Assembly: GCF_001541095.1 (NCBI RefSeq)
Contig: NZ_LMXH01000007.1
Span: forward strand, 10,391-74,390
DNA length: 64,000 nucleotides
Direction of reading: 5' to 3'
Origin: Paenibacillus sp. FJAT-26967
GTDB taxonomy: Bacteria > Bacillota > Bacilli > Paenibacillales > NBRC-103111
Position numbers and translations under genes: made by a program. The notes under the pieces are model-generated. The model saw nothing but the letters and a program-made list of their open reading frames with translations. It searched no databases and had not been told where the DNA came from. Each line of letters opens with the position of its first letter. Position 1 is the first letter of the stretch. Shown piece by piece: positions 1 through 64,000 of the stretch.

Positions 1-330
1 CCTGTCGCTCCATCGGCTCCCGTGGCACCTGTCGCTCCATCGGCTCCTGTGGCGCCCGTCGCTCCATCAGCTCCCGTAGCACCTGCTGCTCCATCGGCTC
101 CCGTTGCGCCCGTCGCTCCATCGGCTCCCGTAGCACCCGTGGCACCTGTCGGTCCAGTTGGTCCTGTAGCTCCTGTACCACCTGTCGCACCACCGGTCGG
201 GCCGGCTGGACCGGTATCACCTTGCGCACCGGTTGCACCAGTGGCTCCGGCCGCACCAGTTGGACCTGTTGCACCGTTTGCACCGGTAGGACCCGGAGCA
301 CCTGTTGCTCCTGTAACACCAGTTGCTTCT
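1..330 (-). repeat. Collagen Gly-X-Y coding tandem repeat
   Basis: A 9-bp-based repeat encoding Gly-Ala-Thr / Gly-Ala-Asp / Gly-Pro-Thr triplets, most homogeneous at 1-160, where units of 27-36 bp recur almost exactly. It continues beyond the window. Confidence 0.9.
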
Positions 331-803
331 GCTCTTGTCAGAACAATCTCGTCGACCACAACATTCGAAGAACCGGCTAGTGGAGTCAGCGTAATCAGAA
401 CGGTAGCATAAAATGCATGATCCGGAACCGGATCGGTCACTGCATACAGCATTTTCCAATTGCCTTCGGAAGCATCCGGTAAGGTGCCGGAAAGAATGAC
501 CTCGGAATAGCCTAACGAAATGAATGTGTAGGACGCATCATAGTAAATAACAGATAAATTGACCTGCGGACTGACTAGACCACTTTGTTTGGCAAAAGAA
601 GCAGAAACGGAATAGCTTGCACCAGGTTCCGCAACGGAAGCCTGTAAGATTCCTGCTCCCACCAATCCGCCGGTCAACTGCATGGCGTATTGCCCCGACT
701 TCTGAACAGAATTCACCACTGAACTCGCGTAGACGGCCCATGGTGATGGATTTCCCGTTTCAAAATCCCCGTTTGTAATCAAATTAAAAAAAGTTACTGT
801 CAT
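1..803 (-). CDS. Collagen-like surface/exosporium protein, C-terminus off the left edge
   Basis: Reading the minus strand from an ATG preceded by AGGAGG gives an open frame that runs off the left edge. The first ~157 residues begin [20 protein letters not shown] and form a beta-rich, carbohydrate-binding-like N-domain of the type placed before collagen repeats in Bacillales surface proteins ('NTTRR-F1'-like). Residues ~158 onward are Gly-X-Y triplets dominated by GAT, GPT and GAD. The GATGAD units near the edge are nearly identical at DNA level, so the repeat number is probably variable. Such proteins form triple-helical filaments on spores or cells; the location is inferred. The opposite-strand Ala-Pro-Val frame is a mirror of these repeats. 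The C-terminal trimerisation domain, if any, lies outside. Confidence 0.85.
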
Positions 804-1016
804 TTTTCCACACCTCCTCTCTCTTAATCTATTAATAAATCGATGTAAACGACTGTAACATCCATCTATTTTCCGCTAAATGGTCATCTGTTGGTAAGTG
901 GATTTCACTGCGTTCCGGAAACTGTAATTTTGATAATTAGGAACCGGTATGGTAATTTTAAAAGGAAGTGGAAATTTGTATATTTCCATATGAAGTGTGA
1001 AGAAGGAGAGACAACC

Positions 1017-1736
1017 ATGCAGCTTACGAATAAAACAGCCATCATTACCGGCGCTGGAAAAGGCATCGGCAAAGCAGCCGCTATCGCCCTCGCTAAGGAA
1101 GGCGTACATCTGGGACTTCTTGCACGCAGCACGTCGGACCTGGAAGCACTTCAGCAAGAACTTTCCACAACTTATGGTGTTAAAGTACATTTCGCATCTG
1201 CGGATATTTCCAAATCTTCTGAAGTGAATCAGGCGATCCAATCTCTTACGGACGCACTGGGGCAAGTCGATATCCTCATTAATAACGCGGGAATTGCCCA
1301 ATTCGGCACGCTTCTCGATATGGAGCAGGACGAGTGGGAACGCATTATTCAAGTCAATCTCATGGGAACTTACTATGTGACCCGCGCTGTCCTTCCTTCT
1401 ATGGTGAAACAGAATAGCGGCAGCATTATTAACGTAGCTTCGACTGCCGGCGAACGCGGTTTTGCGACAGGTTCCGCTTACTGCGCTTCTAAATTCGGCG
1501 TGCTGGGCTTAACGGAATCCGTTCTGCAAGAAGTCCGCAAATCGAATATCCGCGTCACCGCTCTGACGCCCAGCACCGTCAATACAGACCTGGCGACTAA
1601 CGCAGGCCTCAAAATCGGCGATGAAGACCGGATGATGCAGCCAGAAGACGTTGCCGAACTCATCCTGGCCACTCTGAAGCTTCCAGCAAGGGTCTTTGTC
1701 AAAGCGGCAGGAATTTGGACAACCAACCCTCAGTAA
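1017..1736 (+). CDS. Short-chain dehydrogenase/reductase, FabG-like
   Basis: A 239-residue Rossmann-fold SDR. The ATG at 1017 follows GAAGGAGAG with 7-8 nt spacing; the longer upstream frame lacks a ribosome-binding site. The NAD(P) motif TGAGKGIG is at residues ~10-17, the structural NNAG motif near residue 87, and the catalytic YCASK with upstream Ser near 155-160. Length and sequence resemble the 3-oxoacyl-ACP-reductase-like SDRs common in Bacillales; the substrate cannot be read from the sequence. It is a single-gene unit closed by a terminator. Confidence 0.85.
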   Translation: MQLTNKTAIITGAGKGIGKAAAIALAKEGVHLGLLARSTSDLEALQQELSTTYGVKVHFASADISKSSEVNQAIQSLTDALGQVDILINNAGIAQFGTLLDMEQDEWERIIQVNLMGTYYVTRAVLPSMVKQNSGSIINVASTAGERGFATGSAYCASKFGVLGLTESVLQEVRKSNIRVTALTPSTVNTDLATNAGLKIGDEDRMMQPEDVAELILATLKLPARVFVKAAGIWTTNPQ

Positions 1737-1764
1737 ATTTTAAGATTCATCAGGAAAATAAATA

Positions 1765-1801
1765 GACCCTGCAGCTTTTTATTGGCGGCAGGGTCATTTT
1801 T
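1765..1801 (+). terminator. Rho-independent terminator after SDR
   Basis: Stem GACCCTGC / GCAGGGTC (1765-1772 and 1788-1795) followed by ATTTTT, directly downstream of the SDR stop codon. Confidence 0.8.
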
Positions 1802-1844
1802 ATAAGACGTAAAGCAAGTCCAGTCCAGAAACGGAGGAATCTTT

Positions 1845-2354
1845 ATGCCGAAGAAACCGGAAATCCAAACGCTATTGTTCAAAGATGAGGGAACGATTCC
1901 CAACAATCCAAGGCTGCCCGTCCTTCTCTATAAGGGGGCATTCGAAGGACAGGCCGCTAATGCCGAGAAGATCTTCAACCGGAATAACTGGTTGAACAGC
2001 TGGACGGGCGGCGTGTTCGACTACCATCACTACCACAGCACGGCTCATGAAGTGCTGGGCGTCATCAGCGGCTCCGCCGTTATCCAGCTCGGCGGAGAGC
2101 ATGGACAGCCGGTCGAACTGGAGACCGGCGATGTGATTGCGCTTCCGGCCGGCACCGGCCACCGGAGACTATCGGCAACCGCCGATTTTCGGGTGGTCGG
2201 GGCTTATCCGGACGGGATGGAAGCCGATCTGCTTACCGGGCAAGCAGATGAACGGCCCGAAGCGCCGGAGCGGATCCAGCGCGTACCTGTTCCTTCATCC
2301 GATCCGGTCCACGGTGAGGACGGCCCTCTGCTAATTCACTGGAAGCAGACGTAA
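1845..2354 (+). CDS. Cupin-domain protein, YjlB-like
   Basis: A 169-residue single-domain cupin with an ATG after GGAGGAATCTTT. Cupin motif 1 is around residues 64-80 (FDYHHYHSTAHEVLGV, giving the His/His/Glu metal set) and motif 2 follows around 95-107 (GDVIALPAGTGHR, second His). The length and the surrounding sequence match the Bacillus YjlB family, whose activity is not established. It stands alone between two terminators. The metal-binding residues are intact, so it is probably a functional metal cupin. Confidence 0.8.
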   Translation: MPKKPEIQTLLFKDEGTIPNNPRLPVLLYKGAFEGQAANAEKIFNRNNWLNSWTGGVFDYHHYHSTAHEVLGVISGSAVIQLGGEHGQPVELETGDVIALPAGTGHRRLSATADFRVVGAYPDGMEADLLTGQADERPEAPERIQRVPVPSSDPVHGEDGPLLIHWKQT

Positions 2355-2355
2355 A

Positions 2356-2426
2356 ACACCCCTTACAGAAAGCCGGACTGTTCCTATGGCCTTCGGCCGT
2401 CCGGCTTTTTTTTCGTAAAGGGGTGT
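2356..2426. terminator. Nested bidirectional terminator
   Basis: Inner stem AGCCGGAC / GTCCGGCT (2371-2378, 2399-2406) followed by eight T, inside an outer arm pair ACACCCCTTAC / GTAAAGGGGTGT (2356-2366, 2415-2426). It lies between the convergent cupin and helicase genes and can serve both. Confidence 0.75.
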
Positions 2427-2523
2427 GCTTTTATATTCCTTGTCCATTTCGGCTTTGTTTTTTAGCTCTGGCAAGTTCCGTTGCCGTTTACCGGCGCCCG
2501 CTTTCCCCAACTTCCTCACGTGC

Positions 2524-4860
2524 TTATTTGGCATGTCGTACAGGAACCTCTTTACTCCCCTGACTCATCGGGGACTTACACAGCGGGCAGCTCTTGGCCG
2601 GGGGCTCTGCTTCCACGGCCCCGGTTATCCGCGACCACGCCGGACAGCCGGACGCGCCGCAAATCCAGGCTGCCACTGTTTCCGTGGCAGCCGGAGAACT
2701 CCCTCCGGCCGCAGAAGACGCTGCCGGTGCAGCCGTCCAGATCGTGACGGATGTCCTTCCGGCACGGGCGGCGGCTGGACGCTTCGCAGCAGGCTCCGTT
2801 CCCGCTGCAGGAGGCGCGGCGAATGCCGCCAGCAGGAAGCGGGAGACCGCGGCCTGTCGGCCTCTGAAGCTGGCGGGAGAGCTTACGAACAGCTCCTCGC
2901 GCGCCCGCGTCACAGCCACATACGCCAGACGCCGCTCTTCCTCCAGCGCCGCGGCTTTGTCCGGCGCTTCGGCATCCAGCGCAGAGCTGTGCGGCAGACT
3001 GCCGTCGACCGCTCCGATTACGAAGACCACCGGAAACTCCAGTCCTTTGGAACGGTGAATGGTCATGAGCGAGATCCGGCTGCCTCGTTCCGGTGACCGC
3101 TCCTGTCTGCCGGACGTGGTTTTGACCGCAATCTCATTCACAAACTCCATAAATTCCGGAATCGTATCAAAACGCGCGGCGGATGATTCCAGCTCATCCA
3201 GCATCTCCTTCAACATTTCCTTGTGCTGGGTAACGGCCTGCTTCTCATCCGTCTCTACATACGCATTGTAGAACTGCTTGCGGATAAGCTTGATCGCCGC
3301 GGCCGGATTCATAGGAGTCAGATCGCGAATCAGCTCCAGCTTCTCCCGGATCTTCTCCTTGTGATAGTCTTTGCAATCCGGCATCGTCATCAAATGAATC
3401 AGCGGGCCCTTCTTGGGCTGTATTGCTTCCTGCCTGCGGATATGAGCCATTGCCTTCTCCCGGCCCAGATACATCGTGGGCATAATCCCCTCCATCGCCT
3501 CAAAATCACGCCGGTTCAGCGACAGCCGCAGATAATCCATGACGGGCTTGATCAGCCCATGCTGGTACAGCAGCTGCCCGTCCCCGTAATCGATATACGG
3601 GATATTCCGCAGCACCAGCTGCTCCAAGAGAGCCCGACAGCTGCCCGCCGAGCGGAACAGGACAGCGAAGTCGCCGTACTCCCGCCGCTTCCGCTCCACC
3701 TCATCCAGAATGTGGCGGATCACCGCATCGGCCTCATCCTCAGCCGACTTGGGACGCAAGTACCCGGGTACCGCCTCGCCGACCTTGGTTGCCTTCAGCT
3801 TCTTCGGCCGCCGCTTCACATTGCGGCGGATAATCCGGTTGCCCAGCCCCACGATCGAAGCTGTCGAACGGTAATTGATATCCAGCGTAATCACTTCAGC
3901 TCCCGGATAGATCTTCTCGAAATCCAGAATAAACTCGCTTCTTGCCCCGTTAAAGGTATAAATGGTCTGATCATCATCCCCGACAACCATCAAATTCCCA
4001 TGAGGCTCGGCGATCATCCGGATTAGCTCGTACTGAAGCCCGTTCGTATCCTGGAATTCATCCACCATCACATATTCAAAACGGTTCTGAAGCATCCGCA
4101 GGAGCTCTTTATTCTCTTGAAGAACGTTGTGCGCGATCAGAAGAACGTCGTCAAAGTCCATCTTCCCGTTAGTCTGCATCCAGGATTCGTACCGGTTCAG
4201 AATGCTTTTGACGGCCTTCTCATGACTCGTCCCCTCCGGCAGATCCCGGAGTGCCATCCGGTTTATTTTATAAGAAGATAAAAGCGCAAGCAGCGTTTCG
4301 GGAGGATAAGCCTCCAGCGTTCCCAATTCCCGCATCATTTGTTTAAGCAGAATATGCTGTCTGCGCGGTTCGTTAAAAATCTCCAGACTGATCCCTTGTC
4401 TGCGGATAATCTGCAGAAAAAAAGAATGAAACGTCCGCGCCTCAAGCTGCGCGATATCCCGTTCCGTGATGCCCGGCAGCTTAGCGATCCGCGTTCTCAT
4501 TTCGGCGGCTGCTTTGGTCGAGAAAGTGACGAGCAGAATATTCCTCGCCTGCACTTTTCTTACGGAAAGCAAATGCCCGGTACGGCAAATTAAAACGGAG
4601 GTTTTCCCTGAGCCTGCCCCTGCGATCGTTAACAGAGGGCCTGTAAAATGGCGGACCGCCCGAAGCTGTGGTTCGTTAAGTTCGATGCCCCTGCTCTCCA
4701 ACTGGCGGAAATACGCCGTATCTTCTTCTCCGGGACCGACCAGCTGAACAGTGGTCTGAGCCGAAGCCAAGGGTGCTTGCGGAACGGCTTTCTCAGCCGC
4801 CCCCGCCGGTGTGTGTCTGACTGGCTGTGTATGAGTATCCAATTGCGTCTTCCCCTTCAT
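2524..4860 (-). CDS. UvrD/Rep-family ATP-dependent DNA helicase
   Basis: A 778-residue superfamily-1A 3'-5' helicase. Visible motifs in order: Q-motif region LNEPQLRAVRHF, Walker A AGAGSGKTS (~residue 80), Walker B VDEFQD, motif III GDDDQTIYTFNGA, motif IV region NYRST, motif V MTIHRSKGLEF and motif VI VAVTRAREELF. The C-terminus is Ala/Pro-rich and low in complexity, then carries Cys pairs (CGASGC, CPLC) that may form a zinc ribbon. It resembles the YjcD-type helicases of Bacillus rather than PcrA, which lacks this tail. The role in repair or replication-fork processing is inferred. It is a single gene with its terminator shared with the cupin. Confidence 0.85.
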   Translation of the reverse strand: MKGKTQLDTHTQPVRHTPAGAAEKAVPQAPLASAQTTVQLVGPGEEDTAYFRQLESRGIELNEPQLRAVRHFTGPLLTIAGAGSGKTSVLICRTGHLLSVRKVQARNILLVTFSTKAAAEMRTRIAKLPGITERDIAQLEARTFHSFFLQIIRRQGISLEIFNEPRRQHILLKQMMRELGTLEAYPPETLLALLSSYKINRMALRDLPEGTSHEKAVKSILNRYESWMQTNGKMDFDDVLLIAHNVLQENKELLRMLQNRFEYVMVDEFQDTNGLQYELIRMIAEPHGNLMVVGDDDQTIYTFNGARSEFILDFEKIYPGAEVITLDINYRSTASIVGLGNRIIRRNVKRRPKKLKATKVGEAVPGYLRPKSAEDEADAVIRHILDEVERKRREYGDFAVLFRSAGSCRALLEQLVLRNIPYIDYGDGQLLYQHGLIKPVMDYLRLSLNRRDFEAMEGIMPTMYLGREKAMAHIRRQEAIQPKKGPLIHLMTMPDCKDYHKEKIREKLELIRDLTPMNPAAAIKLIRKQFYNAYVETDEKQAVTQHKEMLKEMLDELESSAARFDTIPEFMEFVNEIAVKTTSGRQERSPERGSRISLMTIHRSKGLEFPVVFVIGAVDGSLPHSSALDAEAPDKAAALEEERRLAYVAVTRAREELFVSSPASFRGRQAAVSRFLLAAFAAPPAAGTEPAAKRPAAARAGRTSVTIWTAAPAASSAAGGSSPAATETVAAWICGASGCPAWSRITGAVEAEPPAKSCPLCKSPMSQGSKEVPVRHAK

Positions 4861-5018
4861 TGCTCGTAAGTCTGCTATCTAGTACTATACCATCCCTGCT
4901 CCACTTTAAAAAACGCCGGAGACATCATTTGTAACACAAATGAAATGCAGTTTTCATCTTCTTTTAATGTAAGTAGCCTATACTAATATTCGACCCCCTT
5001 TTTTAATAAATAAACCTT

Positions 5019-5053
5019 AGACCTGCAGCCCGTTGCTGCGGGTCTCTTTTTTT
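5019..5053 (+). terminator. Hairpin with T-run upstream of wall hydrolase
   Basis: Stem AGACCTGCAGC / GCTGCGGGTCT followed by CTTTTTTTG. No plus-strand gene ends here, so it either terminates a small RNA or readthrough, or belongs to the leader of the downstream hydrolase gene. Confidence 0.6.
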
Positions 5054-5059
5054 GTCCGT

Positions 5060-5215
5060 CCTGTTTCGGTCGCCAAATCGAAGAAGCGAATTTTTTCTCC
5101 ATGTACGGAGGCAATCTGCACATACTCTTCGAACTGTATAGAGACGAACCGGTAAGTTGGCCGGCTCCGTCACTCCCCTGTTTGCCGCTGATAAGCGTGG
5201 GCGGCAGCTTTTTAT
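5060..5215 (+). promoter_or_regulatory. Structured leader, possible divergent c-di-AMP (ydaO-type) riboswitch
   Basis: The ~230 nt between the hairpin at 5019 and the wall hydrolase have no gene. In order they contain pieces resembling the ydaO/yuaA consensus: CGCCAAATC (for CGCCGAATC), CGGAGGCAATC, GACGAACCGG, CTCCGTCA and TAAGCGT, with a closing GC-rich stem GCCGC/GCGGC followed by AGCTTTTTA. This class of riboswitch commonly controls wall-hydrolase genes. The hallmark GGGGGAACC is not intact, so the call is tentative. Confidence 0.33.
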
Positions 5216-5289
5216 GACCAACGTAGGCCCCTTAGTCATATTGTCACGTCAACAACGTGGTCAGAAATTAAGAGGAGGAACACATACTT

Positions 5290-5931
5290 ATGAAGAAACT
5301 ACCTATCGTACTATCTGCCGCAGTTTGTGCTGTCGGCTTTGCAAGCGCCGCTCCTTCCGTCTCGGCTATGTCTTTGTCGACCGGAACCCAGAGCGAGCAC
5401 GTACTGGATTTACAGGAGCGCCTCGATGCGCTCGGGTATTTTAACGCAGGCGTAACCGGATATTACGGAGCAGTCACCAAGGATTCCGTGGCAAAGTTCC
5501 AGCGCGCTTACGGTCTTCCCGCTGACGGGCAGGCGGATTCCCGGACCATCGCCAAGCTCAAACAAACAGCCGCGCCTCAAACGGATGCCCTGGAGCAAAT
5601 GGCGCGCATCATCTATGCCGAGGCACGGGGTGAATCCTATCAGGGACAAGTGGCGATTGGCGCCGTCGTCATTAACCGCGTACAGTCCAACTCGTTCCCC
5701 GATTCGATCCCGGGCGTCATTCATCAGCGGGGCCAGTTCTCTGCCGTGAGAGACGGGCAGTATGCCATGAAGCCTAATGCGAGTGCTTACCAGGCGGCCC
5801 GTGCAGCTTTGAACGGATCGGACCCGACATCAGGCGCGCTATTCTACTACAATCCGGACATTGCCACATCGGCATGGAGTAAAGCGCGTCCTGCCAAAAC
5901 TGTGATCGGAAATCACGTCTTCACCCACTAG
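5290..5931 (+). CDS. Secreted cell-wall hydrolase, SleB type, with peptidoglycan-binding domain
   Basis: A 213-residue protein. Residues 1-26 are a signal peptide with an Ala-rich cleavage region (SAAPSVSA). A PG_binding_1 repeat follows (about 36-93: SEHVLDLQERLDALGYF ... PADGQADSRTIAKL). The C-terminal Hydrolase_2/SleB domain starts at ARIIYAEARGE, with the catalytic Glu in that motif, then GAVVINRV. The domain order is that of SleB/CwlJ-like lytic transglycosylases. The ATG is preceded by AAGAGGAGG. It could act in germination or in vegetative wall turnover; the sequence does not decide. The long leader may regulate it. Confidence 0.88.
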   Translation: MKKLPIVLSAAVCAVGFASAAPSVSAMSLSTGTQSEHVLDLQERLDALGYFNAGVTGYYGAVTKDSVAKFQRAYGLPADGQADSRTIAKLKQTAAPQTDALEQMARIIYAEARGESYQGQVAIGAVVINRVQSNSFPDSIPGVIHQRGQFSAVRDGQYAMKPNASAYQAARAALNGSDPTSGALFYYNPDIATSAWSKARPAKTVIGNHVFTH

Positions 5932-5974
5932 GCGCAAGACAGGGCTTTCCTACACAGGTCTTACACGCTAATAC

Positions 5975-6011
5975 AGCCATCTTTGCCCAGACCACGCAAA
6001 GATGGCTTTTT
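5975..6011 (+). terminator. Rho-independent terminator after wall hydrolase
   Basis: Perfect 12-bp stem AGCCATCTTTGC / GCAAAGATGGCT followed by TTTTTAT. Confidence 0.9.
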
Positions 6012-6060
6012 ATTTGGGGAATTTGTCCAACTTCATGTTTAATCACACAAAAGTCCTCCT

Positions 6061-6212
6061 TATAGAGGCCGCTGCAAAACGAATACAAGTTTTGTAAATA
6101 ACAACCCAGTACCGCGCCGGTACTGGGTTGTTCTATTGGTTGTTCTTTTACTGGTCCAAAAGGAAAGGGAGTGCTATTAAGACCAAAGCAGGCTTGCAGC
6201 GGTCTCTTTATA
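6061..6212. mobile_element. Candidate MITE-like element
   Basis: A ~150-bp segment bounded by near-perfect terminal inverted repeats: TATAGAGGCCGCTGCAA at 6061-6077, and at 6194-6212 the complement of TATAAAGAGACCGCTGCAA. It holds an internal 15-bp hairpin and no gene. It lies exactly at the 3' end of the exporter operon. The TIRs suggest a non-autonomous transposable element; no transposase and no clear target duplication was seen. Confidence 0.38.
6100..6132. terminator. Strong hairpin, probable bidirectional terminator
   Basis: 15-bp stem AACAACCCAGTACCG / CGGTACTGGGTTGTT with a 3-nt loop, inside the MITE-like segment. It is the first strong hairpin downstream of the minus-strand exporter operon; the T-runs on either side are weak. 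Confidence 0.5.
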
Positions 6213-6231
6213 GCCTTTTCTTGTTGCAAGA

Positions 6232-7038
6232 TCATGAGCCTGTTCCTGAATAGCTTTTGATGGCTTTATTCCAAGCCAGATAAGCCAGTGAAAATAAGAG
6301 AACCCCGACTAACGGCGAGCAGTAAGCCAGCAAATCGGCATCGGTGAAGGATTTTAAAAAGAGCTGGGATGGATAAAAGGCGACAAATCCGATGGGGAGG
6401 ATAAACGTAAACAGAAATTTAAAAAAATTATTAAAAATGGTTACGGGGTATTTGACGATTTCTCTGAACCGGAAAACAAAAGCGATCACATGAAACGGAT
6501 TCGTAATCCAGAAACCCGTTGCCGCTGCCATAATCATTAGAGAAACCATAATTAACGAAGAGCCCAGCAGAGCAATCAATAATAAAACGATGCTTACCAA
6601 ATTCCAGGAGAGACCGAGTTGGACGGAAGCATAGATCAATCCGGCAGCCCCGAAGGCTAATTGGCTTAATCCTTTGATGTCAAAGACTTCGGACATGTAG
6701 TAGAACATGACATTAATGGGCTTCAAGTAATATTTGATAAACGTTCCGTCGATCAGATGGGTCCACAGATTCCAGATGTTATCGAAGAAAAGCTGCAGCG
6801 GGGATAAGGCAATCAGGGAAAACGAATAAATAAATAAAATTTCATAATAAGTAAAGCCTTCCAGGCTGGAGACGGAATTGAAAATGATCCACAAAGGCAG
6901 AATCCCCACAAGATTCGTTACCAGCATCCCGATCGAGCTTATAATAAAGTCGGCCCGGTATTGCATTTTCACTTTAAAATATTGAGAAGTGATTTTTAAG
7001 TAAATTTTAAAGTAAAACAAGAGTGTTCTCACTGCCAT
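6232..7038 (-). CDS. ABC-2 type exporter permease (second subunit)
   Basis: A 268-residue integral membrane protein with about six hydrophobic segments, beginning MAVRTLLFYFKIYLKITSQY. It belongs to the ABC-2 permease type found in pairs with one ATPase (daunorubicin- and viologen-exporter-like systems). Its start codon overlaps the stop of the upstream permease, so the two are translationally coupled. It is the last gene of the long minus-strand operon and probably forms a heterodimeric export channel with the permease at 7038-7829. The cargo is inferred to be the product of the hydrazine cluster or its precursor. The region is visibly more AT-rich than the flanking housekeeping genes. Confidence 0.8.
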   Translation of the reverse strand: MAVRTLLFYFKIYLKITSQYFKVKMQYRADFIISSIGMLVTNLVGILPLWIIFNSVSSLEGFTYYEILFIYSFSLIALSPLQLFFDNIWNLWTHLIDGTFIKYYLKPINVMFYYMSEVFDIKGLSQLAFGAAGLIYASVQLGLSWNLVSIVLLLIALLGSSLIMVSLMIMAAATGFWITNPFHVIAFVFRFREIVKYPVTIFNNFFKFLFTFILPIGFVAFYPSQLFLKSFTDADLLAYCSPLVGVLLFSLAYLAWNKAIKSYSGTGS

Positions 7039-7829
7039 TAACCCCCGTTTATTGTGATGACCTTTAATGCCCTGTGATGAAAGAAACGACTAAGGATGAA
7101 TAAAACAGAGATCCAGAAGAGTTGAACGGAGATGAATGTAAGGTAATCGGATGCCTGTAAGGTTGGTGTAATCAGAATAGTTAACGGAGTGTTGTAGATG
7201 GCTTGAAAAGGTAAAAGCTGAACAACTTCACGCAATGGTTCAGGAAAAAATGCCAAGGGAACCAGAGCGCCGGAAAAAAATAAAACGACCACTTCTTTGG
7301 TAATGCTGATCCCCCATATGGATTCGGTATAAAAGGAAAGCAAACCAATCATGTAATCGATCAGGAAAGCAATAATCAGGGCAAAGATAACGGCAAGAAT
7401 AAAAAAGAGAAAGTTCAGTCGGATTTGAATGCCTGCTTGAAATACAAGAAGAATGAGCAGAAAGGACGGAACCGTAATCGTCAGAAAGTTAGAGAAGACG
7501 CCACCCAGCGAATTACAGAACCGGTTGAACTGATAGTCAAGAGGCTTAATTATATCGGTTATAATGTTCCCGCTGATAATGTCTCTGGACATGAACCATT
7601 CCGTATAAACTTGAAACATCACGGCCATAGAGGAGGCTAACGCGAGGTAAACAAAAACCTCATTGAAGGTCATGCCGTTGATTTCAGTGTTGTTCTTATA
7701 AATAGAGGACCACAGGAAATAAATGACGGTCAAATACAGAATATTGCCCAGGAAAGCAAAGATAAAGCTTGCTCTCCTTGATAATTCCGTCATGAAACTA
7801 TTTCTGGCAATAACGAAATAGCGTTTCAT
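7038..7829 (-). CDS. ABC-2 type exporter permease (first subunit)
   Basis: A 263-residue polytopic membrane protein (MKRYFVIARNSFMTELSRRA...) with about six transmembrane stretches, typical of ABC-2 permeases without a fused ATPase. Its start overlaps the end of the ATPase gene (stop at 7826) by 4 bp and its stop overlaps the next permease, which marks a tightly coupled three-gene transporter. The expected complex is two ATPase copies with two non-identical permeases. Export or self-protection for the upstream biosynthetic pathway is an inference from operon position. Confidence 0.8.
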   Translation of the reverse strand: MKRYFVIARNSFMTELSRRASFIFAFLGNILYLTVIYFLWSSIYKNNTEINGMTFNEVFVYLALASSMAVMFQVYTEWFMSRDIISGNIITDIIKPLDYQFNRFCNSLGGVFSNFLTITVPSFLLILLVFQAGIQIRLNFLFFILAVIFALIIAFLIDYMIGLLSFYTESIWGISITKEVVVLFFSGALVPLAFFPEPLREVVQLLPFQAIYNTPLTILITPTLQASDYLTFISVQLFWISVLFILSRFFHHRALKVITINGG

Positions 7830-8848
7830 GATACACCGCCCTCATAAATATTCCGGATGATTTGTTCGATATCGACCTCTTCGATTTTGATATCTTTCAC
7901 CTGAAAGTGACTGATAACGAAATTCAGAACCTCCATCAGTTTTACCTCGTCCTGATTGATCGTCAGACTTATCCAGTAATCATCCGCTTTAACGACAGGT
8001 ATAGTGGTTTTCGCTCCGAAATTAGCCTGTACTTTCTCCGCGATCTGAAGATGAAGGTCCGGATCATTCTCCGTACATTCCAGTTTGAGCGTTCGGAACG
8101 CCCCGAAAGAGCGGCTTACCGCCTGAATGCCCCCATCATAAATAATCGTCCCTTTATCGATAATAACGATTCTTTTGCATAAAGCCTCTATATCGCTCAA
8201 GTCATGCGTCGTTAAAATAATGGTCGTTTTCTTAATCTCATTTAATTTTTTTATGACATTTCTGATTTTATTCTTAATGGAGACATCCAGACCAATCGTG
8301 GGTTCGTCCAGAAAGATAACTTTGGGATTGTGCAGGAACGAGGCCGCTATGTCGCATAACATCCGTTGTCCCAGAGACAAAAACCTTACCGGTGTCGCAT
8401 GCAGTTTATTCAAATTCAGGACTTCATTAAACGTATCCATATTCTCGTCAAAGCTCTTTTGATCCACCTTGTAGATTTCTTTCAAAATATTTAAAGACTC
8501 AATCACGGGCAAATCCCACCAAAGCTGACTCCTCTGGCCGAATACAACGCCAATTTGCTGCATATTGCGGGTCCGGTTCTTATACGGAATCTGGCCGTTC
8601 ACCATAATGCTGCCCTCAGTCGGTTCCAATACACCTGTCATTATTTTGATGGTCGTGGATTTCCCGGCGCCATTGGGCCCCATGAACCCGACAATCTCTC
8701 CTTCTTCCACCTCCAGGGAAATCCCCTTGACGGCATGAACCATCCTGTAATCCCCGGAAAATAAATCTTTGAAAGCTCCCGACAATCCTTGCCTCCGGTT
8801 CAAAACTTTAAAGCTCTTGCTCAAATCATTAACTTGAATGATTCCCAT
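7826..8848 (-). CDS. ABC exporter ATP-binding subunit
   Basis: The chosen ATG (8848, MGIIQVNDLSKSFKVL) drops 14 poorly supported upstream residues and gives 340 residues. Walker A is GPNGAGKSTT (~residue 58), the Q-loop FGQRSQLWWDLP, the signature LSLGQRM and Walker B VIFLDEPT, followed by the H-loop TTHDL. The C-terminal ~100 residues are the extension usual in drug- and polysaccharide-type ABC-2 ATPases. It energises the two permeases downstream, with which it overlaps by 4 bp. Confidence 0.88.
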   Translation of the reverse strand: MGIIQVNDLSKSFKVLNRRQGLSGAFKDLFSGDYRMVHAVKGISLEVEEGEIVGFMGPNGAGKSTTIKIMTGVLEPTEGSIMVNGQIPYKNRTRNMQQIGVVFGQRSQLWWDLPVIESLNILKEIYKVDQKSFDENMDTFNEVLNLNKLHATPVRFLSLGQRMLCDIAASFLHNPKVIFLDEPTIGLDVSIKNKIRNVIKKLNEIKKTTIILTTHDLSDIEALCKRIVIIDKGTIIYDGGIQAVSRSFGAFRTLKLECTENDPDLHLQIAEKVQANFGAKTTIPVVKADDYWISLTINQDEVKLMEVLNFVISHFQVKDIKIEEVDIEQIIRNIYEGGVS

Positions 8849-8916
8849 CTGTGCATCACCGCTTCTTATTTGATAAAACAAGGCAGGCATCCGGGGCCGT
8901 TACGGCAGCCCCAGGC

Positions 8917-9963
8917 TCAGGCCACCGCAGTTCCGATCCGTGCCAGCTGATCCAGCAGCTTCCGCTCAAGCTGAATAATTTCCTCTTGAAATTGGCTGAT
9001 TACGGTCTGATTTTTCTGCGTCTCTTCCGCACTGCCTTGTTCTCTTTTATGGATAAACATGACAAAATGGATGAGTTTCTTCCACGCTTCATGGCAATCG
9101 TTCATAAGCGTCTGAGTCTGTGCTATCCGAGCCGGATCTTCTTCGTTTGCCGCCATGAATTTCAAGATCATTTTAAAGAGCACTTTTTGCGTGTTCGCAT
9201 AAGCCATACCCATGCCCGTATCGTGATTCAGAAGATAATCGAATTTGGGCCCGATCAGTTGCTCCTCTTGCCCTGCATATTCAAGAATCATACCGGACAG
9301 ATCTGTTAATACGCCGGAAGCAGGGGCGGTGACAGGCGAAGTAAGAGGTTTCAGGACTTTAATGGTGCCGCGCATATATTCAAAGGATTCATTATAAAGC
9401 CGGTACCCGGATTCCAGCATCTCGTAGAGCATGTAGAATTGGGAACATACATCGCCGGTACGGGTGCGCAGGGCAGGATAAGGTTTGCTGTTGGTTAAGG
9501 AAACGTTGTGCTCGCCATCCTGAATAACGAATACCTTTCTTTCGCTGTCAAACCCTTTAATCAGGGTCAAATGAGGATGATCTTTCTTTAGATATTCCTC
9601 GCAGTAGAAGATCGCCTTTTTATTGACCGGTACAAAGACAGGCCATCCGTTCCTTACTTGCTCTTCAATCTTCAGGACGAGGTCCTCATCTGCGGGTAAA
9701 GCAGCGATCTCCAGACCCAGTTTTTCTTTCAGAACAAAGGCTTCGGTCAAATCTAAAGAATCGTTATTGTAAGGCTGCGGAAATTGGGGATCGGACCGGA
9801 CATTATAATGGAGATAAAAGTAGAAATACAGATAGAACAAATCGGGATTCTGTTGTCCATACGCTTGAGTCGCTATATACTTGGGCACATAAAAGCAATT
9901 CAGTCCATGTTCGTCATACAAGTTCTGATCAAATAAACAGTCAATCCCATCAATGACTTGCAT
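8917..9963 (-). CDS. BtrH/C39-like protein, candidate carrier-protein-to-amine acyltransferase
   Basis: A 348-residue soluble protein. The first ~200 residues look like the BtrH N-terminal, papain/C39-like fold: a Cys near the N-terminus (GIDC, residue 9, and GLNC, residue 22), then a His followed by hydrophobics and a turn (HPHLTLIKGFD, ~134) and an Asp in a following strand (VFVIQDGEH). In butirosin biosynthesis BtrH passes an acyl chain from carrier protein BtrI to the aminoglycoside amine. Its place between the biosynthetic genes and the exporter, in an operon with a free ACP and no thioesterase or condensation domain, makes it the best candidate for product release. The family call rests on pattern only; the C-terminal ~140 residues are helical and unassigned. 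Confidence 0.5.
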   Translation of the reverse strand: MQVIDGIDCLFDQNLYDEHGLNCFYVPKYIATQAYGQQNPDLFYLYFYFYLHYNVRSDPQFPQPYNNDSLDLTEAFVLKEKLGLEIAALPADEDLVLKIEEQVRNGWPVFVPVNKKAIFYCEEYLKKDHPHLTLIKGFDSERKVFVIQDGEHNVSLTNSKPYPALRTRTGDVCSQFYMLYEMLESGYRLYNESFEYMRGTIKVLKPLTSPVTAPASGVLTDLSGMILEYAGQEEQLIGPKFDYLLNHDTGMGMAYANTQKVLFKMILKFMAANEEDPARIAQTQTLMNDCHEAWKKLIHFVMFIHKREQGSAEETQKNQTVISQFQEEIIQLERKLLDQLARIGTAVA

Positions 9964-10033
9964 CGCTTAACCCCCCGGCAATTTAGACTCGGTTCCTCAA
10001 AGTACACTCATACGGCTTGTACACTAAATGGGC

Positions 10034-11134
10034 CTACGCCCGTGACGGCCATTTAACAAACCGCCCGTCCTTCACCTGGTGTGTGTTCCAGGCAAAATTC
10101 ATAGGCTCCCCTTTGTAGTTCACGTGCAGCTTCCCTACAAGAGAATCCTTCGTAAAGCTCTCCATCCGGATCTTGTCGATAAACGCATGCAGCCCTCTTT
10201 GAGCCAGGATGTGAATGGACTCCAGACCTTGACGGGCGGCCAAGTAACTTGTTACCGAATAGGCCCCGGGTTCCAGGCCCGACAAGTCCACATACCTTTG
10301 GCGAAACGCTTCATAATCGGAATGGTCCGTATTAACTCCCGTAGAGACCACATAGACTTCACCCTGTAAACCTTGGGCCGCAGCCAGAAACTCCTCCAGA
10401 TAAGCATCGTCTCCCAGAACCACCGAACCTCGGTAACCGGCTTCCTTTAACTGTTCAAGAAGTTCTGCCCCTGCCAGATAAGTTCCGGCAAAAACAACGG
10501 TGTCCAAACCGGCCAGATTAGTGGCGGTCAAGGCATGGCCCTTCCCGTCCGATTCCGTCGCCACCTCGATCCCGCTGCGCACAAGAGTGCCTCTTAATAA
10601 TCCGGCCAGAGTACGCCCGTACAGAATATCCTGCCAGACGAGAGCAACCTTGCCGGCGCCTCCCCGTACGACCACATCCGTCATCGCTTCAGCCATGTCA
10701 TCGTCTCTTCCGTAATACCGGACAACATTGCGCAGCCCCATCGCCGTAAGAAGCGGATTGGAAGTACCCGGCGCAAGGAAGGGGATGCCCGCTTGCTCGT
10801 ACACTTGAGCGGCACGGAGAGCCTCCGTGCTGCTGCAGTGACCGATCACGATATCCGCTCCTGATCTGACGAGCCGCCTGGGAGCGGTACTGTCGTCGTT
10901 CTCATCGAGCGTATCCTCTTCCCACAGCAGTTCAAGCTCGTAGGGAGGATCGCTTTGCAGCCATTCTTGGGCGCCTGCCAAACACCCGAAGCACAGCTCC
11001 CTGGCATGCGCACTGGTCAGATTGCTGCTGATTCCCAGTCTGACCTTGGGGCGCCGGTTATTGGTCCGGGGAAGTCTGAGAAGCTCCCCCGGATTAAAGG
11101 ATGTGGAACCGGCTATCGTAGCTAGGCTGTTCAT
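10034..11134 (-). CDS. Periplasmic-binding-protein type I fold protein without signal peptide
   Basis: A 366-residue protein similar to LivK/AmiC/urea-binding proteins: an N-terminal strand with RLGISSNLTSAHA, then GADIVIGHCSSTEALRAA and a GTSNPLLTAMG segment typical of the ligand pocket. There is no signal peptide or lipobox, and no amino-acid ABC permease gene nearby, so it is probably cytoplasmic. AmiC of Pseudomonas is a precedent for a cytosolic member that senses a small amide. Inside a biosynthetic operon it might sense, carry or sequester an intermediate; this is inference. The neighbouring gene spacings are 33 and 70 bp. Confidence 0.7.
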   Translation of the reverse strand: MNSLATIAGSTSFNPGELLRLPRTNNRRPKVRLGISSNLTSAHARELCFGCLAGAQEWLQSDPPYELELLWEEDTLDENDDSTAPRRLVRSGADIVIGHCSSTEALRAAQVYEQAGIPFLAPGTSNPLLTAMGLRNVVRYYGRDDDMAEAMTDVVVRGGAGKVALVWQDILYGRTLAGLLRGTLVRSGIEVATESDGKGHALTATNLAGLDTVVFAGTYLAGAELLEQLKEAGYRGSVVLGDDAYLEEFLAAAQGLQGEVYVVSTGVNTDHSDYEAFRQRYVDLSGLEPGAYSVTSYLAARQGLESIHILAQRGLHAFIDKIRMESFTKDSLVGKLHVNYKGEPMNFAWNTHQVKDGRFVKWPSRA

Positions 11135-11167
11135 CGGAACACTCCCGTTCTCCTCATATTCGCCTCG

Positions 11168-11632
11168 TTAGACGGTCGGCATGAAATAATGGTAAAATTC
11201 CAGATCCTTCTCAAATCCGACTCTTTCGTACAGCGTCTGAGCGCTGTGATTATGTACAGAGGTCGACAGAATCAGACCTTTGCCTCCGGTACTCCGTGAA
11301 AGTTCCGCTGCCTTCCCAATCAGCATTTCTCCCACCCGCTTGCCACGCATTTCCGGGATGACGTACAGGTCATTCAGAATCCATAATTTTTTTAGAGAGA
11401 CGCTGGAAAAGCTCGGATACAGCTGGGTAAACCCCACTGCGGTATCATGCTCGTAAGCAAGGAAAAGAACCGATTCCCCATTCCGGAGCCGATCTTCAAG
11501 GAATCTCCTGGCTTGACCCGGGTCACTGTCCTGCTTGTAGAACTGTCTATAGGAGTCAAACAGCGGAACAAGATCGTCGATCTGCTTGTCAGATGCGGCA
11601 ATAACACGGACATTGGCTGTTAATTCAGACAT
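11168..11632 (-). CDS. GNAT-family N-acetyltransferase
   Basis: A 154-residue single-domain GNAT. The acetyl-CoA-binding region is LNDLYVIPEMRGKRVGEML (~88-106, R-G-x-R-V-G), with the C-terminal HNHSAQTLYERVGFEK typical of the fold. It follows the FAD oxidase by 12 bp. In this pathway it could acylate the hydrazine or a diaminobutyrate amine, or acetylate the product for self-protection. It is not obviously EctA-like despite the EctB-like enzyme nearby. The substrate is unknown. Confidence 0.8.
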   Translation of the reverse strand: MSELTANVRVIAASDKQIDDLVPLFDSYRQFYKQDSDPGQARRFLEDRLRNGESVLFLAYEHDTAVGFTQLYPSFSSVSLKKLWILNDLYVIPEMRGKRVGEMLIGKAAELSRSTGGKGLILSTSVHNHSAQTLYERVGFEKDLEFYHYFMPTV

Positions 11633-11644
11633 TCTTAGCCCTCC

Positions 11645-12850
11645 TTATCTCGAAATAGTGGCATTATCCTGGCTATAGCGGTGGGAATCAACCCAAGGCT
11701 GCACCCTGTCAAAGCGTGACGCGTAGAAAGGGGATAAATCTACGGTGGAAGCTTTTCCGTGAAGAATAAGCTCGCTCAGCCCTCTTCCGATGGCAGGAGC
11801 CGTCTTAAAAGAAGTCCCGCTGTCTCCCGCAACCGTGTACAGCCCCGAATACGGCTCAAGCGGGCCGATGACCGGACGCGAGTCCGGACTTGTCATGAAC
11901 AAGCCGGCCCAATTCCCGCGTGCGTTAGCGTTATTCATAACCGGATACCTGCTGGCCAGCAGCTCCCGGTATTCCCTGATCAAATGATCGGGAACACTCT
12001 CGGACGCCCTGATCCTTCCATGAATGGGCCTGACACCGGATTCGGAACCCATCAGGGTACAGGACTCGCTCGTCGGACGGAACCAGGTATTATGGACATA
12101 ATCCATACATGTCGGGTGCCTCTGAGTCCGCTCCGGCGTCCAGCGAAAAGTGACAATGCGTGTCAGAGTAGGTGTCAGTCCCAGGTCGAGACCCAAAGGT
12201 GCAAACAAACGATTCGCCCCGATTCCCGCTGCTACGACAACGACAGGCGAATGGATCATTCCCTGATTGGTCAGGACCCCTTGAACCTGGTTGTTGCTGT
12301 GCACGATTCTGACGGCTCCCGTCCCGATCCGGTATTCAGCACCCAAATCCCGGGAAGCCTGCATGAAAGAATAATTAGCCGCATTAGGATCGGCATATCC
12401 CGCCGATTCTTCAAAGCCCACATAATCAATAGACTCTTCCATATACATCGAAGAGTCTATTTGATTGACTTCATCCCGGGCAATTAGCCGGATCGGGATA
12501 CCCATAGCTCGCTGCCAGCTCATATTATGCTTCAAATCGGCAAGTTTGCCGGGCGGCACGATAACGACCAGGCCGCATGGGTCGAACCCGCAGCTTCCCC
12601 CGACAATCCCTTCCCAATTCTGAAAATATTCCAGGCTCGTTAAAGCCAGCCGGGCCTCTGCTTCATTGGTATAGTTGCAGCGGACCAGCCCCCCGCTTTT
12701 TCCCGTTGCACCTGTGGAAAGCTGGGATTTTTCCAGCACCACGATTTTCCCCGCCTTTTCTCTCGCAAGATGAAAAGCCAGGCTGGTGCCGTTAATGCCG
12801 CCTCCGATAATGACTACATCCGCACAGTCGGATGATGCGTGCTTAGTCAT
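11645..12850 (-). CDS. DadA/sarcosine-oxidase-type FAD oxidoreductase, Spb39-like role proposed
   Basis: A 401-residue DAO-family flavoenzyme with dinucleotide motif VVIIGGGINGTSLAFHL (~13-29) and flavin-contacting motif STGATGKSGG (~46-55). The C-terminus PVIGPLEPYSGLYTVAGDSG is typical of the family. In known hydrazine pathways a DAO-type enzyme (Spb39) oxidatively cleaves the lysine part from the N-N adduct made by the N-hydroxylase and the cupin/MetRS enzyme, leaving hydrazinoacetic acid. The co-occurrence of all these parts here supports the same role. On sequence alone it could also be an ordinary D-amino-acid or sarcosine oxidase. Confidence 0.75.
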   Translation of the reverse strand: MTKHASSDCADVVIIGGGINGTSLAFHLAREKAGKIVVLEKSQLSTGATGKSGGLVRCNYTNEAEARLALTSLEYFQNWEGIVGGSCGFDPCGLVVIVPPGKLADLKHNMSWQRAMGIPIRLIARDEVNQIDSSMYMEESIDYVGFEESAGYADPNAANYSFMQASRDLGAEYRIGTGAVRIVHSNNQVQGVLTNQGMIHSPVVVVAAGIGANRLFAPLGLDLGLTPTLTRIVTFRWTPERTQRHPTCMDYVHNTWFRPTSESCTLMGSESGVRPIHGRIRASESVPDHLIREYRELLASRYPVMNNANARGNWAGLFMTSPDSRPVIGPLEPYSGLYTVAGDSGTSFKTAPAIGRGLSELILHGKASTVDLSPFYASRFDRVQPWVDSHRYSQDNATISR

Positions 12851-12862
12851 AATAACGTCTCC

Positions 12863-14137
12863 TTAAACACTCAAAAGTGTATCTTCCAGGACTTGCTCCA
12901 TAGAGCGTCTTAAAATACCAAGTCCGGCCTTCAGGTTCTCATCTGAGATCGTCAATGGAGGAAGCAGCTTAACGACTTGATCGGACCGGCCGCAAGTTTC
13001 AATGATCAGACCGTTCGTAAATGCCTGCCTGGAAATCGTTTCGGCCAGAAGTCCATGCTTCACATCCACACCAAGCATCAAGCCTCTTCCTTTTACGACT
13101 GCTTCCCCTTCCGGAAAAAGAGTGCACAAATCCTGCAGCGTCTGCCGAATATAAGCAGACTTCACAGCAAGCGATTCCTGGAAGCGCCTGTCTCTCCAAT
13201 AATTGCGTATGGCTGCAGAGGCCCCTACAAAGCCCAGGTTATTCCCTCTGAAAGTTCCGTTGTGCTCCCCGGGCTGCCAGACATCCAGCTCCGGTTTGAG
13301 CAGGACAAGAGCCATCGGAAGCCCATAACCGCTTAAGGACTTGGCAAGACACACGATATCCGGTGTGATTCCCATTTCTTCAAAACTGAAGAACGTCCCC
13401 GTTCGGCCGCATCCCGCCTGAATGTCATCCACAATTAACGGCACTTCCAGTCTGCGGGCGAGTGAAGCAAGACCTTGCAGCCATTCGGATGTTGCCGTGT
13501 TCAGGCCTCCTTCTCCCTGGACCAGCTCCACCAGAAAGCCGGCCGGCGGCTCTACTCCGCTTCCCCGGTTGGTCAGGGTCTTCTCCATGTATTCCAGCGT
13601 CGTATCGGGGCTTCCCAGAGAGCCGCAATAAGGCATGAAAGTGACACCCGGAAGACTGATCCCGGCCGCCGACCGTTTGACTGGGTCCGTAGTAGCCGAC
13701 AGCGCTCCGAGACTCATGCCGTGAAACGCATTCGTAAACGCGATGATGTTGGTCCTTCCGGTCACTTTGCGGGCAAGTTTCATGGCAGCTTCCACCGCAT
13801 TGGTGCCGGCCGGTCCCGGGAATTGCAGTTTGTAGTCCAGCCCCCGGGGCTTCAGAATATGGGTTACGAAGTCCTCGATAAAACTCCGTTTAGCAGTCGT
13901 ATACATGTCCAGGGAATGAACGATCCCCTCCTCCTGCAGATATGCGGTAATTTCTTGCCGGATCGGCCCGTTATTATGCCCGTAATTTAACGAACTCGCG
14001 CCTGATAAAAAATCCAGATAAGGGTTGCCGGCTTCATCATAGATCAGGTCTCCCGAAGCCTTTCTGAAAACCGCCGGAAAACTCCGGCAATAGCTGCGCA
14101 CATTAGATTCGTACTCTGCAAATGTAGAGTCATTCAT
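12863..14137 (-). CDS. EctB-like diaminobutyrate aminotransferase (class III, PLP)
   Basis: The ATG at 14137 lies after AAAGGAGTGATAGGAGA and starts the family sequence (MNDSTFAEYESNVRSYCRSF), giving 424 residues; the frame continues upstream by 140 codons inside the previous gene without homology. The EctB-type N-terminus EYESNVRSY, the PLP phosphate-binding GPAGTNAVEAAMK, the IVDDIQAGCGRTG Asp and the Schiff-base Lys in CLAKSLSGYG are visible. EctB makes L-2,4-diaminobutyrate from aspartate semialdehyde. Neither EctA nor EctC is present, so ectoine is not the product; it probably supplies diaminobutyrate, or a similar diamino acid, to the natural product. Confidence 0.85.
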   Translation of the reverse strand: MNDSTFAEYESNVRSYCRSFPAVFRKASGDLIYDEAGNPYLDFLSGASSLNYGHNNGPIRQEITAYLQEEGIVHSLDMYTTAKRSFIEDFVTHILKPRGLDYKLQFPGPAGTNAVEAAMKLARKVTGRTNIIAFTNAFHGMSLGALSATTDPVKRSAAGISLPGVTFMPYCGSLGSPDTTLEYMEKTLTNRGSGVEPPAGFLVELVQGEGGLNTATSEWLQGLASLARRLEVPLIVDDIQAGCGRTGTFFSFEEMGITPDIVCLAKSLSGYGLPMALVLLKPELDVWQPGEHNGTFRGNNLGFVGASAAIRNYWRDRRFQESLAVKSAYIRQTLQDLCTLFPEGEAVVKGRGLMLGVDVKHGLLAETISRQAFTNGLIIETCGRSDQVVKLLPPLTISDENLKAGLGILRRSMEQVLEDTLLSV

Positions 14138-14180
14138 TCTCCTATCACTCCTTTTACCCGCTGAAATATTCGGGGCTGTT

Positions 14181-14744
14181 CTACTTATCCTGGCTAACTT
14201 TGGGTCTAATCTGAAACGGATTGCCGCTTTCATCAAATAACTGCTTGAAATCAAATGAGGCCAGCGTAGGGCCATTGTCATGCAGGAGCTCCAGTTTCCT
14301 GCTCGCTTCCTCCCAGGTCGGAATCTCACCTTCCTCTGCATACCACATGGCATAGGTCGGCCATTCCGGCTTAACGAACCATTCATGGCGCTGCTTGAGT
14401 GCTGTAAGGTGAAGCCCCTTGTAGACGAACTGATAAACGGAGTCAATGTCCTCCCAGAGCGATAAAGTCGAAGCCCGGGTATCGGTGGACATCGTAAACC
14501 CACCCGTATAGAACCGGGGGACACTGAAAGCCCCCCATTCTCCCCAGTCGCGCTCAAAGTTGGTGAGGTGCGTCAAATCGTCGGTTTCTTTTGCTCTGGC
14601 AATAAAACCGGGGCTGTCTTCCGCCACCTCGAATACGGGCGGCGTCAGATCCTCAAACCCTTGGACTTCTTGATGACCGTACGGTTGTTTCATGATGGCA
14701 AAAGTGGTAAAAGCAACTCGGGCCAATACATTCACCTCATTCAT
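14181..14744 (-). CDS. DUF3291-family protein
   Basis: A 187-residue protein showing the DUF3291 pattern: DSPGFIAR (~45), TLSLWEDIDSVYQFVYKGLH (~94-113), RHEWFVKP, YAMWYAEEGEIPTWEEA and LELLHDNGPTLASFDF. The family is thought to adopt a dimeric alpha/beta-barrel (ABM-like) fold and has no settled activity. It starts 8 bp after the N-hydroxylase gene, inside the operon. Proteins of this fold class include heme enzymes and monooxygenases, so a tailoring step on the N-N unit is possible, but no catalytic residue can be named from the sequence. Confidence 0.75.
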   Translation of the reverse strand: MNEVNVLARVAFTTFAIMKQPYGHQEVQGFEDLTPPVFEVAEDSPGFIARAKETDDLTHLTNFERDWGEWGAFSVPRFYTGGFTMSTDTRASTLSLWEDIDSVYQFVYKGLHLTALKQRHEWFVKPEWPTYAMWYAEEGEIPTWEEASRKLELLHDNGPTLASFDFKQLFDESGNPFQIRPKVSQDK

Positions 14745-14752
14745 TAATAGAC

Positions 14753-16069
14753 TTACATCTGATACAAACGTTCCTTAACTTCTTCTGATTTCGTCAGGTT
14801 ATGAACCGCGCTCTTGGCAATCTCCATGGAACGGAGCGAAACCAGACTGAAGGAGCCTGCATCGCCAAGCCCGTGGGTCGACTCGCACAATCCGTTCAAA
14901 TACAGATGGGGAAGCGCGTCCTCTCCCACTAACTTCACGGCGTAATCCCTCTCAACTTGTATGACTCCGAATTCGTCTACGGGCAAAGCATTCTTGACCC
15001 GTTCAAGCAGTGGCGGGAACTTCTCCCCCTTATGCCCGACTCCGAAATCCAGGAACCCTGTCGCCAGAATGACAACATCCGCCTGAACTTGACGGAAAGC
15101 TTTCGTATGGATTTCCTGCGTTAACAAATTCCAGCCCTTGTCTGCCTTTGTAATCTCTTCAGTACGGGTATTATTTATAAAACGAAATCGGTTCTTCCCG
15201 TCCAGCTTCTCTTCGTACAGGCGGAGATACAATTGGTTAATGACATCCCCATCCGCAGATGAGTAGTTCGTGTTATTAAGCTGGACCGCTATCTGTTGTT
15301 TCGAGTCCCGGGATAAACTGTAGTAATAGTCGATAAATTCCGGGAAATACACGTGATCGCTGAACGGGCTCGTATCTTTGAGGCGGAAGCCGAACGACCG
15401 GTGAATCGAGCAGATTTGTGCCGTAGAGGTCCGGTTCATGAGATCAAGCAGTATTTCTACCGCACTTTGGCTCGCGCCGATGACGGCAACCGTGGTATCC
15501 TCCTGCAGGTTGAATGATTCGATTTTCTGGATATACTCCGTCAAATGAAAAATCGAGGAACCGATATGCGGTTTGAATTCCGCCGGAATGTTAGGTGTTC
15601 TGCCCGGACCTACGATCAGGCTGCGGCACAAGTACTCTTCCCCTGCTGAGGTTTGAATCTGCCACAGCTTCTGCCCTTCCTTCCCCGCAACCATATCCAC
15701 ATGTGTAACCTGTGTCGAATATTTAACGGATTCGGAAAATTGTTCTGTAACCCACGATATATACAGGGCGTATTCTTTACGCAGCGGATAGTGAATACCC
15801 AGATTCAAGTATTCAAAGAAACGGCCGACTTCCTTCAAATAGTTAATAAAGGTATAGTGGCTTCGCGGATTACGCGGAGTAACTAAATCCCGGAGAGGAT
15901 TATTCTGGATATCGGAACCGTCCAGCAGCATCCCTTCCTGCCATTTTCTATTAGCCGATTTCTCAAGAAACAGAAAGTCCAGATCTACGTCCATTTCTTC
16001 CAATGCAATGGCAAGTGCGATATTGGATGGGCCGAATCCTATTCCGATCAGGTCATAAATGTGCGACAT
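14753..16069 (-). CDS. Lysine/ornithine N-monooxygenase (Spb38-like role proposed)
   Basis: A 438-residue flavin N-hydroxylase of the IucD/SidA type: FAD motif GIGFGPSNIALAIAL (~9-23), NADPH motif VAVIGASQSAVEILL (~190-204) and the C-terminal ATGF motif (ILATGFLDFG). The family converts the side-chain amine of lysine or ornithine to hydroxylamine. No acylase or NIS synthetase accompanies it in this operon; instead it sits beside the MetRS-like and cupin genes, as in hydrazine pathways where N6-hydroxylysine is the electrophilic nitrogen donor. A second, independent N-hydroxylase for the siderophore lies at 37994-39415. AGGTATTT with a GGGAGG lead precedes the ATG. Confidence 0.87.
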   Translation of the reverse strand: MSHIYDLIGIGFGPSNIALAIALEEMDVDLDFLFLEKSANRKWQEGMLLDGSDIQNNPLRDLVTPRNPRSHYTFINYLKEVGRFFEYLNLGIHYPLRKEYALYISWVTEQFSESVKYSTQVTHVDMVAGKEGQKLWQIQTSAGEEYLCRSLIVGPGRTPNIPAEFKPHIGSSIFHLTEYIQKIESFNLQEDTTVAVIGASQSAVEILLDLMNRTSTAQICSIHRSFGFRLKDTSPFSDHVYFPEFIDYYYSLSRDSKQQIAVQLNNTNYSSADGDVINQLYLRLYEEKLDGKNRFRFINNTRTEEITKADKGWNLLTQEIHTKAFRQVQADVVILATGFLDFGVGHKGEKFPPLLERVKNALPVDEFGVIQVERDYAVKLVGEDALPHLYLNGLCESTHGLGDAGSFSLVSLRSMEIAKSAVHNLTKSEEVKERLYQM

Positions 16070-16081
16070 AAATACCTCCCA

Positions 16082-17677
16082 TTATGAAGAACTGGACACC
16101 GTGCTTACTGCCAATGCTTGAAGTGTAATTAAACCGGGCGGCAGAGGTCGTACGTTACCGATCACCGGAAGTTCTTTCCAGGACAAAGGTCCGGAAATTC
16201 CTAACTCTTCTGCGAGCCGGGATGCGAATGTGGGCATCAAAGGAGCCGCAAACAGGGCAAGGGCGGCCATTGCCGGGCCGATCCCTGCAGGTGTACTATC
16301 CGCCTCAGTCTTCACCAGCTGATCTTCCACCAGATCCATGTAGTGGACGAAGGTCTGGGCCGCTGTCCGCAGACTGAATGTATCGGGACTGTACACGAGC
16401 TCAAATCTATGCTGAAATGTCTGAATCCAGGAATTCCATTCCGGAGAGACTTGTCCGGTTATCACACCTTGTCCGACCCGTTTGTTATACAACGACCGGA
16501 TTTTTTCAAACTTATCGACCAAATTTGTCTGAATCCAAGCCGTCATCGTGTCCAGTGAACAATTGGTTTGCTGTGTTTCCGGATTGGTATAAGCCAGGTA
16601 GAACCGGACGGCGTCCGCATTGTACTTAGCGAGAAGTTCTTTTCCCCAGATCAAGTGTCCTCTGCTTGTGGAAAACTTATCGTTATCCAGAAGGTAAAAT
16701 TCATTGGTGATAAAATGACTGGCTACCGGAACGGAGAGACCCGCATCCTGTGCAGCCATTGCCAGAGCCACATGTGCGATCGTATAGAAGTAGGAATTGT
16801 CGAAGCCGAGAAACTGGACATAAGAGAGGGTGTCTGCGCTTTCTTCCGTAGCAGTACGACCCGCTTCCTTCAGCCAATACAAATGCCCCGGATACATTTC
16901 GGCCCAGACGTTGTAAACCGATGATTCCAAGCCATCAAAAGGAATACGGATTCCCCAGTCCGAGACGTACGTAACCGGAAAATCCTGCAAAGGAGATTGG
17001 AGGAGTTCAGTAAGCAGTAATTTGAGGGTAGGCCTGATATGTTGTTCACTTTCTTCAAAAAACGTCTTGATCCGGGCCCTGTAAGATTCCACGGGCAGGA
17101 ACAAGGCACGTACGGTTCTAATCTCCAGCCCGTCCTTTCCCGCAGAGGAATTTACGGGCCCCGCATCGATCAGCGTGAACGGGTCGTTAGGATGGCCGCA
17201 GCTTTCGCAAATATTGCCGTTAGTCGAGTCAAAACAAGTCGGACATCTGCCTTTAATATAGGATTCGAACAGATACCGCTCGTCCGCTGTGCTGTAATAG
17301 ACCTGCACTTGTTTCTCAATGAGACTGCCTGCCGCATACAGGGTTTCAAAAAATTCCGATACGAACCGGGTATACTTCTCGTCCGGCCTGCCTACAGTAT
17401 CAAAATGAATAGCTGCCATTTGCAAAGTTCTGCGAATATCATCGTAATTTTTTGCAACGAGTTCTTTCGGATCCTCCTGCAGCCTTTCGGCTGTTGTCAC
17501 AACATAGGACTGGTTCTCATCGATACTCAGTGCACTTGTGACTTGGCTGCCTCTCAACCGTTGGAACCGGGAGAATACATCTGCGCCGAAATACGGACCG
17601 GATAAGTGCCCGACATGCAGGTCCCCATTAGGAGTAGGGGGCGGCGCGATTACATGAAATGCACGATTAGCTGTCAT
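16082..17677 (-). CDS. MetRS-like class I synthetase, catalytic half of a split hydrazine synthetase
   Basis: A 531-residue protein with methionyl-tRNA-synthetase architecture: HIGH-type motif DLHVGHLSG (~19-27), a four-Cys zinc knuckle (CPTC...CESC, ~142-156) and a degenerate KMSKS loop reading KFSTS (~334). Housekeeping MetRS in Firmicutes is longer and carries a C-terminal tRNA-binding domain, absent here. In Spb40 a MetRS-like domain fused to a cupin activates an amino acid, which reacts with N6-hydroxylysine and rearranges to an N-N bond. The cupin lies 47 bp upstream as its own gene. The second ATG (17677) has the better spacing from AGGAGG. The acceptor amino acid (Gly or Glu in known cases) is not predictable by eye. 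Confidence 0.82.
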   Translation of the reverse strand: MTANRAFHVIAPPPTPNGDLHVGHLSGPYFGADVFSRFQRLRGSQVTSALSIDENQSYVVTTAERLQEDPKELVAKNYDDIRRTLQMAAIHFDTVGRPDEKYTRFVSEFFETLYAAGSLIEKQVQVYYSTADERYLFESYIKGRCPTCFDSTNGNICESCGHPNDPFTLIDAGPVNSSAGKDGLEIRTVRALFLPVESYRARIKTFFEESEQHIRPTLKLLLTELLQSPLQDFPVTYVSDWGIRIPFDGLESSVYNVWAEMYPGHLYWLKEAGRTATEESADTLSYVQFLGFDNSYFYTIAHVALAMAAQDAGLSVPVASHFITNEFYLLDNDKFSTSRGHLIWGKELLAKYNADAVRFYLAYTNPETQQTNCSLDTMTAWIQTNLVDKFEKIRSLYNKRVGQGVITGQVSPEWNSWIQTFQHRFELVYSPDTFSLRTAAQTFVHYMDLVEDQLVKTEADSTPAGIGPAMAALALFAAPLMPTFASRLAEELGISGPLSWKELPVIGNVRPLPPGLITLQALAVSTVSSSS

Positions 17678-17727
17678 CATCTTCCTCCTTCACTTCTGAC
17701 AAGAAACGTTCTCTCCGGGATTCTTGT

Positions 17728-18123
17728 TCAAATTCTGGACGCTCTGGACTCTACCAACTCCTCTGCCATTCTTAGCATCCGTTCATTTGCTTCAGGGCTC
17801 CCCCAGTAAATGGTAATGAATTCAAGTCTTTCTTCTTCACTGCTGTTACGGATCGTATGCTGAAGATTCGGTGGGATATAGATGATATCGCCACTGGATA
17901 CCTCGGCCGTTTCATCCTCGATCGTCATCAGTCCCCTGCCCTTCAGGATGATGAACGTCTCATGTTCGTCATGAGCATGGGGCGCAGTGTTTTCTCCGGC
18001 TCTTACAGAAGCAATCGCACTTCCCCATAACGGATCAATAAGCGACTCCCATGGGTAAATCCTTCTTAAGTCACACCCATATTCGTAGGAAGTCTCTGCC
18101 TTACTTGCATACTGGATATTCAT
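17728..18123 (-). CDS. Small cupin, N-N bond-forming partner of the MetRS-like protein
   Basis: A 131-residue single cupin. Motif 1 has PHAHDEHETFIILKG (His, His, Glu metal ligands, ~43-57) and motif 2 GDIIYIPPNLQHTIRN with the fourth ligand His (~77-92). In Spb40/Tri28-type hydrazine synthetases such a domain is fused to MetRS and converts the aminoacyl hydroxylamine ester to a hydrazine. Here it is free-standing, immediately upstream of the MetRS-like gene. ATG 18123 has GGCGGTGG at 5 nt; a GTG 9 bp upstream is the alternative start. The intact ligands argue for an active metal centre. Confidence 0.78.
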   Translation of the reverse strand: MNIQYASKAETSYEYGCDLRRIYPWESLIDPLWGSAIASVRAGENTAPHAHDEHETFIILKGRGLMTIEDETAEVSSGDIIYIPPNLQHTIRNSSEEERLEFITIYWGSPEANERMLRMAEELVESRASRI

Positions 18124-18201
18124 AATAACCACCGCCTATTCTGAGTTAATAACGCGTCTGACCGGTTTCAAACTCACTTCCATCTTATGCTTATACACGG
18201 T

Positions 18202-19815
18202 TTAACCGTCCCAATCCTCTGTTTGAAGAAGGATGCTGGAACTGCTTTCAGCCATTTTGCTTTGAATGAGACGGACTATTTTCTTGACATCCGTCTTAGC
18301 CGTCGTCATGGCAGGGAAATTACGGCATAACAGAACGGCCCTGGGAATCATGTAATTCGGCAGCTTCAGCGAAATTTGCCGGATCACGTCCGCCCCGAAC
18401 GACGGCTCCATAGATTCTTTGCAGATGATAGCGGCAACCAGCACCTTGCCCTGCTTATCTTCAATGGCGGCTACAACTCCGTCTGCGACATGATCCACGC
18501 TGATCAGCGCGTTCCTGACTTCGTTCAGATTAATGCGGTAGCCGAACACTTTGACTTCGTCATCTCTTCTCCCCAGATAGTGACAGATTCCCTGAGGATC
18601 AATCCTGGCAACATCACCGGATTTGTAATACCGGATTCCGTCTATCGTTACCGTTCTCGATGCCGTGAGTTCCGGCCTATTCCAGTACCCCCTCATTACA
18701 TGGGTGCCGCCAATAAGCAGTTCGCCCTCTTCATCAGGACCGAGCGTACTTCCTTCCTCGTCCACGATTCGCAAAGAGACGCCCCGGAGCGGTATGCCGA
18801 TCGGATAGAACTCGGTACGGTCAGGTTCAATCTCCGTAATCGGATAAATGACGCATACGCATGTCGTCTCCGTCGGTCCATACGCATTGTAGAGCCGGAT
18901 ACCCGGCACTTCACGAAGCCATGTCTGGATAGCGTTCACGTTAAGCACTTCTCCACCCGTCAGCAGAACTTTCAACTGGGATAAATCCCTTTCCTGGAAT
19001 TCACCGGCCGCTCCCGCCATCAAAGTAATGGTGGATGATATCGCGATCAGATGTGTAATTTTCTCACGCTCCAGAATGTCAAAGAATCGGGTCGGGTACA
19101 TCAAGCCTGAATACAGGAAGACACGAGAACCATAGTACAGAGGAGCGAATACATCTTCAATGGACACATCAAAATTAAATGCAGACGTATTGAGGCATAC
19201 GGAACGCTCATCAAACTGCACGATATCCTGAAAGGTCTGAATGAAACTGAGGACACTCTTGTGTTCAACTTGAACACCCTTAGGCTCGCCGGTTGAACCA
19301 GAGGTATACATACAATAAGCTAATGTGGAATCTTCTACGGTTTCTAGCGGAAGCTCTAATTCATGGATCGGGATTTCTCCCCAGACAGGGCAGTCTCCCG
19401 GAATAACCTGCTCCAGATGAATGGCGGGAATGGATTGGAATATAGACGGATTCAGTCTTTCCCTAAAAGAGGAAGGCATAATGAGATACGCGGGTTTTAT
19501 ATCCGAAATCAAATACTCGATTCGTTGTACGGGATTAGTCGGCTCAATCGGAACGTAAGTAATTCCGGCCTTCAAACATGCAGCTATCGCAATAACGACC
19601 GACACTTCCTTGGGTGCAAGGATCGCCACATGCTGGTTTGCGCACACGCCCTCGCTGATCAGAAACCGGGCCAGATGACGGCTCGCTTGATCCAGCTCTT
19701 TGAAAGTAAGGGAATGCTTGCCATCGCTAACGGCTTCCCGGTCAGGCCATCTCTTGGCGGGTTCACCTAAAAAATCGCTTAAAGATCTTACGGATCCATT
19801 CACGGTTAACGGCAT
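18202..19815 (-). CDS. Free-standing NRPS-type adenylation enzyme
   Basis: A 537-residue AMP-forming ligase with NRPS adenylation core motifs: A3 YTSGSTGEPKG (~168), A4 FNFDVSIEDVF with the Asp that usually contacts an alpha-amine, A5 NAYGPTETT, A7 YKSGDVARI, A8 GRRDDEVKVFGYRI and the A10 Lys (TTAKTDVKKI). It has no condensation or carrier domain, so it must load the free carrier protein encoded 60 bp upstream. Plausible substrates are the hydrazino acid or diaminobutyrate; the retained A4 Asp favours an alpha-amino (or alpha-hydrazino) acid. The selectivity code was not computed. Confidence 0.88.
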   Translation of the reverse strand: MPLTVNGSVRSLSDFLGEPAKRWPDREAVSDGKHSLTFKELDQASRHLARFLISEGVCANQHVAILAPKEVSVVIAIAACLKAGITYVPIEPTNPVQRIEYLISDIKPAYLIMPSSFRERLNPSIFQSIPAIHLEQVIPGDCPVWGEIPIHELELPLETVEDSTLAYCMYTSGSTGEPKGVQVEHKSVLSFIQTFQDIVQFDERSVCLNTSAFNFDVSIEDVFAPLYYGSRVFLYSGLMYPTRFFDILEREKITHLIAISSTITLMAGAAGEFQERDLSQLKVLLTGGEVLNVNAIQTWLREVPGIRLYNAYGPTETTCVCVIYPITEIEPDRTEFYPIGIPLRGVSLRIVDEEGSTLGPDEEGELLIGGTHVMRGYWNRPELTASRTVTIDGIRYYKSGDVARIDPQGICHYLGRRDDEVKVFGYRINLNEVRNALISVDHVADGVVAAIEDKQGKVLVAAIICKESMEPSFGADVIRQISLKLPNYMIPRAVLLCRNFPAMTTAKTDVKKIVRLIQSKMAESSSSILLQTEDWDG

Positions 19816-19875
19816 CGTTATTCTCTCACTCTCCTAGTAATAGAAACACTTGAGGAAGGGGAGACCAAAAGACAG

Positions 19876-20178
19876 CTAATCACTTCCCCCGACGGCGTGT
19901 ATTCCTGCTTTTTCTTTTTGGTAAGATATAAAATTCAAAATCTCGGAAATGCTTTTGAAATTGTCCAGTTTTAAATCCGCCGCATCAACCCGGAGGCTGA
20001 ATTCTTTCTCAATCTCTACGACCAGATTAATGAAATCTACTGAATTCAAACCGTTGTAAAGCAGCTCGGCATCCGTTGCCAGTTCTTCAACTGGAACAAA
20101 CAATTTGAAATTCTGCCGTAAAACCTCTCTTATCTTTGCTTCCCATTCTCCAAAATCGGTCAAAAAATTCCCTCCCAT
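19876..20178 (-). CDS. Free-standing acyl/peptidyl carrier protein
   Basis: A 100-residue carrier protein, first gene of the operon. The phosphopantetheine site is the Ser in YNGLNSVDFINLVVEIEKEF (~43-62), followed by the helix III region NFKSISEILNFI. LNSVDF, rather than the common LGGHS of NRPS domains, resembles stand-alone ACPs of aminoacyl-carrier pathways. A phosphopantetheinyl transferase is not encoded in the window and must act in trans. Its proposed partners are the adenylation enzyme next door and the BtrH-like protein at 8917-9963. Confidence 0.9.
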   Translation of the reverse strand: MGGNFLTDFGEWEAKIREVLRQNFKLFVPVEELATDAELLYNGLNSVDFINLVVEIEKEFSLRVDAADLKLDNFKSISEILNFISYQKEKAGIHAVGGSD

Positions 20179-20628
20179 CGTTCGTCATCTACTCTAAATC
20201 ATTCAAAAACTAGATGAAACAGGAAAATATGCAAGGAAAATTATTACAATTCGATCATAACTCTACCAGTAATATCAAGTCAACTCCAAATAAAATATTA
20301 AAATACTAAAAAGAAAGTGCCCGAAATGAAAATATTTTAAAGAATTTATCTCTATTTTGTTTGTTTAAATACAGTTTTTGTTTTGTTAAAATATTTTAAA
20401 TAATAATAAAATTAAATGAAATTTTATATAATAAAAACCAATTTTGCCCATAACCGAAATACCCGCGGTAGATCTTAATGCCTATGATTTCCTGTTACAA
20501 CACCTACTTAAGCCATTTGTATTTAAGGTTTAATTCCTAACTGATTATGGCAGCTTAGCCGAGATGACTAGTCCTGTATCCCATGTATGGGACTTGGAAC
20601 CTAGGAACAACTCCTATGCGGAGGGCAT

Positions 20629-20657
20629 AAAAAAATCCGTGGTAATCGCCACAGATT
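20629..20657 (-). terminator. Minus-strand terminator or attenuator upstream of the hydrazine operon
   Basis: Read on the minus strand: AATCTGTGG, loop CGATTA, CCACGGATT, then a run of T. No minus-strand gene lies between it and the divergent nitroreductase, so it would end a leader or small RNA. Confidence 0.55.
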
Positions 20658-20769
20658 AAGATAAAACTATTCTTTAGAACAATTAATAACCATTTAATAA
20701 TCTCAGCATATACTTGAACGGACGATTACTCCAAGTTATCCGGCAAGTCATTCGCTTCCTTGGAACTCT

Positions 20770-20798
20770 TTGTGAAAAGCCCTTTTTCTATCTATAAT
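20770..20798 (+). promoter_or_regulatory. Sigma-A-type promoter of the nitroreductase gene
   Basis: TTGTGA, 17-nt spacer, TATAAT; the coding start follows 44 nt downstream with AAGGAG at 20826. Confidence 0.7.
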
Positions 20799-20841
20799 AG
20801 ACATAAGTTTTCCATACGGATTACAAAAGGAGAAATCGTAT

Positions 20842-21576
20842 ATGAATTCCGTTATTGATCTTTTGATGAATCACCGTTCGATACGCAAGTTTAAACCGGA
20901 ACCTCTTGCCGCCGAGCAGAAGAAAGCTATTCTCGGGGCCGCTCAGATGGCGTCTACTTCAAGCAATGTACAAGCCTACAGCATAATAGCGGTCACGGAC
21001 CCTCTCTTAAAGAAGGAACTCGCAGAATTCGCGGGAAATCAAGCTTATGTAGAGCAGTGCGGACTGTTTCTCGTGTTCTGTGCCGACTTATCGCGTTTGC
21101 GGAACGTGACGGAGAATTGCGGAGAAATTTTTCACCAGAATACGGAAAGCTTCCTCGTGGCCTCACTCGACGCTGCGCTGGCGGCGCAAAATGCAGCCAT
21201 TGCGGCCGAATCTCTGGGCCTGGGCATCTGCTATATCGGCGGCATCCGCAATGTTCCCCACAAAGTAAGCGAAGCGCTGCGCCTTCCGGAGCTGGTTTAC
21301 CCTGTGTTTGGCATGTGCATCGGTGTACCCGATCAGGAGCCGTCTCTTCGTCCCCGCCTCCCTATGGGGGCTGTCGTGCATGAGAACGCCTATGATACCG
21401 GAGCAGTCCTCGAAGGAATTCAAGAATACGATGAAACAACCCGGCGCTACTATAGGGAACGGACTGGGGGCCAATCCGAGATGTCCTGGTCCCGCAGCAT
21501 GGCCGATAAATACCGGCTGCCTGTCCGGCCTCATATCAAGCCATTTGTAGAAAATAGGGGCTTTAAGCTGGATTAA
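20842..21576 (+). CDS. NADPH-dependent nitro/flavin oxidoreductase, NfsA-like
   Basis: A 244-residue nitroreductase-fold flavoprotein: N-terminal NHRSIRKFKPEPLA FMN-phosphate-binding motif (~10-23), ASTSSNVQAYS (~37-47), NAAIAAESLGLGICYIGGIRN (~121-141) and a C-terminal extension usual in the NfsA/FRP group. It transfers electrons from NADPH to FMN, quinones or nitro compounds. The ATG is preceded by AAGGAG and a consensus promoter. It is divergent from the hydrazine operon; a protective link with N-oxygenated products is possible but not shown. Confidence 0.87.
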   Translation: MNSVIDLLMNHRSIRKFKPEPLAAEQKKAILGAAQMASTSSNVQAYSIIAVTDPLLKKELAEFAGNQAYVEQCGLFLVFCADLSRLRNVTENCGEIFHQNTESFLVASLDAALAAQNAAIAAESLGLGICYIGGIRNVPHKVSEALRLPELVYPVFGMCIGVPDQEPSLRPRLPMGAVVHENAYDTGAVLEGIQEYDETTRRYYRERTGGQSEMSWSRSMADKYRLPVRPHIKPFVENRGFKLD

Positions 21577-21605
21577 GCGGAGCCTAAATAAAGCAGAGCT
21601 GAATA

Positions 21606-21640
21606 AAGCTGCCCCCGGCACATTACCGGAAGCAGCTTAT
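21606..21640 (+). terminator. Weak hairpin terminator after nitroreductase
   Basis: AAGCTGC / GCAGCTT arms around CCGG/CCGG, followed by ATCCTTGTT. The T-run is poor. Confidence 0.4.
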
Positions 21641-21700
21641 CCTTGTTGCCTTCGATTACGTTCAGGCTATGATGGGGCCCATGTAGGATAGGGCCCTCCC

Positions 21701-22669
21701 TTAGAGCTTCGGGCGGCAGAGAATAACCTGCCGCTCGAAGCTGCCTTTGCGGACGACGCACCGGTCGTCCACCTCAAACCCGGCTTGCGCCAGCGGTCCG
21801 TCAATCGGCTCCGCCGTGATGACCACAGCCCTCCGAGCAAGCCGCCGGGCACTCCGCAGCATGTCGAGCTGCTCCTCCCTGCTAATTCTGGAGCACAGGT
21901 TATACGGCATGTCCAGAATCAGCGCATCGTAGTCGCCATCCAGGCTGCGGATATCCGCAATCTTCACCACATCCGGGAATCCGAAGTGGTGAAGATTCTC
22001 GCGCGCGCCGCGGACCGCGAGCGGGTTAAGATCGCTGCCGACGATGTCGATCCCCATCGACAGGGCCTCGACCAGCACCGTGCCGATGCCGCAGCACGGA
22101 TCGACTGCGCGGACGCCCTCCGGCCGGGGCACCGCGATATTGACCGCTGCGCGGGCAACCCGCGTGCCGAGCGCGGTCGAGTACTGGCGCGGCTTACGGC
22201 TGTGCGCCAGCCAGAGCGCTTCGCTCCTGCGGCACTCGCCGAGCAGCCAGCGGCCGCCCGCCTGTGCCAGACCGAGCAGCCGCTGCGGGGTCTTCATGTC
22301 CGCCTTGCCCCGGACATGAAGACCCACCGCGCGCTCAATCGCGCGCTGCTCGTCATAGGAGGCCTCTCCTTCGGCCTCCACGTACTGAAGCTTGAACGTA
22401 TCCCCTTGGAGGTCAAGCGATTCCGCCTTGGCGGCCAGCTCATCCAGGCTGGCCGCTTCGAGCTGGGCCGCGATCCGGAAGCGGATAAACGGGCTGCGGC
22501 TCGGGTCCAGGCGGACCGTACTCCGGGTGAAGCGGCGGCTCTCCGGCTCCTGGCCGAATAAAGCGCGCAGCTCCATCGCGCACAGCTGCTGTTCATCTTC
22601 ATGACAGGCGTAGGTATACAAATACGCTGATGCTGTCAGATCGTTAAGTGTGAAAGAAATTGAAGTCAA
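21701..22669 (-). CDS. Trm11-like nucleic-acid methyltransferase (UPF0020)
   Basis: A 322-residue predicted AdoMet-dependent methyltransferase. The C-terminal half has the class I pocket DPCCGIGTVLVEALSMGIDIVGSD (shown in part: DPCCGIGT) and the target-amine motif ILDMPYN, an NPPY variant (DMPY) seen in Trm11/TrmG10-type enzymes. The N-terminal ~150 residues replace or reduce a THUMP domain. The likely substrate is tRNA. The apparent start is a TTG with weak ribosome-binding sequence, so the N-terminus is uncertain; the first internal ATG candidates would cut into conserved sequence. It is locally GC-rich compared with neighbours. Confidence 0.8.
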   Translation of the reverse strand: MTSISFTLNDLTASAYLYTYACHEDEQQLCAMELRALFGQEPESRRFTRSTVRLDPSRSPFIRFRIAAQLEAASLDELAAKAESLDLQGDTFKLQYVEAEGEASYDEQRAIERAVGLHVRGKADMKTPQRLLGLAQAGGRWLLGECRRSEALWLAHSRKPRQYSTALGTRVARAAVNIAVPRPEGVRAVDPCCGIGTVLVEALSMGIDIVGSDLNPLAVRGARENLHHFGFPDVVKIADIRSLDGDYDALILDMPYNLCSRISREEQLDMLRSARRLARRAVVITAEPIDGPLAQAGFEVDDRCVVRKGSFERQVILCRPKL

Positions 22670-22861
22670 TTGCGCGTACCATCCTTGATCAAGGTTTCTT
22701 GTATCCCCGTATCATAACGAATGAATAGAGCCGCGTCCACCTCACCTCTTCTCCGTCACTCGACATCTCCACCTTATGCTGCCCGGTAACGAACCGCCTG
22801 CTTTTCCAAACAGAGTGAGCACCCTATCTAAACCGGAGGCTTGCCTATCCCGGTATACACG

Positions 22862-22937
22862 AAGACCGCTGGAATTCCAGCGGTCCGGTGGAGCCGGATT
22901 TGAACCCCCGGCCGTCTATTCTGCCAAGCTTGCGCCG
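22862..22937 (-). pseudogene. tRNA-3'-end-like remnant with adjacent hairpin
   Basis: On the minus strand the sequence reads GGGGGTTCAAATCCGGCTCCACC, resembling the T-loop and 3' end of a tRNA (the GGCTCCACC end of tRNA-Ala), but the T-stem does not pair as five bases and no anticodon arm is recognisable. A perfect palindrome ACCGCTGGAATTCCAGCGGT (complement at 22868-22887) follows. Best read as a decayed fragment or chance. Confidence 0.25.
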
Positions 22938-22941
22938 GCCT

Positions 22942-24921
22942 CTAAAGCTTAACAATCGTCCATTTATCCGGAATATCGGCTTTGGTGGTCAGCCATTGTC
23001 CCTCCTGACACATTTTTCCGTCGGTCCAGTAACGGTTATAGATGTAGACTTCATCCCCATCCCGCAGTGTACTATCCGTGGGATCTACCTTGCGCAGGCG
23101 CCAGCCCTGCCGTTCTTTGTTGTAATCTTTCTGGTAATAATAGAGTTCGTGACGATCTTTCCATGCACCGAGGCAATTGTCTTTCTGCATTTCCGTCGTC
23201 TCGATCCGGATCTCTGCCTCGTCTTTAAGCTCGCCGCCCTCGGTTCCCTGCAGAAGAGACAGCTTCAGTTTGACCTTGTCGGTCGGGCTTACTGTCGGGA
23301 AATTAAAATAAGTGGGCCACTTCCCTGTCTTAAAGCCTGCAACATAGCCGCCTGTCTGATTGCGCAGCAGCACCACATCGCCGGACTTAATAACCGCCCC
23401 GGGTACCGGCGGAGCAGGCACTTTGTAAGGAATGGTTTCTTGCATCAATACTTTTGCCTGAATCGTATCCGGCTGGCGCGATCCCCATGAAGGAAATTCG
23501 TAATAGGTACAAGCGATCGGATCTTCCTTGCCTGCACGTTTGAAATCCAGAACGGCAAAAGCGTGATTGTAATAACCGTCCGTCTGACTCACGAGCGGCA
23601 TTGCCTCCATGTACGGAACCTGCTCGGCATAATCAGCATTATGCGGGCTGTACGGAGTTTCTCCCGTCGTTTCTTCATAAGCGGAGGAGCCAACCAGCCG
23701 TCCCTTAGCCAGCCCCATCAATCCGTCGCGGAATAACGCCAGATTATGCTCATGCCCCCAGAACCAGCAGGCAATCCGGTCAAAATACGGGGAGAACGCG
23801 CTCATTAAATGCTCATTCATCCAGGGTCTTTGCGCAAAGCGGCTTTGAATCGGGCTGTGCTGGGAGAAAAGCTGATGATGGGACAGCAGCAGCGTGCTTC
23901 CATTAAAATTTCTCAGCTTATCCGCATGCCACTCTACCTCTGAATCTTCCAGCCAAGGCCCGTTGTAAGTCGGGTCCATATCGTTCTTCGGGTTGTAATC
24001 GTGGCGTCCGGTGTCCATTCCGAGGAACTGCCAGGCACCGTCCTGCGTGCGGAGACTGAAGTAACTGGCTTCCTGCTTCCAGTCAGGATGATTGGCGTTA
24101 ACCTTATCTATCACTCCACTATAAAAGCCGTAACCGAATGCGTAGTAATCGTGATTACCCGGGATCGTAAAAACCGGAATTCTCGGCTTGCCCGTCTCCG
24201 CAAATACCTCATCAAAAATCGCGTTAAAATTGCGGTTGCATTCATCCGGTGTCCCTGAGTAATAAATATCGCCCAGATGGATAATCGCATCCACACCCAG
24301 ATTAACCATATGCTTGACGAGTTCCTTGGCATCTGGCATGCCGGTCGCCCAGTCACCGATAAGACCCACCTTCGCATCGTCCGGCAGAACGTAAGGAACG
24401 ACACCATACGTTCCAATCGGCTGCCCGAGCTCTTTCCAGTCGCGATAGTACGGATTCCGGTACTTCGTATAATATTCAATGAAGGTGGTGATACAAGTCG
24501 CCCATCCGGCATAATCACCCGTTGAATATTTACGGGCTTCCTGCATGAGACGAAGTGCCTCCTCTTCATTTCCCTCCGCCTTGGCAATAGCCGCCTCGTA
24601 CATAAGACGGGATGCCTCTGCGGCATCTGAACCCGGACCCGCTTCTGCCGATGCATCTAATGCGCTGCCGGACGCCCTGAGAAGAGGACCGGGATTGTCT
24701 TCTACCTGCTCCCGCAAGATATGCTCGTGCAAGGAGGCAAGCAGTTGAGCCGGGTTATCCGCTGCAGCAAGCGGAGCCGCTGCCAGCAGATCCGCCTGCT
24801 GCTCAGGCTGCTCCTGCCCGGACTTCAGCAATTGATCCTCCATGCTGCTGCGGACAGTGTCGGTTACGGCCGACTGCCAGAGTGATAAGCTCCGGCTTGG
24901 AACGGTGCGAAAACGTGTCAT
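22942..24921 (-). CDS. Large calcineurin-like metallophosphoesterase
   Basis: A 659-residue protein. After a ~180-residue N-terminal helical region, the metallophosphoesterase core shows GDWATGMPDAKELVKHM (GDxA variant), HLGDIYYSG (GDxx), FTIPGNHDYY (GNHD), LSHHQLF and GHEHNLALF, the complete di-metal set. The C-terminal ~170 residues form a beta-rich domain (GDVVLLRNQTGGYVAGF ... DGDEVYIYNRYW) of unassigned function, perhaps ligand binding. There is no signal peptide. AAGGGGG precedes the ATG. It is monocistronic. The substrate (phosphoester, nucleotide or phospholipid) is not determined. Confidence 0.83.
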   Translation of the reverse strand: MTRFRTVPSRSLSLWQSAVTDTVRSSMEDQLLKSGQEQPEQQADLLAAAPLAAADNPAQLLASLHEHILREQVEDNPGPLLRASGSALDASAEAGPGSDAAEASRLMYEAAIAKAEGNEEEALRLMQEARKYSTGDYAGWATCITTFIEYYTKYRNPYYRDWKELGQPIGTYGVVPYVLPDDAKVGLIGDWATGMPDAKELVKHMVNLGVDAIIHLGDIYYSGTPDECNRNFNAIFDEVFAETGKPRIPVFTIPGNHDYYAFGYGFYSGVIDKVNANHPDWKQEASYFSLRTQDGAWQFLGMDTGRHDYNPKNDMDPTYNGPWLEDSEVEWHADKLRNFNGSTLLLSHHQLFSQHSPIQSRFAQRPWMNEHLMSAFSPYFDRIACWFWGHEHNLALFRDGLMGLAKGRLVGSSAYEETTGETPYSPHNADYAEQVPYMEAMPLVSQTDGYYNHAFAVLDFKRAGKEDPIACTYYEFPSWGSRQPDTIQAKVLMQETIPYKVPAPPVPGAVIKSGDVVLLRNQTGGYVAGFKTGKWPTYFNFPTVSPTDKVKLKLSLLQGTEGGELKDEAEIRIETTEMQKDNCLGAWKDRHELYYYQKDYNKERQGWRLRKVDPTDSTLRDGDEVYIYNRYWTDGKMCQEGQWLTTKADIPDKWTIVKL

Positions 24922-25172
24922 ATAAATCCCCCTTAGTAAAATGTTGCCAAATGGACTTAACTGGTAACATTTCTAAATATATGACAAAAAGGCACATTTT
25001 TATATAACTCCAAAGGGGTATTTTTTATAGCTCATCACAGAACTCAAAAAGAATGGAACTGCATCCTTCCTTCTCTCTATACGCTCATTCGATTGAGGAA
25101 ATTCTCCATCATTCGCCCATCCAGTTATCAGGTACGTGCATTCCCGCTGCAGCTTCTGAACGGGGAGGTTTC

Positions 25173-25613
25173 TTACGGGCTGCTGTGTCCGAGGTCCATA
25201 AGCTCGATCTTTACAGCATCGAGGATCGGCGGCTGAGATAAAAGCACCAGAGGTCCCGATGTAACACTGATCCTCTCTCCTATGCCGCTTGTATCATAAG
25301 CCTTCTTATCTTTAAGGGTGTACCAGGCGATCGTGCGTTCTTCCATCGCACGCTTAATTATCTCCTCTGATGGATACTCCTTCAGATCCTTGCCAGTGAC
25401 ATTAGTGGCCACCAGAATACGGTGATACTCGTCTACGACTTCCTTATTCACAATAATTCCTTGCACCGTTTGGTGGGGACTGTCCGGGTGCTGCACCGGA
25501 TCAGCCGCCACACCTTCCATGCCCGTATGCCCCGGCGCACAACCGGTTATAAGACAGGCCATAACGATCCATACCATACATATAATGAAAAGCATCCGGA
25601 AACAAGTTTTCAT
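25173..25613 (-). CDS. Small lipoprotein, DUF3221/YobA-like
   Basis: The ATG at 25613 follows AGGAAGGTGG and gives 146 residues. The N-terminus is a lipoprotein signal (hydrophobic stretch then ITGCAPG, lipid-anchored Cys). The mature part (QGIIVNKEVVDEYHRILVATNV ... ERTIAWYTLKDKKAYDTSGIGERISV) resembles the DUF3221/YobA group of small OB-like extracellular lipoproteins, assigned by pattern only. The function is unknown. Confidence 0.6.
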   Translation of the reverse strand: MKTCFRMLFIICMVWIVMACLITGCAPGHTGMEGVAADPVQHPDSPHQTVQGIIVNKEVVDEYHRILVATNVTGKDLKEYPSEEIIKRAMEERTIAWYTLKDKKAYDTSGIGERISVTSGPLVLLSQPPILDAVKIELMDLGHSSP

Positions 25614-25761
25614 GGCAACCACCTTCCTAGTTCTTCTCACTCTTAGTAACGCTTCCCTATAAAAAATGTTGCAGATGAACGGGGTGCGATAAAACCGCCG
25701 ATTACTTAATGAGCAGCATCCAGCCTCCTTATCCCACTAACGGCGTCGTCCTGCTGCATGC

Positions 25762-25790
25762 ACAAAAACCGCTGATTGATACCAGCGGTC
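25762..25790 (-). terminator. Terminator after msrA
   Basis: Minus strand GACCGCTGGTATCAATCAGCGG followed by TTTTTG (shown in pieces: stem CCGCTG/CAGCGG). It lies just after the msrA stop. Confidence 0.75.
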
Positions 25791-25808
25791 TTGGCATATT
25801 CCCCTGCT

Positions 25809-26351
25809 CTACTTCCAATGGGAACGGATAAACTCGTCCCGGCCCGACTGAGCACGATCTTCCTTGTAATGTTTTGGATTCTTACGGTGATAATTCTGGT
25901 GGTATTCCTCGGCTTCATAAAAAGGACCGGCAGGCGCGATCTCCGTCACAATCGGCTTATGGAACCGCCCGCTCCGGGCCAGATCAAGCCTGGATTGCTC
26001 CGCAAGCTCCCGCTGCTGCTCTGTATGAGTGAAGATAGCTGTCCGGTACGACAATCCGCGGTCCTGGAACTGTCCGTGAGCATCCGTAGGATCAATCTGC
26101 TGCCAGAACAATTCAACCAGCCTTGTGTAGGGGAAAATTTCCGGGTTAAAACGGATCTGAACGGCCTCGGTATGCCCGGTGGTCCCCGCTTTCACCTGCT
26201 CGTAAGTCGGATTCTCTTCCGTTCCTCCCGTATAGCCGGACACGATACCCTGTATGCCCGGCAGCTCTTCGAACGGGGTAACCATGCACCAGAAGCAGCC
26301 TCCCGCGAATGTCGCCAGCTCTTCCCGGCCTTGTCCCTCTTTTGTCTCCAT
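25809..26351 (-). CDS. msrA: Peptide methionine-S-sulfoxide reductase MsrA
   Basis: A 180-residue MsrA. The catalytic motif FAGGCFWC has the nucleophilic Cys (~21), then [16 protein letters not shown] and [14 protein letters not shown], all typical. MsrA reduces the S-epimer of methionine sulfoxide in proteins with thioredoxin. GAGGAGG precedes the ATG at suitable spacing. No MsrB domain is fused and none is adjacent. It is a single-gene unit. Confidence 0.93.
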
Positions 26352-26429
26352 CTGACGGCCTCCTCTGTATGCTCAATCTGCATGCTTAGGCAGATTATGA
26401 ATCGGACAATCCATTCCATGCCTTATAGA

Positions 26430-26470
26430 CTGATCTGATCCGATCCGATCCGATCCGAACCGAACCGATC
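26430..26470. repeat. GATCC/GAACC pentanucleotide tandem repeat
   Basis: About eight 5-bp units, TGATC(C)GATCCGATCCGATCC then GAACCGAACCGATC, in the ~300-bp non-coding gap upstream of msrA. Nothing else was seen in 26375-26671. Confidence 0.7.
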
Positions 26471-26671
26471 AGCTCAAGTGTTTTAGGCTGGACGCGCTCC
26501 TACTTTCACTTGTTCTTTGCCGGTAAAATACCCGCAGCAGAATCGCTGGCGGGCATGCTAAGCAAGGTATATTGCCTATCTGAGAAAGTACCGCTTCACA
26601 CGCCGGCAGCTAAGGTCAGTCCGCCGAGCGGGAACTATTCCGCCGGGACTGCTTTCCGGGCGGGCGGCTAA

Positions 26672-26974
26672 TTATTCCTCGTCCGGCTTGTCTTCGTCTG
26701 CGGATTCCGGTTTTTCCAGCCGGCTTAACGCGGTTTCGATCAGAAAATCGAACAGATCATCATCCTCTTCGAGCTTTTCTTCGATAAACGTAATTTCTTC
26801 CTCACTGCCCGATTCCTTGGTAAAGTTCAGGCTGTACATCCATTCCTTCCCTTTCTTGCTGAAAAGAGCGACTTCATACGCGGTTGTGCCCTCGGTGGCT
26901 TTGAATTCCACTTTGCCGATATACCCGTTGTCCTCGCTATACATCATGCTGGCGTCTAGTACCGTAATTTGCAT
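26672..26974 (-). CDS. Conserved-looking small acidic hypothetical protein
   Basis: A 100-residue protein, MQITVLDASMMYSEDNGYIG at the N-terminus, with a beta-strand-rich core (KVEFKATEGTTAYEVALFSKKG) and a strongly acidic helical C-terminus ending in a run of Glu/Asp. The ATG follows a purine-rich segment. I do not recognise the family. The alternation of strands and the single unit with proper start suggest a real gene. No motif indicates catalysis. Confidence 0.6.
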   Translation of the reverse strand: MQITVLDASMMYSEDNGYIGKVEFKATEGTTAYEVALFSKKGKEWMYSLNFTKESGSEEEITFIEEKLEEDDDLFDFLIETALSRLEKPESADEDKPDEE

Positions 26975-27119
26975 GTTCGTTCACCTGCTTCTATTAGAGT
27001 GATTTCATGAATTGTTCTACATGTTCTTTATTTTCTACAAAGGCGTATAAGTATTCATCGTAAAGCTAAAAGCTCCGCTGTGCAACTGTTCCGATGTATA
27101 TCATCACGATCCGCAGAGA

Positions 27120-28298
27120 CTAGCTTTCCTGCAGAAAGGCAGCTAATAATTCATAAGATTGGAGACGTTTGCGGTAATCAGGCAAATTCGTTACGATCAT
27201 GAATTCATCCACGCCGTACTCTCTCTGCATCTGCGTAAGCTTTTCCCGGATCTGCCCCGGAGTCCCGGCTAGAATCCGCCGGGATGAGCTGTTCGGCTCC
27301 GGGGATCTGCCTCCTGACTGGGTGCCGTCCGGGGCGCCGGATGCTTCCTCCTGTCCGGAAGAGCTGCCCGGATGCGGGACTTGAGACGCCGGCTCCTGCC
27401 TGAGCCCTCCGGGCCGCTCCAGCGGCTGCGCAGATGCGGCCGGCCTGACATCGGCGTCTAGGCCGGAAGAAGCGGCAAGGTGCGCCGCTGAGCCTCCCGC
27501 AGCCGCCCCGGGCTGCTGCATACCGGCGCTTTCAGCCGCAAGCGCAAGTGCCTCCTCTTCCGTCTCGGCACAGACGACGTGAACCGCAGCAATCGCTTTC
27601 GGCTTAGCCAGCAGCCGGGATGGCTCGAACCTGCTGCGGTATGCCTCCAGCACGGCGGCTCCGTCCACATCGCTCATGAAGTGTCCGAACACATACCCCG
27701 TGCCGTATTCCGCAGCGTAAGCGGCACTTTTGACGTTCGTGCCGAGCAGCCACAGCTCCGGGGAAACGGGCGGCACCGGACGCGCCGTGATCAGCTCCCC
27801 CTCCAGGCGGTACTCGCCTGCGAGCAGGTTCGAGAGATCCTGGATCTTCTCCGGCATCCGCCGTATATTCTCCAGGAAGTTGCCGCTCAGCGCCATCATG
27901 ACGTGCGCAGAGCCTCCGGGCGCGCGGCCGATGCCCAGATCAATGCGTCCGGGATGCAGCGTCGCCAGCAGATGAAACGCCTCGGCCACCTTGATCGGCT
28001 GGTAGTGCGGCAGCAGAACCGCACCCGATCCGATGCGGATCTTCTCGGTATGCGCACCGATATGTGCGAGCAGCACTTCCGGGCAAGCCGAAGCCAGCTT
28101 ATCCATATCGTGATGCTCGGACACCCAGTAGCGCGTGTACCCGAGCCGCTCCGCAGTGCGCGCCAGCAGCACGGCCTGCTTCAGCGCAGCCGGGGAATCG
28201 GCGTCCTGCATGACGGGGACCAGGTCCAGCACGCTTAGCTTCAGCGGAGGGAGCCCCCTCCCTGCTTCCCCGCTTCTACCTGCACGCTCAGAAGCCAT
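27120..28298 (-). CDS. Luciferase-like flavin monooxygenase (LLM family) with low-complexity insert
   Basis: A 392-residue LLM-class oxidoreductase: N-terminal LKLSVLDLVPVMQDADSP, then YWVSEHHDM, ACPEVLLAHIG, IRIGSGAVLLPHYQPIKVAE and LHPGRIDLGIGRAPG, all hallmarks of the alkanal-monooxygenase-like group. Between about residues 255 and 345 a Pro/Ala/Gly/Ser-rich insert interrupts the barrel before RRILAGTPGQIREKL. Usual family members are ~330 residues. It overlaps the end of the upstream SDR by 11 bp, so the two form an operon. The substrate is unknown. Confidence 0.85.
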   Translation of the reverse strand: MASERAGRSGEAGRGLPPLKLSVLDLVPVMQDADSPAALKQAVLLARTAERLGYTRYWVSEHHDMDKLASACPEVLLAHIGAHTEKIRIGSGAVLLPHYQPIKVAEAFHLLATLHPGRIDLGIGRAPGGSAHVMMALSGNFLENIRRMPEKIQDLSNLLAGEYRLEGELITARPVPPVSPELWLLGTNVKSAAYAAEYGTGYVFGHFMSDVDGAAVLEAYRSRFEPSRLLAKPKAIAAVHVVCAETEEEALALAAESAGMQQPGAAAGGSAAHLAASSGLDADVRPAASAQPLERPGGLRQEPASQVPHPGSSSGQEEASGAPDGTQSGGRSPEPNSSSRRILAGTPGQIREKLTQMQREYGVDEFMIVTNLPDYRKRLQSYELLAAFLQES

Positions 28299-29061
28299 AG
28301 ATCGTCATGCCTCCATCCACATACAAGGTTTGTCCGGTTACATAGCTCGAAGCATCAGAGGCAAGGAAGACCACGGGGCCGACCAGCTCCTCCAGCTGTC
28401 CGATCCGGCCCAGAGGCGTGCGTCCGACCACCTCGGTCATGAAAGCTTCGTTAGCCAGCAGCTTCTCGGTGAGCGGCGTATGGAAATACCAGGGGCCGAT
28501 GGCATTGACCAGAATGCCGTGCTTCCCCCACTCCATCGCCAAGATGCGGGTCATGTGAACGAGCGCAGCCTTCGTGGTGCCATATACGACGCCTGTGCGC
28601 AGAGCAACATGTCCGCCGACGGAGGCTACGTTCACGATTCGTCCGCTGCCATGCTCTTTCATATGACGGCCAACCGTCTGGGACATCAGGAAGGCAGACT
28701 TCAGATTTGTCTGCACGATCACGTCCCATTCATCCTCCGTCACCTCCAGCGCAGGTGTGCGGATGTTCATGCCCGCATTATTGACGAGCACATCGATACG
28801 TCCGGCAAGACGCACCGCCTCTTCTACCGCCGCCGTCACATCTTCACGCACGCCGACATTCGCTGTAATCGGATAGGCTCGTCGTCCGGTCAGACCGGTA
28901 ATCTCTTGAGCCACGGACTCCAGATCGCTCAGAGTCCGGGATACCAGCATCACATCCGCTCCCGCTTCTGCAAGCCCGATGGCCAGCGCTCTTCCGATGC
29001 CTTTGCCCGCTCCGGTCACGAGCGCCGTTTTACCTTCCAAATTAAAGCCGGGCAGATACAT
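28288..29061 (-). CDS. Short-chain dehydrogenase, gluconate-5-dehydrogenase-like
   Basis: The ATG at 29061 follows AAAGGAG by 8 nt and gives 257 residues. Cofactor motif TGAGKGIG (~15-22), structural NNAG (~92) and catalytic YGTTK (~158) are present. The C-terminal DGGMTIYGF is typical of the classical SDR group with gluconate 5-dehydrogenase or FabG-like members. It precedes and overlaps the LLM monooxygenase gene, which suggests a shared catabolic or modification step. Confidence 0.85.
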   Translation of the reverse strand: MYLPGFNLEGKTALVTGAGKGIGRALAIGLAEAGADVMLVSRTLSDLESVAQEITGLTGRRAYPITANVGVREDVTAAVEEAVRLAGRIDVLVNNAGMNIRTPALEVTEDEWDVIVQTNLKSAFLMSQTVGRHMKEHGSGRIVNVASVGGHVALRTGVVYGTTKAALVHMTRILAMEWGKHGILVNAIGPWYFHTPLTEKLLANEAFMTEVVGRTPLGRIGQLEELVGPVVFLASDASSYVTGQTLYVDGGMTIYGF

Positions 29062-29370
29062 AGGGTCAGCTCCTTTCTTGATCACGTCTTAACTTCACTA
29101 GGATCTAGCCATACTAAGGAGGCATTCCTTATTTATAGCCATTTATCTATAGCCATTCTTCCTCTATCTATTTCCAGGCATTCTGCACAGCACCTGTCTA
29201 GTCCAATTCCGGTAAGAACCCAAGACCCTTGGGACCGTTTCTCCGGGAGATTCATTTTTTATAATCTTTACCCATGATAAAAGTTTCGCACGCAGAAAGC
29301 AAAGCGCAGGGACAAACGCATCCGCTACTCCCTCCGCGCTTGCTCAAAGAACCGTTAAACATTCAGACAA

Positions 29371-29410
29371 ATGCAGAAGCCCCCTCACCGTCCGAGGGGG
29401 TCTTCTGCAT
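29371..29410 (-). terminator. Hairpin downstream of phytase
   Basis: Arms ATGCAGAAG(C/A)CCCCCTC / GAGGGGGTCTTCTGCAT flank CACCGTCC. A short T-run (ATTTG) follows on the minus strand. It probably ends the siderophore-phytase transcription. The remainder of 29086-29431 shows nothing coding. Confidence 0.6.
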
Positions 29411-29431
29411 TCGTCCATCCATCATCTATGA

Positions 29432-30856
29432 CTACTTCCGCCGGTTCACCAGCTGACGCGGATCTATTCCATTGTCCACAAGCAGCGGATTCTTAAAAGA
29501 TTTCGCCAGCTTATCCCAGGCTACAATTTTAAAATTCTGATTTACAGCGGTGCCGTTGTCAATGTTCTCATCATCCTGGGCAACGAAAATCCCGTTAGGG
29601 TACGCATCCCCCAGCCCAAAACCTAACACGTCTATCCCATCCGTCTCCGAAGTTCCGTCAATCGCGCCGTCCTTAATGCCGAAGCTCCCGAGATACCGGT
29701 TGTTCCCTTGACGCTCATAGACGGCATAAGTGCTGCTGCCCTGGCTGGATGCAAGGAGATATCCTTTGCCGTCAGCGGCGTAGTATAGGGTCAGTCCTTC
29801 GATATCGGCCGTCAAATGCGAACTGTTCACATCGTCGACGCTGGCTTCCGGCTTGCTCCCGCTGCCTGGCTCCGCGCCCACCTTCCAGATGGCTTTGTCT
29901 TCTTCGGCCAGATAAATTATCGCATACTCATCGTCTGCGACAATGCCTTCCGCCTGCGAACTGACTTTGAAATCCCGTACGCGCTTTCCTGTTATGCCGT
30001 CTGTACCCGGTATCAGCTCAATCTGCTCGAACTCTCCGTCTTTGCCGAGAACCAGCGCGTAGAACTTATCCGTCTTCAGACTGTGATACAGACTAAAGCC
30101 GTACACTTCTTTCATCGCCGGTTGAATAGGCTGGGACGTAATACTCTTCAGTTCGCCGGTTTCCGGGACGATCGCAAACACATCAACCGTGTTCGCCGAC
30201 CGGTTCGTCGCGGCTGCAATATCTATCTTCTTCCCGTTAAGCGGAAAACCGTAGCGCACATCGATGTTGTTCATTTTGCCGAGTTCATAAGATTGTACCT
30301 GCTTGCCAAACAGATCATAAACGAGAATGCCGCCGCCTTTGTTGGTGGCGATAATCCGGCTCTTGGACGAATCCTCCGGATGAAGCCAAATGGCAGGATC
30401 GTCGGCAGCGTCATCGCCGCTGTCGACGGACTCGGTCTCGCCGTCTGCCGTCACTTCGGCCAGCCTAGGCCGCTCCTTGTCCGGCTGAGCAGGCTGGGTA
30501 GACTCAGGGGGCTGCCCAGCGCTAAGTCTGCTCAAGACCAGCTCGATCAAACCCGGAGGAACATATGTCGCGTCCGAGATGAGCTGAATGCGTCCGTTCA
30601 GTTTGACGGTCGTGCCTTCGAACTTATACTCGCTGCTGCCGATCGTCACCGAACCGGACGCACCATTGTGCAGAGTAAAAAAAGCCGTCTGCGAACTCTG
30701 CTCCCAGGTCACACGCGCTCCTGATTGTTCGAGCATACTTCGTAGAGGAAGGTATCCTTCTTCCACAGAAGCGTAAGCAGACGGACTGTACAAACTTGCG
30801 GCAAACAAGAGAACTCCCAAGCTTTTCAACCATTTAAGTGATTGTCCCGATTTCAT
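29432..30856 (-). CDS. phy: Secreted beta-propeller phytase with copper-amine-oxidase-N-like domain
   Basis: A 474-residue exported protein. Residues ~1-30 are a signal peptide (SLKWLKSLGVLLFAASLYS, cleavage after AYA). About 35-105 form a Cu_amine_oxidN1-like domain (YLPLRSMLEQSGARVTWEQ). The rest is a six-bladed phytase propeller: DDAADDPAIWLHP, NNIDVRYGF, EGIVADDEYAIIYLAEE, DIEGLTLYYA and YPNGIFVAQDDEN, with the Ca/phosphate-binding Asp and Glu residues. It hydrolyses phytate outside the cell. It starts ~60 bp after asbF on the same strand. ATG 30856 is preferred over an upstream GTG. Confidence 0.88.
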   Translation of the reverse strand: MKSGQSLKWLKSLGVLLFAASLYSPSAYASVEEGYLPLRSMLEQSGARVTWEQSSQTAFFTLHNGASGSVTIGSSEYKFEGTTVKLNGRIQLISDATYVPPGLIELVLSRLSAGQPPESTQPAQPDKERPRLAEVTADGETESVDSGDDAADDPAIWLHPEDSSKSRIIATNKGGGILVYDLFGKQVQSYELGKMNNIDVRYGFPLNGKKIDIAAATNRSANTVDVFAIVPETGELKSITSQPIQPAMKEVYGFSLYHSLKTDKFYALVLGKDGEFEQIELIPGTDGITGKRVRDFKVSSQAEGIVADDEYAIIYLAEEDKAIWKVGAEPGSGSKPEASVDDVNSSHLTADIEGLTLYYAADGKGYLLASSQGSSTYAVYERQGNNRYLGSFGIKDGAIDGTSETDGIDVLGFGLGDAYPNGIFVAQDDENIDNGTAVNQNFKIVAWDKLAKSFKNPLLVDNGIDPRQLVNRRK

Positions 30857-30914
30857 CGAATAAGTCACCACGGCTTTCCGGCAGAATACGTTCTGCCTTC
30901 AGTATGGCGAAGAA

Positions 30915-31787
30915 TTATTCGGGGAAATTACGCGCTGCGTTAAATATTTGTAAATGATTTACAAGTTCCAGCTTCCGCAGCCAATCCATCTCTTCTTTCA
31001 GGATATTCAGCGGATCGGGACCGAACCACTCCAGCGAAGCGGGAATCCCGGTACGGTGTATGTACTTCAGGATACTCCTGTAATCCACGGCCCCGCCTCC
31101 AAGCTTCACGATCCCCTCGCGTGTCCCGCTGGAGGAATACACATTATGAGGCTGAAAAACGTCCAGATACTGCGGGGACGAAATATTTTTCAAATGATAA
31201 TGCTGCACCCAAGGTTCCAGAAGCCGCATACATTCCTGCAAATCCTCGCCCGCTTCCCACAAATGAAGAAAGTCGAGATTGATGGCGAGCTGCTCATGCC
31301 CCGTTTCTTCCAGTACCACCAAAGTAGAGGCGAGTGTGTCTGCAAGGGTATTGGGATGTGTCTCAATAAGCAGCTTCACCCCATGCTCCCCGCACAAGTC
31401 GCACAGCTCGCTTAACCGCCGGGTGTAACCTTCCCTTGCGGCCGGCGTTACGCCTGAGCTGGGTTCTTGTCCTGCAAAAGTACGGATGCGGTTCGTTCCG
31501 AACGCGCCGGCAAGCTCGATAAGCCTGCGGCATTTGGCTGCCGTCTGGCCGAAGTCCGCTTGCGGAGATATATCCAGATAATCACTGATCATCGTTATGT
31601 TCATGTTATGAGTACGCAGATAGTGAAGCTCTTCCAGTTCTTGCTCCTGCCTGTTGTCATACAGATGCTGTGCATGAATCCCCCATAGCTCAATGCCGCT
31701 GAAACCTTGTGCCTGTGCGTAGCGGACAAGTTCACCAAACGATATCAGAGCATGACGAAACGAAATGGTACCTAGCGAGATATTCAT
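30915..31787 (-). CDS. asbF: 3-Dehydroshikimate dehydratase AsbF-like
   Basis: A 290-residue TIM-barrel enzyme. The ATG at 31787 follows GGGGAG and starts MNISLGTISFRHALISFGEL; the longer frame is not supported. Likely metal ligands lie in LLIETHP (Glu), INLDFLHLWEAG (Asp), QHYHLKN (His) and ASLEWFGPD (Glu), as in xylose-isomerase-like dehydratases. AsbF of Bacillus anthracis (~280 residues) makes 3,4-dihydroxybenzoate for petrobactin. It is the last biosynthetic gene of the operon, 22 bp after asbE. Some sugar-phosphate isomerases look similar, but the asbC-D-E context decides. Confidence 0.88.
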   Translation of the reverse strand: MNISLGTISFRHALISFGELVRYAQAQGFSGIELWGIHAQHLYDNRQEQELEELHYLRTHNMNITMISDYLDISPQADFGQTAAKCRRLIELAGAFGTNRIRTFAGQEPSSGVTPAAREGYTRRLSELCDLCGEHGVKLLIETHPNTLADTLASTLVVLEETGHEQLAINLDFLHLWEAGEDLQECMRLLEPWVQHYHLKNISSPQYLDVFQPHNVYSSSGTREGIVKLGGGAVDYRSILKYIHRTGIPASLEWFGPDPLNILKEEMDWLRKLELVNHLQIFNAARNFPE

Positions 31788-31809
31788 CGGGTAATGTCTC
31801 CCCTTTCTA

Positions 31810-32793
31810 TTAGGAGGTTGCTGCAGAACTTTGTTCTTTGCGGGAAGAGTCCCACCACTGCGCAAACTGGCGTCCGATCTCTTTTTTGAGATCAAATTCG
31901 ATCCGGTCCGCCTTATCCACTGACTCCAAGAGGCCCGGTACAAGACCCGGATCCCCCTTAATCGACACTTTAGCTGCGATATACTGGATAGTATTGAAAG
32001 CCTGAACGAGATCACGGATTTGCTGAGCCCAGTATTCGTAGAGCTCCTCGGGATACCCGAGCGCGTCTCTGAAAACCATCAGCGCATAATCGTAGCTGTA
32101 CTTGCGGATAGCGAGAATATGAATCTGTTTGAGAGCGAGCATCAGCATAGCGAGTGTAGAGCCGCTTCGTCCACTGGCGATTTGAAGGATCGTTTCCCGG
32201 ATGCGGGACGTCAGCGGATTGATGTCCTCATGAAAACCGGCGTGAAAATACCGCTGGATCGTGCCGGCTGCAGGCGCTTGAATATTCAAAGCATCCACAT
32301 AAAATCCTCCGCCAAAAGGATTCTGTATAATCGCCTCAATCACGCGTTCTTTCCTTATATTTCCTTCCCACCGGAAGTCCGGGTCGAACATAAACCATTC
32401 TTCCGGATCGGAAGTCTCAGACAGTACGAGGTAGTGCGGAAACGGCTTCTGATAAAATTTGTTCTCCCGCTCCGGGAGCACAGACATATCAATCTGCACA
32501 ATCAGATGGCGGTGATCCGGCCGGTCCGCTATTAATTGAAGAAACATGTCCAGGTTCTGCTGCCTGGTCCGGCCGGGATCATACCATTCATGCACGCGAA
32601 GCCCGAAGAACTTCTCGTACCAGGACAGGAAATAATCATGCCGGTGCCCGTCGGCATAGTAGGTAATGGTCCCATCTTCTTTCACCGAGAACCCGGAATC
32701 CCAAATTCCGAAATAATAAGGCCGGTGATCGACCTTGCTGTTTCTTTTAATAATTTCGCATAAACAGCTCATCAGACAGTGAACTTTGATCAT
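31810..32793 (-). CDS. asbE: AsbE-like 3,4-dihydroxybenzoyl transferase (DUF6005)
   Basis: A 327-residue protein, close to the length of AsbE. It has an N-terminal Cys cluster (VHCLMSCLC, residues 4-12), then a segment FPHYLVLSETSDPEEWFMFDPD (in part) with a papain/C39-like His...Asp layout, and a helical C-terminus. In petrobactin synthesis AsbE moves 3,4-DHB from carrier AsbD to the primary amine of a polyamine or of its citryl conjugate. Its start overlaps the asbD stop by 4 bp. The amine acceptor here may be 1,3-diaminopropane rather than spermidine. Confidence 0.85.
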   Translation of the reverse strand: MIKVHCLMSCLCEIIKRNSKVDHRPYYFGIWDSGFSVKEDGTITYYADGHRHDYFLSWYEKFFGLRVHEWYDPGRTRQQNLDMFLQLIADRPDHRHLIVQIDMSVLPERENKFYQKPFPHYLVLSETSDPEEWFMFDPDFRWEGNIRKERVIEAIIQNPFGGGFYVDALNIQAPAAGTIQRYFHAGFHEDINPLTSRIRETILQIASGRSGSTLAMLMLALKQIHILAIRKYSYDYALMVFRDALGYPEELYEYWAQQIRDLVQAFNTIQYIAAKVSIKGDPGLVPGLLESVDKADRIEFDLKKEIGRQFAQWWDSSRKEQSSAATS

Positions 32794-33113
32794 ACGGTAC
32801 CGCCAGACGCGAGGGGGCTTAGCTGACCGATAAAATCGAGAAGAGACCCGATCGTCAGGAAAGCCTTCGGATCGATCTCATCTTCGGGAACCTGCAGGCC
32901 CAACTCGACCTCAATGTGGACCAGCAGTTGAAGAATCATAACCGAGTCAATCCGCAAATCTTCGCGGAGCCGGGTATCATCCGTAAGGTAAACTCCCCTG
33001 GGCACCTGCAGCTTTTCTGTAAAAAGAGCGTTCAGCTTCTCTCGCCGCACTTCCCGCAAAGATTCCATATCCCGCGGCGCCGCAGGTTCTGCTTGATCTT
33101 GCTTGCCGTTCAT
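32790..33113 (-). CDS. asbD: AsbD-like aryl carrier protein
   Basis: A 107-residue stand-alone carrier protein. The phosphopantetheine Ser lies in LRIDSVMILQLLVHIE (~54-69), and EDEIDPKAFLTIGSLLDFI matches helix III. It holds 3,4-dihydroxybenzoate loaded by AsbC. It overlaps asbC and asbE by 4 bp at each end, giving translational coupling. It differs clearly from the carrier protein of the hydrazine operon (LNSVDF). Confidence 0.9.
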   Translation of the reverse strand: MNGKQDQAEPAAPRDMESLREVRREKLNALFTEKLQVPRGVYLTDDTRLREDLRIDSVMILQLLVHIEVELGLQVPEDEIDPKAFLTIGSLLDFIGQLSPLASGGTV

Positions 33114-34420
33114 GACAAATCCCCCATTTCCAGTAATCTCCGGCTGATTTTGCCCCCGGTGTTCTTAGGAATTTCACTGACGATCCTTATCTCCGACGGC
33201 ACCTTGTAGGGAGGCAGCCACTGCATGCACCAGTCCATCACTTCCTGCGCGGCTACAGCGGGCTCGGCTACGATCTGAGCCTTGACGGTTTCTCCCATAA
33301 CGGGATGCTGTCCTCTGTAGACAACCGATTCTCTGATTCCCGTACATCTGGAGAGGACATCTTCCACCTCCATAGGGAACACTTTTAGTCCCGAGACGTT
33401 AATGACATCATCCATACGGGAGACGACCCGCAGATTCCCTTGCTCACTGAGATATCCGATATCTCCCGTGGAAATCTTACGGCTGTTCGTCGTCACCAGC
33501 AGCTCGGACGGATGGGCCTCATCCTGACTTACAGCCACCTGCAAATGCCCGAGCGGCTTCCCCATGTCCGCATTCGTTTCCATCTGATTGGAGATGGAGA
33601 TACATCCGGCTTCGGAGCAGCCGTACTGCTGCATCATAACAGGCACCACAGGACGCAGCTTGTCGTAGAGACTGCCTGGCATAGGCGCGCCGGAGCTCAT
33701 GATTTTATGGAAAGGAACAGATTCGCCCGGAAAAGAAGACAAGATGTGAAGCAGCGGCGGAACCCCGTACACGAGATGTTTGGGCGTATCCCGGATCAGG
33801 TTCAGTGCGAACTTAGGATTGCGGTTCGTCACAATAACCGGACTGGCTCCTCTGCGAAGTGAAGCCAATACTCCGCACAGCAGCCCGTACGAGTGAGTGA
33901 CCGACGGAAGCACAATCGGCACTTCCGATTCATCGGTTTCCAGTGCTTCGTTGTAGGCTGCCAGCTCTATATCAATCTCCTGCCAGGTCCGCCGGATAAG
34001 CTTGGCGCTGCCGGTCGTACCCGAGCTGAACTGTAACAAGGACGGCTCATTGCCGGAGCTTGTGCCATACGCCGGGGGAAGCTCATGCTCCAAGCCCGCA
34101 GCAAGAGTATCTTCCGGCTTGGCATACCGGTCCTGACCGGCGGAAATCCAATTCTCGGGATTCTGGTACACGAGCCCGCTGCATCCCGCTTGTCCGGCTT
34201 GGTGCAGGGCTGTCTCCAGCGGTGTATCGCCATGAATCAGCAGCACGGAGCCGCCTTGCCCCCGTACCAGCAGAACAAGCCGGACAACATCGACCGGATC
34301 GGATAAGCACAGCGCAATCCTCCGGCCTTCGATCCTGCGGAAATGCGCCATCCGCTCGTAAGTGAGCAGACGGTTGCTAAACTCGGCCGCATCTATCTGG
34401 GTGCGGTTAACGGCTAACAT
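33110..34420 (-). CDS. asbC: AsbC-like 3,4-dihydroxybenzoate-AMP ligase
   Basis: A 436-residue AMP-forming acyl-CoA/aryl ligase. The P-loop is LLQFSSGTTGSAKLIRRT (~129-146), then QYGCSEAG (A5), ISTGDIGYL (A7), SRMDDVINVSGLKVFPMEVE (A8 hinge) and a C-terminal Lys in NTGGKISRR (A10). It is shorter than benzoate-CoA ligases and close to AsbC, which activates 3,4-DHB (not 2,3-DHB) and loads AsbD. AAGGAGGG precedes the ATG; the stop overlaps asbD. Confidence 0.87.
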   Translation of the reverse strand: MLAVNRTQIDAAEFSNRLLTYERMAHFRRIEGRRIALCLSDPVDVVRLVLLVRGQGGSVLLIHGDTPLETALHQAGQAGCSGLVYQNPENWISAGQDRYAKPEDTLAAGLEHELPPAYGTSSGNEPSLLQFSSGTTGSAKLIRRTWQEIDIELAAYNEALETDESEVPIVLPSVTHSYGLLCGVLASLRRGASPVIVTNRNPKFALNLIRDTPKHLVYGVPPLLHILSSFPGESVPFHKIMSSGAPMPGSLYDKLRPVVPVMMQQYGCSEAGCISISNQMETNADMGKPLGHLQVAVSQDEAHPSELLVTTNSRKISTGDIGYLSEQGNLRVVSRMDDVINVSGLKVFPMEVEDVLSRCTGIRESVVYRGQHPVMGETVKAQIVAEPAVAAQEVMDWCMQWLPPYKVPSEIRIVSEIPKNTGGKISRRLLEMGDLS

Positions 34421-34441
34421 ATAACTTTCCCTCCTTGGTTA

Positions 34442-36364
34442 TCAGGCCTGGCCTGACTTCTCCAGCTGCCGGGTTACCGCGAACAGCGGATTGGGCACCT
34501 CATGCGTAAGTGAATCCCGCTGAGGATACAAGCGGCGCTTGGTAAGCTGCTCCACCCGGCAGGTCGGCACGAACAGATCCGCCTGCCTGTAACGCTCCGC
34601 GAGCTGCGGGAACCTGCGCTCATATTCGCCCAGCACCTGCGCGGCCAGTTCCCAGAAACGGGTTTCCTCATATCCGCACCGGTCTGCCAGCAGGAGCGCC
34701 AATTCGCCGAGATTGATGAAGAACAGAGCGCCGAGCGTCAGGCTCCGGACGGATGCGACATCCGCCATTTCGAAATAGGTTCCGAGGGGAGCACCCTCAT
34801 AAATTTCATGCGCCTGCGTAAAATCAGGGCATTTCTCCGGCTGCGCCAAGTACTCCCGGCAGAAAAGGACATCCTCGTGAAAATCCTTAAGCGCAACCCT
34901 CACGGGCATCCCGTCCCGGTGAACGAGCACCATGTTCTGTGCATGCGTTTCGAGCGAAACGCCATGCGCGACTAGCAGATGAACAATGGGCAGAACAGAG
35001 GTTTCAAACAGTCTTCTCAGCCAGCTCTCAATCCCTATAGACTGAAGCCATGGCAAAATGTACGGCGTACCGTCCAGTTCCAGTGCGCACAGCGCATTGA
35101 ACGGAACAGCCTCTTCTCCTTTTTCCAGGTGCCGGTGAATGCTCTCCCTCCAGATGCAGCCGAGTGATCCGGCAGCCCCCTCAGCCCTCGGATCATCCGC
35201 TGCTGGCGGGTCATAAGAGATCCCCGCGAACTCACGCAGCAAGATGAGCTTCGCCTCGTTCTTCAAATAATCGTCGCCCTCCACCAGCCCGTTCAGCCAG
35301 TCGGACACCATCGGCGCTGTCGTAACGAAATGAGGCGGCAGATGGCGGGAGCTGGAAGTGTTCAACAGATTCATAGCCAGCTTCAGGGAGGCTTTAGCGA
35401 TCCTGCTCCGGTTGGCCATCGTGCGGATGGATTGCTGCGGCAAATACTCGTCCGGTGATTCACCGAGCAGGATCATCCGCCTGTCCCGCAGATGCGCCAT
35501 GTACGCCGGCGCGATTTTCTTCTTCCACTGCCACGGATGCACCGGCACGAAGTGGTAGTGCCGGGGATCGCATCCGGCAGCCCGGACTGCGGCATTGAGC
35601 CTTGCCAGCTCCGCTTCGCCCAGTTCGGCAGCCAGCAGGCCGCCGAAGTCCGATCCGGAGCTGATGGCCGCCCGGGTATTCTCCCGGCTCACGGCCACCC
35701 ACAGCAGCCGGAGGGGCTTCTTGTACTCCGGCCCGTAAGCCATATGATCGGCATAGTCAAAGCCGATCCTGGACTTGTAGCTCGGGTGATAGGGATGTCC
35801 GTCCGTCAGCCCGCTTTCGAGCGCGTCGTAGCCCTTCCCTTGGAGGCTGCCGTGTTCCGCGCTCTGCACACTGTTTTGTGTACCGCTTTGTGCATTGTTA
35901 TTCGCGTTTTGTACACCGCTATTCGCTCGCTCATACTGGCTCAGCGTGTCCTTCAGCACCGTTTCTTCCAGTTCTTCAATGAAAGCTTCCAGTTTCTGTT
36001 CATCCGGTTCCATACCGCTGGATGAACGATCAGGTTTGACGACTTCGCGCATAAAAAGAGCTACGGAAGACGCCTCTCCCCTGCCTTCCGCGGATTGCCG
36101 GATCACCGGCGCCTCGGTCAGACGAATGCGCCCAAACGACAAGCGCCGTTTGCCACAGCAAGTATAGAAGCAGGGGCGGCCCCGTGAATCGGTGCCCCGC
36201 AGAGTATATAAAGTAACGTCCCCCTTCTGCTGCGTCTGGGCTTCTATCACTTCCTCGTACAGCAGAGATTCAATCAATTGCCGGAACACTCTGCTTAGAA
36301 CCTGCGCATATTGCGGGGAGGCGATAGCCTCGCTGACCCGCATGTCCTGCGATATCCGGTTCAT
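34442..36364 (-). CDS. IucA/IucC-family NIS synthetase no. 2 (RhbF/AsbB position)
   Basis: A 640-residue siderophore synthetase. ATG 36364 has better spacing from GGGAGG than the ATG two codons earlier. ATP- and citrate-binding segments are visible: HFVPVHPWQWKKKIAP, QQSIRTMANRSR, LKLAMNLLNTSSSRHLPPH, SLETHAQNMVLV and VALKDFHEDVLF. These resemble the IucC/RhbF/AsbB class that adds the second amine to a citrate mono-amide. An Asn/Gln/Ser-rich insert (~152-175, with NANNNAQSGTQNSVQSAEHG) interrupts the N-terminal region. It stands directly before asbC, so it is the best candidate to attach the catechol-bearing arm. Confidence 0.87.
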   Translation of the reverse strand: MNRISQDMRVSEAIASPQYAQVLSRVFRQLIESLLYEEVIEAQTQQKGDVTLYTLRGTDSRGRPCFYTCCGKRRLSFGRIRLTEAPVIRQSAEGRGEASSVALFMREVVKPDRSSSGMEPDEQKLEAFIEELEETVLKDTLSQYERANSGVQNANNNAQSGTQNSVQSAEHGSLQGKGYDALESGLTDGHPYHPSYKSRIGFDYADHMAYGPEYKKPLRLLWVAVSRENTRAAISSGSDFGGLLAAELGEAELARLNAAVRAAGCDPRHYHFVPVHPWQWKKKIAPAYMAHLRDRRMILLGESPDEYLPQQSIRTMANRSRIAKASLKLAMNLLNTSSSRHLPPHFVTTAPMVSDWLNGLVEGDDYLKNEAKLILLREFAGISYDPPAADDPRAEGAAGSLGCIWRESIHRHLEKGEEAVPFNALCALELDGTPYILPWLQSIGIESWLRRLFETSVLPIVHLLVAHGVSLETHAQNMVLVHRDGMPVRVALKDFHEDVLFCREYLAQPEKCPDFTQAHEIYEGAPLGTYFEMADVASVRSLTLGALFFINLGELALLLADRCGYEETRFWELAAQVLGEYERRFPQLAERYRQADLFVPTCRVEQLTKRRLYPQRDSLTHEVPNPLFAVTRQLEKSGQA

Positions 36365-36629
36365 CCTCATCCCTCCCTTTTATCCCCATTTTGTCGGGTT
36401 TCTCCTTGCAGCGGGCTTCCTGCTCCCATCAGCAGCCGCTTTAACCTTGTTGCCCTGCTTCGAACATCGAACATAATGAAGGCTGTATCCTAAGGGAACC
36501 TCGAGCCGCAAGTGTCAACTTTAACTGTCCTTGCACTATCTACGCAGGCAGGCTGCCTGTAAGACAGCTACCAGCTTCCCTGTGGCATCTTCCGGCAACC
36601 TCCGTACAGTTATCGCGGATATCCCGTCC
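36365..36629. other. 265-bp gap inside the siderophore operon
   Basis: No gene. On the minus strand there is a TTGACA at about 36520 but no well-spaced -10 box and no Fur box, so whether the synthetase-asbCDEF part has its own promoter is undecided. Confidence 0.5.
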
Positions 36630-37997
36630 CTAGCAGTAAATCTCACTTTCCGGATGCGGCGTGCTCTTGCCGGCTCTTGAAGCTCTGCTCCTCACAAAAA
36701 TAATGAAGAGCAGCAGATTCACCATACACAGAAGAGCTGCCGCAACAAGCGGTGCCGTTAAGCTTATTTCACGGGCCAGCGAGGATGCGAGCAGCGGAGA
36801 CAGCAGTTCGCCCACATTCTGGAACGATACGATCACGCTAAAATGAAGAGACAGGCTGCTTCCGCTGCTGCGGTCGAACAGCATGACGTCCAGTACAGCC
36901 ATCGTTAAGGCCAGGAACAGCCCGTACAGCATGCGCCCGATAATCATCACCACCAAACTGTCTGCCGCCGCCTGCAAGAGTAAACCGATCGACATGATGG
37001 CAATACCGGCCGTATAAACGGCCGTTGACCGCTCCGGCACGCAAAGTCTCCGGATAAGAGGCATCGCCGCCACCGCCATCGCGCTCGGGATCAGGAACAA
37101 AAGGCTCCCCATCTCTGTCCCGGTACCGAACCTGGCTTCTGCCAGCGGGGTAAAGAACGGCCGGATCAAGTTGTTCGCCAGCGCCAGCGTGCAGAATACA
37201 ATCCCAATAGCCAGAAGGAAGCCATACCTCTTCACAATACTCGGAGCTGAAGCTGTGCCGTTCAGGCTTGCCGGCTGCTTCCCTGCCGGCTCCTGCCGAT
37301 TACCCACTTCAGTTCCTTGCGCTTCTGCCGCATGCACCCGCTTCGATGCTTCCGCTGTCCGGGCGTCACCCGTCACTGCGGGCTCCGCTTTGTCTGCGGC
37401 CTGGCCCGCATACCCCCGCAGCACCCACACGCAGAGCGCAAGCTGTACGGCGTCAGCAGCAGCTGCCCCGTAGAACAAAGTAAGGGGCTGCTCCATGCCC
37501 AGCATTTTGGCACCGACCAGTGTAGACACAATAATGGCGGTATGATGAACCGCATGAAACTTCCCGGCAGTCGCCGCGTTTTTGCGTCCCTCGGATAACT
37601 CGATCATGAGCGGATAGATGAGCATGTAACTGCTTTTGAACAATAGAAGCAGAACCGTTATGGCAAGGAATTCGGCAGCGGTACCGGCCGTTGCCATCAG
37701 TGCCGTACACACGGCTGTTCCCGCCTGTCCGGCTGCCAGCAGATGCTTGGCCTCAAACCTTTTGGATAACAAACCCCACAACGGGGAAATAAGTACGACG
37801 GTAAGTCGGCACACGAAAATATAGACGCCGGTAAATGCGTAATCTTCGACGCCGAACACTTTGCTGAAAAACTGAGGATAAAAAGGCGACAGCAGCACTT
37901 CCGTAAACAAACCGAGAAACACACAACCCAGAAGTACAGTCTGGGCCAGCTGAGCCCGGGGGGAGCCGGCTCTAAAGCCTGCGGGCTTCGTTCTCAT
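36630..37997 (-). CDS. MFS transporter, probable siderophore exporter
   Basis: A 455-residue protein with twelve predicted membrane segments in two blocks of six. The central cytoplasmic loop (~195-255) is expanded by an Ala/Glu/Gln-rich stretch (ADKAEPAVTGDARTAEASKR and onward) before SIVKRYGFLLAIG. Loop 2-3 has PLWGLLSKRFEAK, an MFS signature variant. Its ATG overlaps the stop of the N-hydroxylase by 4 bp. By position within the biosynthetic operon it is likely to export the finished siderophore; an importer role like RhtX is the alternative. Confidence 0.8.
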   Translation of the reverse strand: MRTKPAGFRAGSPRAQLAQTVLLGCVFLGLFTEVLLSPFYPQFFSKVFGVEDYAFTGVYIFVCRLTVVLISPLWGLLSKRFEAKHLLAAGQAGTAVCTALMATAGTAAEFLAITVLLLLFKSSYMLIYPLMIELSEGRKNAATAGKFHAVHHTAIIVSTLVGAKMLGMEQPLTLFYGAAAADAVQLALCVWVLRGYAGQAADKAEPAVTGDARTAEASKRVHAAEAQGTEVGNRQEPAGKQPASLNGTASAPSIVKRYGFLLAIGIVFCTLALANNLIRPFFTPLAEARFGTGTEMGSLLFLIPSAMAVAAMPLIRRLCVPERSTAVYTAGIAIMSIGLLLQAAADSLVVMIIGRMLYGLFLALTMAVLDVMLFDRSSGSSLSLHFSVIVSFQNVGELLSPLLASSLAREISLTAPLVAAALLCMVNLLLFIIFVRSRASRAGKSTPHPESEIYC

Positions 37998-39415
37998 CGA
38001 ATCCCGAATTGCTGGAAAACGTTGCGTTCACGAACGGGATACACCGTTTCGCCCGCAAGCGAGTTAATAATAACGCTGTTCCGATGGGCTCCCAGACCCA
38101 AATCCGGCGCCCCGACTCCATGCGTATGAAGCTCCCCGTTCTGAATATAAATCGAATTGGCCAGCTCTTCCTTCAAGACAAGCTTGTAATCGCCTCCTAC
38201 TTCATAGCGTCCGGCTGAATCCCAGCGGATCAAATCCTGCAACGATCCTAAGCAGCCGGGTACCGTATGCGTGTAGCCTGTCGCCATAATCACTACATCA
38301 CTGTCATGCGTAAAATGCTCATCCTGGATCAAATGCCTGCAGGTCAGTCTGACTTGCTCGCTGTGCTCCCCGGACACCGGTTTGATATTGCGTACCTCCG
38401 TGGACGCAAGCAGTCTTACGGCAAGCTCCTTCCCGCCGACGCTCGCCTCGTACAGCGCCTCATAGATGTCCGCGATCGTAGCGGCACTAATTCCCTTGTA
38501 CAGCAGTGCCTGTCCTTCCCGGATCTCGTCCTTGACGGCCTGCGGAAGCTGATAGAAATAATTCGTATAATCCGGGGAGAAGTGCTCCAGACCGAGCTTG
38601 GAATATTCCATCGGGAAAAATCCGGCAGACCGCGTAAACCAGTCGAGCCGGTAACCGCAGGCTTCCTGCTCTTGGAGCAGCCGTAAGAATACCTCTCCCG
38701 CGCTCTGCCCGGAACCGATGACCGTCACCGACTTGGCCCTGCGGCACTGCTCCAGCTTATTCATGAAATCGGCCGAATGAAACACACTCTCCCCCAAATG
38801 CGTGCGGAACCGCTCCCCAACCGAGGGCACACTTCCTACCCCGAGAGCCAGATTGCGGGTCCGGTAAGTCCTCGTTTCATTAGAAGCCGCATCGTACACG
38901 TCTACCTCGAACACGCTCTCACTGCCCGACGAATCCAGCCGGACATCCCGCGCCTCCATACCGAATTGGCAGGAAGGCAGCTTCCCGGCAGCCCAGCGGC
39001 AATATTCGTTGTATTCGCGTCTTGGGATATGGAACTTCTCCAGGAAGTAAAAGGCATACAGCCTCCCCTGCTCGTGCAAATAATTTAAAAAACTGAGCGG
39101 ATTCGTCGGGTCCGCCATCGTAACCAAATCCGCGAAAAAAGGCACTTGCAGTGTCGTTCCTTCAATCAGCATTCCTGCGTGCCAGTCAAAACGGGACTTT
39201 TGATCAACAAAAAGAGACTGGATGTGGGGTGTTTTCTGCAGCAGAGCCGCCAGCCCCAGATTAAAAGGACCGATCCCTATGCCAAGCACATCATAAAGGA
39301 TGGATTCCGGCGATCTAGCTGTTCCCTCAGCCTGGGCATGCAGCCGGATTTCCTTGTCGGCCCCCGCCGTTCTCAACATCTGGCCTTGCACTTCTTCCTT
39401 CCGTTCGCTTCGCAT
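37994..39415 (-). CDS. Diaminopropane/lysine N-monooxygenase (RhbE/IucD-like)
   Basis: A 473-residue flavin N-hydroxylase. ATG 39415 follows AAGGAG at 7 nt and is preferred to the ATG 11 codons upstream. The FAD motif is GIGIGPFNLGLAALL (~55-69), the NADPH motif VTVIGSGQSAGEVFLRL (~240-256) and the C-terminal ATGYTHTVPG (~400). In rhizobactin/schizokinen pathways RhbE hydroxylates the free amine of 1,3-diaminopropane before acylation. The preceding 140-bp gap carries a Fur-box-like sequence. It is distinct from the N-hydroxylase of the hydrazine operon. Confidence 0.88.
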   Translation of the reverse strand: MRSERKEEVQGQMLRTAGADKEIRLHAQAEGTARSPESILYDVLGIGIGPFNLGLAALLQKTPHIQSLFVDQKSRFDWHAGMLIEGTTLQVPFFADLVTMADPTNPLSFLNYLHEQGRLYAFYFLEKFHIPRREYNEYCRWAAGKLPSCQFGMEARDVRLDSSGSESVFEVDVYDAASNETRTYRTRNLALGVGSVPSVGERFRTHLGESVFHSADFMNKLEQCRRAKSVTVIGSGQSAGEVFLRLLQEQEACGYRLDWFTRSAGFFPMEYSKLGLEHFSPDYTNYFYQLPQAVKDEIREGQALLYKGISAATIADIYEALYEASVGGKELAVRLLASTEVRNIKPVSGEHSEQVRLTCRHLIQDEHFTHDSDVVIMATGYTHTVPGCLGSLQDLIRWDSAGRYEVGGDYKLVLKEELANSIYIQNGELHTHGVGAPDLGLGAHRNSVIINSLAGETVYPVRERNVFQQFGIR

Positions 39416-39450
39416 TTCATATCTCCTTACCTTCCGTCTTTCTCTCATAT

Positions 39451-39469
39451 GAGAATGATTTCATTGGCT
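39451..39469 (-). promoter_or_regulatory. Weak Fur-box-like site upstream of the N-hydroxylase
   Basis: GAGAATGATTTCATTGGCT resembles half to two-thirds of the Fur consensus GATAATGATTATCATTATC. It lies just upstream of the chosen start and could mark an internal promoter. Confidence 0.3.
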
Positions 39470-39556
39470 GTCCAGTCCGCTGCGGACAGGGTCCAGGCCT
39501 CTTTGTGTAGAGAACAAACGAGTCCGGATGAAGCACTGGATGACACAACCCCGCTG

Positions 39557-40285
39557 TCAATTGCCCCAGCGTTCATACCCGCCATCTTCTCCGAACCAAG
39601 GTGTGAACACCTTGATATCAGGGAGCTGTCCCCACTGCTGCTTCCATTTTGCGCTGAAAATCTCCCGCTTCAGGAACATCAGCGCGCCTTTTTTATCGGG
39701 AAGCGTAACTTCTTTTTGGAATACAAAACCGCATTTCTCGAAAATATGAATCATTTTGCCGTTCCGGATATCAGGCTCCGCAATAATTTTCAGCGTATCC
39801 GCATGACGAAACAGGAAGGCAACCATCGCTTGGAGAAGCGGGAGGGCGTAGCCTTTACCCGTGTATTCAGGCGGGCCGATCAGCAAATGAACGCCTTGAT
39901 CCGCCGGATGAGCCTCATAGTGCCGGCCAATCACATCGCTGCGCGTCCAGTAAGCTTCGAAGTAGCTCACGGGAATCCCGTCCAGCAGCCCCAGATAGAG
40001 CGTCTGGTGCGTATCGGCAAGGAAACTCCGCAAATGGGCGTGGTACTGATCCCGGCTTACATTCAAATTCCAGTAAGGAATAACATGGGCTTGCTGCTGC
40101 CAGTTGTGCAGAAGCTCAACATCCTGCTCCAGTGAAACCGGACGGAACGAAATCGTCTTGTTCAAGCCGGGATGAAAGAGCTGGAAGGCGCAGGCCCCCT
40201 CTTCGGCTGCAGATCCGTTAGAACCAGCAGCAGCTTGCTCCCCGCTACCGTTGTCCGAGCTCAGCGAATACCTGCTTGCCGTCAT
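39557..40285 (-). CDS. Hydroxylamine N-acetyltransferase (RhbD/IucB-like)
   Basis: A GNAT-like acyltransferase of about 242 residues from ATG 40285; an ATG 7 codons earlier is possible. After a low-complexity N-terminus (SDNGSGEQAAAGSNGSAAEE), the IucB-type domain shows FRPVSLEQDVELLHNW, SYFEAYW, DQGVHLLIGPPEYTGKGYA (in part) and a terminal FIFEKCGF-like strand (IHIFEKCGF). It transfers an acyl group to the N-hydroxyl amine, giving the hydroxamate. The gene overlaps the end of the upstream synthetase gene by about 40 bp. Confidence 0.85.
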   Translation of the reverse strand: MTASRYSLSSDNGSGEQAAAGSNGSAAEEGACAFQLFHPGLNKTISFRPVSLEQDVELLHNWQQQAHVIPYWNLNVSRDQYHAHLRSFLADTHQTLYLGLLDGIPVSYFEAYWTRSDVIGRHYEAHPADQGVHLLIGPPEYTGKGYALPLLQAMVAFLFRHADTLKIIAEPDIRNGKMIHIFEKCGFVFQKEVTLPDKKGALMFLKREIFSAKWKQQWGQLPDIKVFTPWFGEDGGYERWGN

Positions 40286-42392
40286 CGCAGCCAGCCTCCT
40301 TTGCAAGCGGATTATCTACGAGGCAGTAAATGGACTGGGTATCCATCGCTCCCACAAGCTCATCCATGTCATACAACCGGGTCAGAAGATTGGCTTTGCA
40401 GGGCAGTTTCTCTGAGGTCAGCAGACTTCTCAAGAATACGGAAGGTTCCCTGTCTTGAGGCAAGAAAGCCTCCAATGCCGCGCGCAGTTCTGCCAGCAGA
40501 ACTCCTTCATCAATCAGTCCCGCGGCACCGAACCCGTTAATCAGACCAAACATGTGATTGTAAATGAGGTAGTACCGGAAGCGCTCGTCTGCAACCGCAT
40601 CTTCGCAGACCGTCTGGCTTTTCTCACCGATTCCCGGCAGAAGATTGTCCAGCAGAGGCCGGGTCGACCGGCAGAAATAATATCCCTGATTATCACGATA
40701 ACGGAACCGCTCCGGGTATCCTTCCTTGAGCTGCACCACGCTGTTCTGCTGGTGCGCTTCCAGTGCCACGCCATAAGTCAAATAGAGCCACACCATCGGA
40801 CGGAGCGAAATATCCAGATAACGCCGGAACCAGTCCGTGCTTACCTCTTCCGTACTTCTTCCTTCACGGGCAGACAGCTCCCGGATGATCCGCGCTATCC
40901 GGGTCTGCTGGCCCGGCAGCGCGTCCTGTACCAGACCCGCTACAAGCGTCGCATTCTGCGCTTCGCTTGATGTCGCGGTTTGGCGGAACGAGTTATCGCG
41001 CAGGACCACTTCAAAGCCGGATTCTTCCTCTTGTCCGAGTCGAAGTGTGAGGTAGGCCGGATCGCAAGTAATATCGAATCCGGGGAATAGGTCCCTCACG
41101 CGCCCGAGATCCGTCAGAAGCAGGCGCTGAACCTCAACGCCCCGTTCCAGCTCCTTGAACAGATTCACGCGCAGGGAATTCGTCACCTTCACCTGCACGG
41201 AGAATTTGAACATAAAGCGGGATTCCGGATGATATACCGTTCTCAGCGAAGAAGTAGCTGCGTAAGGCTGTCCAAGCTGTCCCATATCCTGCAGCAATCC
41301 CGCTTCCATGTATCGCTGCACCTCCGGCCGGGTGAGAAGCCACCGGGCCTGAAGCGGATGAACCGGGATCAGCGAGTAGTCGTCAGCAGCAGGGCTGTCC
41401 GCATCATTTGCAGAATCCGGGTCTGCTTCGTTAGCCGGCCGGTTTACTTCGTCCGGGTAACCGACGGCTGCTTGCTTACGGACGCTTCCGCAGAATTCTT
41501 CCTTAAAAGCCAATGGCACCGACGGATCATCGCGCAGACCCGCTTTGACCAGCTCCGAGGCTGATTCGGACAATGCCGAATCTTCACGGACGATGGAGCG
41601 GTGAGCGCGGAAGTAATGAAGCTGAAATTCACCCTTCAGCTCCGGCGAGTACAGGGCCTGCTCTTCCTCGGGTATGCCCTGGCGGCTCTTGGGAGTGGGA
41701 TGAATCAGATGACCGAACAACAGCGACTGCTCCGCTTCGATAAAATCCGTATCGAAACCGTACAAAGACTCCGTATCGTCCCGGCGGCTAGAGACGAAGG
41801 TTTCGATGTTGCGGGTGCTCTGGATCAGCCGTAGAATAAGCTCATCCACTGTGGAATGGCGCGCTGCGGCCGTCACAACCACGGGGGGCGCCTCCGCTGC
41901 CGATGCTGCTTCTGATGCTACTTCTGAGGATGCTTCTGAGGTGCCTTCTGAAGTTGCCTCTGAGGCTGCTTCTGATGCCACATCCAAGGCGGATGCTGCT
42001 TCTGAGATTGCTTCTGAGGCTGCCTGCTGGAATGCATCCGACGCTGTCTCCTCTAACGTCTCCGCAGCCCGCGGTTGAAGCGAGAGCTCTTTCACGAGGA
42101 TGGCAGCCAGCGTCACATAATCCGCCTCCACCCACTTCTGCCCGGCCCCCGTCCGGTAATACACGGGAAAGGCGTATACATGCCGGCCCGTGGGTGACTT
42201 ATACCGGACTCCGGCTGCAATAACCACCCCTTGAAGAGGCAAATCCACTTTCGTATAGACGGCGGTTTCCTTGTCTGCCGTTCCAAGTCCGATTTCATCT
42301 GCCGAAGCCCAATCTCCACTGCCCGTTTCCCGCAGATAACAATTGAGAAAGCTCTGCATGGCCGCTTTGGCGGCGATTTCCCTTGCACTCAT
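40245..42392 (-). CDS. IucA/IucC-family NIS synthetase no. 1 (RhbC/IucA position) with Ser-Glu-Ala insert
   Basis: A 715-residue synthetase, ~100 residues longer than usual. The core shows LIPVHPLQARWLLTRPEVQ, SSLRTVYHPESRFMFKFSVQVK (in part), VALEAHQQNSVVQL and YRDNQGYYF, matching the IucA/RhbC class that makes the first citrate amide. A ~65-residue insert at about 108-170 is built of Ser-Glu-Ala/Ala-Ser-Glu repeats (SEAASEATSEGTSEASSEVA). It follows the decarboxylase with a ~140-bp gap. Its expected amine is the hydroxamate-bearing diaminopropane made by the neighbouring genes. Confidence 0.87.
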   Translation of the reverse strand: MSAREIAAKAAMQSFLNCYLRETGSGDWASADEIGLGTADKETAVYTKVDLPLQGVVIAAGVRYKSPTGRHVYAFPVYYRTGAGQKWVEADYVTLAAILVKELSLQPRAAETLEETASDAFQQAASEAISEAASALDVASEAASEATSEGTSEASSEVASEAASAAEAPPVVVTAAARHSTVDELILRLIQSTRNIETFVSSRRDDTESLYGFDTDFIEAEQSLLFGHLIHPTPKSRQGIPEEEQALYSPELKGEFQLHYFRAHRSIVREDSALSESASELVKAGLRDDPSVPLAFKEEFCGSVRKQAAVGYPDEVNRPANEADPDSANDADSPAADDYSLIPVHPLQARWLLTRPEVQRYMEAGLLQDMGQLGQPYAATSSLRTVYHPESRFMFKFSVQVKVTNSLRVNLFKELERGVEVQRLLLTDLGRVRDLFPGFDITCDPAYLTLRLGQEEESGFEVVLRDNSFRQTATSSEAQNATLVAGLVQDALPGQQTRIARIIRELSAREGRSTEEVSTDWFRRYLDISLRPMVWLYLTYGVALEAHQQNSVVQLKEGYPERFRYRDNQGYYFCRSTRPLLDNLLPGIGEKSQTVCEDAVADERFRYYLIYNHMFGLINGFGAAGLIDEGVLLAELRAALEAFLPQDREPSVFLRSLLTSEKLPCKANLLTRLYDMDELVGAMDTQSIYCLVDNPLAKEAGCDDGKQVFAELGQR
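41880..42050 (-). repeat. Degenerate tandem repeat encoding Ser-Glu-Ala-rich insert
   Basis: Repeats of roughly 12-24 bp with the theme GCTTCTGAGG/GCTTCTGATG (plus strand) encode the acidic Ala/Ser insert of the synthetase. The unit length keeps the reading frame. Confidence 0.75.
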
Positions 42393-42533
42393 GTAACGGT
42401 TCCTCCTGTTTGAGCTTAGATTAATATCATGATCTGCCTATGAATCCGGTCGTGATCTTCGCACCTGCAGTAATTCGCCGGCACGCGGCTTGATGGACCG
42501 AAGTCAGTCGCAGTCCGTTTCCTGTCGGGCTTC

Positions 42534-44561
42534 TCAGCCTACCGCTTCAACGGCCCTCCCAATCTCCTGTGCCCTCTGCAAAATTTGCTTCGTATGCCTC
42601 AGCTCCGTGCCCGGATTCAGCAGAGTGAACTTGAGCCACAATCGCCCGTTTGCTTTCGTGCGCGCAAGCACCGCCGTTCCCTCTGACAACAGTGTGGAGC
42701 GAATGCGGACGTTAAGTTCATCCGACCATTCTTCGGGACTCCGCCCAGCCGGGCAAGAGGCAGGAACGTAGCGGAAGACAATTGCGTTCATAACCGGCTC
42801 ATTCATCATTTCAAAAGCAGGCTCCTGCCGGATAAGAGCAGCCGTACCTCTTGCCAGCTCCAGCGTATAATCGATCATCTCGCCAAAAGCCAGCCGTCCT
42901 ATATGCTGCATAGAAATATACAATTTGAGCGCATCGAAGCGGCGCGTTGTCTGGACGGATTTGGTCACCAGATTCGGCACGCCGTCCTCTTCGTCCTCTG
43001 CCGGATTAAGATAATCCGCCAGCTGTCTCATAAACCGGAAATCATGCCGATCCCGGAGCAGGAATGCTCCGCATGAGATCGGCTGATAGAACATTTTGTG
43101 AAAATCAACGGCAATCGAATCCGCCAGGTCAAGACCAGCCAGCAGACCCGCGTGCTTATCGCTCAGCAGCAGTGCACCGCCGTACGCGGCATCGGTGTGG
43201 AGCCAGAGGTCATGCCTGCGGGCAACCGCAGCCAGCTCAGGCAGCGGGTCTATGCTGCCGAAATCCGTAGTGCCCGCTGTCGCCACCAGCGCGAACGGCA
43301 GCAGGCCGGCATCCCGGAGCTGCGTCAGCTGCTGCTCCAGCAGGTCAAGGCGCATCCGGTGCTGACTGTCCACCGGTATGCTTACCACGGCCTGTTCGCC
43401 TAGGCCCAGCTGAGCCGCCGACTGCTTCACGGTGAAATGTGCGGCTTCTGAGCACAGCACACGCATTCTCGAAGCAGCCGGATGGAGCCCGAGCTCCCGG
43501 ACATTCCAATGCCAGCGGTTCATGCAGAAGCGGTCGCGGGCCAGCAGCAGTCCCATGTAATTGGACTGGGTGCCTCCGCTGGTGAACACTCCGTCCGGCT
43601 TGGCTGCACTTAGACTATCAAGCTGCCGGATGCCGGAAGTTTTCTCATGCGGGAGCGGCTCCGTTGAAGGGCTTGAGCCTTGCCGTTCCCGCTTGTTGGG
43701 ACTGCCCTGAGCGCTTGTTCTTTCCTGCCTGCTTAGAGCAGAACCGGCTGCGCTGTGCGCAAGGCTTTCGGCAGAAGCTGACGCCGCGCAATCCCTTCCC
43801 TCAGCCTGACTTGCATAACCTGCCAAGCCGCACAGCCACCGGATCATCCGCTGCTCCAGCAGAGTCCCGGCCATGCTCTGATCCCACGAATCCATCGACT
43901 GATTCGTCGCGGAGATCAACGCTTCCGCTGCCAGCGAGGATGCCAGAGGCGGGCAGTGCAGATGTGCCGCACAAGTGGGGTGGGTAACTACGGCGCTGTT
44001 GCGGAGGATGGTTTCTCCCACACTGCCGAGCACATCGAACATGTCCGAACCGTTCTCCGGACAGATAGTTAATTTATCTACTAAGCCCGCAAGCTGCTCC
44101 GGACTGAGACCGCTGTATGGCTGCGGCGAGGATGCAAAATCGCGGATGATTACCTCGACCGCTGTGGTCATCATGTCGCGATAGCTCCGCTGACTCTCAG
44201 CCGTTTCGTTCAGAAAAAGTGAACGAAACGCCTCCGTTCTTGAACCTTCTATTCCTATAGGCATAGTTGAATTTTCGGCGGAAGAATCACCCGTTGAAAC
44301 CGGGTCTTCACCGTTTACAGCGTCGGCTTGATTGCCATGGCTTACAGAGCCTTCTGCATTTATGGGTTCTGCAACCTTTGTCTGCTCTGCACTGCTCACA
44401 GCATTTATATCGCTTACTGCACCTTTCCTATTCACTCTGTTCTCAGCTTCAGCGGCACTTCCGGCACTCGCAACACATGCAGCACTTGCACCCTCTGCCG
44501 ACGACTCTTCACTGTTGGCATTCCTGGCATTCTGCGCACGCCCAGCATCCGCGGCCATCAT
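42534..44561 (-). CDS. ddc: L-2,4-diaminobutyrate decarboxylase (PLP, group II)
   Basis: A 675-residue decarboxylase, longer than the usual ~500. The PLP-domain motifs are PDGVFTSGGTQSNYMGLLLARD (in part), DAGLLPFALVATAGTTDFGSIDP, LHTDAAYGG and DFHKMFYQPISCG, with the Schiff-base Lys. An N-terminal ~95-residue low-complexity region and an internal Ser/Gln/Glu-rich insert (~265-325) account for the extra length. It makes 1,3-diaminopropane from diaminobutyrate (RhbB activity). The start overlaps the aminotransferase stop by 4 bp (ATGA). Confidence 0.9.
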   Translation of the reverse strand: MMAADAGRAQNARNANSEESSAEGASAACVASAGSAAEAENRVNRKGAVSDINAVSSAEQTKVAEPINAEGSVSHGNQADAVNGEDPVSTGDSSAENSTMPIGIEGSRTEAFRSLFLNETAESQRSYRDMMTTAVEVIIRDFASSPQPYSGLSPEQLAGLVDKLTICPENGSDMFDVLGSVGETILRNSAVVTHPTCAAHLHCPPLASSLAAEALISATNQSMDSWDQSMAGTLLEQRMIRWLCGLAGYASQAEGRDCAASASAESLAHSAAGSALSRQERTSAQGSPNKRERQGSSPSTEPLPHEKTSGIRQLDSLSAAKPDGVFTSGGTQSNYMGLLLARDRFCMNRWHWNVRELGLHPAASRMRVLCSEAAHFTVKQSAAQLGLGEQAVVSIPVDSQHRMRLDLLEQQLTQLRDAGLLPFALVATAGTTDFGSIDPLPELAAVARRHDLWLHTDAAYGGALLLSDKHAGLLAGLDLADSIAVDFHKMFYQPISCGAFLLRDRHDFRFMRQLADYLNPAEDEEDGVPNLVTKSVQTTRRFDALKLYISMQHIGRLAFGEMIDYTLELARGTAALIRQEPAFEMMNEPVMNAIVFRYVPASCPAGRSPEEWSDELNVRIRSTLLSEGTAVLARTKANGRLWLKFTLLNPGTELRHTKQILQRAQEIGRAVEAVG

Positions 44562-45922
44562 GCTTCTACCTCCCGCATGCCGCGGACCGCGCGCTGTGCG
44601 GCCATTACAGACTCGCCGAAGATCCAGGCGATGTCGTCGATCTGCTCCTCCGTAATGATAAGCGGAGGCAGGAACCGTACCACGCTGCCATGGCGTCCGC
44701 CCAGCTCAAGAATAAGACCGCGATCCAGGCACTCCTGCTGGATGCAGCGGGCCAGCTGCGGATAGGCGGGATAGCTGCCAATCCGGTCGGCTGCCCGGTC
44801 TGAGTCGACGATTTCGACGCCGACCATGAGTCCTCTGCCCCGCACTTCTCCGATGCAGTCCGCCTGCTGCTGAATCTCAAGGAGCGCGTTCATAAGCCGC
44901 TCTCCCGCCACCGCGGCGTGCTCGGTCAGCCGCGCTTCGCGAATGAACTTCAAGGTAGCCGTCCCGGCTGCCATAGCAAGCTGGTTGCCACGGAAAGTTC
45001 CCGCATGGGCTCCCGGCTCCCAAATATCCAGCGATTCATCGTATACGACGACAGCAAGCGGCAGACTTCCTCCAATCGCTTTGGAGAGGATCAGCACATC
45101 CGGCGTAATGCCTGAGTGTTCAAAAGCAAACCATTTCCCTGTCCGGCCGATACCGGTTTGTACTTCGTCTATAAGCAAAGGGACCAAACGCTCCCGGGTC
45201 ACGCGCCGCATTTCACGCACCCATTCATCCGGGGCGGGAATTACGCCTCCTTCTCCCTGTACAATCTCCATGATCATACCTGCCGGACTTACAATCCCGC
45301 TTTCGGGATCATCCAGCATATTCTCTATGTAACGGCTTCCCAGCCGATTCCCTTCATCCCCGCCTACGCCGAAAGAACAGCGGTACGGGTACGGATATGG
45401 CAGAAAGTGTACGCCAGGCATAAGTCCGCTGACGTTTTCTTTGGGGCCGCGGCTGCCCGTTAAGCTTAGCGCACCGTGTGTCATGCCATGGTAACCGCCG
45501 TGAAAAGAGAGAATCGGCCCCCGGCCGGTCGCTGTCTTCACGAGCTTAACCGCCGCTTCCACGGCATCTGCGCCGGATGGCCCGCAGAACTGAATCTTGG
45601 CCCGCTTGGATAAATCCGCGGGCAGTATGGCAAACAGTTCATCCACGAACTGTTCTTTTACCGGGGTAGTCAAATCAAGCGTGTGCAGAGGAAGTCCGCT
45701 CGCAAGCACCTGCTCGATGGCTTCCACAAGCACCGGATGGTTGTGTCCTAACGCAAGCGTACCGGCGCCTGCCAGACAGTCATAGTACGTTTTGCCGTCC
45801 GCATCCTTGACCCTCATTCCTTTGGCCTCGCAAAGAGCCATAGGGAGTCTCCTCGGATAAGAACGCGCGTTGGACTCACGCTTTTGCTGGCTGTTCAGGT
45901 AATGCGCATTGCCCAAAATCAT
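44558..45922 (-). CDS. dat: Diaminobutyrate-2-oxoglutarate aminotransferase (RhbA-like)
   Basis: A 454-residue class III PLP aminotransferase. Visible motifs: KTYYDCLAGAGTLALGHNHP, FCGPSGADAVEAAVKL (phosphate binding), LIDEVQTGIGRTG and Schiff-base Lys in LILSKAIGGSLPLA. It converts aspartate semialdehyde to L-2,4-diaminobutyrate, and is the first gene of the Fur-controlled siderophore operon. GGGGAG precedes the ATG. It belongs to the Dat/RhbA group and differs from the EctB-like enzyme at 12863-14137, so the window has two diaminobutyrate-forming enzymes. Confidence 0.9.
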   Translation of the reverse strand: MILGNAHYLNSQQKRESNARSYPRRLPMALCEAKGMRVKDADGKTYYDCLAGAGTLALGHNHPVLVEAIEQVLASGLPLHTLDLTTPVKEQFVDELFAILPADLSKRAKIQFCGPSGADAVEAAVKLVKTATGRGPILSFHGGYHGMTHGALSLTGSRGPKENVSGLMPGVHFLPYPYPYRCSFGVGGDEGNRLGSRYIENMLDDPESGIVSPAGMIMEIVQGEGGVIPAPDEWVREMRRVTRERLVPLLIDEVQTGIGRTGKWFAFEHSGITPDVLILSKAIGGSLPLAVVVYDESLDIWEPGAHAGTFRGNQLAMAAGTATLKFIREARLTEHAAVAGERLMNALLEIQQQADCIGEVRGRGLMVGVEIVDSDRAADRIGSYPAYPQLARCIQQECLDRGLILELGGRHGSVVRFLPPLIITEEQIDDIAWIFGESVMAAQRAVRGMREVEA

Positions 45923-45989
45923 AGCTTTAATTCTCCCCTTCTCAGGTGAAGTCTGTTAATTGAGAATTCTTATCAATTACTTGTTGCCA

Positions 45990-46018
45990 ATTGTAAATGA
46001 TTATCATTATCAACACAA
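45990..46018 (-). promoter_or_regulatory. Siderophore operon promoter with Fur box in the spacer
   Basis: On the minus strand TTGTGT, 17-nt spacer, TACAAT. The spacer is almost wholly the Fur box at 45994-46012 (reverse of GATAATGATAATCATTTA), so iron-loaded Fur would block polymerase directly. Confidence 0.8.
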
Positions 46019-46320
46019 GAGGTAAATGGATAATTTTTCTTTATTTTGATAATTTGCGACCATAGGCCTAGGCAGCTCCATTTCCACAATACACACAGAA
46101 AATAAACAACGTTTTCCTTCATCGAATGCCGGATTTTATCCCGGAACGATTTTTTTACTACTATAGGCGGACGATGAACCCTTTGCCCCTAAATAAATTA
46201 CGCCCATCCTGCCTAGCGGTTTTCCGGCACAAACGAACGATTCTACCTGCACTTTCAGTCAATTTACACGGCTTGGATTCTTAAAAATTTTTAAGCCGAA
46301 CCCCTATTCCAAAAAAAGGG
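46019..46320. other. Non-coding divergent region between two Fur-controlled promoters
   Basis: No gene. It is AT-rich, with a 16-bp palindrome CTTAAAAATTTTTAAG near 46280 that may be an additional operator. Confidence 0.5.
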
Positions 46321-46376
46321 TTGACAGGACCTGGAAAAACCTTTTTAATAAACAATTGATAATGATTATCATCATC
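46321..46376 (+). promoter_or_regulatory. Promoter and Fur box of the siderophore-binding protein
   Basis: TTGACA (46321), 17-nt spacer, TTTAAT, then the Fur box GATAATGATTATCATCATC at 46358-46376, matching the 19-bp consensus at 18 positions. Confidence 0.88.
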
Positions 46377-46422
46377 ATCTATCCGCATGCATTTACATAC
46401 TTTTTAGGAGGGAACCACCCGT

Positions 46423-47427
46423 ATGAATCACATGAACCGTCCGAAACGGTCTCTATTCACGATTTGCCTGCTCGTTCTTACGATGATTGCTGTCGTAACC
46501 GCTGGCTGCAGCAGCACCGGCACTACTCCGTCAGCTTCCGGAACACCAGGAAGCACCGGCACTCCTGCACCAGCTGCTGACACCGTCCGTGAGATTACGC
46601 ACGCTATGGGCAAAACAGAAATCAAAGGCACGCCGCAGCGCGTCGTCATTCTTACAAACGAGGGCACCGAAGCTCTGCTTGAACTCGGTGTTAAGCCAGT
46701 CGGAGCCGTTAAATCAGGCGTCGGCAACACATGGTACCCCCACATCAAAGAAGCGATGCAAGGGGTAACTGAGTTAGGCGAAGAAGTTCAGCCGAACCTG
46801 GAGCTGATCGTCTCCTTGAAGCCGGATCTGATCATCGGCAATAAAGTCAGACACGAGAAAATTTATGACCAGCTGACCAAAATCGCTCCTACGGTATTTG
46901 CTGAAGATCTGAGCGGCAAGTGGAAGAAGAATTTTGCTTTGTACGCCGAGGCTCTTAACAAGAAAGCGGAAGGCGACAAAGCGATGGACAGCTACAACAA
47001 ACACGTTGCTGACGTGAAGGGCAAATTCGGAGACAAAACATCCGCCAAAGTATCCATTGTCCGCTTCCTTCCGAATGCGGTCCGGATCTATCAGAAGGAT
47101 ACATTCGCCGGCATCATTCTGCAGGATCTGGGATTCGCCCGTCCGGCTGCCCAGGATAAGAATGCCTTCATGGAGGTTATTACCAAAGAACGCATGGCCG
47201 ATATGGATGGCGATATTATGTTCTACTTCAACTCTGATTACGATGACAGCAAGGGCGGTACGAAATCCCAGCAGGAGTGGATGAAAGATCCTCTCTACAC
47301 GAATCTGAATGTTGCCAAGAACAACAAAGCGTTCCAAATCGACGAGATCATATGGAATACATCAGGCGGTATTAAGTCAGCTAACCTGATGCTGGACGAT
47401 TTCGTGAAATACGCGGATAAACTGTAA
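46423..47427 (+). CDS. Siderophore-binding lipoprotein (YfiY/YhfQ-like)
   Basis: A 334-residue class III substrate-binding lipoprotein: signal peptide with lipobox VTAGC (lipid-anchored Cys), a Ser/Gly/Thr linker, then ITHAMGKTEIKGTPQRVVIL, ALLELGVKPVGAVKSG, LKPDLIIGNKVRHEKIYDQL and a C-terminal lobe ending in KSANLMLDDFVKYADKL. This matches binding proteins for citrate-hydroxamate siderophores in Bacillus. No FecCD-type permease or ATPase is adjacent, so it must use a shared permease elsewhere. It is divergent from the biosynthetic operon and under its own Fur box; it likely recaptures the product. Confidence 0.9.
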   Translation: MNHMNRPKRSLFTICLLVLTMIAVVTAGCSSTGTTPSASGTPGSTGTPAPAADTVREITHAMGKTEIKGTPQRVVILTNEGTEALLELGVKPVGAVKSGVGNTWYPHIKEAMQGVTELGEEVQPNLELIVSLKPDLIIGNKVRHEKIYDQLTKIAPTVFAEDLSGKWKKNFALYAEALNKKAEGDKAMDSYNKHVADVKGKFGDKTSAKVSIVRFLPNAVRIYQKDTFAGIILQDLGFARPAAQDKNAFMEVITKERMADMDGDIMFYFNSDYDDSKGGTKSQQEWMKDPLYTNLNVAKNNKAFQIDEIIWNTSGGIKSANLMLDDFVKYADKL

Positions 47428-47440
47428 ACTGCAAGCTGAA

Positions 47441-47499
47441 AATCCCCCTCATACAACACGTCATCATCGGATGGCGGTGACTGTATGAGGGGGATTTTT
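47441..47499 (+). terminator. Terminator after the siderophore-binding protein gene
   Basis: Perfect 15-bp stem AATCCCCCTCATACA / TGTATGAGGGGGATT followed by TTT. Confidence 0.9.
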
Positions 47500-47663
47500 G
47501 TGCTTCTCCCGTGCTTGTACCACGTGTGCAGACGGCCTTACGGACAGGCGTTACCAAGACTAAGGTCCAGATCACAACTAAACCCGGGGCTATTATGAAC
47601 AGCTTCTCAACTAGTTATACTGATAAAGCACAAACAAATGTCGAAGTCTTGAAGGAGTCTACA

Positions 47664-48314
47664 ATGGAATGGATCAGTGAGCTATTCGAACAATACGGAT
47701 ATGGAGTTTTGTTTCTGGGGTTATTCGCAGAGTCCCTGGCCATCCCCTTCCCGGGAGAATTGGCCATGGCGATTTCCGGTCATATGGCGGCGGGAGGGAC
47801 GTTTCACCTGCTGTGGATTATGCTTGTTTCTTACCTGGGAGCTATCATCGGCACGATCGTCACTTATGTGATGGGCCGTAAGCTCGGCAGGCCTTTTTTT
47901 GATAAATACGGAAAGTACATTCTACTCAAACCTCAGCGGATCGACACCTTGACCACCTGGTTCGCCAAATACAGCGATAAGCTCATTCTCGTCAGCTATT
48001 TCGTCCCAGGTCTGCGGCATTTTACCGGATATATTTCGGGCATTCTAAAAGTCCGCAGCCGCACTTTCTTCCTCTACAACTCTGTAAGCGGTCTGATCTG
48101 GGTCATCCTGTATGTGATGGTCGGCTATATCTTCGGCAATAAAATCGAGCAACTGCTGCATCTGATTGCCCAATATTCCGTGTGGGCCGTGGCGGGCGGA
48201 GCAATTGTGCTGACGACGCTCATCCTCGTGCGGAAGAATAAAGCCAGCTTGGCTGCCTGGGCTCGTTCCCGTTACCACCGCCTATTTAAGCTCTCTGCCG
48301 ATTCGGATCGTTGA
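47664..48314 (+). CDS. DedA-family membrane protein
   Basis: ATG 47664 follows GAAGGAG at 6 nt and gives 216 residues (MEWISELFEQYGYGVLFLGL). DedA/SNARE-associated features are present: AESLAIPFPGELAMAISGH (~20-38) and the conserved YFVPGLRHFTGYISGI, with five to six membrane spans. Family members are proposed phospholipid or undecaprenyl-phosphate flippases. It is a single gene preceded by the terminator of the binding-protein gene. Confidence 0.88.
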   Translation: MEWISELFEQYGYGVLFLGLFAESLAIPFPGELAMAISGHMAAGGTFHLLWIMLVSYLGAIIGTIVTYVMGRKLGRPFFDKYGKYILLKPQRIDTLTTWFAKYSDKLILVSYFVPGLRHFTGYISGILKVRSRTFFLYNSVSGLIWVILYVMVGYIFGNKIEQLLHLIAQYSVWAVAGGAIVLTTLILVRKNKASLAAWARSRYHRLFKLSADSDR

Positions 48315-48320
48315 GCTTGT

Positions 48321-49193
48321 TTAGTAACGGAGCGCTTCCAGCCTGGCCAGCAAATCGCCAGCCGTAATCTCAGGCTCCCCTGCATTCACACGGTAGATTT
48401 CGTTGTTTCCTTGCCTGTTCGGACCTTCCTTGATTGTAAAAAATAACTGGAAACCGATACCCTCCGCAATCTTTTTGACCCGGTCTGTATAAGCTCCGTA
48501 AGGAAAAGCCAGCAGCTTGGCATGATTGCCCAGCTCCTCTGCAAACCTTCGTTCCATCAGAGACAAGTCACTGCGGATGCGAACCGCATATTCTTCCTCT
48601 GTCTCCAGCCGGCCCAACGTCTCAAGATACATCGCATGGGTTAAAGCCGGCTCGCAATTAAGCTGCCGGTCCACCGGCACCTGATTGTGAAGCCGGTAGG
48701 TATGACTATAGAATTCCATCCCTGCCCGTTTCATCTCTCTCATCTGATTCCAGCTCAAATGGGGAATAGCCTTTGGCTGATAGAAATCTGAAGACTGCCC
48801 TATTATGAAATTGGTTGCCGTCATTTTGAAGTCTTGTAACAGCGGGTAAGCTTGCGTATAAAATGATTCATACCCATCGTCAAACGTAATCACAATGGAG
48901 TTAGGAGGAATCTCTTTTCCCAGGAGAATAAATTCGGTAAACGTGCTCATAGAGATCACCTGGTAATGCAAATCCGACAAGGCCCGGAGATGCTCTCTAA
49001 ACTGGGATGTCGTAACGGTTCCGCGATTCCGGCGGTCCGCGCTCTGATCAGGAACAATATCATGATAGAGCAAAACCAACACGCCATCTTTATATTGGGC
49101 CGGTATCCCCCTTGGCTTATATTCAATAATCCCGCCTATTGACAGAAGCACAAACACGCAAAAAATAAGTCCGGTTACTACGAATCTCCACAC
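48321..49193 (-). CDS. Membrane-anchored polysaccharide deacetylase
   Basis: A 290-residue NodB-fold deacetylase. An N-terminal membrane anchor (FVVTGLIFCVFVLLSIGG) precedes VLVLLYHDIV, ITFDDGYESFYTQAYPLL (catalytic Asp and metal Asp) and a metal His pair in EFYSHTYRLH, where the common H-S/T-xxH reads HTYRLH. The C-terminus carries FPYGAYTD. The order matches PgaB/IcaB-type N-deacetylases. The start is a GTG with GCGGAG 7 nt upstream. It is convergent with dedA. Confidence 0.85.
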   Translation of the reverse strand: MWRFVVTGLIFCVFVLLSIGGIIEYKPRGIPAQYKDGVLVLLYHDIVPDQSADRRNRGTVTTSQFREHLRALSDLHYQVISMSTFTEFILLGKEIPPNSIVITFDDGYESFYTQAYPLLQDFKMTATNFIIGQSSDFYQPKAIPHLSWNQMREMKRAGMEFYSHTYRLHNQVPVDRQLNCEPALTHAMYLETLGRLETEEEYAVRIRSDLSLMERRFAEELGNHAKLLAFPYGAYTDRVKKIAEGIGFQLFFTIKEGPNRQGNNEIYRVNAGEPEITAGDLLARLEALRY

Positions 49194-49291
49194 CCGTTAA
49201 CTCCGCCCATTCCATAAATATAAATCTTTTACATTTCTATATTTTACTATATTCTGATCAGAGATTTGTATAGTTTTAGCGGAGTCCATGC

Positions 49292-49319
49292 AAAAATGGC
49301 GCCGGTTTACGCCGGCGCC
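49292..49319 (-). terminator. Terminator of the NAD salvage operon
   Basis: On the minus strand the stem GGCGCCGG / CCGGCGCC has a 6-nt loop followed by ATTTTTG. It lies ~240 bp after the nadR stop. No convincing gene was seen between 49320 and 49561. Confidence 0.75.
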
Positions 49320-49561
49320 GTGGTCTCGTGATACATTCGGGGGTGGATTCAGCGACTGGAAACACAGCGGATGGAGAGGATTGATAGGCTGTATCTTGCA
49401 AGTCTATGAATGATTTGCACAGTTAATTATGAAGGACGTTATAAGAACCAACATCCGCATGGCGGATAGTCCCCAGCATTATGCCGTTTATTTCGAGGAC
49501 CAAGGCCGCATCAAGGCCGAATTGGCGGTACCGGGCGTCAGAAGGAAATTCCTGTGCCGAT

Positions 49562-50716
49562 TCACATTTCCGCATGCGTAAACATCTCATATAGGCTGCG
49601 ATACTTGTGCAGTTTAGCCAGTACCGCATCGGCCCGGGCCGTACGCTGCTGCAGAGTCCCCTGCAGCAGGATATAAGGGATACGGCGCATGTGCAGATCA
49701 GCCAGTATCTGCTTCTGGAACAGCTGCCGCTTCACATCGCCCGAGCGATCCCATGTGTCGTCATACGGAATGTCCGTATCACACACGAATACGAGATCGT
49801 AGCGGGATGCCGCAGCGTCAGCGAGTTCATGGAGCCGGGGCAGAGCCTCCCCGTAGTAGTCCATCGAGAACTGCAATGTCGTCCGTGCATCGGTATCGAC
49901 GAACAGGAATCTGCGGGCGTCCGCTGCCATCTCGTCTTCCCTGGCTGCATGGCCTTCCGCAATCTCGACCAGCTGCTCCTTCGTTACCCGGCGTCCGATC
50001 TGGTGCTCGGCCCAATACTCCCGTCCGTATTCAGGCATCCAGACGGTATGATGCCGGGCCGCCAGATGCGCGGTAAGGGTGGTCTTGCCGGTGGAAGGGG
50101 CCCCGAGTAAGACGACCCTGGCGATCAGGTCCCGGTACACAACCGGGTCCACATAACGGCGCTCGGCGTAGGGGTCCTGCCGCACACTGGTACCGGAAAC
50201 CGGCACCCGGATGCGCTGCGGATCTACCTGCCGGTTCACGGCTCCGAGCGCCACGCTCATATGCTCACCGTACCGCTCGCTACTGTAGAAGTTCGTGATC
50301 GTCCGGCCGTTCAGCAGCCGGATAATATAATCCTCGTGGCTTGCCTCGATCTCCCGCGTGTAGCCGGTCTCGGACGGTCCTCCCCACGCCTCGATAACCT
50401 GAACGGCCGGATACAATGTCCGAATCCAGCCCGCCCTTACCGGTAGCGGAATATCCGTGACCTCCGGGCTGTCGTAAATGATGACGATCACCTCATCATT
50501 CTCACGGAGTGCCGTCTCGATCATGAGCTGATGCCCTTTATGCAGGGGAGCGAATTTGCCCAGCGTAAGTCCGGTTGTCGGCTTAGTTTGCTTGGTTTGC
50601 TTGGTTTGCTTGGTTTGCTTGGTTTGCTTGGTTGACTCGATTGGCTTGCTTTGCTTGATCGGCGTTGTTAGCTCAGTTTGAGGATTAGTTTCCAATGCAT
50701 ATGCACCTCTTTTCAT
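49562..50716 (-). CDS. nadR: NadR-like NMN adenylyltransferase / ribosylnicotinamide kinase
   Basis: A 384-residue two-domain enzyme. The nucleotidyltransferase domain begins GLTLGKFAPLHKGHQLMIE (GxFxPxHxGH, ~53-71). The kinase domain has P-loop LLGAPSTGKTTLTAHLA (~205-221) and PEYGREYWAEH. It lacks the N-terminal DNA-binding repressor domain of enterobacterial NadR. It turns nicotinamide riboside into NAD via NMN, next to the transporter pnuC. An N-terminal Lys-Gln-Thr repeat (residues ~27-43) precedes the domain. Confidence 0.92.
   Translation of the reverse strand: MKRGAYALETNPQTELTTPIKQSKPIESTKQTKQTKQTKQTKQTKPTTGLTLGKFAPLHKGHQLMIETALRENDEVIVIIYDSPEVTDIPLPVRAGWIRTLYPAVQVIEAWGGPSETGYTREIEASHEDYIIRLLNGRTITNFYSSERYGEHMSVALGAVNRQVDPQRIRVPVSGTSVRQDPYAERRYVDPVVYRDLIARVVLLGAPSTGKTTLTAHLAARHHTVWMPEYGREYWAEHQIGRRVTKEQLVEIAEGHAAREDEMAADARRFLFVDTDARTTLQFSMDYYGEALPRLHELADAAASRYDLVFVCDTDIPYDDTWDRSGDVKRQLFQKQILADLHMRRIPYILLQGTLQQRTARADAVLAKLHKYRSLYEMFTHAEM
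50581..50632 (-). repeat. 9-bp tandem repeat encoding Lys-Gln-Thr
   Basis: Five to six copies of GCTTGGTTT (plus strand) in the N-terminus of nadR. Unit changes preserve the frame, so only linker length would vary. Confidence 0.85.
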
Positions 50717-50746
50717 GAATTTTTATAGTGGGAATCTTAGGTCCTC

Positions 50747-51445
50747 TTAACCTTCAACGGCTCCGTTCATTGTTCCAGGCTGTGCTGCCGCAGATTCCAT
50801 CTCTTTCGCCGCCTTCGCCTGGTCTGCCCTATAGTTCCTTCTCCAAGTTACCAGTCCCGAAATCGCAATTCCCAGATAGATCAAGTAGAGCAGCGCGATC
50901 ATATCCAGCCCTTTATACGCGTACATCCCGACAGACAATACATCGATCACAATCCAGATGATCCAATTCTCCAGAATTTTAGCCGACAGCAGAATCTGAG
51001 CAACAATACTCAGCGTTGCAATAAAAGCATCCACGTATGGAATCGACGCGTCCGTATAGCGCTCCAGCACATATCCCCAGCCGCCCGAGGCTGCTACGAG
51101 AAACAGCGCAAGCGGGAGAATACCCCATCGACGCAGCCTTCGTGTCGGCCTTACGCCTGCCGCCCCTCTGCGTGTCAGCCAGACAATCCAGCCGTAAATG
51201 CTGAGGATGAAGAAGAAGATTTGCAGCGTCATATCCGCATACAGCTTCACTTCCCAGAATGTATAGAAGAAGAGGGCCACGTTGATCATCGAAATCGGCC
51301 AGGCCCATATATTTTCCCTGGCGGTCAGCCACACACAGAGCAAACCCGTCGCGGTGGCGGCAATTTCAAGCGCCGTGGACGAGGTCAGCCAGGCTAACAT
51401 CAAGATGACAGCCAGCAGGATGATTAGCGTCCATATTTTTTTCAT
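50747..51445 (-). CDS. pnuC: Nicotinamide riboside transporter PnuC
   Basis: 232 residues from ATG 51445, which sits 8 nt after GAGGAG; the GTG three codons earlier overlaps that site. Seven hydrophobic segments are visible, with the PnuC signatures WLTARENIWAWPISMIN (~38-54) and WIIWIVIDVLSVGMYAYKGL in the second half. It takes up nicotinamide riboside for NadR, encoded 30 bp downstream. The upstream gap carries a candidate NrtR operator. Confidence 0.93.
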   Translation of the reverse strand: MKKIWTLIILLAVILMLAWLTSSTALEIAATATGLLCVWLTARENIWAWPISMINVALFFYTFWEVKLYADMTLQIFFFILSIYGWIVWLTRRGAAGVRPTRRLRRWGILPLALFLVAASGGWGYVLERYTDASIPYVDAFIATLSIVAQILLSAKILENWIIWIVIDVLSVGMYAYKGLDMIALLYLIYLGIAISGLVTWRRNYRADQAKAAKEMESAAAQPGTMNGAVEG

Positions 51446-51473
51446 AGGAAACACTCCTCATATAATTAATATA

Positions 51474-51497
51474 ATAATATCAAAACGACAATATTAA
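51474..51497 (-). promoter_or_regulatory. Candidate NrtR operator upstream of pnuC
   Basis: ATAATATCAAAACGACAATATTA contains the inverted repeat TAATAT-N10-ATATTA and matches most of a second copy upstream of nrtR. Confidence 0.5.
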
Positions 51498-51513
51498 ACC
51501 TTAAAAGAGAAGC

Positions 51514-52437
51514 CTAGCTGTAAATGGACAGCTGAGGCGAATAATCGGTAAACCGGTATAGCTGTGCGGCACGCTGCGAATATTGGTTGGACAGCTTCCG
51601 CTTCCCTTGATGATCGAGAATCTCTTCGATAATTCCTTCCCGGCTCTGTGTGGACGTAATCTTGCGGATAAAATTCCGCTCTTCGAACTCGGGCACGACG
51701 GTCTGAATGACCTGATACAGCTCACTCATCGTGAATTCCGCGGGAAGAAATTCCTTAGCGATAGTCGTGGTCAGCATGTGCTGCCTGATTCGGTCTGCCG
51801 CGTCCCGCAGAATCTGCTTGTGGTCAAAGGCAAGCTCCATTCCAAGCGCCTCCTCCACTGTAAAAAGCCTGACGTCCGCTGCATCATCCGCCGCCTGACG
51901 GCCCGCCAAGTACTGCTCATGCACGAGGGCAAAGAATGCATGCGAGATAATCCAGCCTCTCGGGTCGCGATGCGGCGTGCTGTACACATTGAAATACTCC
52001 ATGTGTACGTCCGCGACGCCTGTTTCCTCTTTCAGCTCGCGTCTCGCGCAGTCGTACATGGTTTCCGTCTCTTTGCAGAAGCCGCCGGGAAGCGCCCACT
52101 GCCCTGCGAACGGCCAGCTTTTACGCTGAATCAGCAGTACTTGCAGTTCGCGGTGCGGCAGCGACTTCTTAGCCGTCTTCCTGGCGGTGGACGTGATCGT
52201 GAAAATCACGATGTCCGCAGGGGCCCCGTCCGGCGTCCGGTACTTGCCCGCCGAATAGCCGTCGGCCTCGCTGCCATTCGGGGCAGCTTGACCGGATGCG
52301 CTTTCGGCGGATTCGGCATCGGATGCGGGGCGTTTAGCAGCCGGTAACTCTGCTGCTCTATTCTGTGCGGTCGCGGCTGTCTGCGAAGATTCAGATGCCG
52401 CTTGGTTGAAGCTGCTGGTCATTTTGGGTGGATTCAA
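51514..52437 (-). CDS. nrtR: NrtR-type NUDIX regulator of NAD metabolism
   Basis: A 307-residue protein: a low-complexity Ala/Ser/Glu-rich N-terminus (~1-75), a NUDIX domain with GGFCKETETMYDCARRELKE (Nudix box G-x5-E-x7-RE) at ~115-140, and a C-terminal winged helix (FTMSELYQVIQTVVPE, then FIRKITSTQSREGI). NrtR repressors bind ADP-ribose at the Nudix domain and control NAD salvage genes. The pnuC-nadR pair downstream and the repeated AT-rich motif before nrtR and pnuC agree. An ADP-ribose hydrolase without regulatory role is less likely given the C-terminal domain. Confidence 0.87.
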   Translation of the reverse strand: MNPPKMTSSFNQAASESSQTAATAQNRAAELPAAKRPASDAESAESASGQAAPNGSEADGYSAGKYRTPDGAPADIVIFTITSTARKTAKKSLPHRELQVLLIQRKSWPFAGQWALPGGFCKETETMYDCARRELKEETGVADVHMEYFNVYSTPHRDPRGWIISHAFFALVHEQYLAGRQAADDAADVRLFTVEEALGMELAFDHKQILRDAADRIRQHMLTTTIAKEFLPAEFTMSELYQVIQTVVPEFEERNFIRKITSTQSREGIIEEILDHQGKRKLSNQYSQRAAQLYRFTDYSPQLSIYS

Positions 52438-52475
52438 AGCTGCACCTGCCTTTCTGAATTTATATAATCATTATG

Positions 52476-52499
52476 ATAATATCAATATGACACATTAAA
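52476..52499 (-). promoter_or_regulatory. Candidate NrtR operator upstream of nrtR
   Basis: ATAATATCAATATGACACATTAA, nearly the same as the site before pnuC (shared ATAATATCAA, then GACA and TTAA at equal spacing); suggests autoregulation. Confidence 0.5.
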
Positions 52500-52525
52500 T
52501 AAAAAGTGTCAACTTCAGTTTAGTG

Positions 52526-53164
52526 CTATACGACTCTTTCCAGAGCATAACGATGAATCTGGAATACCTGATCACACAGCAGGTCGATATCCTCTTGATT
52601 ATGACTCGTTAAGAGAATCGTCTTTCCCTCCTTTTTAAACGTTAAAAGCAGTTCACGAATGGATTGAACACTGTCTGCATCCAAAGCATTAAAAGGCTCG
52701 TCCAGGATCAGAACTTCCTGCCTTTCCATAATAGCCTGGGCAAGCGCCAGCTTTTGTTTCATTCCCAGCGAGTAATTCTTCACTTTCTGCTCCGCATCAG
52801 GATTAAGACCTACTTGCGTCATCGCTTGCCTGATCTCCTGGGGCGTAATGCGACCCTGGATATCCGCGAGCCGCTTCAAATTCATATACCCCGTGATGCC
52901 CCCGATATAGCCGGGACGGTCGATAATAATTCCGAAATTAACCGGAAAATGAGAGCGCTTATCGCGGTAAACCGGATTAATCGTAATCTCCCCTGCATCG
53001 GGATGTATAAATCCGCAGATCATTTTAAACAAAACCGATTTGCCGGAACCGTTATGCCCGACGATTCCGTGAATCTTGCCTTGGTCAAACTCAGCAGTCG
53101 CATGTTCGAATAATTGAATCCCTTTATAGGATTTACTCACATTATCAAGGTTAATCACCTTCAT
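52526..53164 (-). CDS. ABC transporter ATP-binding protein
   Basis: A 212-residue ATPase: Walker A GHNGSGKSVLF (~36-46), signature NYSLGMKQKLALAQA (~131-145), Walker B EVLILDEPFNAL and H-loop TSHNQED. It is short, as in small ABC-2 systems for peptides or bacteriocin immunity. It is the last gene of a three-gene operon with the two permease genes upstream (16 bp gap). The cargo is unknown. Confidence 0.9.
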   Translation of the reverse strand: MKVINLDNVSKSYKGIQLFEHATAEFDQGKIHGIVGHNGSGKSVLFKMICGFIHPDAGEITINPVYRDKRSHFPVNFGIIIDRPGYIGGITGYMNLKRLADIQGRITPQEIRQAMTQVGLNPDAEQKVKNYSLGMKQKLALAQAIMERQEVLILDEPFNALDADSVQSIRELLLTFKKEGKTILLTSHNQEDIDLLCDQVFQIHRYALERVV

Positions 53165-53180
53165 ATCTCCCGCTCCCTTG

Positions 53181-54698
53181 TTACAATGAAATTTTTCTTT
53201 TCCTGAACAAATAAATAATCAAACCTATCTCTAGAAGAAGATAAGTGACCAATACAATCGTAATCCGGAATATTGCATGGCTCCCTTGCGCGACATAGCC
53301 CATGCTGTTTAGTGCAAACGGAAGCCATTGATCAGGATTAATGAAAGGCAGACCCATCACGATTAGGAAACCTATTGCACCTAGGCTGTAAGCGGCTTCC
53401 TGCCAGATCCAGCTTACAATAAATACGATCAGAATGTAGTTCAGCATCTGGAGCAGCCCATTAATAAAGAATTGATACAAGTAATAGGGAAGTAAAGCAG
53501 ATTCAGCCCCTCCCCCATTCCATTTCATATTGAGCCCTTGCAGGAGACCGGATACGATTGCGGCACCAGCGAGCAGAAGCAAAAGTCCAAGTATACTCAG
53601 TACGGTCTTCTTCATCATTTGCCCAAACCAGCGGTTGAGGGACTTATAACGAATCAGCAAGTAATAAATACGGCCATTCAATAGTTGGCTCAAATGCAGC
53701 TGAAATAAATATACAAATCCTACAAAGACCACACAGTAAAATAAATAGACGTACAGGGAAAATCCTTCTTCAGAAACCCCATAGAACAATAAGTAGAGGT
53801 TCTCCCAGACCGTCGCAACCCTCACACCCGGATGCGTGAATTGTGTGGCAATTCCCAATACGCAAATGGCGATATAAACAGGGATACGGTAGTAATCAGC
53901 CAGAAAAGTACATATTCTCCTCATTTTCGCCTTACTCCGAACAGCGATGAAAGCAAAGCAGAGAATCATGAAGAAAGACATGACGAGAAATGGCGGTAGT
54001 AGAGAATTAAAAGAATCATAAGAATAAGAAAGGATGCTATAGTTGGTTACTTTCGCATAATGGTACGAGGCCGGCACAACTTTAAACGATAGGACGGCTC
54101 CGATAAATAGAAACACACTTGTTCCTGCCATCACCCCAGGCTTTGGGAACAAAACGTAAACCGAGGCCGCAAGCACATGAATCGTAATCAGAAACAGACT
54201 GATTAAAGCCGTCTGGATCAACAAAATCAGCCAGGGAGAAAAACCCGTTTTCTGTAAGGAGAAGAGAAAGACATTCATAGGTCCTTCCGTAGATCCCCAG
54301 ATACTCCAATCACTTTCCTGCGGAAGACCCGCAGTGACTACAAAGCTTACGATTATCCACAGAAGTTGAAGGAGTAATAAATACGGACAGATCTTGAGAA
54401 TCGTATAGAACATCCACTTCGGAAAACTTTTAAGCCGGATAAGAAGCGTATATTCCCACTCTTTGATTAGCATCTGACCGGATAAAAATAACCAGAAAGG
54501 GAGGAGCAGATACAGAATAAAAAAAGGACTGTTCAAACTCGTAAAAACGATATCCCATTGATTGAAGGAAAGCTCCTGCTGATTCGCATAGGCCGTTACC
54601 TTCGTTCGGGTACTCCATCCAAAGAGGACAAAAATGAAAACCGCGAACATCCATTTCCATGTTATGAACTCGTGCCACATCTCTCTCCAATATCTCAT
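53181..54698 (-). CDS. Large ABC-2-like permease
   Basis: A 505-residue membrane protein with about twelve hydrophobic segments (MRYWREMWHEFITWKWMFAV at the N-terminus). No recognised catalytic motif; the length and partner ATPase suggest a permease with duplicated ABC-2 halves. The start overlaps the stop of the upstream 263-residue permease by 4 bp. Transport direction and cargo cannot be read from sequence. Confidence 0.75.
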   Translation of the reverse strand: MRYWREMWHEFITWKWMFAVFIFVLFGWSTRTKVTAYANQQELSFNQWDIVFTSLNSPFFILYLLLPFWLFLSGQMLIKEWEYTLLIRLKSFPKWMFYTILKICPYLLLLQLLWIIVSFVVTAGLPQESDWSIWGSTEGPMNVFLFSLQKTGFSPWLILLIQTALISLFLITIHVLAASVYVLFPKPGVMAGTSVFLFIGAVLSFKVVPASYHYAKVTNYSILSYSYDSFNSLLPPFLVMSFFMILCFAFIAVRSKAKMRRICTFLADYYRIPVYIAICVLGIATQFTHPGVRVATVWENLYLLFYGVSEEGFSLYVYLFYCVVFVGFVYLFQLHLSQLLNGRIYYLLIRYKSLNRWFGQMMKKTVLSILGLLLLLAGAAIVSGLLQGLNMKWNGGGAESALLPYYLYQFFINGLLQMLNYILIVFIVSWIWQEAAYSLGAIGFLIVMGLPFINPDQWLPFALNSMGYVAQGSHAIFRITIVLVTYLLLEIGLIIYLFRKRKISL

Positions 54699-55486
54699 GC
54701 CAGATTGCCATTGCGTTCCAAGTTCTTAGTCGCATGGACGTACAATGCCATACAGAGGAAGGTAAGAAATGCCAGAGGTACACAAGCAGTCCAAATGGGC
54801 ATCTGCACGGAGCTAAACGGGAAGATTGCGTCTGGAAAACGGAATGCTTTCATATTCGCCGAACTCGTGATGAAGCTTCCAAGAATATAGAGAAGAAACG
54901 GGAATGATATCGCTGCAAATTGATTCCGCATGATTAACACCATAAAGAAACCAAGCGAAGCAAAAACGGCCGCATTCAAAGCTACCCACCCCGAATAAAG
55001 GAAACCGTAAGTCAGTGAGCCATATTGCAGCAGTTGTGTGAACGTATGCCGGGTGTACGACTCTTGAACAACGGTAACCTCATTTAATTTGTATAACTCA
55101 GGATGATAGTCAACCAACCCGAACAGAGGCGAGATATAGAATGAAAAGAGGAAATAACCGAACGTAAACACAAAAAAAGTCCCCCAGGTAAGCAGAAAAT
55201 TAGCGGCAAACTTAATCCGCAGCAATTTCCGGAGGGGAAACCGCATGCGCGTATACACAATAAACCGGTTTTTGATTTCCCCCGCAAATACACCTAAATA
55301 AACCAGGGCAGCTAAAATTACAAAAGCAAGAGGCAGTACGCCCTCCAGCATAAAAGTAAATACATCTAACCGATCCCTGAAGGAGTAGTTATTGCGCTGA
55401 AACATAAAGTAAATGAACGGCCACAGCATCAGAATAAGCGAGATCACGACGCGCTTGAACGATAGGGCACTGCGGACCTCTTTCAT
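54695..55486 (-). CDS. ABC transporter membrane protein
   Basis: A 263-residue, six-to-seven-span membrane protein (MKEVRSALSFKRVVISLILM), first gene of the three-gene ABC operon. It resembles small ABC-2 permeases of peptide-export or lantibiotic-immunity systems, but no cognate peptide gene or response regulator is present. It overlaps the 505-residue partner by 4 bp. Confidence 0.72.
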   Translation of the reverse strand: MKEVRSALSFKRVVISLILMLWPFIYFMFQRNNYSFRDRLDVFTFMLEGVLPLAFVILAALVYLGVFAGEIKNRFIVYTRMRFPLRKLLRIKFAANFLLTWGTFFVFTFGYFLFSFYISPLFGLVDYHPELYKLNEVTVVQESYTRHTFTQLLQYGSLTYGFLYSGWVALNAAVFASLGFFMVLIMRNQFAAISFPFLLYILGSFITSSANMKAFRFPDAIFPFSSVQMPIWTACVPLAFLTFLCMALYVHATKNLERNGNLA

Positions 55487-55655
55487 AACGGAATAAGATA
55501 TAAGACAACATCCTCTCTATAAAGTTCTTTCACCTGACATCTCAAAATGGCTTACTCCTGCACCTCCATCTATTAGACGAATCTTTGATATGATTTGTTT
55601 TATTTTTACAAATATTCCACTTTATCATCACGCTTGCTACCTTACCCTCGCATAT

Positions 55656-55688
55656 AAAAAAGCCCCGGCTGATCCTGCCAGCCGAAGC
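55656..55688 (-). terminator. Terminator after the large methyltransferase
   Basis: Minus strand GCTTCGGCT / AGCCGGGGC (with G-U pairs) followed by TTTTTTAT. Confidence 0.8.
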
Positions 55689-55706
55689 GAGTTATTACGT
55701 AATTTT

Positions 55707-57947
55707 TTAAGACTGTGATGCACCAGTAACATCAGCCGCCCTTCGGCCGCTATCTTTTTTCTCAATCACAATCAAGCATGTGCTGTCCGGCAGAGGTACT
55801 TCGCTCCCTTGTTCATCGGTAAAGACGACTTTACCGGCCAATGCCTCCGTATAGCCTTCCTGCAGAAAATGCCGGGTCTCGATAATTTGCGCTTCCTCCC
55901 CCAGCGTCTGCCGTATAAACGATTCGTACTCGGATGGAGTGAAGTACCCGAACTGCTCCTGCACTTCGTGCACGTAAGCTTCTTCCCCCCACGTATAGGT
56001 GTACAGAAATTCCATCGCATCGTTAACCGGCATGATCGCTTCACCATCATTTGTCAGCTCATAGCGGATCGGACGCCCGGCAAAATCCTTGGCATACCGG
56101 CGCAGCCACTCCCGGTCTTCCCCGTCCAGGAAACGGATACGGCGCATAAGACCGTCCGGCTCGGTCATAATGCCGTCGCGGATAATAATCCGTCCGCCGG
56201 GTGCCAGCACTTCAAAGGCGCTGCGAAGGGCCGCACCGACCGTGTCCGGGTTGAATTTGCTGCCGTTCCACTCGATATACGAATACAGCTCATGCAGAAT
56301 CGAGGAAAAAATTACAGTGCCGATGCTCCCCGGCTCCACGTAATCCTTGAGGTTCAGCGCATCGCCTCTTTGCACCTCCCAGCGGTGATTCCCAAGCTGT
56401 TTCTTGCGCTGGAGGGCTTCGATTACATTCGCGGATATATCGATCCCGATCGGCTTGGTATCCGGCAGGTGCTGCTCGATCAGATCCAGCATCACGCCTC
56501 CTCCGGGCCCGATATCGATTACGCGCTCTCCGGTGATATAGTCCAGCATAATGCTTTTATAATCCGCAGTCGCGTTCATGTCCGCCAGATAGTCTTCCTC
56601 GTTATGAAAACGGTCGTACGCATCCCGCCGGAGCTCGAAAAGATCGAATAAGAGAAGTACCGCCTTCTCATATAGAGGGGATTTCTCCGCTTCCACGCAG
56701 AATTCGATCAGCTTCTCCGCTGCTGCCGAGAACTCGAACGTGAAGAACACGGTATCCGCCAGACTGCCGCTCCGCTCCACCCGATGTGCCAGATGCTGGT
56801 TAGACCTTCTGCTGCGGCCCGTCACAATATCTTCAAAAGACAGCTCACGAAGATATTTCTCAATGATCCGTTTCTTGTAGACATTGATCTTCTTCATGCC
56901 CCGGTAATCGTAATACATCGCATTCATCAGGCGTTCGAAGCTAATGTGATTAACGCCCCTTGCCTGTGCAGAAGGTTCTTCCTTCACAGCGAGCAGCAGC
57001 ACTTTCACGACCTCTTCCAGAGTGAAATCTTGAAGAGCAGACTCCACATACCAGAGCGTGGCGTCCTCCAGCGGGCGAAGCAGCGTCTCCAGATCGCGGC
57101 TATGAGGCGCGGAAGGCGCAGACCCGTCGACCCGCGCCCCTGCGGCTGCCGCTGTGCTCACGGACTGCTCCACCTGCTTGTACCCGTCATCGAAGTTCTC
57201 TCCCCTTCGGATAGAGCCGGCCCTCAGCCTGCGCAGCCGGTCCTCCAGCGTCAGTCTTCCCGGACCGGCTCCGTCTGCGATGTATCCGATCAGATCCTCG
57301 ACCTCGGAGCGGACTTCTTCCCACAGCTGCGGTGATACGGCCGTGATGATGCACTGGTTCAGCGGCATCAGCAGACTGGCCAGCTCTCCCGGAGCAAGCA
57401 GCCCTTGATGAACTAACTGAAGCAGAGGAAGGTTGCCCTGGAACGGGACCTCTCCCCGTATGTATTGGCCGATCAGGCCGTGAGTTTCGATTAGCGTGTG
57501 AATGACCGAAGTTCTTCCCTGGAACGGGACCGGGGCTGAGGCTGCTGTAGTTGTAACTGCACGTTGATCCATACCCTCAGCTTGTACGAACGTGTCATAG
57601 ATCTGCGCAGAGCCGATGTTATGAACGAACAAGTTAATTCCGGCTTTCTGCCATTGGAGCCGCTGGCGCAGAGTTCCGCCTTTGGCCGTCTCCGACCAGA
57701 CCAGCACTTCCTCCAGAATCTCGCGCACCCAGAAAGACAACTTCAGTCCGTCCAGTACTTCCAGCGTACGCTCTACATAATCCAGCACCGGATTCGCATT
57801 TGCCAGTTCCTGAAGCGATTGAATCCGCTCCAGATTCACCACACGTTCCTCCGCAGAGACGAGATAATGGAGCCACGGAATATCCTTTTCGGATACAGAT
57901 TCATCTCCATGACGGTAGGCCGAAATAGCAGATAATGCTCTAAGCAT
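55707..57947 (-). CDS. Large protein with C-terminal class I methyltransferase domain
   Basis: 746 residues from ATG 57947 (preceded by GAGGTG). The C-terminal ~290 residues are a class I AdoMet methyltransferase: VIDIGPGGGVMLDLIE (motif I, ~468), GIDISANVIEAL, GTVIFSSILHELY and LAPGGRIIIRDGI. The N-terminal ~450 residues are helical, show no motif I know, and include an Ala/Ser-rich linker (~265-285). Methyltransferases of this kind usually have ~250-residue partners, so the large N-domain is unusual. It is monocistronic with its own terminator. The substrate is unknown. Confidence 0.75.
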   Translation of the reverse strand: MLRALSAISAYRHGDESVSEKDIPWLHYLVSAEERVVNLERIQSLQELANANPVLDYVERTLEVLDGLKLSFWVREILEEVLVWSETAKGGTLRQRLQWQKAGINLFVHNIGSAQIYDTFVQAEGMDQRAVTTTAASAPVPFQGRTSVIHTLIETHGLIGQYIRGEVPFQGNLPLLQLVHQGLLAPGELASLLMPLNQCIITAVSPQLWEEVRSEVEDLIGYIADGAGPGRLTLEDRLRRLRAGSIRRGENFDDGYKQVEQSVSTAAAAGARVDGSAPSAPHSRDLETLLRPLEDATLWYVESALQDFTLEEVVKVLLLAVKEEPSAQARGVNHISFERLMNAMYYDYRGMKKINVYKKRIIEKYLRELSFEDIVTGRSRRSNQHLAHRVERSGSLADTVFFTFEFSAAAEKLIEFCVEAEKSPLYEKAVLLLFDLFELRRDAYDRFHNEEDYLADMNATADYKSIMLDYITGERVIDIGPGGGVMLDLIEQHLPDTKPIGIDISANVIEALQRKKQLGNHRWEVQRGDALNLKDYVEPGSIGTVIFSSILHELYSYIEWNGSKFNPDTVGAALRSAFEVLAPGGRIIIRDGIMTEPDGLMRRIRFLDGEDREWLRRYAKDFAGRPIRYELTNDGEAIMPVNDAMEFLYTYTWGEEAYVHEVQEQFGYFTPSEYESFIRQTLGEEAQIIETRHFLQEGYTEALAGKVVFTDEQGSEVPLPDSTCLIVIEKKDSGRRAADVTGASQS

Positions 57948-58126
57948 AAGAAACACCTCACACCTCTCCACACCAAATTAATATAACTCCACGTACACCA
58001 GACATTCATTCTCCTGATATTCTCCTAATCCCCGTCCCCATCGCTGTGATGATCGCCCGAATCTCAAGGTTAAGCAGGATTTTGTCCAGACGTGCCTTTC
58101 CGGGCCAAGATCGCCTGTTGGCCTTG

Positions 58127-59107
58127 CTAAGCGTACTTACCCGCCATCGGTAGAATCAGTTCAGTTTTCTCATCGATAAAAACGACTGTGCTGCCGGCTC
58201 TCTCCGAACGGCTGAACGCCATGCGTACGCCCGTACCCACAATAATGCCGAATACGTCCGGCAGAATCAGGCTGGTCAGCAACCCGGCTCCCATGGCCGT
58301 GCCGGTCTTGGCCGAGCGTGTAAGAATCGCCGGGAGGACTTGCTGGAAGCTGCGCTTGCCCGTGATGAGATGTCTGCCCTCGCCGACAGCGATCAGCACG
58401 AAGGGAAGCCCCGGGAGCAACGCCTCCAGAATATCCTCGCTGACCGAGTCGAACAGGGAAGCCATCGGCGCTTCAACGGCCTGCTCGATATCTCCGTTAT
58501 ATAGGCCGCTTCCAATGATCATATCCGCCGTGCCGTCCACATCAGCCAGCACATCGTCGGTCACGAGCACTGCAATATCCGGATAGCGCTCAAGCGCCTC
58601 CTTCACATAGCCGATCGACTCCGTCGCCTTCAGGGAGAGTTCCTCCACAACCGCTCCGCTGTCATCCGTGATGACAAGGTCCCACCCGGGCTGTACAGCG
58701 GATTCCGCAAGCTCTGCCGTCTGTCCCGGCTCCAGGTGGATATCCCCTACATATTCGCCTTCGTTGAGCTTGTCCCTTACCAGCACTTCAAAATATTTGC
58801 CCTTCCAGGCGCTCACAAGTCCCGCGAGCTGCTCTGCCCCCATCCCCGCTGCTTCATCCAGGCTTGTGGTTGGGAAAGCCAACTGGAAGGCTTCGTCCAT
58901 TTGCGGGGTGATGAGAGATTCGTCCAGACGATCTCCATAGAAAATCGAAGATAACCCGGTTGCCAGTGCCGCACTGTCGAGCAAGGCCTTCTCGCGTCCT
59001 GCGAGGTGCTTTTTATATAAATCCTGAACGGTCTTCCTGCCCTGATGTCCCTCTGACCGGACCTTAGCTCCATAGTAGGAGGATAACTTAATCAGTTCAG
59101 CATCCAT
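58127..59107 (-). CDS. Unrecognised protein with nuclease-like core and C-terminal hydrophobic segments
   Basis: 326 residues from ATG 59107 (MDAELIKLSSYYGAKV). The middle part (~140-175) reads GWDLVITDDSG then VVEELSLKATES, a pattern like the D...(E/Q)xK core of PD-(D/E)xK nucleases. Two hydrophobic stretches follow (LPGLPFVLIAVGEG; MGAGLLTSLILPDVFGIIVG), suggesting membrane association. It overlaps the upstream coiled-coil gene by 16 bp. I do not recognise the family; the nuclease idea is weak without an alignment. Confidence 0.55.
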   Translation of the reverse strand: MDAELIKLSSYYGAKVRSEGHQGRKTVQDLYKKHLAGREKALLDSAALATGLSSIFYGDRLDESLITPQMDEAFQLAFPTTSLDEAAGMGAEQLAGLVSAWKGKYFEVLVRDKLNEGEYVGDIHLEPGQTAELAESAVQPGWDLVITDDSGAVVEELSLKATESIGYVKEALERYPDIAVLVTDDVLADVDGTADMIIGSGLYNGDIEQAVEAPMASLFDSVSEDILEALLPGLPFVLIAVGEGRHLITGKRSFQQVLPAILTRSAKTGTAMGAGLLTSLILPDVFGIIVGTGVRMAFSRSERAGSTVVFIDEKTELILPMAGKYA

Positions 59108-59532
59108 ATCATTCCACCTGCCGCCGCAGCGGATATACATGCCGAAATAAGAACGGCATACAAAATCAGCTTACTGTTCTGCATCCGGCACGCATTCGTC
59201 TGCTCCCTCATATCCTTGGTAAAATCAGACAGGGTTTGTTCCAGCTCCGCCGCCTGCTTCTCTAAACTCGCCATCCGATCCCGGATACCACTCAGTTGAT
59301 GCGAATGAGCGCTCAGGGTCTGCTGTGCATCATCTATACGGCTGCTGAGCTCGGTCAGCCTAGTATCCGCTGTATCGCGAGTCTGCTTCAATTGTCCCCG
59401 CAGCGTGTCGATCTCCCGGTCCACACCGATCAGAATCTCACCGTACACTTCACCAAACTCCGCAATTTTTTCTTCTACGTTTTTGCCGGTCAGGCTGTTA
59501 TAGCCCTTTTTAACCTTATCCAGAATTTTCAT
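59092..59532 (-). CDS. Coiled-coil protein with C-terminal membrane anchor
   Basis: 146 residues from ATG 59532 (preceded by GGAAG). An N-terminal segment (ILDKVKKGYNSLTGKNVEEK) is followed by a long heptad-rich coiled coil (~40-115) and one C-terminal transmembrane helix (LILYAVLISACISAAAAGG). A tail-anchored topology with the coil in the cytoplasm is likely. It overlaps and probably works with the downstream gene. Confidence 0.65.
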   Translation of the reverse strand: MKILDKVKKGYNSLTGKNVEEKIAEFGEVYGEILIGVDREIDTLRGQLKQTRDTADTRLTELSSRIDDAQQTLSAHSHQLSGIRDRMASLEKQAAELEQTLSDFTKDMREQTNACRMQNSKLILYAVLISACISAAAAGGMIWMLN

Positions 59533-59829
59533 GATAATCTTCCTTCTTCCTGCTGTCCTACGGGTCTTAAAGGCCCGATCTTTTTTGCTCTTTTTCGACA
59601 AAAAGGAGATGATTTCCTTCTTCCTGTGACTGCCTTCCCCAAGAAGTCTCTATGCAAGGGGGCAGCAAGAGTTCTGCCCTTTTCTGGGAACAGGATTTGT
59701 CTTGCACATTGGTGGAATTGCCGCTACAGTTAAACTAATTAGGACATAAGGTCTTACCTATCCGCTCGAAGCGGGAGTTAGGCTTGCTGCCAGATTAGCT
59801 TTTCTACAAACGAATCGGAGGGACGCACC

Positions 59830-60579
59830 ATGAATGTACTCATTATGGGCAGTGCCAGCGCAACGGGAAGCAGGGAAAGAGACAATACCTACCTGCTTCT
59901 TCAGCATGAACTCGGGGATTGGCTTATTGACACCGGAGGCAATCCGCTCGGGAAGCTTAAGCAGGCTTCGATACCTCTTGACCGTATCCAAGGAGTCATT
60001 CTGACTCATTTTCATATCGATCATATCTATGGGCTGCCTTCCTTGCTGTGGGGAATGTGGCTCGGCCAAAGAAAGCAGCCGCTGATCATCTGCTGCCCGC
60101 ACGACCACCAGGACCAGCTTCAAACTATTCTGGATGCGTACGGCACGGAGAAATGGCCGATTGGTTTCGAAATTCAGGTGCGTCCTTACGACTGCGCAGA
60201 GGAAACTCTTCTGCTCCGGCAGGGGGACCTGAGCGTTACTTCGTTTACCAGTCTGCACTCCGGTTCAACAGCGGGGATGAAGATCTGCCAGCAGGACAAG
60301 GTCCTCATTTATTCTTGCGACACAGCCCCGAACCCATGGATTAGAGATCAAGAGCAGGTGGATGTCCTGATCCATGAAGCTACCGAGGCACGCGGTTCGA
60401 TGTCGATTCACACAAGTCTGGAAAACATCTTCCAGTACTATCCGTTAGAGCGGATCGGACAAGTCATCGCGATCCATCTGACCGATGATGAACCTTATGA
60501 AGAAGTTATCGAACAGTACAAAGAAAGCGGCACCTTTAACGTAACACTGGCACAAGATATGATGAGGGTGGATCTGTAG
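59830..60579 (+). CDS. Metallo-beta-lactamase-fold hydrolase
   Basis: 249 residues, ATG after CGGAGGG. The zinc motif LTHFHIDHIYGL (HxHxDH, ~58-69), a downstream Asp/His (SLHSGSTAGM; YSCDTAPNP) and IAIHLTDDE are visible. It resembles RNase Z/phosphodiesterase-like members and lacks the exosite of true RNase Z. It is a soluble hydrolase of unknown substrate, single gene. Confidence 0.85.
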   Translation: MNVLIMGSASATGSRERDNTYLLLQHELGDWLIDTGGNPLGKLKQASIPLDRIQGVILTHFHIDHIYGLPSLLWGMWLGQRKQPLIICCPHDHQDQLQTILDAYGTEKWPIGFEIQVRPYDCAEETLLLRQGDLSVTSFTSLHSGSTAGMKICQQDKVLIYSCDTAPNPWIRDQEQVDVLIHEATEARGSMSIHTSLENIFQYYPLERIGQVIAIHLTDDEPYEEVIEQYKESGTFNVTLAQDMMRVDL

Positions 60580-60677
60580 AAGATTTACCCAGATTCTCCA
60601 GAGGAACATACTTTCGCTGGCAAATAGGTCGGATAACCTTGCTATCATGCAGGTATTAACACATAAGAGGTGGAAAC

Positions 60678-61343
60678 ATGAAATTTATCGTGTATGATCT
60701 GGAAATGACAGTCACACGCAAAAAGATCCAGGTCTCCGAGATTATCGAAATCGGTGCCGTTCAAATCGAGCTGGTCGACGGCAAGCCGGCGGTCACAGGT
60801 ACCTTCCAGTCATTCGTCAAGCCCGACCGCTCCCCCGTTATTTCAGCATCGACCCGGGCACTTACGGGTATCACGCAGAGCGAGCTGCAGTCGGCGGAAA
60901 CCTGGCCGCTCGTGCAGGAGCGGCTGCTGGAGTGGATTGGCGGCGGCGAGTACTACTTGTGCGCCTGGGGGCCGGACGATCTCATTCAGCTCGGCAGCGA
61001 CTGCCGCATGCATGGGACGAAGACGGACTGGATCCGCAACCACAACAACCTGCAGAAGCTGATGGCGGGCCTGGTCCAGCAGGATAAGCAGCAGCAGATC
61101 GGCCTGAAGACGGCGCTGGAATACTGGAACATTCCGTTTGACGGCTCCCATCACCGCGCTCTGGACGATGCCATCAACACAGCCAAACTGTTCGTTCACC
61201 TGTATGACCAGCTGACGCTCGAAACCAACGAAATGAGCGATCTTCCGCTCTACTCCACCGAAGTGGTTTATAAGACGGGGACTTTTACGAATTCACCGTT
61301 TGAAAAGCTCGCCCTGTTTGCAGAAAAGGAACCTACGGCTTAA
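60678..61343 (+). CDS. KapD-like DEDDh 3'-5' exonuclease
   Basis: A 221-residue protein with an exonuclease domain: FIVYDLEMT (ExoI, Asp and Glu), then SEIIEIGAVQIE, CAWGPDDLIQL (ExoII region) and SHHRALDDAINTAKL (ExoIII, His and Asp). Similar to Bacillus KapD/Eri1-type enzymes that act on RNA or DNA 3' ends. A strong terminator follows. The substrate is not determined. Confidence 0.87.
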   Translation: MKFIVYDLEMTVTRKKIQVSEIIEIGAVQIELVDGKPAVTGTFQSFVKPDRSPVISASTRALTGITQSELQSAETWPLVQERLLEWIGGGEYYLCAWGPDDLIQLGSDCRMHGTKTDWIRNHNNLQKLMAGLVQQDKQQQIGLKTALEYWNIPFDGSHHRALDDAINTAKLFVHLYDQLTLETNEMSDLPLYSTEVVYKTGTFTNSPFEKLALFAEKEPTA

Positions 61344-61356
61344 CGTAGGTTCCTTT
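61326..61356 (+). terminator. Terminator after the exonuclease gene
   Basis: 12-bp stem AAGGAACCTACG / CGTAGGTTCCTT, then TTTCTT; it overlaps the last codons of the gene. Confidence 0.88.
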
Positions 61357-61404
61357 TTCTTGTATGCATTTCTTGTATGCAATTATATAGGGTATAACTC
61401 CGCG

Positions 61405-61950
61405 TTACAGCACGGCCTCGATCTCCTGCTCCATATCAAGCGGATCAACCGTGGATTCGAACCGCTGGACGACCTCACCCTCACGGTTAACCAGGAACTT
61501 GGTGAAGTTCCATTTCACGTCGTTACCGTGCAGCAGGTGGGGCTGCTTCTCCTGGATAAACGCATTCAGCATTTTACCCGAAGGGTGATTCAGGTCAAAG
61601 CCTTCGAACGGCTTCTGCTCCGTCAAGTAAGCGAACAGCGGATGCTTACCCTCTCCACGGACGTCGATTTTCTCGAAGAGCGGAAAACTCACGCCATAGG
61701 TAAGCTGGCAGAACGTATGGACCTCTTCGTTCGTGCCCGGCTCCTGCTCGCCAAACTGGTTGCATGGAAACCCGAGCACCATGAGTCCCCGGTCGCGGTA
61801 TTTGTCGTATAGCTTTTGTAAATCCGCATACTGGGAGGTGAAGCCGCATTTGCTGGCTGTATTCACCAGGACGAGAACCTTGCCCTTGTATTCTTCGAGC
61901 TTCGTTTCTGTGCCGCGAATGTTGCGGGCCGAATATTCGTAAACGCTCAT
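61405..61950 (-). CDS. Glutathione peroxidase-family thiol peroxidase
   Basis: 181 residues from ATG 61950 (GGAGGCG upstream). The catalytic segment NTASKCGFTSQY (Cys ~35), then GFPCNQFGEQEPG with Gln and resolving Cys, and WNFTKFLV with the catalytic Trp are present. In Firmicutes such Cys-type enzymes usually use thioredoxin. Typical family length. Confidence 0.92.
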   Translation of the reverse strand: MSVYEYSARNIRGTETKLEEYKGKVLVLVNTASKCGFTSQYADLQKLYDKYRDRGLMVLGFPCNQFGEQEPGTNEEVHTFCQLTYGVSFPLFEKIDVRGEGKHPLFAYLTEQKPFEGFDLNHPSGKMLNAFIQEKQPHLLHGNDVKWNFTKFLVNREGEVVQRFESTVDPLDMEQEIEAVL

Positions 61951-62192
61951 GGTATGGGACGCCTCCGTTGGTCCGGGACATGTCGAAGTCGTTTGCATGT
62001 CCCGGATTTTTTATATACACAATTTAATTGCGCGCAATATATGTACTTCATTCAATTTAGCATATTCAATTCAAGGAGTCAATTTTTACCGGTATACTCA
62101 TATAGATAGAATCTTTTCTCCCCCTTCTCCAAAATTTACAATCATCACCTAAACAAGGTATGATAGTATACAAATCGACTCAATAAGGTGGT

Positions 62193-62897
62193 ATGAAGAT
62201 GACAGGCAAGCGTAGAAGTACAGTAATTCTGATGGCCATGCTCATGACCGTGCTGCTCATCCTGGCAGGATGCGGGAAAGCGGCGCCGGAAGCAGGAACA
62301 GGAGGTGCCACGGCGACTCCTCCGGCAACAGCTACACCAAGCCCATCCCCAAGCGATCAGCCGAAGACCGACGGCAAGAATCCGATCGTCACGATCGAGA
62401 TGGACAACGGCAAGAAGATCAAAGCCGAGCTTTACCCGCAAGTCGCGCCGAATACCGTCAACAACTTTATTTCCCTGATCAAAAAGGGCAAATATGACGG
62501 TACGATTTTCCACCGTGTCATCCCAGGCTTCATGATTCAGGGCGGCGATCCTGAAGGCACCGGTATGGGCGGCCCCGGCTACGGAATTAAAGGTGAATTC
62601 ACCTCGAACGGCTTCAAAAATAACCTGAAGCACACACGCGGCATCCTGTCGATGGCACGTGCGCAGGATCTGGATTCCGCCGGTTCCCAGTTCTTCGTAA
62701 TGGTAGCCGACGCCGAGCACCTGGATAACCAGTATGCTTCCTTTGGCAAAGTAACCGAGGGTATGGAAGTCGTGGACGAGATCGTCAACTCGCCTAAAGG
62801 CGCGCAGGATCGTCCGAACACCCCTCCGGTAATGAAGAAAGTAACGGTGGATACACTCGGAGTTGAATACCCGGAACCGCAGACCGTAAGCAAGTAA
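62193..62897 (+). CDS. Cyclophilin-type peptidyl-prolyl isomerase lipoprotein
   Basis: A 234-residue exported lipoprotein: signal with lipobox LILAGCG, a Thr/Pro-rich linker, then a cyclophilin domain (FHRVIPGFMIQGGDPEGTG, SMARAQDLDSAGSQFFVM and FGKVTEGMEVVDEI, which carry the Arg, Gln and Phe of the active site). It probably assists folding of secreted proteins outside the membrane. A terminator follows. Confidence 0.92.
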   Translation: MKMTGKRRSTVILMAMLMTVLLILAGCGKAAPEAGTGGATATPPATATPSPSPSDQPKTDGKNPIVTIEMDNGKKIKAELYPQVAPNTVNNFISLIKKGKYDGTIFHRVIPGFMIQGGDPEGTGMGGPGYGIKGEFTSNGFKNNLKHTRGILSMARAQDLDSAGSQFFVMVADAEHLDNQYASFGKVTEGMEVVDEIVNSPKGAQDRPNTPPVMKKVTVDTLGVEYPEPQTVSK

Positions 62898-62931
62898 TTT
62901 TACTTTTACTCAAGTGAGAGCCTCATCTGAG

Positions 62932-62978
62932 AAGGACAAGCTGTCCCCGATTCGTTCGGGTCCGCTTGTCCTTTTGTT
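62932..62978 (+). terminator. Terminator after the PPIase gene
   Basis: Stem AAGGACAAGC / GCTTGTCCTT followed by TTGTTTG. It also lies at the end of the convergent ybaK gene. Confidence 0.75.
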
Positions 62979-62991
62979 TGTGCGGGCGCAG

Positions 62992-63462
62992 CTACGTTAT
63001 ATCCGCAAGAATAGCCTCGGAAGCCGCTGCCAGATCCGTCCCCTTCACAAATATTTGAAGGCCTCTGCGCCCCGCGCTGATGCTGACCGGATCAACCTGA
63101 AGCACCTGCTTGTCGAGATACAGCGGATATTTCTTCTTAGCGCCGAGCGGCGATACTCCGCCCCGTATGTAGCCAGTCAGAGCTTGAATTTCTTTGACAG
63201 GCACCATCTCGACCTTCTTATTGCCGCTTCCTGCCGCAAGTGCCTTCAGATCAAGTTCCCGGTCTCCGGGAATACAGGCCATCACAATCCCGGTTTTGTC
63301 GCCGCGGAGAACAAGCGTCTTGTATAGATGCTGCACATCAAGCCCGACCTTGCCGGCAACCGTCCCTACGTCGAGATGATCTTCGTCCCATTCATACTCA
63401 TGCAGCGTATATGAAATGCCGAGCTTGTCCAGCAGGCGGCAGGCATTTGTTTTAGCGCTCAT
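62992..63462 (-). CDS. ybaK: Cys-tRNA(Pro)/Cys-tRNA(Cys) deacylase YbaK-like
   Basis: 156 residues from ATG 63462, 8 nt after AAGGAG. YbaK/ProXp features: [40 protein letters not shown] with the conserved Lys, and [20 protein letters not shown] (in part: GGVSPLG). It hydrolyses mischarged Cys-tRNA(Pro). Complete family length, single gene. Confidence 0.92.
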
Positions 63463-63728
63463 CGATTTCACTCCTTTTTTAGTTGGGTTTTTCGTAGTCC
63501 GTCATTAACAAATAAGCTTCTGACTGAATTATAAGAGGAGTCATGATAGAAGAAGGATAGTTTACATTATGGCACATAAGGAAATAAACGTGCAGATCTA
63601 CAGCCCTATTATAAATACTTATGGTACAAGCGATGTTCTGCGGCCATCAATAAGCGAACGGGCAGTTCTGCGAAGCAAGAGGATTTATAGAATATGTGAT
63701 AAAATCTGGATTATAGTGAGGTGATAGG

Positions 63729-64000
63729 ATGCTAAACATGCGAAATGCTAATATGTCTGACTATAAGTTTCTGGTTCATATTGACTTAAAAAACGATGGT
63801 TACACAGTTACAAATCAGGCTGAAATGACTGAACGAGAAAATGAGGAACATAATAAGAAAATACAAAGGTATCTCACTGATCCAGATAAAGGTGCATTTA
63901 TTATTGAGGACTCCGTTTATAACAAACCAATTGCTATGTTAATGTATTCCGTAGCAAACAGGGATTCCATGTATCCTTGGAAAACAATTTTCAACGAAAT
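63729..64000 (+). CDS. GNAT-like acetyltransferase, C-terminus off the right edge
   Basis: The ATG at 63729 lies after GAGGTGA and opens MLNMRNANMSDYKFLVHIDL, running off the edge after ~90 codons. The visible part has the N-terminal GNAT helices and strand AFIIEDSVYNKPIAMLMYSV before a truncation ahead of the acetyl-CoA motif. The region is visibly AT-rich. Function beyond the fold is unknown. Confidence 0.65.
   Translation, partial: MLNMRNANMSDYKFLVHIDLKNDGYTVTNQAEMTERENEEHNKKIQRYLTDPDKGAFIIEDSVYNKPIAMLMYSVANRDSMYPWKTIFNE

Follow-up and report, generated by a model that had tools for sequence, protein, structure and literature searches.

A probable nitrogen-nitrogen bond-forming operon in Paenibacillus sp. 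FJAT-26967, with 2,4-diaminobutyrate as a likely starting amino acid

Layout and conservation of the operon

A single run of 14 genes at positions 6232-20178 of the window (the whole stretch of 64,000 nucleotides that was analysed) raises the question of whether its products join two nitrogen atoms and, if so, from which amino acid the hydrazine would be built. All 14 genes are intact and lie on the minus strand with a spacing of -4 to 70 bp, as the initial annotation had described (a same-strand run with small gaps or overlaps). Their families, assigned with Pfam/NCBIfam profiles, are given below in the order of transcription, followed by a promoter-like match.

19876..20178, minus strand: free acyl/peptidyl carrier protein (ACP; PF00550, 34.9 bits; GLNSVDF motif by direct reading)
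18202..19815, minus strand: free-standing NRPS-type adenylation enzyme (TIGR01733, 352.7 bits, cut-off 317.4)
17728..18132, minus strand: cupin, putative hydrazine synthetase half (PF07883; candidate ligands H52, H54, E58, H92)
16082..17680, minus strand: MetRS-like protein, putative hydrazine synthetase half (PF09334, 226 bits; TPNGD, GFDN and KFSTSRGH motifs)
14753..16069, minus strand: flavin N-hydroxylase, putative diaminobutyrate N4-hydroxylase (PF13434, 318 bits; tree)
14181..14744, minus strand: DUF3291 protein (PF11695, 128.6 bits)
12863..14137, minus strand: EctB-grade diaminobutyrate--2-oxoglutarate transaminase (TIGR02407, 606 bits, cut-off 552)
11645..12850, minus strand: DAO-family FAD oxidase, putatively cleaving a C-N bond of a hydrazine adduct (PF01266, 177.7 bits; tree)
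11168..11632, minus strand: GNAT acyltransferase (PF00583, 57.4 bits)
10034..11134, minus strand: Leu/Ile/Val-binding-type protein, Peripla_BP_6 (PF13458, 74.4 bits; signal peptide not visible by eye)
8917..9963, minus strand: BtrH_N-like (papain/C39-like) protein, possibly an ACP-dependent acyltransferase (PF14399, 18.4 bits, under the cut-off of 29.7)
7826..8890, minus strand: ABC transporter ATPase (PF00005)
7038..7829, minus strand: ABC-2 permease, ABC2_membrane_6 (PF06182, 74.7 bits)
6232..7038, minus strand: ABC-2 permease, ABC2_membrane_6 (PF06182, 146 bits)
20254..20283, minus strand: sigma-70-like promoter match 5' of the ACP gene (10/12 consensus positions; consensus match only)

Sigma-70-like matches were about as frequent in the region as in shuffles (22 vs 19.0 ± 4.0), and two sub-threshold Rfam matches, to eukaryotic families, were taken as chance. 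The Peripla_BP_6 and BtrH_N-like genes had been left unnamed in the initial annotation. A second, sister species (L013/L014) carries the whole cluster, every gene being alignable over its full length, with 97.0-99.3% nucleotide identity to the window and dN/dS of 0.00-0.23 across the 14 genes. That the genes are present, intact and co-conserved, the families to which they belong, and the residues of the pair discussed below are facts of the sequence; what we infer is the chemistry of the operon, down to which amino acid comes second, where the cut falls and what is produced.

The cupin and MetRS-like pair

The proposal of a hydrazine-type operon had been made to depend on the phylogeny of the MetRS-like protein and on the cupin. 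In the latter, the HxHxxxE string at 52-58 together with H92 retains four metal-binding positions including the catalytic glutamate, the counterparts being H50/H52/E56/H90 in PyrN and D63/H65/E69/H103 in RHS1, as given in PMC8664883, and in the PDB the protein matched plu4264 (1.4e-17) and 5uqp, i.e., RHS1 (1.4e-5). The MetRS-like protein fell into a clade of 88 rows (the window plus 87 hydrazine-synthetase-type rows) with SH-aLRT of 99, apart from eight housekeeping or MetRS2-like rows, in a tree obtained by a quick search with SH-aLRT only and with long branches flagged. A separate housekeeping MetRS is encoded elsewhere in the genome (596 vs 207 bits), which, together with the tree, rules out a housekeeping or resistance MetRS identity for the operon protein. 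Its nearest relative beyond the sister species, among the best 80 of at least 420 relatives, belongs to Agrobacterium vitis (support 97). A cupin and MetRS pair of this kind is biochemically established to form N-N bonds (PMC8664883), and the N-hydroxylase gene lies 12 bp past the MetRS-like gene. Trees, motifs and PDB matches speak in favor of the earlier proposal as regards the pair and the N-hydroxylase: the assignment of these three proteins as a hydrazine-synthetase set, and of the operon as N-N bond-forming, appears well supported, and its product is very probably a small molecule with a hydrazine group, formed by linking two nitrogen atoms.

How widespread this set and its accessory genes are was judged from 87 compared loci, 23 of which are shorter than 21 kb, so that neighbour genes can be missed; the family counts rest on profiles partly seeded with the counted loci, at E 1e-5, with a match accepted anywhere in the locus. 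Within this sample, for which the top 80 among at least 420 relatives had been kept, the cupin was matched in 85 loci and the N-hydroxylase in 83, while DAO was matched in 77 (75 at ≥45 bits; 68 at ≥45 bits and ≤6 kb from the MetRS-like gene). The [HD]xHxxxE string is present in 83 of the 85 cupin ORFs, L078 and L089 being the exceptions. GNAT, by the same count in this top-80 sample, occurs in 6 of 87 loci (weakly, at 30-34 bits, in L019, L022 and L092) and the Peripla_BP_6 protein in 7 of 87 (L029, L105 and L106 being seeds, and L078 and L089 weak at 45 bits). The full gene combination recurred in the sister species only, again among the 87 loci of the top-80 sample; to this extent the claim that it matches no known cluster stands, but most of the gene types were reported in 2010 near such MetRS paralogues, namely ACP, acyl ligases, BtrH-family and periplasmic-binding-type proteins, GNAT and diaminobutyrate transaminase (PMC2922099). 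The companion statement that such systems occur mainly in actinomycetes needs trimming, since Virgibacillus and Bacillus hydrazine synthetases are already published (Table 2 of the review PMC11705231).

Diaminobutyrate and the proposed pathway

The amino acid to be hydroxylated was sought in the gene neighbourhood. The likely start of the EctB-like gene is ATG at 14137, with AAGGAG 10 bases before it; TTG at 14557, from the mechanical ORF list, is too early, as it falls inside the DUF3291 gene. Ectoine synthase EctC was matched in none of the 5 genus members by a profile search of their genomes (the profile being above cut-off in 26 of 99 genomes of the order and in 0 of 14 control genomes), which rules out an ectoine role for EctB. 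Of the 17 loci that make up the N-hydroxylase clade of the window, 5 had an EctB match of at least 500 bits, against 0 of the 66 outside it (83 loci); the threshold was chosen after the scores were seen, and L019, L021 and the window itself had served as seeds of the profile. These five loci represent four lineages, one being the window's own genus. The underlying tree was a quick one with SH-aLRT only, comprising 82 rows including the window; two fragment loci omitted from it are nevertheless counted among the 66 without a strong EctB. Free of the profile seeding, tblastn with the window protein alone gave identities of 51-57%. The window also holds a siderophore-type cluster with a diaminobutyrate transaminase of its own. 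Because that enzyme scores 332 bits with the same profile, we gave no weight to the matches in L071 and L093 (313-325 bits); those in L061, L075 and L079 (79-113 bits) were likewise left uncounted.

Since EctB stands in the operon, EctC was not found in the genus members and the N-hydroxylase groups with the strong-EctB loci, its substrate is likely L-2,4-diaminobutyrate (DABA), by analogy with actinopyridazinone biosynthesis, and DABA is the more likely starting amino acid than lysine. This cannot be extended to the whole clade, as 12 of its 17 loci have EctB unmatched and a PanD-type gene present; in that sister clade PanD stands beside the N-hydroxylase in all 12 loci. As a possible rule, EctB (or PanD in the sister clade) beside the N-hydroxylase may predict which diamine is hydroxylated.

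We lean towards a reading in which the operon serves to produce and export a small metabolite with a hydrazine group, DABA being the hydroxylamine partner. The EctB-like enzyme would convert aspartate semialdehyde and glutamate to DABA, and the N-hydroxylase would yield N4-hydroxy-DABA, to whose hydroxylamine oxygen the MetRS-like enzyme would attach a second, activated amino acid; the zinc cupin would then rearrange the ester to an N-N bond, and the DAO oxidase would cleave one C-N bond to leave a terminal hydrazine. The adenylation enzyme would load a basic alpha-amino acid, either L-2-amino-4-hydrazinylbutanoate (L-AHBA) or DABA, on the ACP; its nine-letter code, DVEILGACV (DVEIMGVIV in A. 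vitis), read at positions that we took over from GrsA, presumably denotes a basic amino acid. The BtrH-like protein might transfer the loaded amino acid, the GNAT might cap or detoxify, and the ABC-2 system would serve as exporter.

The freed hydrazine would most likely be L-AHBA, as in actinopyridazinone, for which a review describes Apy9 (hydrazine synthetase), Apy10 (oxidase) and Apy11 (DABA N-hydroxylase), thus providing the precedent for both DABA and L-AHBA (PMC11705231). By that description, the shared elements would be the coupling of hydroxylated DABA with an amino acid, followed by FAD-dependent oxidative C-N cleavage, whereas the cupin and MetRS of the operon are separate genes. Next to these three Apy enzymes, the operon has a clustered EctB, a free adenylation enzyme, ACP, BtrH-like, Peripla_BP_6 and DUF3291 proteins. 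Counting against the DABA/L-AHBA reading is A. vitis, which has EctB, yet the DAO profile was unmatched there within about 10 kb. If the reading is true, we would have here, beyond actinomycetes, an N-N operon that is complete, compact and fed by DABA, in which a free adenylation enzyme, ACP and a BtrH-like protein replace an NRPS line, and it would offer split enzymes for hydrazine production.

Competing routes and related systems

The initial annotation had favored the Spb38/40/39 (s56-p1) route to hydrazinoacetic acid. In this lysine route, to which Tri, Azs and Dob also belong, lysine would be N-hydroxylated and joined to glycine, DAO would free hydrazinoacetate, GNAT would acylate it, a ligase would load the ACP, and EctB would supply only another building block. 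The resemblance extends beyond the N-hydroxylase, cupin/MetRS and DAO oxidase to GNAT, AMP ligase and carrier protein, as in the azs, tri and dob clusters described in PMC10445470 and PMC13061610, and a supported split (98), in a quick tree with SH-aLRT only, places the DAO of the window on one side with those of L082, L086, L087, L092, L094 and L095. Part of the triacsin/azaserine-type gene set was recognized in L086 and L092 (in both, GNAT and AAT peptidase accompanied by either a carrier protein or an AMP ligase); a close Tri31/Tri29/Tri30-type module was sought and not found. The lysine route is nevertheless unsupported, because the operon has a DABA transaminase, which the route leaves unexplained, and because its N-hydroxylase and MetRS-like protein fall outside the seven-locus clade of L082, L083, L086, L087, L092, L094 and L095. 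Moreover, the operon GNAT, 44% identical to that of the hydrazine-synthetase locus L015, has Acetyltransf_1 as its best match and not Acetyltransf_3, as in L086 and L092, and neither an AAT peptidase nor an acyl-CoA dehydrogenase profile was matched among the 14 genes; a GNAT and a C45/AAT peptidase belong to the hydrazonoacetyl module of Tri, Azs and Dob. We regard this route as unlikely.

A slightly more doubtful possibility is that DABA acts as a reusable nitrogen carrier, DAO cutting on the DABA side. A free alpha-hydrazino acid would then be released, along with aspartate semialdehyde for EctB to reload with glutamate nitrogen. The released semialdehyde would be exactly the EctB substrate, the EctB and DAO genes are adjacent both in the window (12 bp gap) and in Paraburkholderia L021, and the window's DAO sits on the Tri-type side of the tree. 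However, the DAO of L021 is a remote relative (the window's DAO did not match it in tblastn, and its branch is very long), the DAO profile found nothing in the EctB-bearing A. vitis locus, a simple hydrazino acid fits the presumed basic code less well than L-AHBA or DABA does, and in the Apy pathway, as the review describes it, the cut falls on the opposite side (PMC11705231). A hydroxamate, N-hydroxy-peptide or siderophore-like product, which GNAT, N-hydroxylase and adenylation enzyme/ACP could assemble with the MetRS paralogue as a peptide ligase (Iyer et al., 2010, PMC2922099, proposed a modified Met-Lys dipeptide), is very improbable, given that the cupin and MetRS pair is known to make N-N bonds (PMC8664883) with its residues kept here, and that the siderophore-type cluster is present separately.

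Under the preferred DABA reading, the locus of A. vitis CG118 (L019) is the instructive relative: its cupin (56%), MetRS (43%), N-hydroxylase (49%), EctB (57%) and DUF3291 (58-61%) resemble those of the operon, as does its adenylation enzyme with a similar code, whereas the DAO, ACP, Peripla_BP_6 and BtrH-like profiles were unmatched there and the GNAT was weak (34 bits); PhzF, alpha/beta-hydrolase, rhodanese and FAD_binding_3 proteins are its own. The BtrH_N-like protein recalls BtrH, the ACP:aminoglycoside acyltransferase of butirosin, in its weak profile match, in its Cys and His and in the ACP of the operon, but it stays under the Pfam cut-off. C23 and H131 are invariant in an alignment of seven sequences including the window, two of them only 18-21% identical, and may be catalytic. 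A 52% identical paralogue in the same genome adjoins an amino-acid uptake system, which rules it out as a mark of a second cluster. A PDB search with the DUF3291 protein gave no match; this protein and the LivK-like protein, in which no signal peptide is visible, are two unexplained helpers that recur in more than one such cluster.

Gene content and conservation of the operon

The operon at window positions 6232-20178, described in the initial annotation as a same-strand run of 14 genes, was borne out; its genes lie on the minus strand with spacings of -4 to 70 bp. Analysis with Pfam and NCBIfam assigned the following families to its products:

ACP; NRPS-type adenylation (A) enzyme
cupin; MetRS-like protein; lysine/ornithine N-hydroxylase
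DUF3291 protein; EctB-grade transaminase; FAD oxidase (DAO); GNAT
Peripla_BP_6 protein (LivK-like); BtrH_N-like protein (weak match)
ABC ATPase; two ABC2_membrane_6 permeases

The Peripla_BP_6 and BtrH_N-like genes had gone unnamed in that annotation. The sister species genome G001 carries the same cluster, every gene being aligned at full length with nucleotide identity of 97.0-99.3% and dN/dS of 0.00-0.23. The operon is absent from the three other searched genomes of the genus (G002-G004), where the 19-kb stretches around one flanking gene gave no match to the A enzyme, ACP, MetRS-like protein or EctB. A search of 98 relatives detected the MetRS-like protein at 97% identity in G001 alone. 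The GC content is 0.40-0.45 for the BtrH_N-like, ABC ATPase and two permease genes, 0.40 for the ACP gene and 0.47-0.56 for the nine others. The 663-bp gap preceding the operon contains a terminator-like hairpin (20634-20657, minus strand); terminator-like matches in the region show no excess over shuffles.

The probable N-N bond-forming core

The MetRS-like protein matched 28 of 98 genomes at a threshold of 1e-30. Two of these are the window's own and its sister, and three show 34-38% identity; the remaining 23 score 113-142 bits, and seven of them, taken to be MetRS2-like, serve as the control group of the tree. A search across 84,980 species genomes supplied the 80 best of at least 420 relatives, which together with the sister, three other relatives and three plasmid loci form a set of 87 loci. 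In this set, drawn mostly from those 80 best relatives, a cupin match was present in 85 loci, N-hydroxylase in 83 and DAO in 77, while a DAO of at least 45 bits lay no more than 6 kb from the MetRS-like gene in 68. One branch of the MetRS-like tree (SH-aLRT 99) parts 88 rows, the window protein among them, from the seven control sequences and from the housekeeping MetRS that the window's genome also encodes. The same MetRS motif style occurs in the two nearest PDB chains, each labelled just 'Methionine-tRNA ligase'. The cupin carries the motif H52-x-H54-xxx-E58 plus H92, which match the positions of the metal-binding and acting residues in PyrN and RHS1 (PMC8664883). The initially proposed formation of a hydrazine by the operon thus withstands both refuting checks named in the initial annotation, on the MetRS and on the cupin side, and appears highly probable.

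The operon is a variation on an already described theme and its kind is not itself new, since Iyer et al. in 2010 described MetRS paralogue, cupin and N-hydroxylase as strictly linked, with examples from actinobacteria and proteobacteria as well as firmicutes (PMC2922099), and a review lists Virgibacillus and Bacillus hydrazine synthetases (PMC11705231). Some of the 2010 neighbourhoods also contain GNAT, ACP, acyl ligases, BtrH-family and periplasmic-binding-type proteins and diaminobutyrate transaminase (PMC2922099). No Paenibacillus hydrazine-synthetase cluster was found in the open-access literature searched. Hydrazine-synthetase-type MetRS matches (E 1e-40) were also detected on 27 plasmid records, of which PLSDB typing classes 10 as conjugative and 4 as mobilizable.

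The probable hydroxylated amine

The window transaminase scores above the EctB equivalog cut-off (606 vs 552 bits), as do those of Agrobacterium vitis (L019) and Paraburkholderia (L021). Service of this EctB in ectoine formation is unlikely, because ectoine synthase was not found in five genus members, although 26 of the order's 99 genomes have a match above cut-off (0 of 14 control genomes matched). The N-hydroxylase tree places the window protein inside an 18-row clade (support 97), the rest of which comprises 12 actinomycete loci and five loci with an EctB match of at least 500 bits (the sister, A. vitis, Paraburkholderia and two Sphingomonas). Such matches occur in 5 of 17 clade loci vs 0 of 66 elsewhere (Fisher p 2e-4; loci with an N-hydroxylase match in the 87-locus set, best 80 of at least 420 included), a test that covers just four lineages, one being the window's own genus, at a 500-bit threshold chosen post hoc. 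A PanD-type decarboxylase gene lies between the MetRS and N-hydroxylase genes in all 12 actinomycete clade loci (L023-L028, L030, L035, L036, L038, L040, L046) and in 0 of the 75 others of the 87-locus set, which likewise holds the 80 best among at least 420 relatives. The PanD-type and EctB distribution thus suggests that a short diamine is linked to the clade, a pattern that fits the L-2,4-diaminobutyrate (DABA) route published for actinopyridazinone (PMC11705231, section 15) better than the lysine route to which the initial annotation pointed. DABA is probably the hydroxylated partner; the whole proposed DABA-based path is somewhat favoured.

A rhizobactin/schizokinen-type second cluster is located at window positions 33110-47427, with a DABA transaminase above cut-off and a DABA-decarboxylase-like protein below its own cut-off. 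It also encodes two IucA/IucC synthetases together with GNAT, N-hydroxylase and AMP ligase; one further product resembles a transporter by eye, and another is a binding protein of the ferric-siderophore type.

Putative tailoring, accessory and export genes

In the triacsin, azaserine and dob pathways, GNAT, ligase and carrier protein act after hydrazinoacetate (PMC10445470, PMC13061610); the operon holds analogues of all three, but its GNAT has its best match in another Pfam family. No AAT/C45 peptidase match was seen in the operon with Pfam. The window DAO shares its side of a 98 split with the DAOs of six compared loci (L082, L086, L087, L092, L094, L095), without being nested among them.

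At the nine code positions customarily read, the A enzyme has DVEILGACV, compared with DVEIMGVIV in A. vitis and DAEIIGTVV in a Sphaerisporangium hydrazine-synthetase locus; the window code presumably denotes a basic side chain. The hydrazine-synthetase cluster at locus L015, from another genome of the order, contains a two-module NRPS (A-PCP-C-A-PCP; codes DSWHWGHIA and DVWIFSLID), DAO and GNAT.

With 58% identity, the DUF3291 proteins of the window and A. vitis are more alike than the MetRS proteins of the same pair (43%), hinting at a tied function; DUF3291 occurs in two of the 87 loci (best 80 of at least 420 included), the sister and A. vitis. Divergent NIPSNAP-family genes lie ahead of the N-hydroxylase in a Klebsiella plasmid (L104, 6565-6906) and a Pantoea plasmid (L106, 7575-7916); NIPSNAP, like DUF3291, is presumably a dimeric alpha-beta barrel.

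By eye, the N-terminus of the LivK-like protein has no visible signal peptide, and direct matches (26-32% identity) were found in clusters of Vibrio (57 bits), Deinococcus (52), Pantoea (51) and Serratia (44). LivK-like proteins are encoded at:

10034-11134, minus strand, window operon
12942-13793, compared locus L105
15021-15902, plasmid locus L106
13797-14684, compared locus L029
11451-12536, compared locus L090

Hydrazine-synthetase clusters of distant phyla again hold LivK-like proteins, the majority without a visible signal peptide.

The BtrH_N-like protein scores below the Pfam cut-off (18.4 vs 29.7 bits) and shares C23 and H131 with six related sequences. Relatives occur in 1 of 398 phylum genomes (the window's own, which has two copies); of 104 genomes from the family, 5 contain one. 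ACP and BtrH-like matches were each confined to one of the 87 loci (best 80 of at least 420 included), the sister. BtrH-like protein and exporter look like a module, because the best relative beyond the genus (L116) directly precedes an ABC ATPase, recognised by Walker A, and two permeases, one confirmed as ABC2_membrane_6 by Pfam. A BtrH-like paralogue (52%; G000:C15 203617-204669, in the window's own genome) adjoins an amino-acid ABC uptake system.
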